Positions 1 to 64,000 of a DNA stretch of 64,000 nucleotides are shown here, piece by piece. The notes beneath the pieces are model-generated. The model was not told the origin of the DNA. It ran no database searches and saw only the letters and a program-made list of their open reading frames with translations. Origin of the DNA: Ulva prolifera (lineage: Eukaryota > Chlorophyta > Ulvophyceae > Ulvales > Ulvaceae); assembly GCA_023078555.1 (NCBI GenBank), contig CM041204.1, forward strand, positions 3,378,430 to 3,442,429, read 5' to 3'. Positions within the stretch are counted from its first letter, which is position 1. Each line of letters starts with the position of its first letter. Position numbers and translations under genes: made by a program.

Positions 1-3000
1 TCTAACAAAGCAGGTCCGGGCAGCACTTTGGTCAACACATCCGCTAACTGATCAACAGTGCCCACCCATGCTACCTTAAGTTCATCCATCTGGACATATT
101 CCCGCACTCGCAAGTGCCGCACACGAATGTGCTTGGATCTGTCAGTGGACACAGCATTCACTGCCAAGATATTGGCACTTTTATTATCACCCCACAGAGT
201 TGGCTTATACGGGACGAGTTTTAGGTCGAGAAGCAACTGCTTCACCCACATCAACTCGTTGGCTGTTGCACTCATCGCGATGAGTTCAGCCTCTGTTGTA
301 TCCCCAGCCACTATACTCTGCTTCTTCGAACGCCAGAGAACACAGTTCCCATACACCCGAATAACCATACCAGACACGCTTTTCAGATCAGCAGAGTTCG
401 CAAAATCTGCATCTGAATAAGCCTCTATCAAACACCCGTGTCCCTCAGAGCCTACAAATTTTATTCCTAAGTTCTTTGTGGACTGCAGGTATCTCAGAAC
501 ATGTTGCACAGCCAACCAATGTTCCTTCAGACTACTGGACATGTGCCGGGCCAGGGCATGTGCCACATAGCTGAGGTCAGGTCGTGTCACTCCTGCAATG
601 TACTGGATGCTTCCTACAGCACTCATGAACCTGGAATGCTCAGCAGCACTGGCTTTTTCCAGGTCCGGGTGCTCTTTCACACTCCTCAGTTGTTGCCGCG
701 GCACTAACGGAGTGGGAGACTTTCGACAATCAGACATACTATACTTTTCAAGCAGGCTATGGATTTTGTTTCGCTGTGTCATGGTGATTGTCTTGGCCTT
801 GCGATCACGCATGATCTCAGTGCCAAGTGCCCAGGCTAGTTCACCCAGGTCTCTGCCTTCGAATTTCGTGAGGATTATGTCGACAAGTTCTTGCAGCCCC
901 GCAGTGCCGCTGAATATGAACAAGTCGTCGACCCACAGAAAAATAAAACAAAGACCAGATGTTCTAACATACAGTCCGGGATCACTTTGTGCGCACACAA
1001 ATCCCATCTCTGCTAAGACCTTTACTAAAGCTTTATGCCACTCGCGAGCAGCTTGCTTCAGGCCATACAGGGTTTTATGCAATCTCCATACACGTGCTGT
1101 CCCGTCAGTGAAGTACGGGGGCTGTTCAACGAACACTTCCTCCTCCAGCTCACCATTCAGAAAAGCACACTGTATATCTATGTGTCTAATTTCTAAATCT
1201 GCCTGAGCAGCAACTGACAGCAACACACGAAGTGTCGCATAGCTCCCAACAGGTGACCAAGTCTCAAAAAAGTCTACACCCTCTACCTGAGAAAAACCCC
1301 GCGCTACGTAGCGTGCCTTGTAGCGCTGAATCTCCCCCGCAGGCCCACGCTTGATCTTGAGCACCCACTTGCCCGAGATAGCCCGTTTGCCCGCAGGCAG
1401 GTAGCACAACCCGAAGGTTCCGTGCTCACCCAGTGCATCTACCTCCTCCTGCATGGCACGCAGCCATGCATCCCTGTCCGGACCCGCAAGTCCTTCCTTC
1501 ATAGAAGGCATATCAGGGTCGGAGGAGGCCTTCTGCTTCCTGGCGGCAGCTGCTCGGCGCGACCCACGACGCTGAACACTCTGCTGCTCACCAGACTCCA
1601 CATGCTGAGGCTTCAGGCCTGCACAGGACACTCCACAGTCAGCCGCGGCTGATGTGTCCTGATCGCAAGCTGAAACATCAATAGCAGCTACAACTGTTTC
1701 ACTACTAGCAATGTCAGAGCCCGCAGGCTCATGCATTTGTACAGCTGCTACATCCGCAGCCAATGGAACAAGGCGTCTGCGTACAAGAGGATTGATCTTA
1801 ATGCGAGGCAAGGCGGCTGGAATGGCCCTCACCTCGTCAGGCAAATCAACCCCAACTGCGGCTGAGGGGTCCGGATCCTCTCCCCCTAATTCGGATCCGG
1901 TCTCCACCTCATCTGGCTCATCCTCCCAGAAGGGCCTCGGCGCCTCAGCTCCTCGCAAGGGCTGAGCAACTGCCCCCGCGCCAGATGCTGAGGCCGCTGC
2001 CGAATTACTCCCAGAACGGACCCGCTGAGCCTCCAGATTCTGATGAGCCGCAGCTCTTTCATCATCTGAGACGGTGTAGTCCATGCGCTGTTCGTCATCG
2101 TCATCATAGATGCCGGGACCGTCGTCATCCTCATCCATGTCCTCGTCAGACGCACTGACAGACATTTGGACGGGGAACGCAACTTCTACACCAGGGTCGT
2201 GCAACACAGCATTGCGCGTGACAACATACCGCGCAGTGCGAGAGGGCGTGGCGACAGGATGATACACTTCGCCGGGAACACGAGGGGGAGAAGGGACGGC
2301 AGGGTGAGCAGCAGCTCTGGACATTGCACGCGTGCGATGCAAAGCTGCTCTGGCTATTTCCGGTGTTGCCCTAGCAGGGTCACGCCGGATAATCTCCGCA
2401 GAGGAGCCAGCTCCAAATCGTGGAGAATACACAGCCTCACTAGGCTCAGGGTTATCCTGCCGGAAAGTCATTTCCATGACAGGAACCCTACCATGACCAG
2501 GGGGGGTGTGAAGCTGGTCACGCAGACGGCGCAACACTCCCCCGTCATAGGTGTGCTCTGCCGCGAATGGAGGCACATCAGCGTCAGTAACACGCTCACC
2601 CTCATCGTCCCCCTCGAAAGCAACCGTGTAGGAGTTCGCAAACTCCTTAGGTTCCCTCTTGTCCACAACGGCGGACGCATCGTACTTGCGTACGTGCCGG
2701 ATCATCTGATCCGCAGTGCACATCACCTGACTCACAACAAAAACCCTACCCCCAGGAACGTCCTGGGCGTACACACGCTGCATGCTGGGGCCTAACCCAG
2801 CCCCGACCCAGTATGCAGGCACACCCCGCGGGGACAACTTCCGCAGCTTGTCATCCCTAGGGTATGCATACACTTCAACCCCCCATGGACGCTGCTGCCG
2901 CAGCAGATCTTGGAACACCTCAACGGAGGTGTCACGGAAAAAGGCCATATAAGGAATGATATCCTTATCACAAGACCGCACTAAAAACTCATCTAATTCT

Positions 3001-4600
3001 GTCGTCGCAAGCAACTTGTACTTGCGTTTCTCCTCATCCCTCAACTTATCGCGCTCGGCCTTTTTCATGCGCTTACCCTTCCCCAGGCTCCGTTCAGCTT
3101 CGTCAACGTCCGCAGACGCATTGACAGCATGCTGAGCTTTCAGGCCCTTGAGGATGCTCGCCAGTTTGTCATGGTACAATGCCGACGATGGCGTGAGATT
3201 GTGACCATGGACAACGCTGGCGAGGCATTCTATCCACAGGAACAGAGGGAGGCCGCTCGCGAGCAGCACAGCACGGAGTGACTCAAAGGCCACTCCGATC
3301 CTCCTCTCGATCATGCCATTACAGCGATGAGCGGCTGTGGGGGTCAAGCGGTGAGTGATGCCACGACGCTGGAGGTAGAGCTTTAAGGCCGCGACCATAA
3401 ACTCTCCCCCTTTGTCGGTGTGTAGGATGCGCACACCCGGTTCACCTGGCTTCACCACATTCACCCGAATGCGTTCGATAATATAAGAGATCATGGCCGC
3501 AGCCTCACTCTTTTTGCGCAGACCTACCACGAAAGTATAACGGGTAAAGGCACACATCACAAACAAAACATATTTCACACCACCAATTCCTACCGGAGAG
3601 ACAGGACCAGCTAAATCGGCATGCAGTTGCTCACCAGGCCACTTGGCCTGACCCATGAGCTCACGATCATTGGCAGAGAAGTTACCCGCAGGCACCTTGC
3701 CAATTCTGCAGCCGTGACACCGATTCCCCAATGGCTCGGAATCGACATCCAAATTCAAATGACCATAAAATTCACTGTTAGATTGCATACGTTTCAGAAC
3801 CCAATTAGACTGATGAAAAGACAAGTGTGCTAGAAAAGCAGGTTCCAGCAAGTATGCATCATGTGGGACCTCGGCTCCCCCAGCATTGGGTCGCTTCAGG
3901 TCAACGGCCGCAACCGCCACATGATGCCACTGCTGTTGATCCTCAATAACTGAGGTCGGACTGCTCTGGTTAGACCAGACTACCCCCCTATTGACAGGCG
4001 CACCGACGAGAATGGGTTTCGTATCCACCGCCATTTTAAAAGCAAAAACAGGATGACCGTCTACATCTAATTCCTGATACTTGACGTCATCTTCTACGCC
4101 GGTAGCCATATCGCCCAGACCAGGGACATACAACACATTTCTACGCGTGTCTAGGAACATCTGCTCTGATCTAAGACCCATCGTGCTGAGCAGGTTGTAC
4201 GGACATTCAGGGGCATAGTAAACACCAGGGATTTCCACATCCAGTGGATGCGTGTTCCCATGCTTGTCCACATAAGCACCTAGGTTCACCTGAATGGTTC
4301 CCCTACCCATGATAGAAAGCTGCCCTGGTCCCGCGAGATTGGCAACTTTCTGACACGGGCCGTACTCAGTGAACATTTCCCGATTTCCTACTATATGCAT
4401 GTCCGACCCACTATCAACAATGATGTTCCACGGCATGGACGCGTCCGGCTGTGGGTACTTGGCAGGCATTTCAATAGTGCAAACATCTCTGGCCGCAGCC
4501 TGTTTGCGTTGGGGGCAGTTCGCACGCAAATGTCCCTTCTTCTTGCAGAAGAAACAGGTCCTGGTCTCCTCGCGAGGAGCCTGGCCAGCTGCGAGAGCAC
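1..4600 (-). CDS. Copia pol region: zinc knuckle, protease, integrase, reverse transcriptase, RNase H (runs off left edge)
   Basis: Read on the minus strand, a CX2CX4HX4C zinc knuckle lies near 4518-4560, followed by an aspartic protease motif (DSGSD) near 4405. The integrase core lies around 3250-3700, with the HTDKGGEF catalytic block near 3400-3422. A long acidic, serine- and alanine-rich linker (about 1500-2350) follows. The reverse transcriptase lies at about 600-1450; its catalytic box reads LWVDD (924-938), a variant of the usual YVDD. RNase H lies at about 50-420 with the copia-type WRSKKQ and AEL blocks. The frame is open to the window edge. This is the enzymatic part of the element; integrase before reverse transcriptase separates it from Ty3/gypsy. 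Confidence 0.88.
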
Positions 4601-4622
4601 GTCTACTGTAGTGGTCGCTCAT
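4600..4622 (+). repeat. Left terminal inverted repeat of the insert
   Basis: This 23-base sequence is repeated in inverse orientation at 13392-13414 with two mismatches (A/G in the tenth position, T/C near the inner end). It abuts the copia pol sequence. Similarity stops immediately inside the repeat, as expected for short transposon termini. Confidence 0.7.
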
Positions 4623-4639
4623 ATTCTCCTCTTATTTAT

Positions 4640-4742
4640 GGGTGTTCAGCCTCATAATGGTCCTCATGCACAGCCTCTTAAACACGACCCCAACCTCGTC
4701 ATACTTATGAGGCTAATTTTCGGTCCTCATATTGTATGAGGA
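4640..4742. repeat. Subterminal CCTCAT/ATGAGG cluster at the left end of the insert
   Basis: Five to six copies of CCTCAT or its complement lie within about 100 bases, including a near-perfect palindrome, CCTCATATTGTATGAGG, ending at about 4742. Clusters of short direct and inverted motifs next to the termini are typical of CACTA and related transposons, where transposase binds. The role here is inferred. Confidence 0.45.
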
Positions 4743-5164
4743 GTGTTCGTGAACTTATGCGACGCGACATGCGGCGCAGTATGAGCGACTCGGTAGAAGC
4801 TGCAGTGCGCTGTTCCGGTGGATATTCGACTGTACACACTATTACGTGATGATATGGTGCTGTGCCGCGGTGTCCATGTGAATTTGTGGTTCGCTCGCAT
4901 CAACATCCGGTGGCCAGCAGAGCACCCAAGACGACCACCCCCCCATGCCCACTAGCACGACCACTCGTGGCTGTGCTAGTGGCGCATGGGAGGCTGGTAT
5001 TCTTGAGCGCAACTGCTCACTGCACCAGATGGACATTGAGCACCTGGAAGTATGTGGTGTCCATGGGCAGCTGGATTCACCTCCATTACCTGATTCTATC
5101 AAAGCACTTGCTTGCATGCATTCACTGCTACTTGAAGCTCAAGTAAGTGGTGACCCACTAGTTG

Positions 5165-6925
5165 CAACTACTCCTCCAGTCAGTGTTGACCTGCTGGCTA
5201 TGGGTTGGTCAGCTCAGGTGTCCATGACAACAAGTAGTGCATAACGTGCAGAACGAACCTGCTTCTCGAGAGGCGCCTCACACATGCAACTAATCCTGCA
5301 TTCACATCCAGTCAGTGTTGACCGGCTGGTTGTGGGTTGGACAGCCCACGGCCAGGCCCAATAAGCAGTTCAGGCAGTGCAGAACGAACCTGCTTCTCGA
5401 GAAACGCCCCACACATGCAACTAATCCTGCATTCACCTCCAGTCAGTGTTGACCGGCTGGTCGTGGGTTGGACAGCACACGGCCAGGCCCAATAAGCAGT
5501 GCAAGCAGTGCAGAACGAACCTGCTTCTCGAGAAACGCCCCACACATGCAACTAATCCTGCATTCACATCCAGTCAGTGTTGACCGGCTGGTTGTGGGTT
5601 GGACAGCCCACGGCCAGGCCCAATAAGCAGTTCAGGCAGTGCAGAACGAACCTGCTTCTCGAGAGACGCCCCACACATGCAACTAATCCTGCATTCACCT
5701 CCCGTCCGTGTTGACCGGCTGGTTGTGGGTTGGATAGCACACGGCCAGGCCCAATAAGCAGTGCAAGCAGTGCAGAACGAACCTGCTTATCGAGAGACGC
5801 CCCACACATGCAACTAATCCTGCATTCACATCCAGTCAGTGTTGACCGGCTGGTTGTGGGTTGGATAGCACACGGCCAGGCCCAATAAGCAGTGCAAGCA
5901 GTGCAGAACGAACCTGCTTATCGAGAGACGCCCCACACATGCAACTAATCCTGCATTCACATCCAGTCAGTGTTGACCGGCTGGTTGTGGGTTGGACAGC
6001 ACACGGCCACGCCCAACAAGTAGTGCAGAACGTGCAGAACGAACCTGCTTCTCGAGAGGCGCCTCACACATGCACCTACTCCTGCATTCACCTCCAGTCA
6101 GTGTTGACCGGCTGGTTGTGGGTTGGATAGCTCACGGCCAGACCCAGCAAGCAGTGCAGAACGTGCAGAACGAACCTGCTTCTCGAGAGGCGCCTCACAC
6201 ATGCACCTACTCCTGCATTCACCTCCAGTCAGTGTTGACCGGCTGGTTGTGGGTTGGACACCTCACGGCCAGACCCAGCAAGCAGTGCATAACGTGCAGA
6301 ACGAACCTGCTTCTCGAGAGGCGCCTCACACATGCAACTAATCCTGCATTCACATCCAGTCAGTGTTGACCGGCTGGTTGTGGGTTGGACAGCACACGGC
6401 CACGCCCAACAAGTAGTGCAGAACGTGCAGAACGAACCTGCTTCTCGAGAGGCGCCTCACACATGCACCTACTCCTGCATTCACCTCCAGTCAGTGTTGA
6501 CCGGCTGGTTGTGGGTTGGATAGCTCACGGCCAGACCCAGCAAGCAGTGCAGAACGTGCAGAACGAACCTGCTTCTCGAGAGGCGCCTCACACATGCAAC
6601 TAATCCTGCATTCACATCCAGTCAGTGTTGACCGGCTGGTTGTGGGTTGGACAGCACACGGCCACGCCCAACAAGTAGTGCAGAACGTGCAGAACGAACC
6701 TGCTTCTCGAGAGGCGCCTCACACTTGCACCTACTCCTGCATTCACCTCCAGTCAGTGTTGACCGGCTGGTTGTGGGTTGGATAGCTCACGGCCAGACCC
6801 AGCAAGCAGTGCAGAACGTGCAGAACGAACCTGCTTCTCGAGATGCGCCTCACACATGCACCTACTCCTGCATTCACCTCCAGTCAGTGTTGACCTGCTG
6901 GTTGTGGGTTGGACAGCACATGCGG
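5165..6925. repeat. 131-bp tandem satellite array, 14 copies
   Basis: The landmark CAGTGTTGACC recurs near 5181, 5313, 5444, 5575, 5706, 5837, 5968, 6099, 6230, 6361, 6492, 6623, 6754 and 6885, a period of 131 bases. Each unit carries GAACGAACCTGCTTCTCGAG and GGCTGGTTGTGGGTTGG. Two sequence variants (CAACTAATCC or CACCTACTCC; CACGCCCAACAAG or CAGACCCAGCAAG) are partly interleaved in the second half, suggesting expansion by units larger than one repeat. 131 is not a multiple of three. The many overlapping short open frames, on both strands, are by-products of the repeat. Confidence 0.95.
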
Positions 6926-7529
6926 CGGAGTGGTGACAGAGGCAGACAGGGCACGCAGGTGTATTCATCCGCGCGCCGACCGGACAGTGGATAACATAGG
7001 ATAATCGATGCTTGGTATGCATTATAATACGGGATGTTTCGATGTGTCAGTCGCATAGGACGTACGTCAGATGGGCTGGGCTGCCAGTGTGTTAGCATGG
7101 CGGGATGTCAAGTGGGCTGTCCTGCGGTTGTATATTACACGCTGAGTGTCATATCACGGCCCTCCGCAGATGGTACAGATGTAGTGCAGGCCTGGTTCCT
7201 TTCGGTCGGTTCTTGTCCCGATCTGATCCCATCGCTCTGACATGGCGACGACGATCGCACCAGCGCCACGCTCGCTTTTGCGAGACTAGTCGTGGTGGTG
7301 CTCTCGTGAGCCAGATGAACGTTCACGTCGTCTTCTCGCCGTTGTCATACATTTTACGATTCGTCCCAATTAACCACCTTCGTTGGACCCAGACATCGTT
7401 CGTCACTTACACACGGCCAGGCCTTGGGTGCCTGCCAGTTGCAAGCTCGATTGGGGAATCCAATCATTACGGTTGCTGAAGTAATTTGTTGATGCTTCAA
7501 TGTGGCTGTCCTGGTAGCACTACAGTTGG
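6926..7529. other. Unique spacer between the two satellite arrays
   Basis: About 600 bases of non-repeated sequence lie between the arrays. Short open frames on both strands show no recognisable domain. I see no gene here. Confidence 0.5.
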
Positions 7530-9125
7530 GTCGGGTGTGATCTCCAGTCTCACACACACAGTCTGGAACTCAGTCGCATTGTGTCCTACACGACCAGGCA
7601 TCATGTGCATGGCCAGGCCTGGGGCCAGCCACCATCCCAATGTGTTGAATGATATACCTGGTGCTACTTCGCTGTACGCTGGGTGGGGAATCAGTGGGGG
7701 GGTCGGGTGTGATCTCCAGTCTCACACACACAGTCTGGAACTCAGTCGCATTGTGTCCTACACGACCAGGCATCATGTGCATGGCCAGGCCTGGGGCCAG
7801 CCACCATCCCAATGTGTTGAATGATATACCTGGTGCTACTTCGCTGTACGCTGGGTGGGGAATCAGTGGGGGGGTCGGGTGTGATCTCCAGTCTCACACA
7901 CAGAGTCTGGAACTCAGTCGCATTGTGTCCTACACGACCAGGCATCATGTGCATGGCCAGGCCTGGGGCCAGCCACCATCCCAATGTGTTGAATGATATA
8001 CCTGGTGCTACTTCGCTGTACGCTGGGTGGGGAATCAGTGGGGGGGTCGGGTGTGATCTCCAGTCTCACACACACAGTCTGGAACTCAGTCGCATTGTGT
8101 CCTACACGACCAGGCATCATGTGCATGGCCAGGCCTGGGGCCAGCCACCATCCCAATGTGTTGAATGATATACCTGGTGCTACTTCGCTGTACGCTGGGT
8201 GGGGAATCAGTGGGGGGGTCGGGTGTGATCTCCAGTCTCACACACAGAGTCTGGAACTCAGTCGCATTGTGTCCTACACGACCAGGCATCATGTGCATGG
8301 CCAGGCCTGGGGCCAGCCACCATCCCAATGTGTTGAATGATATACCTGGTGCTACTTCGCTGTACGCTGGGTGGGGAATCAGTGGGGGGGTCGGGTGTGA
8401 TCTCCAGTCTCACACACACAGTCTGGAACTCAGTCGCATTGTGTCCTACACGACCAGGCATCATGTGCATGGCCAGGCCTGGGGCCAGCCACCATCCCAA
8501 TGTGTTGAATGATATACCTGGTGCTACTTCGCTGTACGCTGGGTGGGGAATCAGTGGGGGGGTCGGGTGTGATCTCCAGTCTCACACACAGAGTCTGGAA
8601 CTCAGTCGCATTGTGTCCTACACGACCAGGCATCATGTGCATGGCCAGGCCTGGGGCCAGCCACCATCCCAATGTGTTGAATGATATACCTGGTGCTACT
8701 TCGCTGTACGCTGGGTGGGGCATCAGTGGGGGGGTCGGGTGTGATCTCCAGTCTCACACACACAGTCTCGAACTCAGTCGCATTGTGTCCTACACGACCA
8801 GGCATCATGTGCATGGCCAGGCCTGGGGCCAGCCACCATCCCAATGTGTTGAATGATATACCTGGTGCTACTTCGCTGTACGCTGGGTGGGGAATCAGTG
8901 GCGGGGTCGGGTGTGATCTCCAGTCTCACACACAGAGTCTGGAACTCAGTCGCAATGTGTCCTACACGACCAGGCATCATGTGCATGGCCAGGCCTGGGG
9001 CCAGCCACCATCCCAATGTGTTAAATGATATACCTGGTGCTACTTCGCTGTACGCTGGGTGGGGAATCAGTGGCGGGGTCGGGTGTGATCTCCAGTCTCA
9101 CACACAGAGTCTGGAACTCAGTCAC
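7530..9125. repeat. 172-bp tandem satellite array, about 9 copies, with 344-bp dimer structure
   Basis: GATCTCCAGTCTCACACAC recurs every 172 bases from 7539 (7539, 7711, 7883 and so on to about 9088). From 7711 to about 8920 successive units alternate between ACACACACAGTCTGG and ACACACAGAGTCTGG, so the unit last amplified was a 344-bp dimer. Copies are nearly identical, with a few single-base differences concentrated in the last three units. The roughly 115-residue open frames on both strands in every unit are repeat artefacts: 172 is not a multiple of three and they overlap each other. Confidence 0.95.
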
Positions 9126-9698
9126 AATGTTGATGTGAGTGCTGTCATCAACAAGGACTTAAATGTCGGCTAACATGTTGTACGAGCAAGTTGCCAATGG
9201 CCGGTGCCTATACACACTGAGACACTCGTTCGCCAAGTGGATGTGAGGCCCGGTCTAGGGTTGCCGAGTATACCAGCAGTGCGTCAGTCTTACAATTTGA
9301 TGGAAAACTTTGAATCACATCTTGGTCCATGCCACAGCTACAGTATGCATGGACCTCCAGCACTCCGTTACCCATTCGGCAGCTCAGCGATGTCACGGTC
9401 TACTCTCGCAAATCTGGAAAAACACCATCAGCAATGAATGCGGCCTTGACCTCACATATTGCATGATGGAACAAGACACAGGGGGAGGTGCCCTGATGGA
9501 GTGATTTGTGGCGCCCGATTATAGTATCCCGAGCTGCCAAGATGCTCTCCTCGCCTTCTTTCCTTTTCCTTCGAAACTTGACTGAAGCCCAACTACTAAG
9601 GGAGACCGGCAGTAAAGCCGCACTGAAAAGACAAGGTGTGTGAGGTGCAGTGTGAGTGGGAATGATTTATGTCTATGTAGCAGTGTCGATGAAGTAGC

Positions 9699-11280
9699 TT
9701 GCCACAGTTGCTGCGACAGCACTATGATAGACTCCTTCTGGGTCAACCCACATGCCGGAACATGGGTGTGGTGCTTTTAGGGGTCAAAGAAACAGCACCC
9801 GCCCTCTGCAACATATTTTGGGACTCACAACATGAGTGGGGGGAGCTTCCGCGGCTGTGGGGTGTAGATATCCTACATCACTGGAATCTGGGGGTTATGA
9901 AACGACTAGGCATTGATCAGCTCAAAGTGTGACTCCTTGAGACTCCATGTTCGAGGGCGAGCTTGTCCAATGTGGTGTGTCAAGCTGCAAGTCGGGCACA
10001 TGTGCACGCGATGGTATACTTACGTGCTAGTAATGCTGTAGGCAATCATCGCAATGTTGGGCGAGAAATCAAACCAGACACTACAGAATATGTCAAATCG
10101 AGTCAATAGATGGTACGACATATTTGCCATATTCACGGTTCCACCATTTCCATCTCTACCATATGCGCACAAGGGCGGCCTCCTCAGTTCCGGCGACACG
10201 GTCGCTGGTGGAAAATTGCAAGGAGCTGAGATGAAAAGAGTGCAAGGGGTCTTGGCGTACATCGTGGATGCTCTACCCGGAGCTTCCGAATCTGTCGCAC
10301 CACTGATGCTTGCACGGTGTGAGCAGTAACAACCGAATGTGACTGCTTTCACGTCAACCAACACAGTTCTCCACTTTATGAATTGATCATGCCCAGATAC
10401 GCGCTGAATCACATGACTGCCACAAGTTACCAGCTAAGGACCACTCTGTGTAGGCTCACTGCTTTGGGATTCTTGCTACTGCGAGGAAACTTAGCATACC
10501 AAGGATGGACTGCACTTGAAGTGGAAATGCTTCAGCACCACATCAGCTATGTATGGTTGCCGCTTGTAAAGCAATACCTCAGAGAACTCTATCATTCAGA
10601 CGAAGCATCTCGGCAAGCACGAGTGCTCAAGGTGCATATAATCCTAGTTCACGCCACGGAACGCTTGTTAAGCCATGGACCTCCACAGGTATGCAACGAG
10701 TCACTAGTAGTGTTCATCATGTGTATATGTCCTAAGACCGCTTCAACTAGCTTACAACTAGACAATTGGTTGTTACTTATGGACCGACTTCCGCGCTCTT
10801 CAACTTCTGGAAGTGGGTAATCTGCAAAATGATGACGCCGTTGGTTGTAGGAGTACGGCACGGGACCGTTTGAGTCGGCACATGAGATACAAAAGAAAGC
10901 TGCACGGAAGACCAACTGCACCGCATTGACGCTAACAAAACAACATGCCGCTAGAGCCAGTGAAATCCAGTCATTTGTCGTAGCAGGGCATGTGAACAAG
11001 GCTTTGGGAGCAATTATTGAAGGCCGGATCACACCGTCCTGCATAATCACACTGAGAGAAACTGACAACGAGGGCAAGGTCGTGACCAGGCAACGAATTC
11101 TAGACAAAGCAGCCCCGTTGAGCTCGAGTCAGATGGATACGTGCACTGAAGTTCCCCCCATTACCGTTGATCCAGTGTCGATGGCACAACGTACCGTGAG
11201 GGGCAGCCAACACTGCACCAGACTATTCTATGTGGTGTGCCACAGCCCGCCGCTAGTAGCCGGAAGGTCACACCAATGCT
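9699..11280 (+). pseudogene. Plavaka/CACTA-like transposase, C-terminal half, 5' part missing or unrecognised
   Basis: Several plus-strand stretches, probably separate exons, match the order of conserved blocks in Plavaka/Tnp2-type DDE transposases. The first (about 9753-9928) has NIFW followed by VDILHHWNLGVMKRL, like the family's 'D-LH-GV-K' block. The next (about 10032-10328) is a helical region ending GAEMKRVQGVL. The third (about 10410-10690) ends KVHIILVHATERLLSHG, like the 'K-H-H--G' block. The last (about 10850-11000) has ESAHEIQKKAARKTN, like 'TE--H---K-Y--TN'. The zinc-binding and first-Asp regions expected upstream are not seen; satellite arrays occupy that space. I infer a defective, non-autonomous or decayed copy. 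Exon junctions are uncertain. Confidence 0.5.
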
Positions 11281-11822
11281 AAAAGGAAATACAGGAGTGT
11301 TCGATTACCTCGTGATCACATACACCTCCCCATGCAGGTACTGAGAGAGTTGGCAGATGTCCAGGCTGCATCCCGATTAGTAGAACTACACAACACCGGT
11401 CCGTGCACATACATTCGTGAAGCAGCCGGACTTGAGGGTATCGGCAGCCAACACAGGCAGTGTCACAACATCCGGATGTCGACACTGAAACGTCTCACGG
11501 ATGCTGGATTGACGGAGGCTGTGGTACAGGGGCTTGAGCAAAGCATCACGACAACTGTGGTACATGAAACTGCAGCGCAAGTGCTGCAACTACCAGAGCT
11601 TTTGACACTGCCAGATTGTATCACGGAATATCTGCTGCAACAGCGAGATGCAGAGTTCATCGCTACAGGTGGGCTGGCGGAGACTCTCCTGAGATTGTGC
11701 TTCGTACACACCCGAAACATCAAAGTCACCTACTACACCCATAACGACGTAGCATGCGCTCATCAACGGCAGGTAATGCTTCACCCGTCCCGAGTCGTTG
11801 AACGTCCTTACCACCCCCTAGG

Positions 11823-12731
11823 ATGACGAAGCAGGACTCACTAAGCGTGTCTGAAACTGCTGTGGCAACACAGGTTTCCTATCTTAACCGCCCCAGTCAT
11901 CTGAATTTCTTCCTGAGTGACAGTGAAGAGCAGCCATTCGAGGATGCGGCAGCTAGAGTCAAACGCAGATGTCGTGCATACCGACGGCACTTTAGCGCAG
12001 CAATTCAAGGACAGACCTCTCTCCAGTCCAGTGTATGGGTTTTCCTTTTATGCACTGCCCTCAGCATGCTGGTCTTCCGCCCGGAGAGCACCGGAGCGGT
12101 GTTCACCGAGTTGCGTGTGCGAGATGCAAAGCAGACAGGCGGCAAGAGTACCTCCCAGGTGAACTTGATTCGATGGCTTGACCGGCTGCATCGACCAGGC
12201 AGTCGTCATCGTCCAGCCATAGCGCGCTTGATGCAAATGGCGGACCCGAACGCAGAGGTCATGGGCTGCGACCGACTGGTGTGGTCGCGATCAGGAGAAG
12301 AGGACGGCCCAAAAAAACTACCAGATCTCAGCGCGAAGATATTACATGCTGCCCAACTCTCCGGGTGCTCTACAAAGCCCGGCTCCAAGCGGACGAAGGA
12401 GCGACGAGATCCAGATGCCACAGCGGTGACCAAAATACGCACTGCTCTTGACGCGTTCGGGCAGGATAGACTAAGGGCTGATGATTTATACCGAGGGGTA
12501 GCTATGTGTTCAATCGCCCCACCTGACCAATGCGCTACCCCAGTTCGTGTTCTGCCAGTCATAGGAACCGAGAGGGTCAATCAGTGGCGACCAGCGGCCG
12601 CAAATCGTGCACACAGTGCGGTCCAGCGTCACAGGGACTTTGAGATTACTCAAGGATACAAACTCAGTAGTTACTACCAGTTCCGCTTGGATCTGCAGGC
12701 GTTGCCGCGAGGATACGAAGTAGACCTGTAG
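11823..12731 (+). CDS. Unrecognised 302-residue open frame in the insert
   Basis: An open frame of 302 codons lies downstream of the transposase remnant. Its N-terminal third is polar with a short hydrophobic run (VWVFLLCTALSMLVF). The centre is rich in Arg/Lys and Asp. No domain is recognised. It may include unspliced intron sequence, since a CCTAG-type acceptor sits just before the start at about 11820 and the preceding frame (11332-11826) is also open. It could be the second gene of the transposon or part of the transposase C-terminus. I make no functional claim. Confidence 0.35.
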   Translation: MTKQDSLSVSETAVATQVSYLNRPSHLNFFLSDSEEQPFEDAAARVKRRCRAYRRHFSAAIQGQTSLQSSVWVFLLCTALSMLVFRPESTGAVFTELRVRDAKQTGGKSTSQVNLIRWLDRLHRPGSRHRPAIARLMQMADPNAEVMGCDRLVWSRSGEEDGPKKLPDLSAKILHAAQLSGCSTKPGSKRTKERRDPDATAVTKIRTALDAFGQDRLRADDLYRGVAMCSIAPPDQCATPVRVLPVIGTERVNQWRPAAANRAHSAVQRHRDFEITQGYKLSSYYQFRLDLQALPRGYEVDL

Positions 12732-13391
12732 ATCGATGTAGGCGTGCACACATCCCACAGCCACCTTGCCACGTCCCATGGATCAAGTTGTTCTCGATTG
12801 ATGTAATGAATCTTAAGCTGGAGAAGTGCTAACTGACTGGCCGCTCACTGCCCCGCGTCGACTGTAGCTGCCAAGTCTTAGCAAGGCCCAGAGGTATCAG
12901 TCGGGACTCGCAGCTGAGGCCGCGCCAAAGCTGTACACGGCACATCAGTTTAAGGCCCCGCTAGATGTGATCATGCATCGAGAAGCGACGCGGACCAGCT
13001 GTGGTTCGTGTAACAGCCGCGGCTGGCTCTGTGTGCTACCATTGGCTTCGACAGATCGTTTCCGGCTGCGAGTCCGGTCGGTTGCGTCCATTCAATTTGG
13101 TAACCGTCCTAAAAGCTATGGGTGTAACAGATGTTTCAGCGCGATTACCGGCGACCTGCGTACATGACCCACTCGCAGCTTGCGATACCTACTAGCACCC
13201 GTGGCGACAGCGCCGATCGGCGCAGGGTCATCGCCATTACGGCGAACTCACTGTGTTCGGGTGCCAGAGTCGTTTGCAATCGGACACCGTGCACTAAATC
13301 ACGTCCGCAAGGCACAGACGTAGTCGATTTCGATCAACACATGGTGAGGTCGCCGCTCATAACTCGCCACGTAAGGTCGCGCTCATGTGTT
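12732..13391. other. Right subterminal region of the insert
   Basis: No gene is recognised. Near the end, at about 13346 and 13374, are GGTCGCCGCTCAT and GGTCGCGCTCAT, both related to the inner half of the terminal repeat (GGTCGCYCAT). They look like subterminal transposase-binding repeats. Confidence 0.4.
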
Positions 13392-13414
13392 ATGGGCGAC
13401 CACCACAGTAGACG
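13392..13414 (-). repeat. Right terminal inverted repeat of the insert
   Basis: Partner of the repeat at 4600-4622, abutting the copia gag sequence. Two further copies of its inner motif, GGTCGC followed within two bases by CTCAT, sit just inside it near 13346 and 13374. Confidence 0.7.
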
Positions 13415-14339
13415 CAGCGACCACAGGGCCGTCACCACGGTGCTGCTTGCGCCAGCCATGGTTTGGTTTGCCCGCGGGCGTACCAGACCTAGCCTGCAGC
13501 GACCGCTGTTGTTTGAGCAAATCAGCATGCTCAGTCAAACGGGCTATTATAACATGAGGGGAGGAGTGTTGAACTTCGCCGCGCACAGCGTTGAACTCCT
13601 CCCCCACCTCTAACAGTTTCAATCGAAGCCATCGCTGGCCCACATCGGCACCTAGTGCCTCCAGTTGAGTGTAAACACTCATCACCTCACCACAATATGT
13701 CGCGACATCTTTATTGTGTTGTGACAAAGAATTAAACCGACTCCACAGTCTGTGGATCTCGGCTTCAGTGCTAGGTCTGTACTTGGCAGTCAAGTAAGAC
13801 CATGCTTCACACAAATGTGACATGCGATAGACAGTCGTCCTATCCGCGTCAGGCAAAGACATTAGGACCCGTGTCCTCGCCCTAGCGTGAACACGCTGTT
13901 CGTCCGCAGACGGTGCGTGCTGCAACAAATGATCTAATTCGAACTGTCCTAACCACAAAAAGACTTTCTGTTCGTACGCAACGAAACTTTCAGTCTTGTA
14001 ATTCCAATCAGGCAGTTTCCCTTTAGTCAAATCAGGTTCGCTACGCCCCCGAGATGCGCGCAGCGCCTCGGTTAACGTCTCGAGTGATATGAGTGACTCA
14101 GTGTGACCAGGATCGTTCACAACATGAGAGGAAAAAGGCACCTGCTGACTGCTCTGCCCATTGTGGGAAGAGGGTCGTGGCCGGACAATTCGGCCGCCCC
14201 GGAGCAACATACCCGCAGGCTGTTCTCCGTCAGGGAGCTGCTGGTCAGCGTCCCTGTCGACGAGAGGCTGCTGGTCAGCATCGTCACGCCTCTCCTCGCG
14301 AGGAGAGTTGGCGTTGGAGTTGGCGTTCGAAAGAGACAT
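13411..14339 (-). CDS. Copia gag (UBN2-type capsid region)
   Basis: The minus-strand frame starts at the ATG at 14339. A low-complexity N-terminus is followed by a helical region with the pattern of copia-type Gag (UBN2/gag-polypeptide families): a W-containing start of the capsid domain, a run of charged helices, and a YR...EAWSYL stretch. It lacks the zinc knuckle, which lies on the far side of the insert at about 4.5 kb, so gag and pol are two parts of one interrupted element. The last residues before the inserted inverted repeat belong to gag; those beyond 13411 derive from the insert. Confidence 0.75.
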
Positions 14340-16880
14340 CCTGCATCAGGACAGATGGTTGTTTGTCGCGCGCAGCAACTAACCAGTGGGATTGCTCGCG
14401 AGCAAACAGGTTGAGAGAACAAGCGAACGCGTTCGCTTTTCTCAGCGCTGATCATTAAAACAAGCTTCTCGAATTGTATCTAACAACAATATGCTACAAG
14501 AGAGCTAAATGATGCCTGCGCTTTTGACCGCAGTCTGAGCGCCGGCAGAACAGTGGAATGCCCGCCGTGTCTGCGCACAGACATTGGCCGACGGCTTCCT
14601 GAACAAGACCATAAACAGACATAACGCTAACATCACCGATACCATGTCAGAAAAGCTATCTTTGTGCAGGGCGGACGCGCAGTCCTCATTCAGGTCAGGT
14701 CAGGACAGCCAACATCTCATACCTGCTGCGCACAGAGGTAGAACCGAGAGATGTTGAAGGGAAGTGCTAGTACCGGGAAACAGTAGAGAGAATGGTTACA
14801 GATCTCAGTGTGCACATGCTTATATGCACACTGAACACTCAACACTCAAGGTTACGGCGGGAAACCCTCGCACGATCTCTCTCACTACATCGAGACGATC
14901 CTAGCTGGCGGCTTACCCCTACACTGGATCCGCGGATCGTTCGTGCATGGGTGCACCTGTCACCACACTGCTGCCCGCAGGCTCATGCATTGTGACAGCC
15001 TTGATGATTATGGGGCTCAGCGCCAACCTGTTCAGCTGTTTACTAGGAGACAGACACCGGTGCAGGCCCACTCTCGCAGTCGCAGCCGTTGATCGCATGC
15101 TGCTGCAGGTCTTTGTAATAAGTATGCCCAGTGGCTTTGGCAGACCGTGCTTGACAGTAATTGTTGCTGGTTGTGTCCTGGAATCGCGGCCAACGGTCTT
15201 TCGAGTATATTATAATATATGAACCACGTGGTACTCGCTGTCTAGTATGCATGCCAGCTGGATTTGATTGTTCTGTATATGGACTCGACCACGCTCTTCA
15301 ACCATGCTGCCACAGTCAGTGCAAAAATTTACAAACATCCGAGACTGGTTCCAAGTAGCACTCAGCTAGCTAAACATCAAAATCAATCAAGCATTCAGCA
15401 AATATAGGACTGCATCCCAGCACTGCACAGCCATTGAATGCGGTATCTGTTTGCATGCGCAGCTAGATGGTGAATGGAAGTATCGTTACACTGTAGGATA
15501 GTGGCCAATAACCACAGTCCTTCACTAGTGCACCTACTGTTGCAAAGCAACATCGAATACATACAAATACACCCATGTCATCAGTGGCACAACAAGGATG
15601 GTCCCTGTCTTGGTGTCTACAGACACGGTGCCTGCAAGTGTGAAGCATTTAAGCATGCCAGGTAATTGACTAACGATAAAGGATCCTTGTATACTCGTCC
15701 AGCTGAGGTCACCGCAGATACTATTGCAGATACCGCAGGGATTATCGCTGTACATACGACAGCTGGTGGTGAAGCAAATACTGCATCCCAGACCGCCGTA
15801 GCTATAGAGACCCCCTCAGCAACAGATACGATCAAGGACCTCGGGCACCGTGCAGCTCGGAACAGGGCACAACAGGTTAGGATACTGTCTCGGAATTCTG
15901 CGCTAATCGTCGTTTGCACTCCGTACGAGGCGGAATACGCACCTGCAGCTGTGTCGACTGCTGCGCGGATTGGGGCCCTGTACCACAGCGGCGCATACAA
16001 AGCTTCTCCTTAAGCTACAGTGCATTTGACATTATCAAAAGGTGGCATTTGCCCGAGAGCCGCGAGAGTATGCCACCTTGAGCCAGCTACGAATGCAACG
16101 ACGGGCGTGGCGCAGGGCACGCTGTAAAGAGGAGATGTGCATCCAGCATGTACACGCCGAAGGAGTGTAGATGCGCGTTCCAGTGGAGCTCGGCTGATAG
16201 TGGCTCTGGCGGCACAATGCGCACGACGAGCGCACTCAGCCCAGCAAAAAATATGCTGTTCAAAGGAGCGTGAAAGCGCGTTCGCGGCATGTGCATTTCG
16301 CTCCATGAGGTGCGCTGCAGGTGCGCACCACCACAACACTCCGCTAACACATCTCACCTACATTTTTGGGACGCACTTCACGCAGATACGGAATGTGTCT
16401 GAAGAGTGCGTGAACAGTGCGCGAATGTGCCAGCGAGCAAAACATGTGTCGCGAGTGTACACGCCGACCTGCCTACCGTCCTTGTAGTGTGTGCTGTGCA
16501 CATGCAAAACGAATGTGTCCACACAGGAGAACGAACAAATCGCGACCAGCTGCTGCACTGTGTGTCAGATAATGTGTGCGTCATAGGTACGTTCAGGCAG
16601 TACTGTGTGTGTACGGTGGTCCCCGGCGATTCGAACACTAACCCTGTGGCTAAGGGGCAGTCGCCCTGTTCCGAAAAGTTATCCGAAGGGCAACCATCGA
16701 CATGTTGCGACGCTCACGCCGTTACTACACCCATGAACACTCACCATCAGATTTCGTGTGATGTATTCGCTGTTTCCGTTGGTGATAAGCACACGTGTGT
16801 TTGTTTCGAATCTTTGCATCGCTGATCTTTGAACAGTCCGGAATAGCTACAGTGCGCCTGCACGTTTCGAATTTGAGAGC
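14340..16880. other. No confident gene; should include the copia 5' LTR
   Basis: Directly upstream of copia gag this must contain the element's leader and 5' LTR, but with the 3' LTR outside the window I cannot define its ends. From about 15 to 16.8 kb there are overlapping open frames on both strands (for example 15666-16013 plus and 15617-16000 minus). None has a recognisable domain. Confidence 0.4.
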
Positions 16881-19800
16881 ATGGGCACGATAGATGCTGT
16901 CACGTCTCGTGCATCGATCCAGCTGGCTGCCGGTGCGCCGTTGTCCGTGTGCGCGACAGAGGCTGTGGACATTCCGACACGATGTGCCGAACGATGTGAT
17001 CTGCTTCTTGAGCTGCGCGAACAAGCAGACGGTTCATACATGGACCTTTCATTGCCACTGTCAGTCGCGGAAGTAAAGGCCTGGATAGAGTGCGCGCTGC
17101 ACAGTGAGTCTGGAGAAGGTGCCGAATTCGCCTTCGAAGGCGATCAGCAGCGCCGGGCGCATGAAGACACACTGCTGCTGGCACTGAAAGTACGATCACA
17201 ATTCTCAGGACGTTTCTATGTGAGGTAGATGCGGTCTACAGCTACCCTGCTTGTGTTTCAAATTCAGCGTGCCATTGGTTCGGCTCATTCGGAGATGTTG
17301 GCACTAGCGAGCGTCAGGTCCACCTATGCATGCATGAGATGGGGGGGGGGGGTTGACGTGCTGGTGCGTCCGTCATGTGTAGCACTCGAGAACTTGTGAC
17401 GTGTTCCGGCCGTGTGCCAGTCCTGTCCATGTTATCTGAGTTGAAACCTGTCGCATCGGGGAGCAGCGTCAGAGGTCGGACGAGCATGCATTCACAGCGT
17501 GATAGGCAGCCAGCTGATCCTTCGGCATGCAGGCTGCGGACTTCTTGCGTGACTCCAAGACAGTCGCAGCCGTAGAGAGCCAACTGCTGGTCGCAATCGT
17601 GGGTGACTATGCGGACGGAGAGTGCAACATGAAGCCACCGCCTTCAGACGCCGAGATTGCCAGGGCGTACCAGGTGCGGCTGCCTGTGCTTGCGCTGCCT
17701 GCATGCCTGGCTAGGCTGCAATGTGACTGTGCAAGTGTGTGCCCTCCACATGTACCGCTTGTGCATGGAACGGAGCACTGTACAGTGCCACAACTTTGCG
17801 CGTATGCCTTCAACCGTGACCTTGCTCAATTGAGCCAGCCTGACTGCGAGCACCCAGCCCCGTTTGGCATCCTGTCTGCTATGCGACTCCAGATCTGCTC
17901 CAAATCTTGAGATCGACCTCGACGGTCTGCCGGCACGCACTGTCGCAAAACACCCCCATACACAGCAGTGACACTGTGGCGGTGTGTAGATCGTCCAGGC
18001 CATGCCCCCTCACTGCCTGCCGGGCGTCCTGGCAAAGGCGACGCGATCTGCGGCCGCCACAGACAAGCTGGACGACGGCAGCTGGGCCGCAGCGACGCCA
18101 TGCTCAAACATCCCAGATGGACGACAGATTGCGCGGCTTCTGCAGCTGCTGCCCCAGAACCTTCACCCCACCATCCTACGCGAGTGCTGCCAATGCCCTT
18201 CTGGCGCAGGCGCTTTCCGCATCCCGCCGATGCCCTCCTGCCGTGCGACGTGCCCGCAGCACGGCGCGCTGCGCGATTCTGACGAGGAGTATGATGATGA
18301 GTACTATGACGACCCTTCAGACGAGGAGGGGCGGCGGTGTACCAAAAGCTGTGCCTCGACGGTGTTTCAGCTGCTTGCGGCGGCGGCGCCGCTCGCCGGG
18401 GGGGACATTGACCAAGCATGGGACAGTGGGTCACTGGACCTTCTGCTGTCAGGTGCCGCGACGGCTGACGCTTTGTCCGCAGGAGACTCTGACATCGTTG
18501 AGGGGGCGACAGGCGATGGCAGTGCTCATGCAGCTGCAGAGCGTAAACAAGACTATGACGAAGAGCCGGCGGAGAAGCGACAGCGCCTGCATCAACAAGA
18601 AAGGGGCGGGTCTACTTCTGCGGGTGATGCCAGGCCAATGGGGGGGCTGCGGGCCAACACGGCCATGATTACGCAGCTAGCGTTGACAGTCTCGCACTAC
18701 CCAGGCAGCTGGTACCCCCTGTTTGTTCCTTGCGACAGCCTCGGTCCGGAGCCAGCCCGCTGGTGTACGGCACTGGCGCAGCTGCGCACGCTGCGCCACC
18801 TCAGCATCAACGCGCTTGACGCCTCACACTTGAGCCCTACGTCGCTCAGGCCCGCGCTGCTGGCCCTGCCCGCCCTCGATTCGCTGCACATCAACTGCGA
18901 GGAGTGCTACTCGTACAAGCACTTGATCGCGCCGTACGCGGCACAGGCGCTGCTGCTGGACGCCGTCGGGAAGATGACGCAGCTTTCGGCACTGGCGCTG
19001 ATCAACTGCTTCTACCTGGGCGCCATGGAAGCCTTGCGCTTCGACGACTTCCAGCCGCTGACGGAGGTAGCGCAGCTGTCGAGGCTCACGCGGCTGACGT
19101 CCCTGGCAGCCCGCTGGGGCGCTGCGGGCGGCGAAGGCAGTGTCGAGTTTATGCATGCTGTTGAGCAGATGGCCGCGCTGCACACTCTGGATATCGGGAT
19201 CAGCAACTGGATGCGCATCGACGATGGCTCGCCAGTGTTGCTGGAGCTGGTCGCAGCAACCAAGCTGACAGCGCTGCGGAGCCTTGCCATTTCATCTGGC
19301 GTGGGAGCCGGGCGCCTTCACACGGCTCTGAGCTTGGGCAACCCCGCTCTGCTGTCCCGCCTGACCTCCCTGCAGTTCCCTGTGCGAGACGAGAATCCTG
19401 AGTCGTGGCGGGCTCCTGATGCTGGAGCTGCACACATGAAGTCTGTCATGGCTCTGTTGGCAGACATGCCAGCGCTGCAGTCGCTGAGTCTGGGATGCGT
19501 CGTGCTCGGCGACACCGGGCTGGAGCGCCTCGCGGCGCTGTTGCCGCGCATGCCGGACCTAACTCACCTATCAATTCAACGGAACGATGCTTCGCACATC
19601 GGCGTGTCTGCCATCCTAAAGGCTGTGGCGCGCACATCCGCCCAGGGGTTGCGGGAGCTCGACATCAGCAGCAGCGACCTCCGGTTTGCGGACGCGGCAG
19701 AGCTCGCGCGCCTGATTCCGCAACTGCACCGCCTCGAGGCGCTCAACCTCGAAGACACGCAGCTCACAGAGAGTGCCTGGCGCGGCGTCGTGGAAGCGCT

Positions 19801-19912
19801 GCAGGCTCTGCCGCACCTGCGCCGCCTGCGCGTCGACTCAGACCTTCTTGTGCCACGCGAGCGTCCGGCAGCAGGCCTGTTTGCCGGACTCGGGCACGTG
19901 TGCATCGACTGA
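16881..19912 (+). CDS. BTB/Skp1-like plus leucine-rich-repeat protein, gene A
   Basis: Three exons with phase-0 junctions: 16881-17189, 17533-17673 and 17990-19912, giving 790 residues. Exon 1 (103 residues) ends in a BTB/Skp1-like stretch (LPLSVAEVKAWIECA, then LLLALK). Exon 2 (47 residues) matches the short BACK-like segment of its paralogues (ADFLRDSKTV). Exon 3 begins I-V-Q, has a 'LLPQNLHPTIL' block, a very acidic run (DSDEEYDDEYYDD, near residue 190), then RI-type leucine-rich repeats from about residue 320 to the end (e.g. LTHLSIQRND, LRELDISSSD, LEALNLEDTQL). Acceptors TGCAG before exon 2 and AG|ATC before exon 3 match gene B. BTB plus LRR suggests a ubiquitin-ligase adaptor, but no Cul3-binding residue can be assigned; function is inferred. 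Confidence 0.75.
17341..17353. repeat. Poly-G tract in intron 1 of gene A
   Basis: A run of about 13 G residues lies in the first intron. It is a simple mononucleotide repeat and a likely sequencing or length-polymorphism site. Confidence 0.8.
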
Positions 19913-22900
19913 GCCTGAGGTGCGTGCTGTGTGCTACATGTGCCACGTACACTGCTCGGGTCTTGCGGGGCAGCATCGCTTCATGCGTGTTGTGTTGTAT
20001 ATTCGAAGTACAGCGTCTGCACGTTCTGGGTACACGTACAGCAATGCTGCCTCCTGTTGTATCTGCCGCACCTGCGCATCATGTGTATATCACTGTGTCA
20101 GCACGTGCTGGGAGGTCTGGGCACAGCGTGCTGGGCAGGGCTGGCATGGCTGTGCTGGCCATGCTGCGGTCATCGACCGCCACCCCCACGTGTGCGCGCT
20201 GCTTGAATTGTTATGTCTGTTGTGCTGCGGACCCACTGCACTCAGGATGCTGTGGCATGTGCCAGTGGGAGCTGCTGCGCTGTGTAAAGCCCCTGCACTG
20301 GGGCTACGTAACCATCTGCATCTGACCCTGAGTATTGTGCCACTTAAGTGCACTGTGCGGGGTGTGTCGTGCCGAGCGTGCTGTGACAGCGCTGCTGCAG
20401 TGCAGGGGGAGGTGCCTGCCCGGACCGCTGCTCCAATGCTTGCCGGAGCCTCTGAGTGGAAGAGCCGTGGTGCCGCGCCGGCGCGCATGCGGCCGGCGAA
20501 GCAGATGCACCCGGATCCAAACGCCTGCAACAGGCGGGAGGGTGTGGATGCGTTGGCCAGACCGCCGCTCAGGCCGGGGGGCCAGTGATCGGCAAGAGGT
20601 CATCGAACCGTCAGTCTCGTCATAACACGTGTACATGTGACATGTCAGCAATGCTGACTCGGCATCCACTGACTGTGGTGGCGTTGGTGTCCTTGGACAA
20701 TGACCTGGCGACTCACCGCCGTTGTCGTACTTATGATTGTATGGGGGGTCATGCATGACCCCTGCTACGAAGTGGTCCCAGTGTGGGCGCGCATCAAAAC
20801 GGTCGAGTCTGATTGTGTACAATGCATACTATTATAACGCATACACGATGATACCGCATAACCATAACGCACCTCGGCTGCGATGTCGATGCCTGCCAAC
20901 ATCATCTGAGGCGAGGGTATCGTCAGGATACTGCTGCTCGTGCCCCTGCAATTGTGGGTTGGATGACGTCAACGTTAGACGCTATAGCGAGGGTGGCGAG
21001 GTGGCCAGCGCAGCACACAACCATGCGTCTCGAGCCACATGCTTTGATGCTGTCGATCCCAGCACAAACACAGTCGGCGCGCATGTGCACATTCGTTGCA
21101 TTGTGACAAGTTGTGTGCCCGAGTGAGTGTGTGGTGCCAGCTCGCGGTTGCACTGCCAGCGTTTGTCAATATTATTCGGAAAAGTAGCTATGGTCTGTAT
21201 CGGCGGCATGAGGTCTGTTGGCAGCATGTTGCAAGCGTGTTGTGCGTTCCCGCGGGCATATGTACAGAGTGTCGAATAGCTAAGGAGCGTCGTCACCAGA
21301 GACGCGCAGCTGCGCATGCAGCCCGCAGCAGCGCAGCGGTCGCGAGCAGTCAGGCGACCTTAAAGCGCAAGCAGGCCGTCGCTGACCTCCTTGATTGAGC
21401 AGGTCATGAGCGCTATCGAGACTTTCTGGCTTGCGCCAGTGTTCAGGTGTTTCTCTCGACCCCGCTGGCAACGGGCATGCAGCCATGCCCGTCCTTCTCA
21501 CGTCCTCAGTTCGCAGATATCAGCAACGCATATCGTATTAATTTGAGTACATTTGTGGCACTGGTGCCCGTTTAGCTTGCTGTCGCCCGTGTCACTGCAC
21601 GCCGGCCAGCGGCCTCGTAGCAGCGGCGCTCCAGCGCATCGTAATCTGGACTCGACTAGCGGCATACCAATGAATTCCAGGTTCTCTGTTCTTCTTGTGC
21701 TGGTGACCGCGGCTTGCCTCACCGTGCTCGCGTACCTGGAACACGCTAGCAGTGATGGCAACATGGTGGGGACCAAAAAAGGTGGGCACCCAAGGAGCCT
21801 GCCAGTGTCGATCTCTTAACTTTGTTCGCCGCGTACGGTTGTACGTCCCGCGGCGCCAATCCACTGGGAGGACTCGTTGTGCCTGACTGTATTGCGACCT
21901 TCGCAACATAAATACTTTACGACTGCAGACAATCAGCCAATCAGAGCCTATACGCCACAGCTGCTTCCATCTGAATAACTCATGCAGAGCGCTGACGCGC
22001 GATGCGAAGGGCGTTCATACATAGCTTCTGATCCTTGCCGGACACGCAGCACTTGGTTGATGCGTCAAGCGAAGCTTTCCAGATGCTGTCCTCTACCGAA
22101 GGCTTTGGAGTGTTTCACGGGGCAGGCCAGTATCGTTGGAGATGAGGTTGTGTTCCGTCGCGACAGTTCTGAGCATACTGTGCCAGGAGCTACGTAGCCC
22201 CGGTCACTGTTGTTCAGCCGGAGCAGCAGCTGCGCAAGGTGTGCTCGGCTTGATGTGCATCATGGCTTTGGCTCACTCACACCGTTGCAAGCAGTGCTTG
22301 CATATGTGCCTGCGCTCCTGCGTTGCGTTGAGGTCCCTTCTCGGTCACACTACCCACAAGCACAATCCGCTGCAACCCGAGCTGATTAGCTCCGACGTCA
22401 CCATGCAAGGACTGCCAATCGCTAGACGCTCTCATACTGACGAACTGGTGTTGGGCGTGGGCTGCACCTGTTGGGGCTGGTTGGCCCACTGCCTGCCTAA
22501 AACGTTCATGCTGGCTCTAGTGTATCTGGCGTGTGGCAAATGTGGGTCGATCTGGAGCACACAACGTGGAGCCTGATTATGTGAGTAGCACGGACCAGGG
22601 CTGCATCTGGTCGAGACACCCTCGTCGAACTTGCTGAAGGACGTGGGCATGACATCAGGGCAGGTCAAGCATGAACAACACTGGACCACTGAAGCAGGCG
22701 CACATGTCTCCACCATGCGACGTACAGGGGGGCCAGAGAATCCGGCTGCGTTCAGAACTTCAGAGTGCGTCTTTTCTGAGAGGGCTGCGGTGGGTGGGCC
22801 GGAGTATCGCGCCGTGCTGCGGCGGCTGCGTCCATGGCATGGCGTTCATCATCAATGATTCATCATGGGTCGCCGTGCTGGGCAGGCCACGGCGGGTTTG

Positions 22901-24233
22901 CCATCATCCTCGCCGATGCTGCCTATACGCACGCCTACTCAGCTGAGTAGTTTGTGTCGACTGTTGACCTGCGCATGCACTGCACCAGGGATGATTCGGC
23001 ACTGCAGAGCCCGCACACACGGGCTGCTCCGGACGCGGTGTACTGTGCCAGGTGTACTTTGCTGGGCGCACCGTGCTGGGCATGCTGTGCCAGGCGTGTT
23101 TTGCCGGGAGGGGAGGAGCCCGTCTGGGCCGCTGCCGTCGTGCCTGCCTCCACCATGCATGGCATGAGGGGGGTCCTGTGCACAGGAGTGCTGCTGACAG
23201 GAGGAGTGAGCGCTGGCGGTGGTGGTGGGGGTGCGACGCAGTCCGCCTTCACAGTGGTTGAACATGCTCTGAAAACCCACAGCGTGATGCAAGCTGCGGA
23301 GCTTCTCATCGCCGCTCTGCTGTCCAGCACGGAGATCATCAGCGCACGGAGCGCTTGGAGACGTGTCGTACGGCACACCCCTGCAGCCATCAGCGCAAGG
23401 TCTGGGCTGTGATAGTCATCACCGGTGTTATATAGAATTTGCCCTTGCGAAGGGTGAGCCTCCTCCAAAAGCGCTGGCGTACAACTCAGCCGGCACCTCC
23501 AGAAGCTGCTTCAGCAGCTGTGTCATGGGGAGCCGGGCTGCTGGACATGTTACGGTGCCATGTGTGTGCAAACGGTGTGTCGGCAGGCCCCCCAGCAGTT
23601 CATGCATGTCGGCAAGCCCCCCGGCAGTTCTTGCGGCCGGCGCCAGGTGGGCATTCGCCTGGAGCCACCTGGGCGTGCTGAAGGCGGCGGGGCCTTGCTG
23701 TGCGGGTGCGGCTACAGGTGAGCATGGTGTGCGGCCGGGGACGAGTTTGTGTATGTGGGTGTGTGCGTTTGCATGTGGGGGCGGGCGTGAAGTGTACAAA
23801 GACACAGTAGGAGTGGCGGATAGCACCGCCAAGGCAACGCACAAGCACACGGACGACCCAGCGTATGCACGTCAGGATATCCCCACCCACGTCAAAGCTG
23901 CCGAGCACATCGCCCAATCACCGCACGGAGGCGAACACAGCGCTCAACCACAGCATGACAGAAACCCACGTAACACGCACCCACATACCCACACACCACG
24001 CCAAACCATCTGCCCCCGCTCCAGCCCTAAACACACGCAGCCGCGCGCCCGCGTGGCCGGGGCGGCCCAGGCTGGCAGCCCGGCCATCGTCGGCCCGACA
24101 CGCGAGTCGCTGACCCCCCCTCCCCCCCCAGCCCAACGCCATCAAGTTGACAGCATATCCAGGTCGGTCGAGTCCGGCTCGGCTCATACTACCAGTCTGC
24201 CCAAAGAGATTCATGTCCGGCGCTTCAAGCTAC
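19913..24233. other. Long stretch with no confident gene
   Basis: Many short open frames on both strands are rich in Cys, Arg and Ala with no recognisable domain. The only one with a clear character is at 21670-21819 (separate entry). A plus-strand frame at 23363-24334 is long but has a low-complexity, proline/histidine-rich composition, and its last 100 bases run antisense into the beta-helix gene; I do not support it. TGCATG-type words are common here and throughout the host sequence. Confidence 0.4.
21670..21819 (+). CDS. Short frame with a signal-peptide or membrane-anchor-like start
   Basis: From the ATG at 21670 the frame reads MNSRFSVLLVLVTAACLTVL, a basic start followed by a hydrophobic core typical of a signal peptide or type II membrane anchor, then a polar stretch to a stop at 21819. 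A GTGGGG donor-like site follows the ATG at about 21763, so it may be the first exon of a larger secreted or Golgi protein whose other exons I do not recognise. It could also be a chance frame. Confidence 0.3.
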   Translation: MNSRFSVLLVLVTAACLTVLAYLEHASSDGNMVGTKKGGHPRSLPVSIS

Positions 24234-26924
24234 TTAGCACCGTATGCAAGGCACCATCGGGTGGCGGCGGGCCGACACGGACCTCAATCCCCGCGCTGCC
24301 CTCCGGGTCCGGCTCAGATCATCATATGATATGAACTGCTGCTCGGGCCCAAGCATGCGCTCACACATCAGCGGGAAGGCGGAGCCGCTGCTAGCCGTGC
24401 AGCCCTCAAACACATGCATGTGTGAGATCCGCCACAGAATGTATGCGGTCATGGACCCCCGCACGTCCACCCTCCGTGCCGTCGCCCTCCCGGCAACAGT
24501 CACCTGCAGCCCGACAATGCAGTCGCGCATGACCACGTCCTCCAGGGCTGCGGTCGCGACGGAGCCCCTGTGCACGCACTCCGCATGGTCGACCCCCCGT
24601 GGCCCTGCGTCCCGGAGTGCCCGCCACGCGCGCGCCTTTGCTTCCGACCCGGACAACCCACACACGCCGCACGGCTCGTCTTGCGCCAGGCGTAACCTGC
24701 GCATCGCCACTCCCACACCAATCTTGCAGCCGGTTACAGACGAATCAGTCACCTGAACGGCGGCGCCGGTATTGACATTCAGCCCCACCCGGCTGCCCTT
24801 CAGGGTGCACCCTGACATGCGCAGCGTTGCCCTCGCCGTCTGCACCGACACGGCGCCCGACTCAGCACCTGAGACCACACAGTCCGCCAGAGTTGCGACG
24901 GTGTCCGATGCGCAGCCGGCGCGGATGGACACCCCCGCACTGCATCCAGTCAGAGTCAGCCGCTCCGCGTGGACGGCCGTGGCGCCGCACACCTTGAGGC
25001 CAAGGCTGGAGCCCGTGAACTCGGAGTCGCGCAGCGTGAGCTGCGTGTCTTGCAGCGCGAGGACGGCCTTCTTGTAGCCGTCAAAGCGGCGGCGGAGATC
25101 GTCGCCTGCGCGCCTTCCCTGAGTACGATGCTCTCCAGCACCGCCCTTTCGACGCAGCCGTCCTCTGCGTTGCAGCTCCTAGACTGGAGCATGCCGCCCA
25201 GGAACGTGCAGCCGGAGACATCGACGGGGCAGCCTCCGGCAAGAATATCGCGCTGGTGGCCACGGAACGTGCTGTCCTGAACAGTCAGAGCAGCATCGCA
25301 GGGCGTGGCCAGCACGGCCATCTGCTCCGGGTAGACCCCTGCGAGCACGCGCTGTGCAGCAGCGGCACTGCCGCTGCCACGGAATTCACACCGCACGGCC
25401 GTAACGGCGTAGTCAGCGCTGCTGCCCACGCGGATGCCGACACCGTTGCCGTCAAAGGTTACACCCTCGAAGCGCGCGGCACCGCGGCCGTCCCCCGGCT
25501 CTGTCGTCATGGACGCGGCTACGGCGCATCCGGACACGGAGCCGCCGACCACGGCCAGCGAGCCTCCGCGCTGCCGGAACGCCGTGCTGCAGAGCATCTC
25601 CTCCCCATGGAATTTCTCATCGTGCACGAGGCCAGACACGGTCACATCTGTCGCGCACACCGCCGAGCGCATCGTCAGCACGCCATGCTGCGCGTTCTGC
25701 AGCGCGCAGCGCAGCAGCATCGCCGTACCCCCTAGGCGCGCAGTGACGGCGCACAGGGCCGCGGCGCCTGGGAGCCCGGCCGCGACGGCGTCACGCATGA
25801 TCAGCCGTGGTGCAGCCGTGGTGCAGCCGTGGAGGTGGAGGGCGGTGCCGGCGCCGTGCGCGACGGCGGCGTGCGCGCCGTCGCGCAGGGTGCAGCGGCG
25901 CAGCGTGGCGGTGGCGCCGCCGCATGCGTACAGGGTGCAGCCAGCGAAGATGCAGCCGTGGAACGTCCCGGAGAAGTCGGCGCCATGGCAGACGAGCAGG
26001 CCCCCTGCAGTGAGATGGGGTGTGTGAGCACCGGGCCATCGGTGAGTTCTGTGCCAGCCCAGTGAACTGGCCTTTGTCGCCTGCATCCTTGCACGTCGTG
26101 AAGTGCGCAAATCTAGTGCCGTAGCTCCACTTCACTGGACGACCACATATTCATCCGGAGATTTGCTGCAGTGAATCAGCAGTGGGTGCGACAAAGGCAT
26201 GTGTGCAAGATGCCTATCTGGGCGGAGCACTGGCCAGCGAGTGGTGGCTCCTTACGAGACAGCATGCTCATGGGCAGCTCCCAACAGCGGCGCATGTATG
26301 GTGTTTGTCTCGAAACAAGCATCTGTATACAGCACGCACACCCACAAAGACAGAGGAGCGGACAAAGTGTCAGGCATCATCGCAGCGGCGGTGGTGCTTT
26401 CTGCGCCCGCGTCCACGTTGCACGCCCGCGCCATGTGCCCTGGCTGCCCCATGTCCGTCGGCATTGTCCCGGACAGATGGCGTGGGTGTGAGGCCGGAGC
26501 TGTTGCCAAATTGCCCGATCGGTGCAGGGCAATCTCCCTGCCTTATCAACAATTGCAGCGGCCGGGTGCCAGATCATGCACGGTCGGGCGCATCACTGAA
26601 AGCTGTGCGAGTGAAGCATGCGCCGAGGCCCGACAGCAGCACAACTGCCGAGTCGGGGAGGTGGAGTGTGCCGCCGATGACGGCGCAGCCGGCGGGCCAC
26701 GCCCGCAGCACGAGGCTCTCTGTTGGGCCCTGCTGCTGCAGCTTCCGGCCGAGCCTCAAGGTCGCCCCGCTGAGATTGAGCTGGTGCACCCCCGGCGTCG
26801 CCATGGCTGCCAGAAGGCCCTCTAGGCTCTTGGGCGCCACCTTGACAGAAGCACAGTGAGTGTTGACTGCGGGCAGCTGACTGTCCTTGAAGTCACACCA
26901 CGGTAGCATGACCTCCGGAAACAT
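24234..26924 (-). CDS. Right-handed beta-helix (pectin-lyase-like fold) protein, with one apparent frameshift
   Basis: Exon 1 (26924-26597) joins exon 2 (from 26004 downward) in phase 1, with a GTGATG donor and a CACTGCAG acceptor. Exon 1 has the lead-in typical of such proteins (VHQLNLSGATLRL, then CAVIGGTLHLPDSA). Exon 2 is a run of 20-25-residue coils with the pattern G/C-small-hydrophobic, such as FHGCIFAGCTLYACGG, FEGVTFDGNGVGIRV and LTVQDSTFRGHQRDI. Near 25080 the coils continue in another frame (FDGYKKAVLALQDTQLTLRD) and run to a stop at 24234. No intron explains the shift, so it is a one-base indel or an assembly error. No catalytic residues can be assigned; Cys-rich coils are frequent. 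Family known for carbohydrate-active or adhesion roles; role here unknown. Confidence 0.65.
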
Positions 26925-28329
26925 CTGAGCTGTTGTCTCAGACTACTAGTGCGACCGAGTCAGAGCAGACAAACACAGATGCATGTGGAGCCACTAATCA
27001 CTGGCCGAAGCGCTGACAGCCGAGCTCGAGCCCTGCTGACAATTCGTAATTTTGAAGCTTTCTGCGGTATTTTACGCAAGCAGTATCGCATGCTCAAAGT
27101 CACGGAGATGGCAGGGGCTATCGGCTATGCTGCATCAGCATCCGCACTCCACTACGACAACGGCGACGCAGCGTTGTGCCGAATCAAGACACACTGTAAG
27201 CAGATACACACCTCTAACGCTCTACTTCCTTTCAATTTCCGGCGCGTTCCGCACTGTGCTTCGCCCCATCCTAGCGATGCTGTGGGAACACCGTCACGAT
27301 GCTTGGTCGTCAGGAATACGCGTGCGTAACATCACAGACGGGGCAGCTGAACGTTATTTGGCCATCGTGACGCTCTGTTGCCGGAACATTTCGGTCAAGC
27401 ATGGTGTGCCCACAGCCAGGCAGCCTCACACGGAGACTCGCTGGTCGGTACCACCACTCCGCAGCCATGGCCGTCGTCATTGAGGGTACAAGATCATGCA
27501 AGGAACAGACGAGCTTCAAACGCTGACAGCAGCAGCGATCGACGATCTACGCTCGGTCGGCGGCACTGGATTCGAGTTCCTTCATGTGAACATGTATTCT
27601 ATTCTAAAAAACACGGCCATGGCAACGCAGACTCATGAAATTTGCGAAGCAGCATGTACGAGTCTTAGCTCAATAATGTATCGTCTTCTGCAATGATTGG
27701 CGTTGCATGTCTTGGCATGAAGCAGTCACCCGGTGGCAATGCAGAGATATGCACATGCATGCCGACCAAGGCACCGGATTCCTGCATGCAACAGAGACAT
27801 GGCTTCCAGCACCAACGTGCCGCGTGCATGTCATGACACTCACCAACCCCAGGCGGGAAGCGTAACAGCCTTACCCCAGCCCCGAGCTTGGACCCTGGCT
27901 TCGGGAGCTGCTTTAGGCATGCAATATTTCAAACAATTATTTGCAATTTCAATATTGCGCACTGCGGTGGCCATATCATGATGACACACGTGTTGGTACC
28001 ACCGGCCGTCTAGACGGTGCCATTTGAAGCGGTGCGCAGCGGTGCAGCAGTGGAGATTGCAGCGGTGCAGCGGCCGCGGGGGTGAAGATTTGGCCCGCCA
28101 GTGTTGTCGTGGAGCTCCTAGGGATCTCCCTCGCGAGCGCTCCATGCATGTGGGGTCAACCCGCAGCCTCCCCGTCTGTGCGTCAACCCCGGGCCGCAGC
28201 CTCCCGGGCCCCCGACTTGGGCCAAGCCTGCGTCCGGACGCAGGGGGCGCGTATGGCGCATGGGCCATGCAATGCTTTTGCGCGCTGTGGCACTCAGTGA
28301 TATGGCCGCTGTACTCTACGTCGTAGCGC
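26925..28329. other. No gene recognised
   Basis: Short open frames only. A small plus-strand frame (27496-27696) has no recognisable domain. This stretch would contain the promoter of the beta-helix gene, but no element can be identified. Confidence 0.4.
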
Positions 28330-28850
28330 CACACGCGCCGTCGTGGCTGGGGAAATCTGAAGTTTTCCGGAACTACGGGGACGGATGAGGTCCTGTGGAT
28401 AGCTATAGCCGCTATATGCGGCATTCACTCACTGCCAGTGAGGCTCAGTGGCACCCGCCGGAACATTTTCAAAGACACAGCAACTGCTCCTCGTGCTGCC
28501 ACCGCAATCTCAACGCGACATCACAACATTGTAGACACGGCCATATGCAGCACAGTCTCAGCAGCAGACTGGAAACACCCCTTCTGCTCATGGCCGCTGA
28601 TCGCTCGAGCAAGGCTGCAGCATCATGAGTCCTCCTGTATAGCAGCACCTCAGCGTACCCAACCGCCTGGCATGCGTGTTTGAGAGCCGTATCTCGAGAG
28701 ATACCCCAGCCCACATGTGCCGGCGCCAGTGTGGGCGGGCCCACTAGCGGAAAGCAGGCCGCACCGAAGTGCTGCGACGAAGGCCGCATCACACGCACCA
28801 TCACAACTGCGGCGCCTGGGACGCTCACAACTGAGGGGGCCTTGGACAAC
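28330..28850 (-). pseudogene. Decayed copy of the last exon of the PHD-finger gene
   Basis: Read on the minus strand, 28849 downward gives a stretch with FGAACFPLVGPPTLAPAHVGW, then LLYRRTHDAAALLE. It parallels FDAACFLLDGPPTLAATPVHVGW and LYRGAHEEAL in the last exon of the gene at 45 kb. Further down, in another frame (about 28350), VWRYDVEYSGHIT parallels WWHYSYVQVTH near that exon's end. Frame changes between the blocks and the absence of the other exons point to a broken gene copy. Confidence 0.5.
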
Positions 28851-30789
28851 GCATCCCGTCCAAGGAAATTGAATACAGGCAGTGGTGGTATATATGTGGA
28901 GCGCTGCAGCAGATCTGAACCATTGGAGCAATCCGATTTTCAGTACAGCACATCTAGGAGCAATTTCGATGGTTCCAATGTTCTGCGACCTCAGGTCAGA
29001 CTCTCAGGTCTGAAATAGTTGTGTTTTCATCCATCGTTTTGAAGGAGCTTCTCCACAGATTGGTCGATTTCTTGATGCTTAGCTGGTGCCTTGCGCCAGT
29101 GTTTGGACGCCTGGAAAGTGCCTGGAAATTGCTCAGCTGACGGTTCAAGAGGCAGCCCTGCTGTGACCACAACACGCTGCCAATGCCAAGATGACCTCCT
29201 GTATCTGCACAGGAGCAGGTTCCATGGCGAGAAGTGTATCTCAAATTCCCCATGACGATCGAGTCCTGCTGGTCCGCATGTTCTAGCTACCTTGGTGCAT
29301 GGGTTTAAACTAATTAATTTCCTCCACTGCCGTTTCCCAAGCTTGGTGCAAGCCAGTCTGCGTTGGCTGTAAGTTGCACTGCATCTACATATAAGTGCTC
29401 TTGTATGCGGTCAACGGGCAACAAGGCTAGCTTCAGTGTGCAAAGTGCAATGCCTGCTGTCACCACGGAGACCCGGTCGCCGTGCCACGAGTCGTTGCCC
29501 AGGACGTCTGGAGTCCGCAGGTGCAGGACAACGACCACTTGCGTATTAAACGAACAAACTTGTGATGGCAAATTTTGGCGCTATCACTGAGATTGTGACT
29601 GCGTTCTACGGACTCGTGGGTGCAATTGATGACTTGCTGCAGCTCGGCCCTGCGCGCAGGCCTAGGCAGATCACTCGTCTGCAGCTGGAGGCACGCGAAT
29701 TGAACATGTGCAAGATTGGAATCGAGTTTGGTGATCTCAATTGCGTTGTAGCACGCTTGGTAGGTGTGTTTTGACCGCGAAGTGGATCGTCTGCGCTGCT
29801 GCTAGGAGATGGCCCGTCTCTCAGAGCGACATAGACCCTGCAACATGCAGCAGAGGCAGTTGATAGGTCATGTTCATTACCTAGTATGCGTTCAGCGATC
29901 ACTCCTTGCTGCTCATGCCGGCTGCTGCCCTGGGCATGTCGAGCCCTCCATGTGTTTGTGCTACCGACATTGTGCCCTTGTGCCTGGGCTATTATTGGCA
30001 AAGCTAATAAGTCAGCTTGTTCCGTCTGAACAGGACAATGTCGCCCTGCTGTTCTTCATGCCGCTGGCACATTCCATTCCACTGCGTGTGTGCATAGTCA
30101 CCCATCTTTGTGAACTAGCATTGACCACCTGAGCAAGTGCGATTGATCGAAGCGTCCAAGAAACATGCTGTTACTCCACCCGGCCAACAGAAGGGCACAA
30201 GTAGAATTTGCAAAGGGCCAACAGACGAGCTGCAGTGCTGACAGCACCATCGTCACCACCATCATCATCATAGCTACAAGTGCCCATCTGCTCACCAGTC
30301 AGCTCCTGTGGCATCACCAATCTAAAGAAGCTACGAGATCAGTTGATGCTCCCACTCCGCAAATGCAGAATCGTAGCTAGGTAGATCATTGTCAACCGTA
30401 CGAATTATCATGCACGCTGCTCACACGCCGCTGTCCCATATCACTCTCACATGTGCCTCTGCCATCACGTGGCTGCCAATCACTTCTCATCCATCATTCT
30501 GACATACCGCCGCCACAGCGTGGTCCGACGTCATGCTCATCCGTTCCTCCCATTTCGCCTATATCTATATCTCAAACAAGAGCTGTGCAACCCTCGCCTC
30601 AACACTTCACACACCTCATGCCATGGACAGCATTCATTGGCGTACTGCCAACTAACTAATCCGCAACGCTCCTGCTGCTCAGGCTCTCATCACAATCTCA
30701 ACTTCCACCACAACATCACAACAGACATGCCTGGCTGCATGAAAGCCGCATCCGCAAGCTACAGCCCACAGTGGTTATGGTGGGATTGC
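28851..30789. other. No confident gene
   Basis: One short plus-strand frame (29562-29774, 70 codons) is protein-like in composition but has no recognised domain. From 30.4 to 30.75 kb the plus strand is pyrimidine-rich. Nothing else is supported. Confidence 0.4.
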
Positions 30790-31205
30790 CTCACCTAGGT
30801 GCGCCACCAGGCAAGGTGCGCCACCAATGGGTGAGCTACTTTGTAAGTCACAGGTTGTCTCTCGAATCCACCTTAAATAGCATTCCTTGTAAATCATATG
30901 CCTCAAGGTGTCCATGTGATATGCTGATTGCAGGATTTGTTGCGCATGGAAGCATGTACGTAAGAGCGGGACTCAGTTCTCCTCACCTGCGGGGTGCGTC
31001 AATCGACAGGGTGAGCTAGGCGCGGGGGAGCCTGGTAACCAACTCCCCACATGTGGGCATATATCGGTGGCTGGGCACTACAATGACTTCGATCATGTCA
31101 AGTGAGTTGAAATGACTCCGATTCATGTGCAATGCACATCATTCAGTGATGCAGGGGTGTGCACCACTCACCCCACGGGTGAGCTGTTATGTATGGTGAG
31201 CCAGG
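30790..31205. repeat. Left subterminal repeats of the CACTA element
   Basis: GGTGAGC occurs at about 30830, 31010 and 31178 with a variant at 31193. CTCACC partners sit 15-35 bases upstream of three of them (near 30791, 30987 and 31163), forming inverted pairs. GTGCGCCACC occurs twice at 30800-30825. Such clusters flank CACTA termini and bind TnpA-type proteins. Confidence 0.5.
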
Positions 31206-32363
31206 CTGCATGAGCCAAGGCCACCAACACGCCAGGCCTCAACAAGCTTCAAAGCATGTGAAGCAACTGGGGAACATGAGTATTTGATGCGTGGACATGA
31301 GGGGTACCGGTCCACCGATGCGCGGTGTGCTGAACACTGGAGTTGCTGATCAGCAGATATATGCAGTGATGTCAATCATCTCTCCCTTTGGGAACTGCAT
31401 CATGGAGCCGCACACATGGGTTCAGTGCTAGTAGAAGGATTGCTAATTGATATATTGCAGGACTTGTACTGTGCATACTGCCGTGGAGAGTCAAGTACTT
31501 GAGTGCCAACCAATACACGGAGTGCAGCTGCATCATATTGAATGATCGGTGGTGTGCACTTGAGATGACGAGTACCTCGTCCCCACATTGAAGCGGTCCA
31601 CATTCGGCCAGGTTTAGAGATGTGAATTGGTGTGTGATGTCACGGAGATTATGTTGCGTGTAAGCTGACGCAGCTCAGGCATAGCTACGTGTTGCTCGCG
31701 AAGCGCTGTGCTGCTCCGGTCTCGAGATGCAACATCAGGGAACGTTGGCGGGGATTTTTTAAATGCCATACCTAAATCATACTCAAGGTCGTCGCCGGGC
31801 CTGCCAAAACTGATCCACCGATGTATTGATGTCATTCACCAGCCGCAGGACTCGACCATCACGCTCTATTATCTAGATGCGTGGAGTGGCTCCGGCAATT
31901 CGCCGTTTTGAAGAATTAATTAAGCTCTATACGCTGTACACGGCGATTTTTTCTACCCCGCGCGATCCGCCCTTGACATGCCCGCTCGCAAGGGAGCCAA
32001 TACGGCCGCGGGTGCAGGCAGAAGTGCTGTATCGGTCACTCAGCTTCACCCGCTACTGCATGGTATTAGCGGTCACACCATAATCCAGCATTTTGACATG
32101 TACGTCTTTGTCAACCAAATGCAGCTACATCTACTTCCTGCCGCTGATCGAGGCCATGTACGACGCCATCGCTGAAGGTCCCTCGCATTGCGTGGCTGTG
32201 GGTGGTTTAGTTCCAGAGTGCGTGCGCGATGCGATCGTCTGAGTCACGTCGACGTTTGGTACGAGCCACTTGGAAATTATTTGTGGTTGTCTAGGGCACG
32301 ATCTGTGTCCGGAGAATGGCGTAGTATTAGCGATAGCAGAAACGTCGTCCATGGACGCAGTCA

Positions 32364-35300
32364 ATGGCAAAGAAGAGGTCGAGATCTCAGTCGACAGAGG
32401 AGCCAGCGAGGGAAGAATTTGTGAGTCTTGCATACGGCTGGTTCTGGTGCAGAAAGTGCGGCAAGAAGGTTAGACATACGGGGCACCTGAGTCGACATCT
32501 CATTTCCAAGACGCACAAGCGCAACGTTCTTCGCGTATCAGATGGTGGAGAGTTGTTTCCCATAGCTAATGTGGTCACGCCGGAGCGTTGTGTATATGTT
32601 GCTGCAGGTGGCGACGCCAGTGCTCAACATAGACAGCCATCTCCGCCATTACCCCAGCATGATGACCTTAGTGATCCTGTTGGCCCATATTCAAGACCAA
32701 TAGGGTCTTCAGACTTGAATATATTATTTACACCAGCTGTCAGCGACGCTGAGGACGAAGGGCCCAAGCTACCACCATACGTACCACCCCCAGGTGATGA
32801 GCAGCAGTCAGAAGAGACATTCGCTGTTGTGCCCTTGTCTTGGGAGGTTGATGACACAGCCGCCACAAAGTCAAGGCCTCTTCCTGAGGCTGTCAATGGA
32901 GAGGATGATGCACAATATGCGGTCAGTCCACGTTACTGTGTCCAGTGCAAAAGTTTCCCAGTCGTTATGACACTGCATCTCTTTACAATCTTACACTCAT
33001 TTATTTATTCTCTAGATCGTATCCAACAGTACCAAGGTCACGCTCTGTGCGGTGCAGGATGTGGCCAGCCTCATCCGATTTGGAGAAGATGAGATCCGTG
33101 CCCGTGGAGGGGTCGACGTTGCTGCAGTTTTGGAGGCCGCCTTATCGCAAGGTCTCCAGGCTGCTCCGGATGTCAGTATGCAGGTTCTCACTGCTGAGCT
33201 ATTGTACCGCATGGATCTGCAGAAGGCTGCGCAACTGAATGAGGGGTTGCCACCTCCTCGACCATACACGGTGCGATGGTATCAAGACAACGCGGACGAG
33301 ATTGTGGCATCTGGGAGCACAATCACAGTCCGCCAGGCCTGCTTTTGCCTTGCCGCACTGAAATTGCGCGGTGGTATGACGCGAAGGGCGTTTGATGACT
33401 TATGCAGACTGTTGTCCATCGGAGGATTTCTGAGTGGCGACACCAATTTCATGCCTCGGTGTGTCCCCGAGTTTTGTTGCCTGCACAACCATTGTACATG
33501 TATGTGATGCTGCAATGATGTGCTGCTTGAGATGCACCCACACAAGACATTGTGTGTGACATATAGTAAACATCGTAGGTCTGAACATCTAATCAATGGG
33601 GTGTTGTGCCTCCAAGGTCCGGATGCATATGCATGGGATTTGTGTGACAATGGGCAATGCCCGACTGTTTATGGTCGATCGTTACCAATGGCTGAGAGAC
33701 GCTTGAGGCACGGCGAACGTTGTGTCAATTGTGGAAACCTGCGCTACTCAAAGAGGAACAATCAACTGCAGCCTGCACGGAGGTTTGTTCACCTCCGTTG
33801 CCATGTCATGTATGCACCCTGCATGCATTTATTCATGTGCACTTTCGCACGTTTGCAGTGCTTATATTCTCAAGCTAGACGACGTAGTGAGACACATGTT
33901 TGGAGTCGAGATGTTTGCACGATTCGCGGGCACGCGCACACGAGCCATGTTGGACTCTCCGGTGTACAAGCGTCTTGATGAAGTGCACGGCCACGTCATC
34001 TCAGCCCTGTCCAGCCAGGTCTCCGAGCACCCAGGTGACTCGGGCCTTGCTTCCCCAGAAGTGGCTGGGCCTTCCACCGCTGCAGCCGCACCGACATGTA
34101 GACCGGAGGATTTTGTGGATCCCGATCCTAGCGACGAAATCATGACAGCTTCTGGCGATGTCTTGACTTTGTGTTTTGCGTTATTTGTGGATGGTGTCCA
34201 GCTTCACCAGCACGGCAGAGCGACAACAACAGTTGTGGGCATCAAGTGCCTTGATCTACCCGGCTTCCTCTGCAACACAGACTTAGCATGCTATCCACTA
34301 GCTTTTATCGGAGGGGAGAAAGAGCCCTCCAATTTGCAAGAGTTCATGTTAATCATTTTGAAGCAGTTCAAGGCTCATGAACCCAATGGTTCTGTTGACA
34401 AAGATGGTATGTGTGCGGGAGCCATTGCTCCCCGGCCTTCTTCCCTGTCACTTCACCATAGGAGCGATGTGGTGCTTCTAGCACAGTGTTGTGATCCATG
34501 CGTGCTGGCATTGCAGGAAAATATGTGGTGGAAGGCCTTCCCATACGGGTCTGGGACACTTATAGGCGGAAATGGCGGCAGGTATATCCTGTCTTCGTCT
34601 TTGCTTTCGCAGACACCCCGGCGAGGCGAGGATGGGCTTTGACAACTGGACACACTGGGTTCAGTGGTTGTGACAGATGTGGCATTCGAGGCATTCGCCT
34701 GCTTCCCGATGGAATCAAGCTAAACTGGACGGCTTTTGCTGGATATTACCGCCCTTGCACTGCCGTTATCCCCGACATAGACACCACCGTGCGGCACTCT
34801 TGTGCATGGTGCTGAATCAACTTGTCGTCTTACTGGCATAAGCTTGTTCATCTGTATGCAGAAAAAGCGCACCAAGAAAGTGAAGGTTGGTAAAAAGTGC
34901 GAGCAGAAGGAGAAAACCATTAATGTGCAATTCGGGAAGAACGGTCAGCCTGACCAAGCTGCGTTGCAAAGTGTCTTGGTCGATGATGTGCAGCACCGCG
35001 CCCGCAGCACCAAGGCCCTCAACATCACCAAACAAGCTGAGAAGAAGTATAAATTGCCTGAAATGGCAAGAGACGGCGGCCAGCACTCTGCAAACCCACA
35101 CACAAGAGAGCAGAGACGACTCACACGAGGTCCGTTTGCCCCTATTCGTATTGATACTCACGCATGTTGTAGTGGTAACCCTCGTCATCAGTTGATCATG
35201 TTATTCAATGGGTATCACATGCCTGCGTGTACAATTGCATGTAATCTCTAATCGCTGTGCCGTTGACTTCAATTCACGCTGGTGGTGCAAGCCATAAGCA

Positions 35301-37218
35301 ACACGTCACTGCAGCGACGTGTCTTCTTATCTCGGGTATGCAGATGTTGACTGCGGTGTGCACGATCTGTGCAGATTGCGAAGCAGCCTGGGACTCGCGA
35401 TATAATCATGCCAACGAAAAACACAAGGAGATTGGGTGTCGCGGAGTGAATCCGTTCCAATTGAGCGGCTTGTTGGGATACGAGTAAGCGCTATGGTCGA
35501 CTGATTACTTGGAGATGCTGTCTCTTGCGCTGTCAAGGTTAACTTTGTTTGTATGCAGTTTTCAATTGACTTTCGTGGATCCCATGTCGCACTCAATACT
35601 GTACAGCCTACTTCGTAACTTCATGGAATTGATTTGCAACACCACGAACGGCCTCGAAGTTGATGGCATGGGGTTCTTCCTGGCAGGCCAACTGCAAGAT
35701 CGGATGGACACTTTCAGTGAGAAATTTGAGTATCCAAGTGCATACAATCGCCGCCCACCGAAATTCCGTCGGTAAGCCTCACTTCTCCAAGAATTCAATG
35801 TAATCGTGGCTATCCATGTTCAACTCCATTGACTGCAGGGGAATCCCATTTTCAAAGTGGCTCTTTGAAGAGTTGAACACCGGTGTGGAGATTACCATTG
35901 CCATGATCATGTACGTAGCAAGATCAGAAATTCATCCAGGGATCTTGAAGATGTGGGCCCATTTGCGGAAGTTCACTTTGTACTTCCTACACTATCGACC
36001 AGGGCAACACACCGACGCACAGATTTTAGACGCACAGAGGGAATTGTTCCAATTTGGTGAGTATGCAGAACAACACTTGCATTGCAAGTCCTTGACATGT
36101 CTTGTCCACCGTTGCTTTGCTCACATACCTCAGCAAGTCATGGCCACGTTGCCTGGAGCGTATCTACGTGAGGATTGGGGAGAGAGAATGATTCGTCACA
36201 CGAAGGGCGCAATTACTGGACATGCAACGAAGCACGCAGCAAGAGCATCTGCCGGCGTATGTCTGGTTGAAATGGGGCTGCGCGCCAACCAACAGCAACA
36301 CCCGTCCATTGATGAGCCTTTGCGCGCAATTCGTCCGACACCGTCACCACGACCAAAGGACACGGGCGACGACTATGGCACCTTGCTGCACACCCTGTCA
36401 CCTGCCTACACCGGCGAAGATCGAGATGAGGTGTGTAATTGTACTAGCATCCGTGCAACGTGTTATGTGGCCCAATTTGCAGTGACAACCGCACTGTACC
36501 TACTGTCTCCAGATTTGCATGTTTTCAGGTGAGTAGATTCGCCAAGTGCCTCACGGAAATGGCAGATAGGGCAGGCAGAGCTCACAGAGTTGAAGGAGAA
36601 CTGGAGATAGCCGGTAAGTTGAAAGCAGAACATATCAAGGGCACTAAGAACAGACAGAAAGGCGGCATTGACCATGAAGATGATCAGAAGGCTGAAGTGC
36701 AGTGCTCAGACTCTGCGACCATTCATCGCGGAGCATTTGTAGTCCGAACTGCGGTCGGCACCAAGGCATATGGGCGTACCCACTCAGATCAGTATGTGTA
36801 TGTTCCCTTCCGGGCTGGTGCGGCACACAATGCATGTGTGATGCGTATCAGTCAACTGTTGCTAGTGAAACGGGCGGGTATGGGCTGGCCGAATGACGAG
36901 GCCAGGTTTGCAGTGGGGAAAATGTGGGACCATCTTGCTGTGAGGAAGGGTGTCGGATTGGAGACTCACTTCAACGATGATCCAGCATTAGGAGCATGTA
37001 CCATCCCGAGGGCCCTTTTCTTGGCACCAAAACGGCGTAGAATGGGCTATAGGATTGCAGTTTTTCTGCGACAGATTCACTGTCCTTGTGTGTACATTCC
37101 TGACCCGGCTGGTGACACCTTCATGACAGTGGGGAAAATGGGATATCATGGTAGGATGGACTTGCAGTGGGAGTCCGGGAGTTGGCTCCCATGTGATGAA
37201 GATTGCGATGAGAGGTAA
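32364..37218 (+). CDS. Tnp2-like CACTA transposase, ten exons, 1298 codons
   Basis: Exons: 32364-32921, 33016-33458, 33579-33782, 33859-34406, 34517-34788, 34862-35129, 35375-35483, 35559-35771, 35839-36430, 36529-37218. The sum is 3897 nt, divisible by three, and all nine junctions agree in phase. The N-terminus starts MAKKRSRSQ (basic) and has a C2H2 finger (CRKCGKK...HLSRHLISKTH, about residues 30-55). Then come the Transposase_21 blocks: MTRRAFDDLCRLL; WDLCDNGQC...CVNCGNLRY; LTLCFALFVDGVQ...IGGEKEPSNLQEF; VWDTY...FAFADTPARRGW followed by the Cys-rich TGHTGFSGCDRC; VDPMSHSILYSLLRNF; and HRCFAHIP...GERMIRHTKG. The C-terminus has a further compact domain (DQYVYVPFRAG). The acidic candidates in FVDG, VWD and FADTPA fit the family, but catalytic residues are not proven. 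Donors are mostly GTRYGT or GTAAGC and most introns are 67-120 nt. Confidence 0.85.
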
Positions 37219-37295
37219 TCACGGTCTTGTGTAATTCATAAAGAAAATACAACTCAGTAGCTTCTAGTCGTGTGTTTGGGCTTCTGTTGGCCGTG

Positions 37296-37847
37296 TCATA
37301 TTAACCTCAGAGCCGACATATCTCTGTCACCGTCGCCGTCAAAGGCACAATGAGCACAATTTCGTCCCTTTGGGAGATTCAAAGCAGCCTCTGAGCTGTC
37401 CGTAGCGACAGGCTTGCAGAAGTGTGAGATTGCAGTGCTGTGGGCACGGTGCAAGTCACTGCAGCACACGGCCATGCACTGCATCAAGGTCTGATGCTGC
37501 TTCTCTGTCATCCATGCATAAACATACTGGTGACTCTGCCTGCCAAAGTTGAGATCCAAATTCCAAGCAGCCTCTGAGCTGTCCGTAGCGACAGGCTTGC
37601 AGAAGTGTGAGATTGCAGTGCTGTGGGTACAGTGCAAGTCACTGCAGCACACGGCCATGCACTGCATCAAGGTCTGATGCTGCTTCTCTGTCATCCATGC
37701 ATAAACATACTGGTGACTCTGCCTGCCAAAGTTGAGATCCAAATTCCAAGCAGCCTCTGAGCTGTCCGTAGCGACAGGCTCGCAGGACAGTGAGATGGCA
37801 GTGCTATGGGTATACAGGCACAGCATGATCGAGGCAACTATGTGCAC
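37296..37847 (-). repeat. 183-bp in-frame repeat, three copies, inside an antisense open frame
   Basis: Between the two CACTA genes a 183-bp unit is repeated twice in full with a third partial copy (landmark AGCAGCCTCTGAGCTGTCCG near 37384, 37567 and 37750). 183 is 61 codons, so a minus-strand frame of 183 residues reads through all copies (repeated phrases AISHFCKPVATDSSEAAW and QYVYAWMTEKQHQTLMQCM). Differences between copies include amino-acid changes and show no preference for silent positions, so coding is doubtful. It could be a 3' region repeat of the transposase gene. Confidence 0.6.
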
Positions 37848-38559
37848 TAATGATTTTCAGTATTGTGAAAGTGAGCGGGTATACCCCTGGTACACGGTGT
37901 TGCATTGCAAGCGTCGCTTGGTTGCTTGAACAAACACCAACTTGCCGTGTTGCACTACGCAGGGACGATACGTATGTACATATTCAGGCACGACCAAGAG
38001 TAGTAGAGAATGTTGCACTCACGATAGGAGGAGTCGTAGGTGTAAGGTTGGAACAACACAGACGCAGACAATGCCAATTCAACATCTGCAGACAAGGGTT
38101 CATATGAGTCATATGACTCATGGAAACCGATGCTTCCATATATAAGCAGAAGCCTAGCATCTGGCAAAGGTGCAAACATATTCCATGAGCATGTCGAGGT
38201 GGATATCCACTCATTTGTCCCCGCAATTGTGAATGAGGACAGACACGTCGATATACAAAATACCAACGTTATTCATCATTCATTAGAGGTACTTCTTACA
38301 TCGTTGACTGAATGGATCCGTGTGCCCGGAGTAACATCATGAAGGCACATCACTGCAGCTCAAGCTAGACGCTACATACAGCCAGTTGCGTTTGATGTGC
38401 ACAATCTTTCAAAATTATTGACTACCCATTTCACATTGCACATGTCGATTATAAACTCATGATCGTGTAAAAAAATTTTGAAAATGAGTGCACACGAAAT
38501 TGTGTTCAATGCCTCATGCGCTGAAGGTCGGTGGCTACGAGTGCATCAGGCCGACCAGC

Positions 38560-38892
38560 TCAATCACTAATTGCAAGGCGATGAGGACTGAGCGAATCAA
38601 TTTCAGAATACATGTGCACGTAATCATGCACAAAAGCGTCAGTGAGTGACCATGTTTCCAATCCTGGCACATACATTTTGCGTCCGTTAAACATCGAGAT
38701 GAGGGGGTGTCTATAGCGGCCCGGGCAACGTCCACGCGCTTGTTCGAAATGCCAGTTCGAATGATGCGTTTGGATTCCAAAAGCAGCACAAGCGACCACG
38801 GCACACGTGAGCCATGCAACTCCCTTGTAGCTGTACAATCCCAATTGTATTGCGGCGTTATAACTTACATGTTCCAAAGAGACCGTTGCCAT
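38560..38892 (-). CDS. Possible short antisense frame, divergent from the second CACTA gene
   Basis: A minus-strand frame from the ATG at 38892 runs 110 codons to a stop at about 38560. Its ATG overlaps the plus-strand start at 38891. The sequence has a hydrophobic middle and ends GLETWSLTDAFVHDYVHM. No domain is recognised. It may be chance; the stretch also has to hold the promoter and leader of the plus-strand gene. Confidence 0.2.
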   Translation of the reverse strand: MATVSLEHVSYNAAIQLGLYSYKGVAWLTCAVVACAAFGIQTHHSNWHFEQARGRCPGRYRHPLISMFNGRKMYVPGLETWSLTDAFVHDYVHMYSEIDSLSPHRLAISD

Positions 38893-41800
38893 GGCAGAGC
38901 AAGCGCCACCTCCCCGAGTGAGGGACTTGACAGCTCTAATCGTGGTGATAGATGACAAGGAGCTGCATATTTCGCTTTTGAAACGCAAGAACGTTTCGGA
39001 GGAAGACTTCCTGACCAGTCGTGCTGCCGAGTTTGGACGCAAGGTCAACTCACGATGTTTCCGGCAGTATCACAGTGTTGCAGGTGCACGTGAAGTCGAC
39101 GACCACTCTGTAGATGAGATCTTTGAGTCGCAAGTTATTATCCCGTACGAGCAGAAAATGCTATGGCCACATGCGGTGCACGGCACGACAGGTGTCATCC
39201 GTCTAGATCCGCCGCGGTCCGGGGAGACTGTGCCGTCCTCAACAAGGCAGAGCCAGCAAAGCGGCAACCGAATTGTGAGAAGAGCTGCTCAGGTGCGTGC
39301 CGTGATCGTCTTCGGGCGAATCTCGTTCAGGCAGCGCGTGATTGTTAGGAGCCGATGATTGGCATTCAATCCAACATCGGAATTTCGATGTTGAATGAGC
39401 CGCACGGTGCTTGCAGGCTGAAAAGGAAATGAACATCAAGCTGCAACTTTTCATGCCTCGCGTTACGGTTGCAGCATTCACTTATGCGGTCATGCACCTG
39501 CCCATTTCGAAATTCGCCACTCTCCCATCACTTGCCTTGGGAGCTGTGATCTCAAGCCACATCCGCAAGCTGCTAAGGGATCCGGAGGTTGATGCATGGA
39601 ATCTGGAGGAAGCAATCGCAAGGCTGACGCCAGAGGTATGGCCGACTCAGAATGTTGTGAAGGAGGAGGAGCAGCCGGTGGCGCCAAGGGCAATCTACAC
39701 CGAGGCCACTGCGCTCTCACTTTGCGCTGCTGCAGGAAGTCGAAGGCCTGAAGCAATTCCGAAATGCGTGGTCGATTAAGAAGAGCCGGACTGAGATTTT
39801 GAGAATGGTGTTTCAATACATCGACAGATGTTGCGAGCATGAGCTGAAGCCCGATGCTGCCAAGGAAGCCAAGGCCGCTTTCAGACAGGTATCCAAGGTC
39901 ATTGACACCGACAATTCAAGAAAAATACGGACCTCATGTGATCTTATCTTCTTGTCATGGGCTCAGGTCCTGCAGAGGACTGAAAATCTGGAAGATTTGC
40001 TGACAGAGGAGCCATGGGAATTTTCGGTGGATGACCGAAAGCCGATCGTCGAGGGCCTGCAAAAGGCCATTGACGAGCTCGCAGCTTTCAAGAAGCCACT
40101 GGGCGCGAAAAAGTACCGAGAAGAGACCAGAAAAGCGGTCAGTGGATTGGCCACATCCAAGAAGACTGGTGTCGTACGTGATCTATATCTGACACCACAC
40201 CACATGATACAGTTGTGCTCAATGTAGCAAATGTCATGTACAAGGATGTCTTGTATGCAGGGGCTGCGGGCTTTGAAAGCGGAGTTTGGAGACATGTTGC
40301 AATTTGATAAGACGCTGGACGGGGCACTCGATGCAACCATGCCTGTTGGCAACTCGACGCAAGAGCTGCAGAAATATGAAAATCTACAGGCATGGGGTGA
40401 CGATTGGGGAACCCCCTTCTACAGCACAGATAAGTCTCCGCTTTACCCCATCTACCAACAGCGTTCTCTGCAAAAGCCTCAAAATCAGACCGAGAAACAG
40501 CTGCTTGAAAAGCCAGAAGAGTTCACTCTGAAAAGGCTCTTTGCTGCATCTGGTCAGAATGTCAGCGCCGGTTACATGCTCTTCCAGACACGGCATCCCC
40601 TGCTTGTATGGACAGTTCCAGTGCCACAATTTGATGGACAGTCGCGAGCATATTCACACGAGTCCGCCGAGACGGACATTGATGCAAATTCTGACGAGGA
40701 TCAGTTGCCCGATAACCAGCCCTCGGGACAGCGGGTGCCCCCAACATCCCGCACCAGTATCGAAGGTCCGAGGTCAGGCCACCTGCATGTGGCGGGTGTC
40801 TTGATGCTGAATTGCATCGTGCCATACGTGGTACGATTTCGAATGCATCCATGGGCGATGCCCCGGTCGTGCCTGTGTCACTAGCTACGCACCGAAACCA
40901 ATGTGAACGGCGCTCACAAGAGAAGAAAATACACGCAGGCTGCCCTATTCAAGATCCATGGGTTGCAACCTCCGCACGAGCTCATAAACTTCACTGAAGC
41001 TCTCAACACAACAGTTCCATTGAGACCAAGCCTGGGGGCACACCAAGAGGCTGACGTGGCAGATGATGAAGATTCAGATGGAGCAGAGTTTGAATCCGAC
41101 CATGAAGACGGGGAGCCTAAACAGCAGGCAGCAGCAGCAACAGTGAACTTGAGGGCAGAAAGAAGAAGCCGTCGAGGCAATGCCCCAAGGAAGTCGCCAT
41201 TGCAGGGGTCATCTGCTACAGCCCGGCCAACGGGTGTGAACTCAGCGTCAACAGGATCTGGGATCTCGAGGAAGCGCAAGGTGGTCAGCGTGGCAAAGCA
41301 GTCTACCCATCTATCAAGTGATGATGAAACTGCTGCGGTATGTCCACTGCTGTTTATGAGTGCACCGGACAGATGTGACTACTCATGCCTGTGCCCGTCC
41401 CCAAGGCAAACTCGAGTGCGGCACTTACTTCACAGCATAGCCGGTGGCACTGCAGGAGCCAGACACCGAGGAACATGAGATTGCACCAGCAGCTGCGGTT
41501 GCCCCGTCTAGGAGGAAGCGCAAGGTGGTCAGCGTGGCAAAGCAGTCTACCCAGCTATCAAGTGATGATGAAACTGCTGCGGTATGTCCACTGCTGTTTA
41601 TGAGTGCACCGGACAGATGTGACTACTCATGCCTGTGCCCGTCCCCAAGACAAACTCGAGTGCTGCACTTACTTCACAGCATAGCCGGTGGCTCTGCAGG
41701 AGCCAGACACCGAGGAACTTGAGTTTGCACCAGCAGCTGCGGTTGCCCCGTCTAGGAGGAAGCGCAAGGTGGTCAGCGTGGCAAAGCAGTCTACCCAGCT

Positions 41801-43280
41801 ATCAAGTGATGATGAAACTGCTGCGGTATGTCCACTGCTGTTTATGAGTGCACCGGACAGATGTGACTACTCATGCCTGTGCCCGTCCCCAAGGCAAACT
41901 CGAGTGCTGCACTTACTTCACAGCATAGCCGGTGGCACTGCAGGAGCCAGACACCGAGGAACATGAGATTGCACCAGCAGCTGCGGTTGCCCCGTCTAGG
42001 AGGAAGCGCAAGGTGGTCAGCGTGGCAAAGCAGTCTACCCAGCTATCAAGTGATGATGAAACTGCTGCGGTATGTCCACTGCTGTTTATGAGTGCACCGG
42101 ACAGATGTGACTACTCATGCCTGTGCCCGTCCCCAAGGCAAACTCGAGTGCTGCACTTACTTCACAGCATAGCCGGTGGCACTGCAGGAGCCAGACACCG
42201 AGGAACATGAGATTGCACCAGCAGCTGCGGTTGCCCCGTCTAGGAGGAAGCGCAAGGTGGTCAGCGTGGCAAAGCCGTCTACCCAGCTATCAAGTGATGA
42301 TGAAACTGCTGCGGTATGTCCACTGCTGTTTATGAGTGCACCGGACAGATGTGACTACTCATGCCTGTGCCCGTCCCCATGGCAAACTCGAGTGCTGCAC
42401 TTACTTCACAGCATAGCCGGTGGCACTGCAGGAGCCAGACACCGAGGAACATGAGATTGCACCAGCAGCTGCGGTTGCCCCGTCTAGGAGGAAGCACAAG
42501 GTGGTCAGCGTGGCAAAGCAGTCTACCCAGCTATCAAGTGATGATGAAACTGCTGCGGTATGTCCACTGCTGTTTATGAGTGCACCGGACAGATGTGACT
42601 ACTCATGCCTGTGCCCGTCCCCAAGACAAACTCGAGTGCTGCACTTACTTCACAGCATAGCCGGTGGCTCTGCAGGAGCCAGACACCGAGGAACTTGAGT
42701 TTGCACCAGCAGCTGCGGTTGCCCCGTCTAGGAGGAAGCGCAAGGTGGTCAGCGTGGCAAAGCAGTCTACCCAGCTATCAAGTGATGATGAAACTGCTGC
42801 GGTATGTCCACTGCTGTTTATGAGTGCACCGGACAGATGTGACTACTCATGCCTGTGCCCGTCCCCAAGGCAAACTCGAGTGCTGCACTTACTTCACAGC
42901 ATAGCCGGTGGCACTGCAGGAGCCAGACACCGAGGAACATGAGATTGCACCAGCAGCTGCGGTTGCCCCGTCTAGGAGGAAGCACAAGGTGGTCAGCGTG
43001 GCAAAGCAGTCTACCCAGCTATCAAGTGATGATGAAACTGCTGCGGTATGTCCACTGCTGTTTATGAGTGCACCGGACAGATGTGACTACTCATGCCTGT
43101 GCCCGTCCCCAAGACAAACTCGAGTGCTGCACTTACTTCACAGCATAGCCGGTGGCTCTGCAGGAGCCAGACACCGAGGAACTTGAGTTTGCACCAGCAG
43201 CTGCGGTTGCCCCGTCTAGGAGGAAACGCCAGACAAGTAGCCGACGCAGCAAGCCTCCTAAGCGAGGCAACAAATCATAG
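38891..43280 (+). CDS. Second CACTA gene (TnpA-like role inferred), 14 exons with a seven-fold repeated exon
   Basis: Exons: 38891-39292, 39417-39635, 39736-39888, 39967-40173, 40261-40830, 40939-41337, then seven 126-nt exons starting at 41456, 41700, 41944, 42188, 42432, 42676 and 42920, and a last exon 43164-43280. All 13 introns are phase 0, giving 982 residues. Residues 1-650 are charged and helical with no domain I recognise. The repeated exon encodes 42 residues: an acidic start (EPDTEEHEI or EPDTEELEF), AAAVAPS, a basic patch RRKRKVV and a Ser/Asp end (LSSDDETAA). Exon 6 ends with the same module (RKRKVVSVAK) and the last exon ends in a lysine/arginine-rich tail. Position beside a Tnp2 gene suggests a TnpA-like DNA-binding partner. 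Exon 5's donor (GTACGA, 40831) is the least certain. Confidence 0.8.
41212..43240 (+). repeat. 244-bp exon-plus-intron tandem repeat, eight introns
   Basis: A 244-bp unit is repeated, each copy being a 126-nt exon and a 118-nt intron (donor GTATGTCC, acceptor CACTGCAG or CTCTGCAG). Donors lie at 41338, 41582, 41826, 42070, 42314, 42558, 42802 and 43046. Because 118 is not a multiple of three and 126 is, the frame is kept only if every intron is removed. Exon variants run HEI, LEF, HEI, HEI, HEI, LEF, HEI, LEF from exon 7 to exon 14. Copies 11 and 13 share a Lys-His-Lys change and copies 12 and 14 share LEF, so a 488-bp pair was duplicated last. Confidence 0.9.
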
Positions 43281-44863
43281 AAAGCAGTGCACCTTAAGTA
43301 CGCATCTCAGAGCCTCCAGATGTGCCAATTGGTTAACCACCTGCTCTCATGTCTACTTTTACGCATGCAGGATCTTACGTTGACGTAATTAAACATGCAG
43401 TTGCAATTAATTGTTGCTGATGTCAGCGTTGATGCAGCCTGCAAACGTACGGAGGTAGCAACACACAACAAGATTCCGCAGTGCTGTGGACTCCGCACGT
43501 CAAGGCAGTGGCGCTATCAGTCTTCATTTTTTCTATACTTGTTTTAGACTGGATTGTCTGTGTGGCGCCTGTGTGGGGACTGGCGCAGAGGGACCCCCAC
43601 GCAGGCAGATAGTGGCTGGTGGAGGGCAGTGAACGTTGTAACAACAAGCATACATGCCCAGATAAACAATAGCAGCATTACCGCGATCAATTCCTTCTAA
43701 TTTCAGCTGCAATCAACAGTTTGCGCACCTGCGACGCGCACCCCTGCGATGGTTGCTCACGTGCAGTGGCGAACTTGGCGGGTGAGCGACCGTTCGGGGG
43801 GAGCCGGCATGCGTTTAAGTGCGCCAGTGGAAGTGAGCGACAACGTATGAACCCAGATGCACATCGTGCACTCTACTGATGCGATGTCCAACAACGCATA
43901 CGACCTCAAAGGTACTATCACAATACATCACCGCATCCCACAATCCGGCAAGCAGTGGTGGACGTGCAACAGTTTCACCGCACGCGCGACAAGCTGGACT
44001 ATTCAGCGCAAAGCAAGGCAGCACCGCACATTTTTTTTAATGCATGAATATTGGTACTCGTGGGCCGTAGTATTGTGACCGGCGACGGGCCCACAGAATC
44101 ACTCGACACAAGCATGCAACCACCACGCTGCTATCTGAAGGTCGAGGCGCCACAGATATATCGATTTACTCCAAGCAGTGTTCACGCACTGTCACAGCTA
44201 TTCATGGATGTAGTTTCCAGTCCACCTAGTGGGCCGGGAGAGGTGCCGACTTGGTATGACACAGTATGCCATTACACTTGCAACGCTCCAACTACAATGA
44301 TAATCATGGAGAGAATCAAAGGGCTACACACACAAATACATAGATACGTTAAATTTGACATCTGGACGCCTCCGGAACAGAAATCGGTGATTCGGTGGCC
44401 AAATGTTGTCGTGATGTTCAATCATGCATGACATCCAAGCACCCAGATGAAACGACCATGCGGACAACAGTATCCAGTAATCGCCCGTGGAATCATGCTA
44501 GTTAGACTACAGAGCGTTTTATGTTGCATGTGAGCCCTGCACGACCACATGAACGCTCGCCTCGCTTGCAATACCCAGCGACACACCATGGAGTAGCGGG
44601 GCTAGGAGCGTTCAGACGATCGCAGAACACTTCGAAACGACGCGTCAATACAACTGAATTGATATCATATATCTCGCCAGGGTCATTTGTGCACCTCCCG
44701 CTGTCTTTGGAACGAGCTGCTCGATGATCATGCAAACACACACGCACACATGAAGTGACACTGCTACCTCTTTCCTTCGCCAACACACCCCGGATTGATT
44801 GTACATTGTTCCACATCGAACCTTGTATCTTAATATTGCATTTGCGTCTCGTTTAGAGCTGTT
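43281..44863. other. Right end of the CACTA element and adjoining sequence, no confident gene
   Basis: The first 570 bases should be the 3' region and subterminal repeats of the transposon (motifs at 43756-43842). A plus-strand frame at 44051-44431 (from an inner ATG at 44114, about 105 codons) has a protein-like composition but no recognised domain. Nothing else is supported. Confidence 0.4.
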
Positions 44864-47800
44864 TTAAAGAACTTTCGGATCGCGGATTCGTCGCGCACCC
44901 TCAGTGGCGCACCCAGGGTGAGTGACTTGCACGTAGCTATAGTGCCACCACTGCTGCTCATAGCCGCTGATCCAGACAGGGTCCTCACACAGCAGAGCCC
45001 CCTCACTGTCAAACTCCTCACGTGTTCCGCTGTCGGTGGCCTCCGACCCAGCAGACCTGGACGACCCATGTGAGGCACACAGGTGTGAGGGCCATACCGG
45101 TGCCACTGATTCGGCCCAGCTTACGTCGTCTGGTGCCATCAGCGCCTCCTCATGCGCTCCCCTGTAGAGCGTCTCTGACCCCGTATCCATCTCTGAGAAC
45201 CCCGCTGCTTCCCAGCCCACATGTACAGGTGTCGCCGCCAGAGTCGGTGGCCCGTCAAGCAAGAAGCAGGCCGCATCAAAGCGCACGGAGGCGGGTGGTG
45301 CCACACCGGACATCGCGTCCGCGGCCTCCGCGGCGCTCACAGCCGGCACCACCGCCCGAGGGGCCTGCGACATCGCCTCCCCGGCCTGGTCATCGATCCG
45401 AGCCGGGGCAGCATGTGGAGCGCTGGCAGCAGACGCAGCGGCCGCACTCGCCTCCTCCGCGGTGGCGGCCTGCACTTCTTGTGCGGCGGCCGGCTGCAGC
45501 CACAGCAGCAGCTGCTGCGTGGAGGACACCGCGAGGGCACGGGTGTCGAAGCGGAGGCCGTGCGCGGCCAGCAGCGCCGCGACGCCCGCCCCCTGCGGCG
45601 CCCAGCCTTCGAACTCCCCCTACACTCCCGCAGCCGACGTCAGCGCGCCTGCGTCCACTTACATCATGTACAAAATCCAGCCGCTTTTATTCATGTCCAG
45701 GTGAATGCGGCAGTGTCGCATGCACGGTGAACGGGGTGCGGGCCGCGTTGACTTGCAGGTGAAACACAACCACGCCTCACATGATCGGCGTGACCTACAG
45801 TCCGGCAACAGCGCAGAAATCAGGGCACGCGGTGAGAGGACGGCGCACCGGCTCCTGTAGCGGTGCAGGCTCGTATGGAGCACATGCGTCCGCGGCGGCC
45901 CCAACGCGCCCGGCCGCGGTCCGGCGGGCTTTGCGGCTGGGACCCGCATCCGCCAGTGAGCTGCGCACGTGGTTGTGGCCGGTGAGGCGCAGGATGAGCA
46001 CGTCCGTCTGAGTGTGGAGCTCACCCGCCCATGCATGCAGCACGTCCGCGGCGGAGGCATCTGTCATCGCGTGAGATCGCTTCGTGGACCCCCCTGCACC
46101 GTACTCTACGATGATCAGCACCATCGCTGATCATCAAAGGAGCTGGGCCGGCAGCAGTGACCGCTCACGGACAACAGACAGATCCGAACACTGCAGGCAA
46201 CTGCATGGCCTATAGCTGCCTGTACTGGCGCACACCACCATCACATGCGTTGGTAGCAGCAAAGCACAGCTGCCACGGGATCAAGCCGGACGGACCTCCT
46301 GCTGCGTTTGACTTTGCTGCTTCCTCAGTGATGTCCTTCAGGCATATTTCTGTCACTTCGACCACAGTCTTTTCGAGCAGCGGCACCCCCCGCAGGCTGT
46401 GGTCACGCGCTGCCAGCCGCTCCTCCGCCAGCCGCCCAAGCGTGTCCTGCAGTGTCCATGGTCCTGCCACCGCAGATGCGCAGCGCCCGTGTGGACGAAA
46501 CAGCCGGTGGCGCCGGCGCGGGGCGTGGGGGCTTGCACGACGCCGCGCCGCTGCAGCTCCGCCGCAAGATGCTTGTACCATGCCAGCAAGTGGTCCTGTG
46601 TGACTTGCGGCGACACCGCGTGTCCATGGCGGTCCACCAGCGGCAGCTCCCGCCGCAGGATCCAGCTGTGCGCTTCCTGCATGCATGCGCAGGTGTCAAG
46701 GCATCCGGAGAGCTGAGGGCAGCGAGGGGTTGCGGAGGGGGGGCGGGGGCGGGGACGCCAGCACCTTACAGTCGGGGCCGCACCTTACTCATGCGCGGAG
46801 CGCAGGCGGCCAGCAGCACCATGCGGAAGCCATCCTCCTGCCGCAGGGTGACGTAGGCCGAGAGGAGCGCTTGGTAGAGGCGTGCGCGCTCCGCAGCGTT
46901 TGCATCCGTGGCCGCTTGTGTCTCAAGCAGCTGCGCCGAGTCGACCCAGTCGATGATAATTGTACCCCTGAAGGCGGCCGGGGCCTCGTTCCCGAACTCC
47001 TGCAGGTGCTGAGATGTCAGCGACCCGCCGGAGGCCGCTCAGCCTGAGGAGCTCAATGTGTGGTCAAGGCGGGGGGGTTGAGGGTGGCTCAGGGGCGCAC
47101 TCGAGCCTGGACGAAGAGCTCCAGGTTCTCGCCGGCTCCTCCCGGGCTTTCCTGGAAGAGGGCAAAGACAACCCTTCGGCACGGGATGATTGCCTCGCTC
47201 TCCTCGTCTGGGCGCCTGCGCCTGAGGCTCTGCAGCCGGTCGTCTGTTGCCGGGTCGTCCGTGTACGCCCGGCACAGCACCTGCGGGAGGTCACAGCTGG
47301 TCTCTGTGCGCTCCAGCTCCCGCACGCAGAGGCCTCTGATGTCGGAAACTCCACGGGCGCGCTGCTTCTGAACATGCGCCAGTATCTGCATGCGCGGTGG
47401 TGTTGATCAGCGTACAGAACGGTGTAGGGGCAGCTGTTACGGCTAGCGTGGCTACAGGTTGAGCATGGGCGAGCCGGGGAAGGGGGACGCACATCCTGTT
47501 CCAGGCGCTGTGAAAGTCTTGTAAGGGGCAGTTCGCGCGCACGCAAGGTGGCCGCCTTGAGGCGGGTGGTCTTCGTGTTGCGCATTGCAGCGGCGTCGTT
47601 TGCGGTGCAGGTTGGGCATGCGCAGTGCACTGGGTCGCCGGGGTTGCATGTGGCTGTGTTGGTGCATGTTGCGTGGAACGAGGTCACGCAGCCTTCGGTG
47701 CTGCAGTCCTCGAGGGGATGGCTGTGTTTGCGGCGCTTGCCGCAGCAGATGCAAAGCCGGTCCGGCAGTGAATATTCGATTACGGACCGGACTGTGTGGC

Positions 47801-48005
47801 TAGTGCCACAAGACTTGTGTGAGTCTGCGGCGTGGTTCGAGCTGTGAGGAGATCCTAGGAAGTTGGCGCTTGCGGCCGGGTCATTCTCAGTGGCGGCCTT
47901 GGGCGACTGAGAGGTGACGTCGTCGTGGCACATGTCCTGCATGCAAGAGTCAGCATGAGTCATGATCAAGCGCCACGTCGACTTCATGCATGTGGCCGAA
48001 TTCAC
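44864..48005 (-). CDS. PHD-finger protein, seven exons, about 780 residues
   Basis: Exons on the minus strand: 48005-47493, 47385-47101, 47008-46784, 46676-46542, 46446-46296, 46126-45849, 45619-44864. The sum is 2343 nt, divisible by three, with phases agreeing (0,0,0,0,1,0). The first exon holds a C4HC3 PHD-type finger (CICCGKRRKH...DCSTEGC...FHATC...CPTC, about residues 83-132). Exons 2-6 encode acidic and helical segments (GTIIIDWVDSAQLLETQ; TQDHLLAWYKHLAAEL; VEVTEICLKDITEEA; MVLIIVEYGAGGSTK) I cannot assign. The last exon is Ala-rich, then has RFDAACFLLDGPPTL...HVGW and WWHYSYVQVTH. PHD fingers usually read histone tails; a chromatin role is inferred only. The start is uncertain: a TGCATGCAG acceptor at 47937 could mark an earlier exon, and ATG 47933 is another candidate. 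Confidence 0.6.
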
Positions 48006-51000
48006 TGTTGGATCTAGACGATACTGTCATGCGTGGCCATGATGCGCATGCACAGCGACTTCACCAGGCTGTAGCTGGCAGTTACAGCTTCAACAAGCTG
48101 CGTATATAGATGTGACATGATATGATAGGGTAGGACTATGCGGTGTGCGGTGCGGCCCTTCGCTGATAACCAGTTCGTGCACATGTTGCTGCAAAAGACT
48201 CAAGTGAAAGTGCTTTAAATTGCTTGGGGATGTTGCAATAGCCTTAAGCTTGCACTCGATCGAGTGTGCTGTGGTTATGGGGCCCATGGGGCCATACGTA
48301 CGTGGCCAGCAGAACGTATTCTCGGAAGTCAGGACATGTCACGTGGCATGGCACGTGACTGCATCAGCTTGCATGTCTTGTCTGGACGACAGTACCCGGC
48401 CATGTGCCATGTACGTGTATACGCACATTCCAAAGACACAGCAGCGCAATCAGCAGAGATGCTGAAAAAATGCTTGTGCAAGTCGTAGAAGTAAGGAAGA
48501 GGAACCGACAACGTGTGTGCGTCGGTAATGGAGCCAGCTTGCAACCACAACATTTACAGCGTCATCAGTCATATAGACATCTAGGGGTTGCCAGTATGAA
48601 CTATCATGATGCATCATGATGTGCACGCCTCCGATGTTCGTGGTAGCGCCTGCTGCGCATGCGTTCACCCAGCAGCTTTTGATTGAACACGCCTGGATGA
48701 TACGACTCGGAGTGGCTGCGATGGAGCGTCAGCACATCTGGTGGACACCGTGTTCACATAAGATACGCTTTCTGAAGGTGGCCAATATTAATGGCCGCAA
48801 TTACCACAAGCAGTATGAACTGAGCACGTGCGCACGCAGCTGTATATGAAAGACGTCACTCCTCCTTGAAGTACCAGCGTCACCGTCGTGAGTGACAGCT
48901 TTGAAACTTGCAGTGATATGCCCCAAGCCCTTTTATCACATCTCGAACACATGGAGACATCAAGTTCATGAACTTGATCTCTGCAGACAGGCTCGAGAGC
49001 CCCACATGAACGACAAGTACACGTCGACACATGCGAGCCACCCTTCTTCACACTGATTCCGCTCCTTCCACCGCAGGGGAATGCGGTCCCGCAACATGAC
49101 ATATGGATATGATGCTGACGGCATTTCGAGCAATCTAGGACGCGCGGTGCCGCTCTGGACGACGGAGTGAGCAGATGGAACAAGCAGCGAGCGCATAACG
49201 GTAACACAGACAGCTGGCGCTACTAAAAGTCTCGAGCACACCTTCAATTGTCAGTCGTTGGAGCAGCAGAGTGGTTTGTAGGCAAGCGCACGATGGTGTC
49301 GGATCTTTCGATGGTGGCAAGCTTGAGGGCACAGCACGAATTTCGGCTGATACGACGGATCTAGCTGACTGTGGGCAGACTCCTCATCCGTAGATGCAGC
49401 TTGTACTGGTGTAGCGTTTAGCTTGGCTAAGCTGTATGTGCAGTCCCACACGAGGACATGAACGCGAAAAGTACTCCTGGTAGTGCATGCATCGGCCCTG
49501 CCCGCTGACACGTACACGTGAAGCGCACGCAAGCCCGTCCTGAATCGCTGAACATGACAACATGAGCTCCACCGGACAAGAAAAACCTTATACCTATCTA
49601 TGAGTCTCTAACTGCGGGTACAAGATGTGTAGCCCTTTATTGAGGCGTGGACGCAGTGGCCGATTAATTAATCATTATTGCATACTTTGTTTGCTGTACA
49701 TGTGCACGCGCGGCAAGCCCCGTGGATACCGTCGCAGCGTGCAATACAGAGTGCTGAAAAGCACCAGCTCCGATACATAAGTTCAATGGGGAAATTGCTA
49801 CGCATCCACTGGATTTACCTTCGCGTGCACCCACGTCAACGTTGTCGTTGTACAGGTGCAGGTGAGCAGAATTCTGCAAGAACGTCATGTCGCCTTATTG
49901 ACACCGTTCGTCGCCATGTATTCAACGATCACAGCGCTGCGAGACGCTCTTATGCCCCCTGGTCGTGCGGGGTTCTGGAGCACTGACCGTGAGCTTTGTA
50001 CCTGCTCTGGCAGATCTGGCCGCTTTCAGAAGCGCACTGGGCATGCCTTCCTGTGAAATACAGCCATACATTAGCTTCAAAAATATCTAGGTGGATCATT
50101 TAAGTGAGTCCGTCGGAAATCATCCAATCTCTGGGCATCTGAGTTGTGTCCCCAAACCGTGCTACTGTGTTGCACTCTATCACTTCGGTTGCAGCTGTGA
50201 GCATGCCCTATACTCCAAGTCTCCTTGTTGACTTCGCCACAACACACACATTCACATATTTGAGTAGCATCACCCCTGTTGACACTGGGTGCCCATCAGC
50301 TCTCTCACATCATCATGTCTAGGACAAGACATGCGCGCTTAGCTAGCAGATTCCAAGCATCTCCTGCACGCGCCAGACAACTGGGCTGCAGTCCCACAGC
50401 TGGCCAGGCATGCGCCGCCAGCCCAATGAGCCTTTCACTGACCATGATATCATTGCTCTGGGGATCTGTGTGCGGCCAAGGCTCCATGTTTCCTCTGCCC
50501 AGCTGCGCGTCCTGGCTATGGCAGCCCTGCTCAAGCCTGTAAGCAATTCCACCAGTATGCCCGCAATTTGCTGGCCACAGATCAGATTCTGGTGAAGCAG
50601 ATGTTGATATTTACTTCTTTCAGTCCTTTCTTGAAACGTCCTATGCTAGCACCATTCATACGGCCCGCAGCTAGCTAGCTGGCTGATGAATCTGCCTGCC
50701 AGTTGCCCTGCGGACTGCGCATGCCAACGCGCCGGTGCAGTCAACTGCGTTGCAATCAACTGCGCACTTGATCGTATGGAGTGCCTGCAGTGCCACCTGC
50801 CCGCCATCCATGGTGAAAAAAGAAGTATTTGCAGATCTCCATGTATCTTTCATGACGTCATGGACGCCAGCTGCTGTTGTGTCAATCACATTCAACTATC
50901 GCCTTCACTTCTGATGATGCAAAGTTCGGGTTTAGGCTCGTTGCTGAGCTCAGGTTTACCTGTGCATTGCATGAGCAGCAGTGATTGCATTGCTATGTTT

Positions 51001-52262
51001 CAGATTCACTAGACATGCGGTGCAATGGCGGCAAAGCGCCACCCGAGATGCGAGGATCCGTTTCGAATAATGTTCTTTGCAGCCAAGCACGATCGGTAAA
51101 AAAAACTTTTGCTGCTGTTGCACACCCATCAAGCCCATGCTTAACACTGAGTCAGGCAACGCCTACCTTCGATAATCCCGTGAGCAGCAGACCTAATATT
51201 TAGGGGGTTTGTTGCACAGGTGCCTTGGCCTGCTCTCTAATGCAGGATTGGAAATCCTGATGTGATGCACTCCCGTCACGTGGAGCCAGGCATATGAGGA
51301 TTCCTGTACTTGCTGTATGTGCTTTTCCTGACATGCGTGAGGTCAGATGCAATACACTTCTTTGTTGAGGTGTAAGACATTACCCCGGGCTGGTGCTCGG
51401 GCTGCCCGGACAATTCTGACAGTTCTGACATGGCTGAGCTGGCAGATCATCACTTCGAGCTTCAGGATCCTGCCGTACTGTGCAGGCGCGTATACATTGG
51501 AGCATGTCAGCCACTGCTGCGTACATGAGCTGCGTCAGTGGCCACCAAGACTCTCCGGGGCGTGCAAGCTGCAGGCCTTTCACTGCAGCGACAAAGGCAA
51601 GCTTGTGGTCCTTACTGAGCGTGCAGCCAGTGGTAGCACAAAGCAAGGCCGGTAGCAAGCCTGTACCGATTGGTTACACGGGCTCACCCTCTGCACGGTG
51701 TTTTGTTTTGTTTGATACCGGCGACAGCATGGGCGCGTTCCCCTGTCCACGGCCATTGTTAACGTCTGACGCCCAGACGTCGTTTCGCCTTGCAGTCGTG
51801 GAAACTTCAATGCGTAGCAGGAAATGAGGTTTACTTCCGCGCGAGGTAGCAGGCATGCCCATGGGCTCCTGCGGAACTAACTGCCTTCTCGACTCCCTCG
51901 CATGTGAATAGCACATTCAGCTCCGTGTAAGTTCGGATATGTGTATAATGTCTCTGGCGTCATTTAAGTAGGCGGTATCATATACAACAGCGCGCTACAG
52001 TGAGTGTGCTGCATGCGTACTCGAGCTATGTGTCTGAAGGGCGTCATCATCTCCTGGCCGGCTTGCTGTTTCAACCAGCCTGTTTCAGAATCGCGAGAGT
52101 TCAGGCTTCCAGGATATATGCACTGTCTCATGATCCGTCCATTGTCAGAAGGGGTACTGCTGAATTACGTATGGCAGCTTGCGCGTGTAGTGTACAGGAG
52201 AGGAAAGCCCCAGCAGTAGCCCGTTAACCATCCCAGACACCATCTGATACCACACACCTAGT
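48006..52262. other. Long stretch with no confident gene
   Basis: Only short open frames on both strands, none with a recognised domain. Possible upstream exons of the PHD-finger gene and the promoter of gene B would fall in this stretch, but I cannot identify them. Confidence 0.45.
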
Positions 52263-55200
52263 ATGGATTCTTCAAGGCGCCTAGAGGAGAGCACCGAGCT
52301 TCGTATCAGTTCTTCGCCTGCAAGGCTGTCCTTCGTGCTTGGGAAGCTCCGTGTTGACCTACCTGTCGCACTGGCTCAGCAGTCGCGGCTGCTAACAGAT
52401 CTCCGCGAAGTATTCAAAGCCGATGTGGTAGAAGTTCAAGTGCCGCTCGCATTGTCCATGCCGGAGCTGGAAGCGTGGCTGGCATGTGCCAGGTCGGTCG
52501 ACGAGAGCCAGGAAGAAGGTTTCGCGGTAGCCCATGATGACGAGACGCTCATGCGTGCGCTCAAGGTTCACTGTACCTCTCAAACAGTGTCTACGCTTCG
52601 TGTCTGAACCATGTTCGGTCGTTGCAAATCAGGGCCGTCCGCGGTTACTCCTGAACACTCGCATCCGACCCTTGCTAAACTATCTTCTCTTTGCCTCAAC
52701 TATCTCTCTGGACATCAAATATCTCAAAGAGTTGTGTTTGCTTTGAATCTGTTTATTTTTCGCGCAGAGGAGCCCCTCTATCACAGTCTGTCTTGCTAAG
52801 CAGTGTGAGCTCAAATTCTCAACAGACCATCCTGACCACTGTGCTGGAGCCACGACAGCTTTCCAATGATAAGAAATGGCTGCATAAAGAGATTCTGGAA
52901 AGGACCTGGCCCTCAGCCCATTTTCACCTGTTCGTGTGCGACTGTGTACTGACAACAGGGAATAAACACCGAACGGGCACACCACTGTAGCAGTTCGGTG
53001 CATTGTATATCGCTATTGGAGGCTGAAGCTCAGCTCACTCGCTGTACACGTCCGCGGAATAGAGAGCCGGAACATGTCCTTGGCTGCTTAATGGGCACTG
53101 AGATTATTGCTTGAGCCCAACTCAAGGCATGACGCTTGATTTGGGCAACACTTTTTACTGAACGCGGTAGTTCAGCATCATCTTCGTTTCCTGGACATGG
53201 CTTGCAAGTCAATGTGTGCCATGTGTAATCTCATCTCGCTCAATTAGGATTTGACATTGCATGCCAGGTCATTCTCACAGTGGTGGTGACTTGCATTCAT
53301 TGCACTCCATGCAGTGCACTGCCGCTGTGTGGCCGATTCATGAGCACGTCTAGTCGACGTTGTCGACCTGTACTATCTGCAAGGCCAAAGCTGGGCCAGC
53401 GCCCATTCCACAGACGTGTGGTGCAACAGGCTCGGGTGAACGATGTGCAGGCTGCCAGATACCTTGATGACAAAGTGACTGAGCGCTCGGTGTGGCGTGG
53501 CCTCGGGGCGGCAGTTCTTGAAGTCCGAGATCCCCGCAACCCGCTCCCACCCACAGAGGCTCAGTGCGCACGGGCTCTCAAGGTGTGCTCACTGGGCATC
53601 GGCTGCCTCCCCGCAGGCGAAGCCCCTCTGCATGGTGCCGTAGGCATGCCCGACTGCCATGGCCCTTCAGCAGCACGCCTGCCGCTGCATGGTGCCAGCT
53701 TCTGCTCTGCCTGTGAAGTCAGCGTGGGTTGGTTCGCCCTGGGACCACCGCGACCGCAGACCACCCGTTGCCATGCCGTGCACCACCATGTGAAGCGTGT
53801 TCTGTTCACATCTTGCGCTGGAGATGTGAATGACACACATCTGTGCGCCTTGACGCGGTGCGCGCACCCCCCACACGCACACGCGACGCAGCGTCGCTCG
53901 ATTCGGGGGCCTCTGGGGTGCCCACTGCTGCAAGCAGTCGGTACGTAGGCGCATACGTGTGCGTTTCTGGGCAATCACACAGCCGTGGACGTCATCATAC
54001 AGCACCACGGCAAGCACGCCGCAATTGCCTCATCAAACATGATCAGTCAACGACCTAAGACTTGGAGCATCCTTGTGCTGACTCGTCTCTGTGCAGATCA
54101 TGAAGCAGATACCACATGAGGACACCCTGGCGTTCCTCGATGCCACATCCCGACTCAAGGGTGAGATGCAAACAATGAGGGACACGGTCGCGGATCTGTT
54201 TCAGCGGCTTCCGTGCAGCTTCCATCCGGCCATCGTGCGCGCCTGCTGCGTGGCCCCCGACGATACCCGCTCTCTCATCGTCGACGTCGACAGCTGCCGA
54301 TTTTGCGACGAGGTGGTGCAGAGGCCGCCTCCTTGCGACGCTGCCCGTGTGCCAGGTGACGGCCGCGCCCGCGGAGCGGGGTGCGCATGTCCTGCCCCGG
54401 CCGATGCGCTGCTGGCGGCCGCAGCGCTGCTGTGTGGAGTGCAGTCCGACGACGTGTCGCCGGACCCCAAGCATGGCGCCGGTCCTGCGCCAGGCGCGCC
54501 TGTGCCTGTCGCACATTGCAACGTCACCCCACAGCCGCTGTTGGAGCACGTTGCGGTGCCGCGTGGTGCAGCGAGCGCACATGCGTGCCCGCAAGAGCGG
54601 CAGGTGCAAGCAAGCGAGGCGGCCGCGTGCTCCGGATCGTGTGAGTGGGTGCTGCCGAGCGGGGGCTTCACGCGCCTCGAGCTGTGCTTGTGGCGCACGC
54701 ATGATGTCCGCTCCGGGGCGCCGTGGTGGGGCCCTGGGTTGGCTCAGCTGCGCACGCTTCGCTCTGTGTGTATCTATGTTGATGCATACTTCGCGGTGGA
54801 CGACCTGCTGGGGGCAGCCGCTGCGCTCCGCTGCATGCCGGCACTTCACACATTGGAGCTTGTCTGTAATGAGTCCATCACTGACCTGGACAAGGAGTAC
54901 TGCCACCACCTGACCGACATCGCCTCATTCAGCAGCCGGCGACTCCTGGTCAACATCTCTGCCCTGCACCGCTTGTCCACTCTGCACCTGGATCGCTGCT
55001 TCAGCTTTGTTGGTAAGTGGCCTTGGAGTAACCGCACGGATAGCGCTCCAGAGACCGAGCTATCCATCGCGCAGCTCTCGCGGCTGTCATCTCTGACGCA
55101 GCTCAGACTGGACACCGAGGTGCAGTGTAACCGGTACATGTCGCAGTTTGTGTATGCCGTGAAGCAACTGCCGCGCCTGCGACACCTGCGTGTCAGGGCG

Positions 55201-55989
55201 GATGTTCGGCTGTGGGGTGCGGCCCGCGATGTTCAAGCCTCCGCCTCGGCAATGGGTGAAGCTCTCCTGGCTGAGCTCGTGCGGGGTCCGGGCATGCCTG
55301 TGCTGCAGCACCTCGACTGTAGCATGATCAAGCCCGTGCTGGTGTGGGGGTCGCCCGTCGTGAGGATGAACGAGGTGGAGGGCATGCATGTCTCGAAGAT
55401 GCATGCAGCCATGCGCTCCAACAACCCCGCGCTGCTGTCACGGCTAACCGCCCTCTGCTTCGGCGGCCGGGAGGTCCCGTACCCGAAGGCCGCCGCCGCG
55501 GCGCTCGTCGCCGACATGCCGTCGCTCCAGGACCTGGACCTGCGCAACGCCTCCAGCTGCATGCCCGCAACAGCCTCCTCACAGCGGCCCGAGTACGCAG
55601 ACTTCACCCGCCGCAATGCCGCCGGCGCGCTGGTTCCACGTGTGGGAGTGTTGGACATACTGCACGGACTCCTCGCGCCCGGTGCTGCCGGGCCGCGCTG
55701 CCTCCGCCGCCTCGACATCAGCCGCAATGCGGACTTGGATGCGGAGTCCGCTGGGGAGCTCGCGAGCCTGCTGCGACAGCTGAGCCACCTCGAGGAGCTT
55801 AACATGTCCGGGCTGAGCCTGGGGGTGACCGGTGTACAAGCGGTGGCAGAGGCGCTGGCGGCGCTGCCACAGCTGCGCAGCCTCGATGCACGGGACACCG
55901 TGGAGGAGCGCAATCGCTGGCGTCTGCCGGCGGTATTCGCTGATCTACAGGCGCGCCTGGCTGAGCTGCAGTACTGGTGTGGTTCGTGA
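52263..55989 (+). CDS. BTB/Skp1-like plus leucine-rich-repeat protein, gene B
   Basis: Three exons with phase-0 junctions: 52263-52565, 53451-53582 and 54097-55989, giving 775 residues. Exon 1 (101 residues) has SFVLGKLRVDLPVAL, then LALSMPELEAWLACA and ends LMRALK, matching the BTB-like exon of gene A. Exon 2 (44 residues) has ARYLDDKVTERSVW, the BACK-like segment. Exon 3 starts I-M-K, has FQRLPCSFHPAIVRACC, a Cys/Pro/Ala-rich linker, then RI-type leucine-rich repeats from about residue 340 on (LAQLRTLRSV, LSRLSSLTQLRLD, LRRLDISRNAD, LEELNMSGLSL). The donor of intron 1 is a weak GTTCAC. Introns are 885 and 514 nt, longer than those of the transposon genes. It is convergent with gene C. Adaptor function is inferred from architecture. 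Confidence 0.75.
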
Positions 55990-57648
55990 CCTCTGCATGC
56001 ATGGTGTTCAGCGAAACTGCTGATTCACAGGCCTACCGCGGGATTTGCATGTTTTGCCGGATTTCGGCGCTTCGCACGAGTCTGAGTAGACATTTGCCCA
56101 ATCGGGTCTGTCCACCGATGTAATGTGCCCTGTGTCGTAATGCTGTACGCCTTGTGCAAGGTGTAGATGTCTGGACGCGACGATGCTGAAGCGCAGAGCA
56201 GAGCTGCAGTGCCAGCACCGATGATGCAGCGCAGGCGGACAAGGAGCCCGAGCACTTGGCAGAGGCCGGAACTTGGAAGAGCGTGTTGCCTGTTGCCACC
56301 ATGATGGTTTGGTCAGGCTGGCATGCAGTATGTCGATTGAAGGACAATGCCAGGGCATGGGCCTCACCAGGTGCCATCAGCACCGATAGCTGAATTGCTT
56401 GTCACCTCCACAGCAAGAAGCAGGGTAGGCATGGTCAGGTCTCACCGGTCCGGTTTCAGGATCAGACAGGAACAGGAAGCCCATCAGGGCCCGGGCAGCG
56501 GTGAACATGTACACCTGCAACTGAATGTATGCACAGGTGGACGCCTTGCATGGGGGGGAGGCCAGAGAACTGGAAGTGTGTTGCAATGGAAGTTGGCGCT
56601 GCGATGTGCACGCCACAGTGGCTGGTCCCTTGGCTTGTCAGTCGGACGAGAGCTGTTCAAAGACGCTGCAACCAGCATAGAAGCACGATGCTTGTTTGAC
56701 GTTGCTCCTGGCACTGATCGTTGGACTGCTCTGGATTTTGATCGCAATGACCAGTCGCAGCAGTGCTGAAGGTGCTGAAGGCGATGCAAGTTGGCCTGCT
56801 CCGCTGTCTATTGCAGGGCCGGGCATGGAGTAACATTTACATGTGACAGCCGGGGGCATTGCGGCCGGGGGGAGGTACCGCATGGATGTGCTGTCAAAAC
56901 GCACCGGTCACACCGGTGAAGGGTAACAGCATCTGGACACACAATCAGCTATCACACCTCTCTCAATCACTGCATCATGTGCAGGTATACCTCTCAGCAC
57001 TGTTGTGAACGGCAGGTTCCATCAAAATCACCAGAAACTCAGCGCTGGCAACAGCATGCACACCGCAACGGCCAGCTCGTCGCTGAAACATGTAAATGTG
57101 ACAGTGGCCTTCATCACGCACAAGCGCTTTTGCACTCTCCACACGCCCAAAGCACCTGCCCTGAGAGCAGCATTCTACAACAGCACGAGTCTGTCACTGT
57201 GCATTGGCGGCGGTTGACCATCGCGCTGCCCTTGCCCTACACTGACGTTCTGGGCTTTGCTACAGCTTGATGAATTTCACGGTCCGAGGGTCGGGGGCCT
57301 GCATGCAAGGCGAGCGGGTCAGGAGTGGTGATCTGGTGCATGCCGATGTGCGCTTGCCTAGGTGCCGCTGCCATACAGAATACACGACGGTGGCAGCCTA
57401 GCCATGACGCCGGGCCCAGCATGCTGGTGCAGGGTTATGACAGATCACCCACGAGGTGGCGTGCCCGCGTGGCATGCATGTAAACAGGTGATCGCGGAGG
57501 GCGACTCACAGCCGAAGCAAGCGCCACCCAGGGGCAGCGCCACGTGCCTGTCCACGGGGCGTTTCAAGCAGACGCCTGCAATCACTCGTGGCAGTAGCGG
57601 CATCGCACCTAATGACTATGGCTTCGATTGTTGCAGGAGACATTTACC
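55990..57648. other. Intergenic stretch between convergent genes B and C
   Basis: Both neighbours end here, so it holds their 3' regions. Only short open frames are seen, none recognisable. Confidence 0.5.
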
Positions 57649-59923
57649 TCAGAAGGGGAAGTCCTGGTCAATACACAACGGCACCCCCGCCGCCTTTGCC
57701 GCCGCTTGGATGTGCAGCACCTCAGCAGCTGGCGCCCCCCCCCAGGACCTGTACGCATCAGCAATGGTGCGCCGCACGTGAAGGTTGAGAGTTAGCTGCG
57801 TCCGCGTTGCCAGCGTTGCGGCAAAGCTTAGCGCCGTGTCGGGGATTTCGACACGGGGGGCGTGCACCAGGCAGAGCTGCTGGAGTTCCGGCCACAGCCG
57901 TGCCGGCGCGTCCGCGGCCAACGCCGCTACCAACACGGCATTCTGGACTCTCGGCTTGAGGGCGATAGCGAGGTTGGTGAGAGTAGATAGGTCTGCGAGG
58001 GCACGCGCGCACGCCGGCATCTCGGTCGCTACACTCATGCAGAGGAGGTGCAGCTTGTGGAGGCGGGGCATGGCGGCGAGTGCGGTCGCGTCCGTGCTGC
58101 TGCGCAGGCAGTCCCATCCATGGACACGCAGCGCCGTCAGCGCCGTCAGCTTCCGCAGCAAGGGCGCGATGGAGTGGCCGCCATAGGGGCCGTCGATCAG
58201 GCAGAGGTCGAGGTGCCGAAGTGGGAGACGAGAGACCCGTTCGATGAATGTGGGCCATGGCTGCAACTGCGCCGTGCTTGAGTACGGCAGGCGGCAGTCC
58301 AGGCACAGCCATGTGAGAGCTAGCAGGTTGGCCGTCTGAGCCCTCTTGAAGCAACGGGCGATCGTGGACAGATCTGCTTTAAGGTGGATCTCCTGCAGCT
58401 GGTGCAGTGCTCCGAGAGCAGGGGGGGCGTGCGCTCGGACCGCGTCAAGGGCGTCCCGGCAAGGGCCGCCGAAGCTTAAGGTCGTTCTAGGGCAAACCAG
58501 GGCGAGGTTCTTCAGCGTCTTCTGCTGTGCAAGGCTGCTGAAGAAGTGCTCGAAGTGATTTGCTGTGACGCCTGGTAGATCGCCGTGCATGCTGTTCATG
58601 AGGTCGAGGCGGGTGAGGGGGGAGCTGAGGTGGTGCAGGACCGAGCCGAGAGCCTCAGGCTGGGTCATCGCCATGCTGAGCTGGACGAGGGACTGCAGGC
58701 GTAGAGGAGCGGAGGCGCAGAAGTTTGCTGCTTCACTTGTTGCGGTAAGGTCAAGGGAGGTGAGGGCTGTGGCGGTGGAGAGCATCCCCGCGAGGCAGGG
58801 TCTGGGGCCGGACGCAAGCCTGGGCCGCTTGCGTGGCTTGATGTTGCTCACCAGCACCATTCCGAAGTGCTTCAGGGCGGGCATGGCCGCAAAAGTCGCC
58901 CCGAGGAGCGCCGGCGTCTCCGGATCGGTGATTGCGCACAAGTGGAGGGAGTGCAAGGACGTGAGTGAGGCAAGCGCGGGGCACAGCAGCCGAACGGCTG
59001 CGGCATCGATGCATCTCAAGTCCAGCAGGAGGCTGCTCAGGCCGGAGTGATGGTGCAAAGCTTGCAGCAGGTGTGGGGCTGCGAGCTGCCAGTCATCTTC
59101 TGCCATGGCGGTGCGCCTCGGTGCGCAGAGGTGCGCCTCGGTGCGCCTCGGTGCGCCTCGGTCGCGCAGACACATCGAGGAGGTGAAGGGAGAGCAGGGA
59201 GGGGGGGCTCGCAGGGAGCGCTGCCAGAGCCTTGACCAGCGGCAGCGAGTGGTCGCCCAGAGGCAATCGGAGCGCTTTGTCGTTTGTTGCGAATGCTGCG
59301 ATGACTGCTGGATGCAAGTGGCTTGGGAGGAAGGCGATCAGGGCATCGAGGTGGCATGCATCACTGGCGGCAACCGCGAGGACGCGATGCTGAAGCTGAT
59401 GCATCAGCTTAGCAAGGCCTGTCGCCACAGCTTCGACACTCTCATGCCGAACGGTTGGAATAGAATTCGCATGTTGGTTGAGGCGAGTGGCTGCAAGCGT
59501 GACCCACTGTGCCACGTGCTTGTCATCTAGAGCATTTGCCACCTGAAGCACTCTGACATTCATGGTTTGCAGCGATCTTACCATTCACGGACTTGGTCCC
59601 CCTTGTCAAACAAACTGGCCTTTTCACCGGGATGCTGAGTCCACGGAAAAATAATAAACTAGCTAGTACAGAGCAGGCCTGCTACAGATCAGCCGAAAAG
59701 TGGAGAGCGCACCTCAAGTACTGCGCATAATAAAGAGAACGTCATGCCATGCAGTGCTCTCGACTTCATTATGTGTTGCTGTGGTAGCGGTCATCCACAT
59801 TTTGAATTGAGCCAGCGTCACGACGTCGGGTAGCACCACTTCGAACCGCGCCAGTAGGTGCGGCATTGCAGATCTCACTTCCGTTGGTGACTTGCTGCGG
59901 GCACGACTTGCAGAGACAGGCAC
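57649..59923 (-). pseudogene. BTB-like/LRR family member, gene C, probably a pseudogene
   Basis: The layout matches gene D. The BTB-like exon (about 59923-59715) reads LPDVVTLAQFKMWMTATT but changes frame near 59760, after which CAVLE and a GTGCGC donor parallel D's CTVLE and GTGAGC. Exon 2 starts at 59542 (acceptor CTTCAG, then VANALDD). At 59111-59170 a 10-bp minisatellite shifts the frame; the LRR part continues in the other frame from about 59100 (AEDDWQLAAPHLLQALHHHS, parallel to D) to a stop at 57649. The LRR frame of roughly 480 codons is otherwise open (LTSLDLTAT, LRHLDLCLID, LTALRVHGWDCL). No upstream ATG was found for the BTB exon. Two breaks in a host gene suggest recent loss of function, unless splicing removes the minisatellite, for which only weak sites exist. 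Confidence 0.6.
59111..59170. repeat. 10-bp minisatellite inside gene C
   Basis: Six units of 10 bases based on GTGCGCCTCG. The third base block varies (GTGCGCAGAG, GTCGCGCAGA). Read on the minus strand it gives Arg/Ala/Pro/Glu/His-rich peptide in any frame. Gene D has a short non-repeated sequence at the matching place, so the repeat arose after the two genes separated. Confidence 0.85.
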
Positions 59924-61495
59924 GCGTTATGGTGGAGTTTTCAGCGAGATCTTGTCTAGCGTTGGTATCGTCAAATAGAGCTGTTTGCGGAATCCATGCG
60001 ATCAGATCTTTGTGCATACATGCCGCGAGCGCGAGAACAAAATTGAACTGCAGAAAGGCCATTCCATGCAATGCGGATGTCCTTGCAAGCAGCGGCAATG
60101 GGTGGCCAAGTATTTGTTTTTGTGCATGTCCGCGTCTGTCTCACCCGGATGCATGTATTTATTGGTGCTGGACCCTTGCGCTGCCGAGACAAACCAATAT
60201 TCTGAGTATGGCATGGTCTTCACCGCTGCAATAGGTCACAAGCGGCTTCACATTCAGCGTTTCGCCGGTGAGCCAAGGCACACATCTGATACTAAATAAA
60301 CGGCCGATAAGAGCCGATAAATAAGCAGTATGCCCGCAACTTCGTGCCGCTTGACCTGTTGTGCGATTAGTTCACCCGAACTATCTCTGCCCACGTGTTT
60401 CATTTGACCACAATAGCTTACCGGCGCTGCCACTTGCTCCTCACAGTCAGCTTCTCATGCAAAACACTGTCATAAATGCAAACCAATCGATGAGATGATG
60501 GTCCCTTTGCACGCACTCACGACTTTATCAACATGATGTGCATGTAGCTTCCATTGCTGAACTGTCAGAGCTACCGCTGCTTCACATCGACTGCAGAGAC
60601 TAGTTCTGTGCGCGCTTGTCCAGCCCTGGCACTGTGTGCACTGCTCCCGACAGAACTACTCATGACAAGGTCTAGATCGTTGCTGTGTGGCTCGGGCATC
60701 AGAATAGCTGTCAATAACCATGACAGATTTGGTGCTGTCACCAAACATGGCTACTTGCCCCCACGGAGCTGTTGATGCAACAGGCCGGCTCAGCCGATCC
60801 ATTCAACTGCGCTCCTAGCAGCTCACCACTCAGAACCATCTGCCACCATGACGCTGCAAGGTCACACTGGCACTCTCCTCTCATCTGCCGACCAATCTCC
60901 GTGGTCATTCTGCATTCTGGCATGCACATCCTCGCCACAGGAATAAACATGACACCTCACAAAGACATGGTTGTTCACATCAGCCGTCATCTCCGCAATG
61001 CCCGAGACCGCGACTGCCGCGCAGGACGAAACCGTGCTGCCCTGCCACCTGCTGCAGTCAAGTGACTCCTCGGCGATGCTCGGTCCTTGGCCATCTCAGG
61101 ATACATGTGTGCAACGAGCAGGCTTGGGCTTGCCCGCCTCAACAGAGCATGGTGGGCATATTGGTGGCCTGCACACAAGAAAATCACATCAGCAACTGGT
61201 CCATCAGTGCATGCACGCCTGCAATGTACATCGCTGCGCAGCGCGGGAGATGGTGACTGAAGCTGGAAGCATCCTGGAACGCTCTATGGCCAGTAAACAC
61301 CAGGGGATCCAATATGGCCAACAGATACACCAGGAGACCTGAGGCTGAAGCAGACTCCACCTCATCTCAGTTTTCCATGCATGACGGGCAGGGGTACAGC
61401 ATAAACATGCATGTCAGGAGCAGCCCAGGGCTTCAGATGGGACTGGAGGTGGCACACACCTGATTTCGGCCTCCAAGGAAGCGGATCATGCACGC
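59924..61495. other. No gene recognised between C and D
   Basis: Short frames only. The promoter of gene C, if it ever had one like D's, would fall near 60 kb. Confidence 0.45.
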
Positions 61496-63801
61496 TCAAA
61501 AAGGGAAAGGATGAAAGAATTCCTCGATGAAAGACAGCGAGACGGCCGCCTTGTTCGCAGCCACCTTGGCATACCGCCCCGCAGCATCTTTGACCTGGTA
61601 ATAGGGAAGGTCATCGTCGATTTCATCGTGTTGGGGATAGGCCAAACGGAGCTCGAGCACGGGTCGTGCCGGCGACTGCAGCTTGCGAGCAAGTTCGATG
61701 ACCGCGTCGGAGTTGCCGTTCTCGAGGGTGGCTTTGAGGCCAAGATGCTGGAGGTCTGGCCACGGCTTGGCCGGCGCAGCAGCGGCCAGGGCTTCGGCGA
61801 AGGCCGCATTTGGAGCTCGGCCTCTGATGGAGACCACGAGGTTGGTGAGGCCCGGCAGCGCAAGCAGCGCGCTCGCGCACGGCGAGATCAGTGGCGCTGG
61901 GACGCCCATGCCGAGGAGGTGCAGCTTGCGCAGGCGGGGCATGCATATGGCGGCAAGGGCATCAGGGGCGCCGGGACTGCCCAGGCAGTCCCAGCCGCGC
62001 ACACGCAGAGCGGTCAGCGCGGTAAGATGCTCCAGCAGGAGCCTCATGGAGCAGCCGTAGCGTGTGGTGGAGCTCATGAGATGCAGGTCGAGGTGCTGGA
62101 GGTGCAAGTGGGACAGACGTGACACGCATGGCCGCCACGCATCGGCCTGCTCCACCTCTGAGCCGCTCATGCGGCACTCAAGGACCAAGCTGGTCAGGGA
62201 AGTCCGCCCCTGGGTCACCTGGAGGGCCAGCCCCTGTAGAGTCTGGCTGACTGTGGTTACGCATGCAGTGAGGCGGAGGTGCTGCAGGTGGCGCTGCACT
62301 GCAATTGCGCGGGGCACGTGCAGCTGGACGGTGCTCTGGATGGTGTTGCCTCCCGCGTCTTCCGGGCAATGCAGCTCGAGCCTTTGCAGGGAGGTGAACT
62401 GTGAGAGGCGGCTGAGGAGGAGCTGAACGTGCTCTGAGGCTGCAGCTCGAAGGCGACCATGCATGCAAGGCATGAGGTCAAGGCGGGTGAGAGGGGCACT
62501 GAGGTGGCAGAGGAGGGGGCTGAGTGCGGCGGGCGTGGCTAGCACGACGCTGAGCTGAACGAGGGCTGGCAAGCGCAGAGGGGCAAACGCTGAGAGGGCG
62601 GTGTGCCCTGTCTCGTCCGTTCCTTTCACGCTGAGAGAGGTGAGGGCTGTGGCGTTGGAGAGCATTGCTGCGAGGCAGCACACAGGCGCAACGAAATCAC
62701 GCTTCCGCTTCCGCATGTTCTCGCCGCAGGTCAGCACCAGCGCGAGGTCCTCTAGCTCCGGCAGCGCTGCGAGAGCCCGGCCAAGCACTACCGGCGAGTA
62801 TGCGTCGACTCCTGCTTGGAGGTGGAGGGACTGCAGGGATGTGAGGGCACCGATGGCTGGTGAGAGAAGCTGGACCGCTGCAGGGTCGATACACTGGAGG
62901 TCCAGATGCAGGCAGGTCAGGTGGGAGTGGTGCTGCAGTGCTACTTTCAGATGTGGGGCTGTCTCCCGCCAGGCCGATGCTGTCATGGCAGAGCACCGAG
63001 GGAGGTTAGCCTTTTCATAGAGGTTCAGCGAGAGAAGCTGTGGAGGGCTCGCCGGAAGAGCTGCGAGACACTGGACGAGCGGCATGGAGTGACGAGCCAC
63101 AGACAAATTGAGAGCTTTGTCATCCGTCATGAGTGCTGCAGCGACGGCTTGGTGGAGGTGGGTCGGCAGGAAGCCGAACAAGTGGCGGTGGTTGTATGGA
63201 TCACTAGCAACGTGCGCAAGGACGCGGCGTTGAAGGTGAGCAGGCAGGTTGGATAGGCTGTCAGCAATAGCTTCAGGTGTCTCCTCTCTGTGATTCCGAT
63301 TGGCAGACGCGGTATGGAGAAGGCGCCGTGCTGCACGCTCGACCCACTCGGCCAGGTCAGTGTCGTCTAAAGCATCGGCGACCTGAAGCACGCACCCCGT
63401 CATGCGGATGCCTCCTTCGGTACCAGGGCCCAATACCTAATATCCTTTACGCAAATTACGCGGAAGGCCAGGACATCTACACGGTAGCACAGAGCAGACC
63501 GATCAGGGCCTGGCAGGTCAGTGCTCACCTCGAGAACCGTGCACAGCGTAGAGCACATCATCTTCTCCACTGCTTCTTTCGGTGCTGTAGTAGCCGTCAG
63601 CCACATCTTGAATTGAGACAACGTCACGGCTTCTGGCAGCAAGGCTTCCCCGCCTGCTTTGACGATATCCGACAACACCCCGCTCTTCGAGCATGTGCTG
63701 GAGTGGACCACATCATGGAAGATGAGCTGTCCAGAATAGTCAGCATGGAGCGCTGTGCGTGTCAGGCATACCGGGCCGTTGAACAGTGCTGCAGCTGCCA
63801 T
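61496..63801 (-). CDS. BTB/Skp1-like plus leucine-rich-repeat protein, gene D
   Basis: Two exons: 63801-63529 and 63382-61496, phase-0 junction, donor GTGAGC and acceptor CTTCAG, giving 719 residues. Exon 1 (91 residues) has GQLIFHDVVHSS, SGVLSDIV and LPEAVTLSQFKMWLTATT, the clearest BTB/Skp1-like exon of the four. Exon 2 begins VADALDDTDLAEWVERAARRLL (BACK-like), then LPAHLQRRVLAHV and FLPTHLHQAVAAAL, then leucine-rich repeats of RI type from about residue 190 to the end (LTCLHLDLQCID, LTSLQSLHLQ, LQHLDLHLMS, LTALRVRGWDCLG, LQHLGLKATLENGN). Unlike A and B, the BACK-like segment and LRRs share one exon. It lies in tandem with gene C and is its close paralogue. Adaptor function is inferred. 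Confidence 0.75.
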
Positions 63802-64000
63802 GGCGAATTCGAGACGTCTTCGGGACGTCTGCGGGACTGGTCTACAGTTGGCTCAAGGATGAAACAGTTGGCGGGGTATTTAACATAGCATACTCAGGTT
63901 TGTCCGTCACATAAACAGTATATAATTCCGGCAGAAGAAGCTTGAGATTGCAGTGCTTCGCCGACCCCACCGGCAGACCAGGCCCTGAACGCCATCCGAG
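63802..64000. other. Upstream region of gene D
   Basis: It holds the promoter and leader of gene D. A TATATAATT stretch lies near 63918-63928, about 120 bases upstream of the ATG, and could be a TATA box on either strand. No other feature is seen. Confidence 0.3.

Follow-up and report, generated by a model that had tools for sequence, protein, structure and literature searches.

A probable spliced coding minisatellite in an accessory gene of a multi-copy DNA transposon of Ulva prolifera

In a 64,000-nucleotide stretch of the Ulva prolifera genome (GCA_023078555.1, contig CM041204.1, positions 3,378,430 to 3,442,429 of the forward strand; hereafter the window, the numbering of which is used below), near-identical predicted introns alternate with near-identical short exons, which raises the question of what kind of sequence this array is, how it came into being, and whether it is read as protein. 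The host of the array, which the first-pass annotation of this DNA did not describe, is a multi-copy DNA transposon of ~14.2 kb, in which the array closes the second gene at its 3′ end. We consider it quite probable that the array is a spliced coding minisatellite within this second (accessory) gene, derived from a duplication across an ancestral intron.

Structure of the array and of its gene

In the window copy of the transposon (W), eight GT-AG introns of 118 nt alternate on the plus strand with seven exons of 126 nt (42 codons) between 41338 and 43163, followed by a related terminal exon of 117 nt with its stop at 43280 (Table 1). TRF returned a single array of period 244 at this locus (41268–43229, 8.0 copies, 98% matches, score 3791), and the intron donors fall at 41338 + 244n (n = 0 to 7) with the acceptors 118 nt further on, in full agreement with the eight introns, seven exons and related last exon of the first-pass annotation. 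Its assignment of phase 0 to all array introns likewise holds in our exon model; phase 0 is, however, found at every intron of gene 2, within the array and outside it, and is thus not peculiar to the array. Exons of 126 nt between phase-0 introns also support the earlier claim that the frame survives any whole-unit change, such that the gene would tolerate the gain or loss of units.

Gene 2 of W is predicted to encode 994 residues, 294 of which lie in modules. The modules had been described as basic, and this stands for the single RKRK cluster of the module, which we take to resemble a monopartite nuclear localisation signal, but not for the overall charge, as the module is net acidic (pI 5.1, charge approximately −2). 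The last exon is basic (pI 10.9).

Table 1. Predicted features of the window copy of the transposon, with the two ends of the array written out and the repeated units given by their offsets.
Feature	Position	Strand	Basis
Transposon copy W, ~14.2 kb	30767–44944	+	BLAST similarity to other copies, unrelated flanks, CC/CC 2-bp flanking repeat
Left terminus, reads CACAGTGG..., with CTCACCTAGGTGCGCCAC	30767–30836	+	
Right terminus, reads CACTATAG... inward, with CTCACCCTGGGTGCGCCAC	44875–44944	-	
Gene 1 region, putative transposase (approximate limits)	32337–37218	+	ORF fragments
Second tandem array, 183-bp unit, between genes 1 and 2	37377–37812		TRF, copy comparison
Gene 2 exon 1 (predicted)	38891–39292	+	Exon model
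Gene 2 exon 2 (predicted)	39417–39635	+	Exon model
Gene 2 exon 3, query for homologue search	39736–40173	+	67 genome matches
Gene 2 exon 4 (predicted)	40261–40788	+	Homology in relatives
Gene 2 exon 5; its tail, RKRKVVSVAKQS..DDETAA, is one of the module's two parents	40939–41337	+	Relatives, exon model, alignment
Array intron 1, 118 nt; repeats at +244 x 1 to 7	41338–41455	+	
First of the seven internal exons, 126 nt; the other six follow every 244 nt, the last ending at 43045	41456–41581	+	
Array intron 8	43046–43163	+	
Last exon with stop, basic C-terminus; the module's second parent is its initial 62 nt	43164–43280	+	

The comparison of unit number with other copies of the element, which the first-pass annotation proposed, showed that the number differs, with array introns numbering eight in W, four in copy A (C9:1.11 Mb), nine in copy B (C2:9.41 Mb), two in copy C (C3:4.42 Mb) and one in copy D (C2:3.17 Mb). 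The unit has at least 24 genomic matches, and the 24 obtained all lie within these five loci; a protein search with the module gave 29 matches, again all in the same five loci and none beyond. Pooled over the five copies, the 24 introns all begin with GTATGT and 22 of them end with CTGCAG, the exceptions being the second intron of the broken copy C (CTGCAT) and the sole intron of copy D (117 nt, CCGCAG). All 19 internal exons are 126 nt in length without stop or frameshift, nearly all modules hold an RKRK-like cluster, and the protein sequence of the last exon is identical among the five copies save for single residues. In W, A and B, exons 1–5 contain neither stops nor frameshifts, whereas C and D are broken copies, their exons being disrupted by indels or an insertion. 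Depending on the copy, the predicted proteins would thus carry from 0 to 8 extra 42-residue modules.

More distant relatives bear on the age of the intron and on splicing. Among the exon 3 matches, 57 have no internal stop, and the stronger ones beyond the five close copies (E up to ~1e-12) show 29–46% identity. We then considered 57 of the 67 exon 3 rows (without the weakest nine and the row for the second piece of copy C) together with the strongest 57 of 149 gene-1 matches. For 47 of these 57 homologues, a same-strand gene-1 match lies no more than 15 kb upstream, at a distance of 4.1–5.9 kb in 39 cases, and for ten there is none; the downstream control gave 5. By these comparisons, gene 2 is a real gene. 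Fourteen homologue stretches were fetched, and an exon-5 match is present in 11 of them and absent in three. Inspection by eye of four (L050, L052, L054 and L055) gave a phase-0 GT-AG intron followed by one short last exon ending in a basic run. A scripted search, which is lenient and leaves the exact junctions uncertain, found the last exon in 10 of the 11 at 0–1 of 200 shuffles and failed for L060 (27 of 200); the match in L064 looks like chance, and script and eye differ on the donor in L050 and L055 and on the last exon in L058. TRF found no 244-bp array in any of the 14 stretches. Relatives with one intron and no array imply an old intron and a recent array, and argue that one intron is the ancestral state; the one-intron state of copy D may be either ancestral or contracted. 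As most of the more distant homologues examined have a single phase-0 intron ahead of a basic last exon at the corresponding place, splicing of the array units, which the first-pass annotation had presumed, is also the likely reading here.

The host transposon

The limits of W were set by BLAST against the same 88.9 Mb genome, in which similarity to copy A begins at 30767, similarity to A, B and D stops at 44944, and the flanks are unrelated. Flanking repeats of 2 bp are seen in W (CC/CC) and D (AT/AT); none was seen at copy A, and copy B lacks the left end. The two ends of the element share only an internal stretch near the terminus, about CTCACC..GGTGCGCCAC. The motif GGTGCGC occurs near the left end, at distances of 32 and 49, and in inverted form near the right end, at positions 14127 and 14141 of the 14178; three further occurrences lie inside the element (a short motif, counted without shuffles). 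Gene 1 contains a 53-residue fragment with more than 50 genome matches above 50% identity and is, judged by position and copy number only, a putative transposase; going by its position only, gene 2 would be a TnpA-like helper of this protein.

Domain searches gave little further guidance. Pfam searches of single exons and hand-joined pieces of both genes returned only matches far below the cut-offs, phmmer against solved structures returned chance-level matches only, and Rfam returned nothing in the element at gathering thresholds. The KDZ transposase domain (PF18758) had no match in this genome, nor in the 14 control genomes. The Transposase_21 profile (PF02992) had one weak match elsewhere in the genome itself, with the 14 control genomes likewise lacking a match. 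Compared with CACTA (En/Spm) elements (PMC2613891), the element has a similar pairing of a putative transposase gene with an accessory gene (TNPD and TNPA in En/Spm), a CACTA-type right end (CACTATAG) and a candidate repeated motif near the ends. It differs from these elements, which have CACTA/CACTG inverted-repeat termini, in its CACAG left end (CACAGTGG), in flanking repeats of 2 bp rather than 3 bp, and in that Transposase_21 found no match at E ≤ 1 in the exon pieces of the genes, which were partly hand-joined. The element is thus CACTA-like in layout, but we do not class it as CACTA, because its flanking repeats are not the 3-bp duplication and Transposase_21 was not found, the latter being a weak test.

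Several further features of the element family were observed. The second tandem array varies among copies as well, with three unit starts in W, five in A, four in B, three in C and three in D, and a minus-strand frame of 186 aa is open across it (37296–37856). The intergenic segment 37813–38890 of W is only ~92% like copies A–D, against ~96–99% in the adjoining parts, which suggests exchange with another element lineage. Gene 1 of copy A holds an insert of ~4 kb (C9, ~1101.4–1105.4 kb), the flanking matches of which overlap by 6 bp, resembling the target duplication that a nested element would leave, and the coordinates of a copy on C1 suggest a comparably sized insert at the corresponding point of its gene 1. 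Left-half copies lie at C1:9508153 and C10:1591841 (left end 99–100%, gene-1 fragment 98%). One stretch downstream of the former matches 35673–37810 and the 183-bp array, without gene 2 being found, and one stretch downstream of the latter gave no DNA match to the element and no gene 2.

Origin and turnover of the repeat unit

The first-pass annotation ascribed the array to tandem amplification of a complete exon-plus-intron unit. Tandem amplification is borne out, but the unit is not a complete exon with its intron, as the ends of the duplication fall inside two exons and the internal exon is a chimera of both. In an alignment with copy D, the opening 62 nt of the internal exon correspond to the last exon with one mismatch and the remainder to the tail of exon 5, also with one mismatch, the two parental matches overlapping only in a shared GGAGGAA. 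The parental sites in D lie 243 bp apart, which is the unit length given that the intron of D is 1 nt short, and both encode RKR in the same frame, which makes the fusion exon symmetric and keeps it in frame.

These data can be arranged into a sequence of steps, the support for which differs. Comparison with the relatives provides the starting point, an ancestral gene that would have had one phase-0 intron followed by a short basic last exon. Well supported is the subsequent step, in which similar in-frame stretches flanking the intron (TCT.GGAGGAA.CGC, RKR) would have recombined or slipped inside GGAGGAA, duplicating the intervening 244 bp and creating, at one stroke, a fusion exon flanked by two copies of one intron. 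Unit counts and shared variants then show that exchange between units expanded, contracted and homogenised the array independently in different copies to give between 1 and 9 introns. Finally, removal of these introns by the spliceosome would yield accessory proteins with 0 to 8 additional 42-residue modules.

The comparison of A and B (in which B lacks the part left of 32197) provides insight into how the array changes. Outside the arrays, an alignment of the two copies over 10,468 bases has 13 mismatches (4/3476, 1/1698, 2/1078, 0/2434 and 6/1782 by segment), and yet they contain four and nine introns, respectively. Judged from unit-specific variants, B looks like an A-like array with repeated two-unit blocks and small departures. 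Within W, a single type of variant is shared by units 2 and 6 and by the final intron and exon, indicating exchange along the array. The best reading of these observations is that the array is an unstable minisatellite, in which unequal exchange expanded the initial duplication.

Selection, rival explanations and known systems

Between W and A, exons 1–4 differ by 22 synonymous and 14 nonsynonymous substitutions (pN/pS 0.19; p ~1e-6 against the neutral expectation), and in exons 1–3 of W and D pN/pS is 0.24. By this substitution pattern, the predicted core of the gene is under purifying selection in the W–A comparison. The comparison of A or B with the broken copy D (exons 1, 2, 3 and 5) gives 0 synonymous and 6 nonsynonymous differences, and thus no purifying selection on the core in that pair. 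The modules behave differently from the W–A core. Distinct variants number 15 across the 19 exons of 126 nt and 9 across the 23 introns of 118 nt, such that the internal exon is no more conserved than the intron. Thirteen of the exon variants are nonsynonymous and two synonymous, which is compatible with neutrality (p 0.26) and differs from the W–A core (Fisher p 0.002), although these tests are rough since distinct variants were pooled over related copies. The two synonymous variants both belong to copy C, which is broken, and restricting the count to W, A and B leaves 8 nonsynonymous and 0 synonymous. This pattern means that the modules are not visibly constrained, and that selection provides no demonstration of their coding use.

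A functional array, in which selection would act on the number of modules, or exon skipping would vary it, so as to adjust the dose, binding or nuclear import of the accessory protein, is in our view unlikely. It would fit the intact frame after every whole-unit change, the RKRK-like cluster in nearly every module, and the larger arrays of the intact copies W, A and B (8, 4 and 9 introns) relative to the broken C and D (2 and 1), but five copies are too few to tie array size to intactness, the stretches of the relatives have no array, and the modules have the neutral-like variant pattern described above. For the same reason, together with splice sites that are nearly uniform, the functional ladder of proteins generated by exon skipping that the first-pass annotation envisaged finds no backing here. 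A more specific proposal, that of a self-adjusting helper protein in which recombination between units shifts the number of modules in frame from one insertion to the next, and in which variability or long arrays are themselves selected, is somewhat less likely still; if true, the helper could be retuned faster than through point mutation. We hold it to be equally doubtful that the repeat is a non-coding minisatellite, with intron 1 retained and translation stopping after exon 5 such that the array is 3′ untranslated DNA. With intron 1 retained, the frame does meet a stop at 41478, the unit evolves like a minisatellite with its exon part as variable as its intron part, and the 183-bp array of the same element varies too; however, most relatives examined have the last intron and the basic last exon, the near-identity of the last-exon protein across the five copies is not what this reading predicts, and the 19 internal exons contain 0 frameshifts or stops, an argument that is weak at such low divergence.

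Two explanations centred on the intron itself were rejected. Introns can be created by tandem duplication of exon sequence that contains AGGT, and a tandem duplication does exist here, but diverged relatives already have an intron at that place and copy D has the intron without the duplication, making such an origin highly improbable. Least credible of all is the spread of the 118-nt intron into repeated exons as an introner-like element: near-identical introns within one gene would be expected from it, but the sequence is confined to the five transposon copies (24 of 24 matches, at least 24 in total), and exons and introns repeat together with the same period.

The preferred reading, a spliced coding minisatellite, has parallels in known systems. 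Protein-coding VNTR units can contain both exons and introns. As in such VNTRs, unit number would alter protein length, but here the unit is 244 bp with one small exon each, and variation is between transposon copies rather than alleles. What was found here corresponds to the marks of both a coding VNTR and a tandem exon duplication, in that homologous exons and introns stand in tandem and their number varies among copies of the element. Tandem exon duplications (PMC9013439) similarly place homologous exons side by side within a gene, together with homologous introns; the present case differs from them in that the act of duplication created the repeated exon as a chimera, that near-identical units lie in a transposon gene and differ in number among element copies, and that we see no sign of mutually exclusive use. 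Introners (PMC9860276) share the many near-identical introns, but those described here are not dispersed, as the search located them solely in the array of this element family. A title-level, non-exhaustive literature search found no report of a transposon gene with a repeated exon–intron unit.

The locus is a well-resolved example of the origin of a new exon, since one genome displays the one-intron state, the breakpoint and the expanded states (1, 2, 4, 8 and 9 introns), and with them the path from a small duplication across an intron to a new phase-symmetric exon and on to a variable exon array. The 4-to-9 difference between A and B at ~0.12% divergence makes the tempo of array change measurable. 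Should module number matter for transposition, this would be a rare tunable transposon protein; should it not, the array would provide a clean neutral baseline for the evolution of exon arrays. Outside the element, the window contains two further tandem arrays, one of 131 bp x 13.3 at 5173–6920 and one of 172 bp x 9.3 at 7528–9130.
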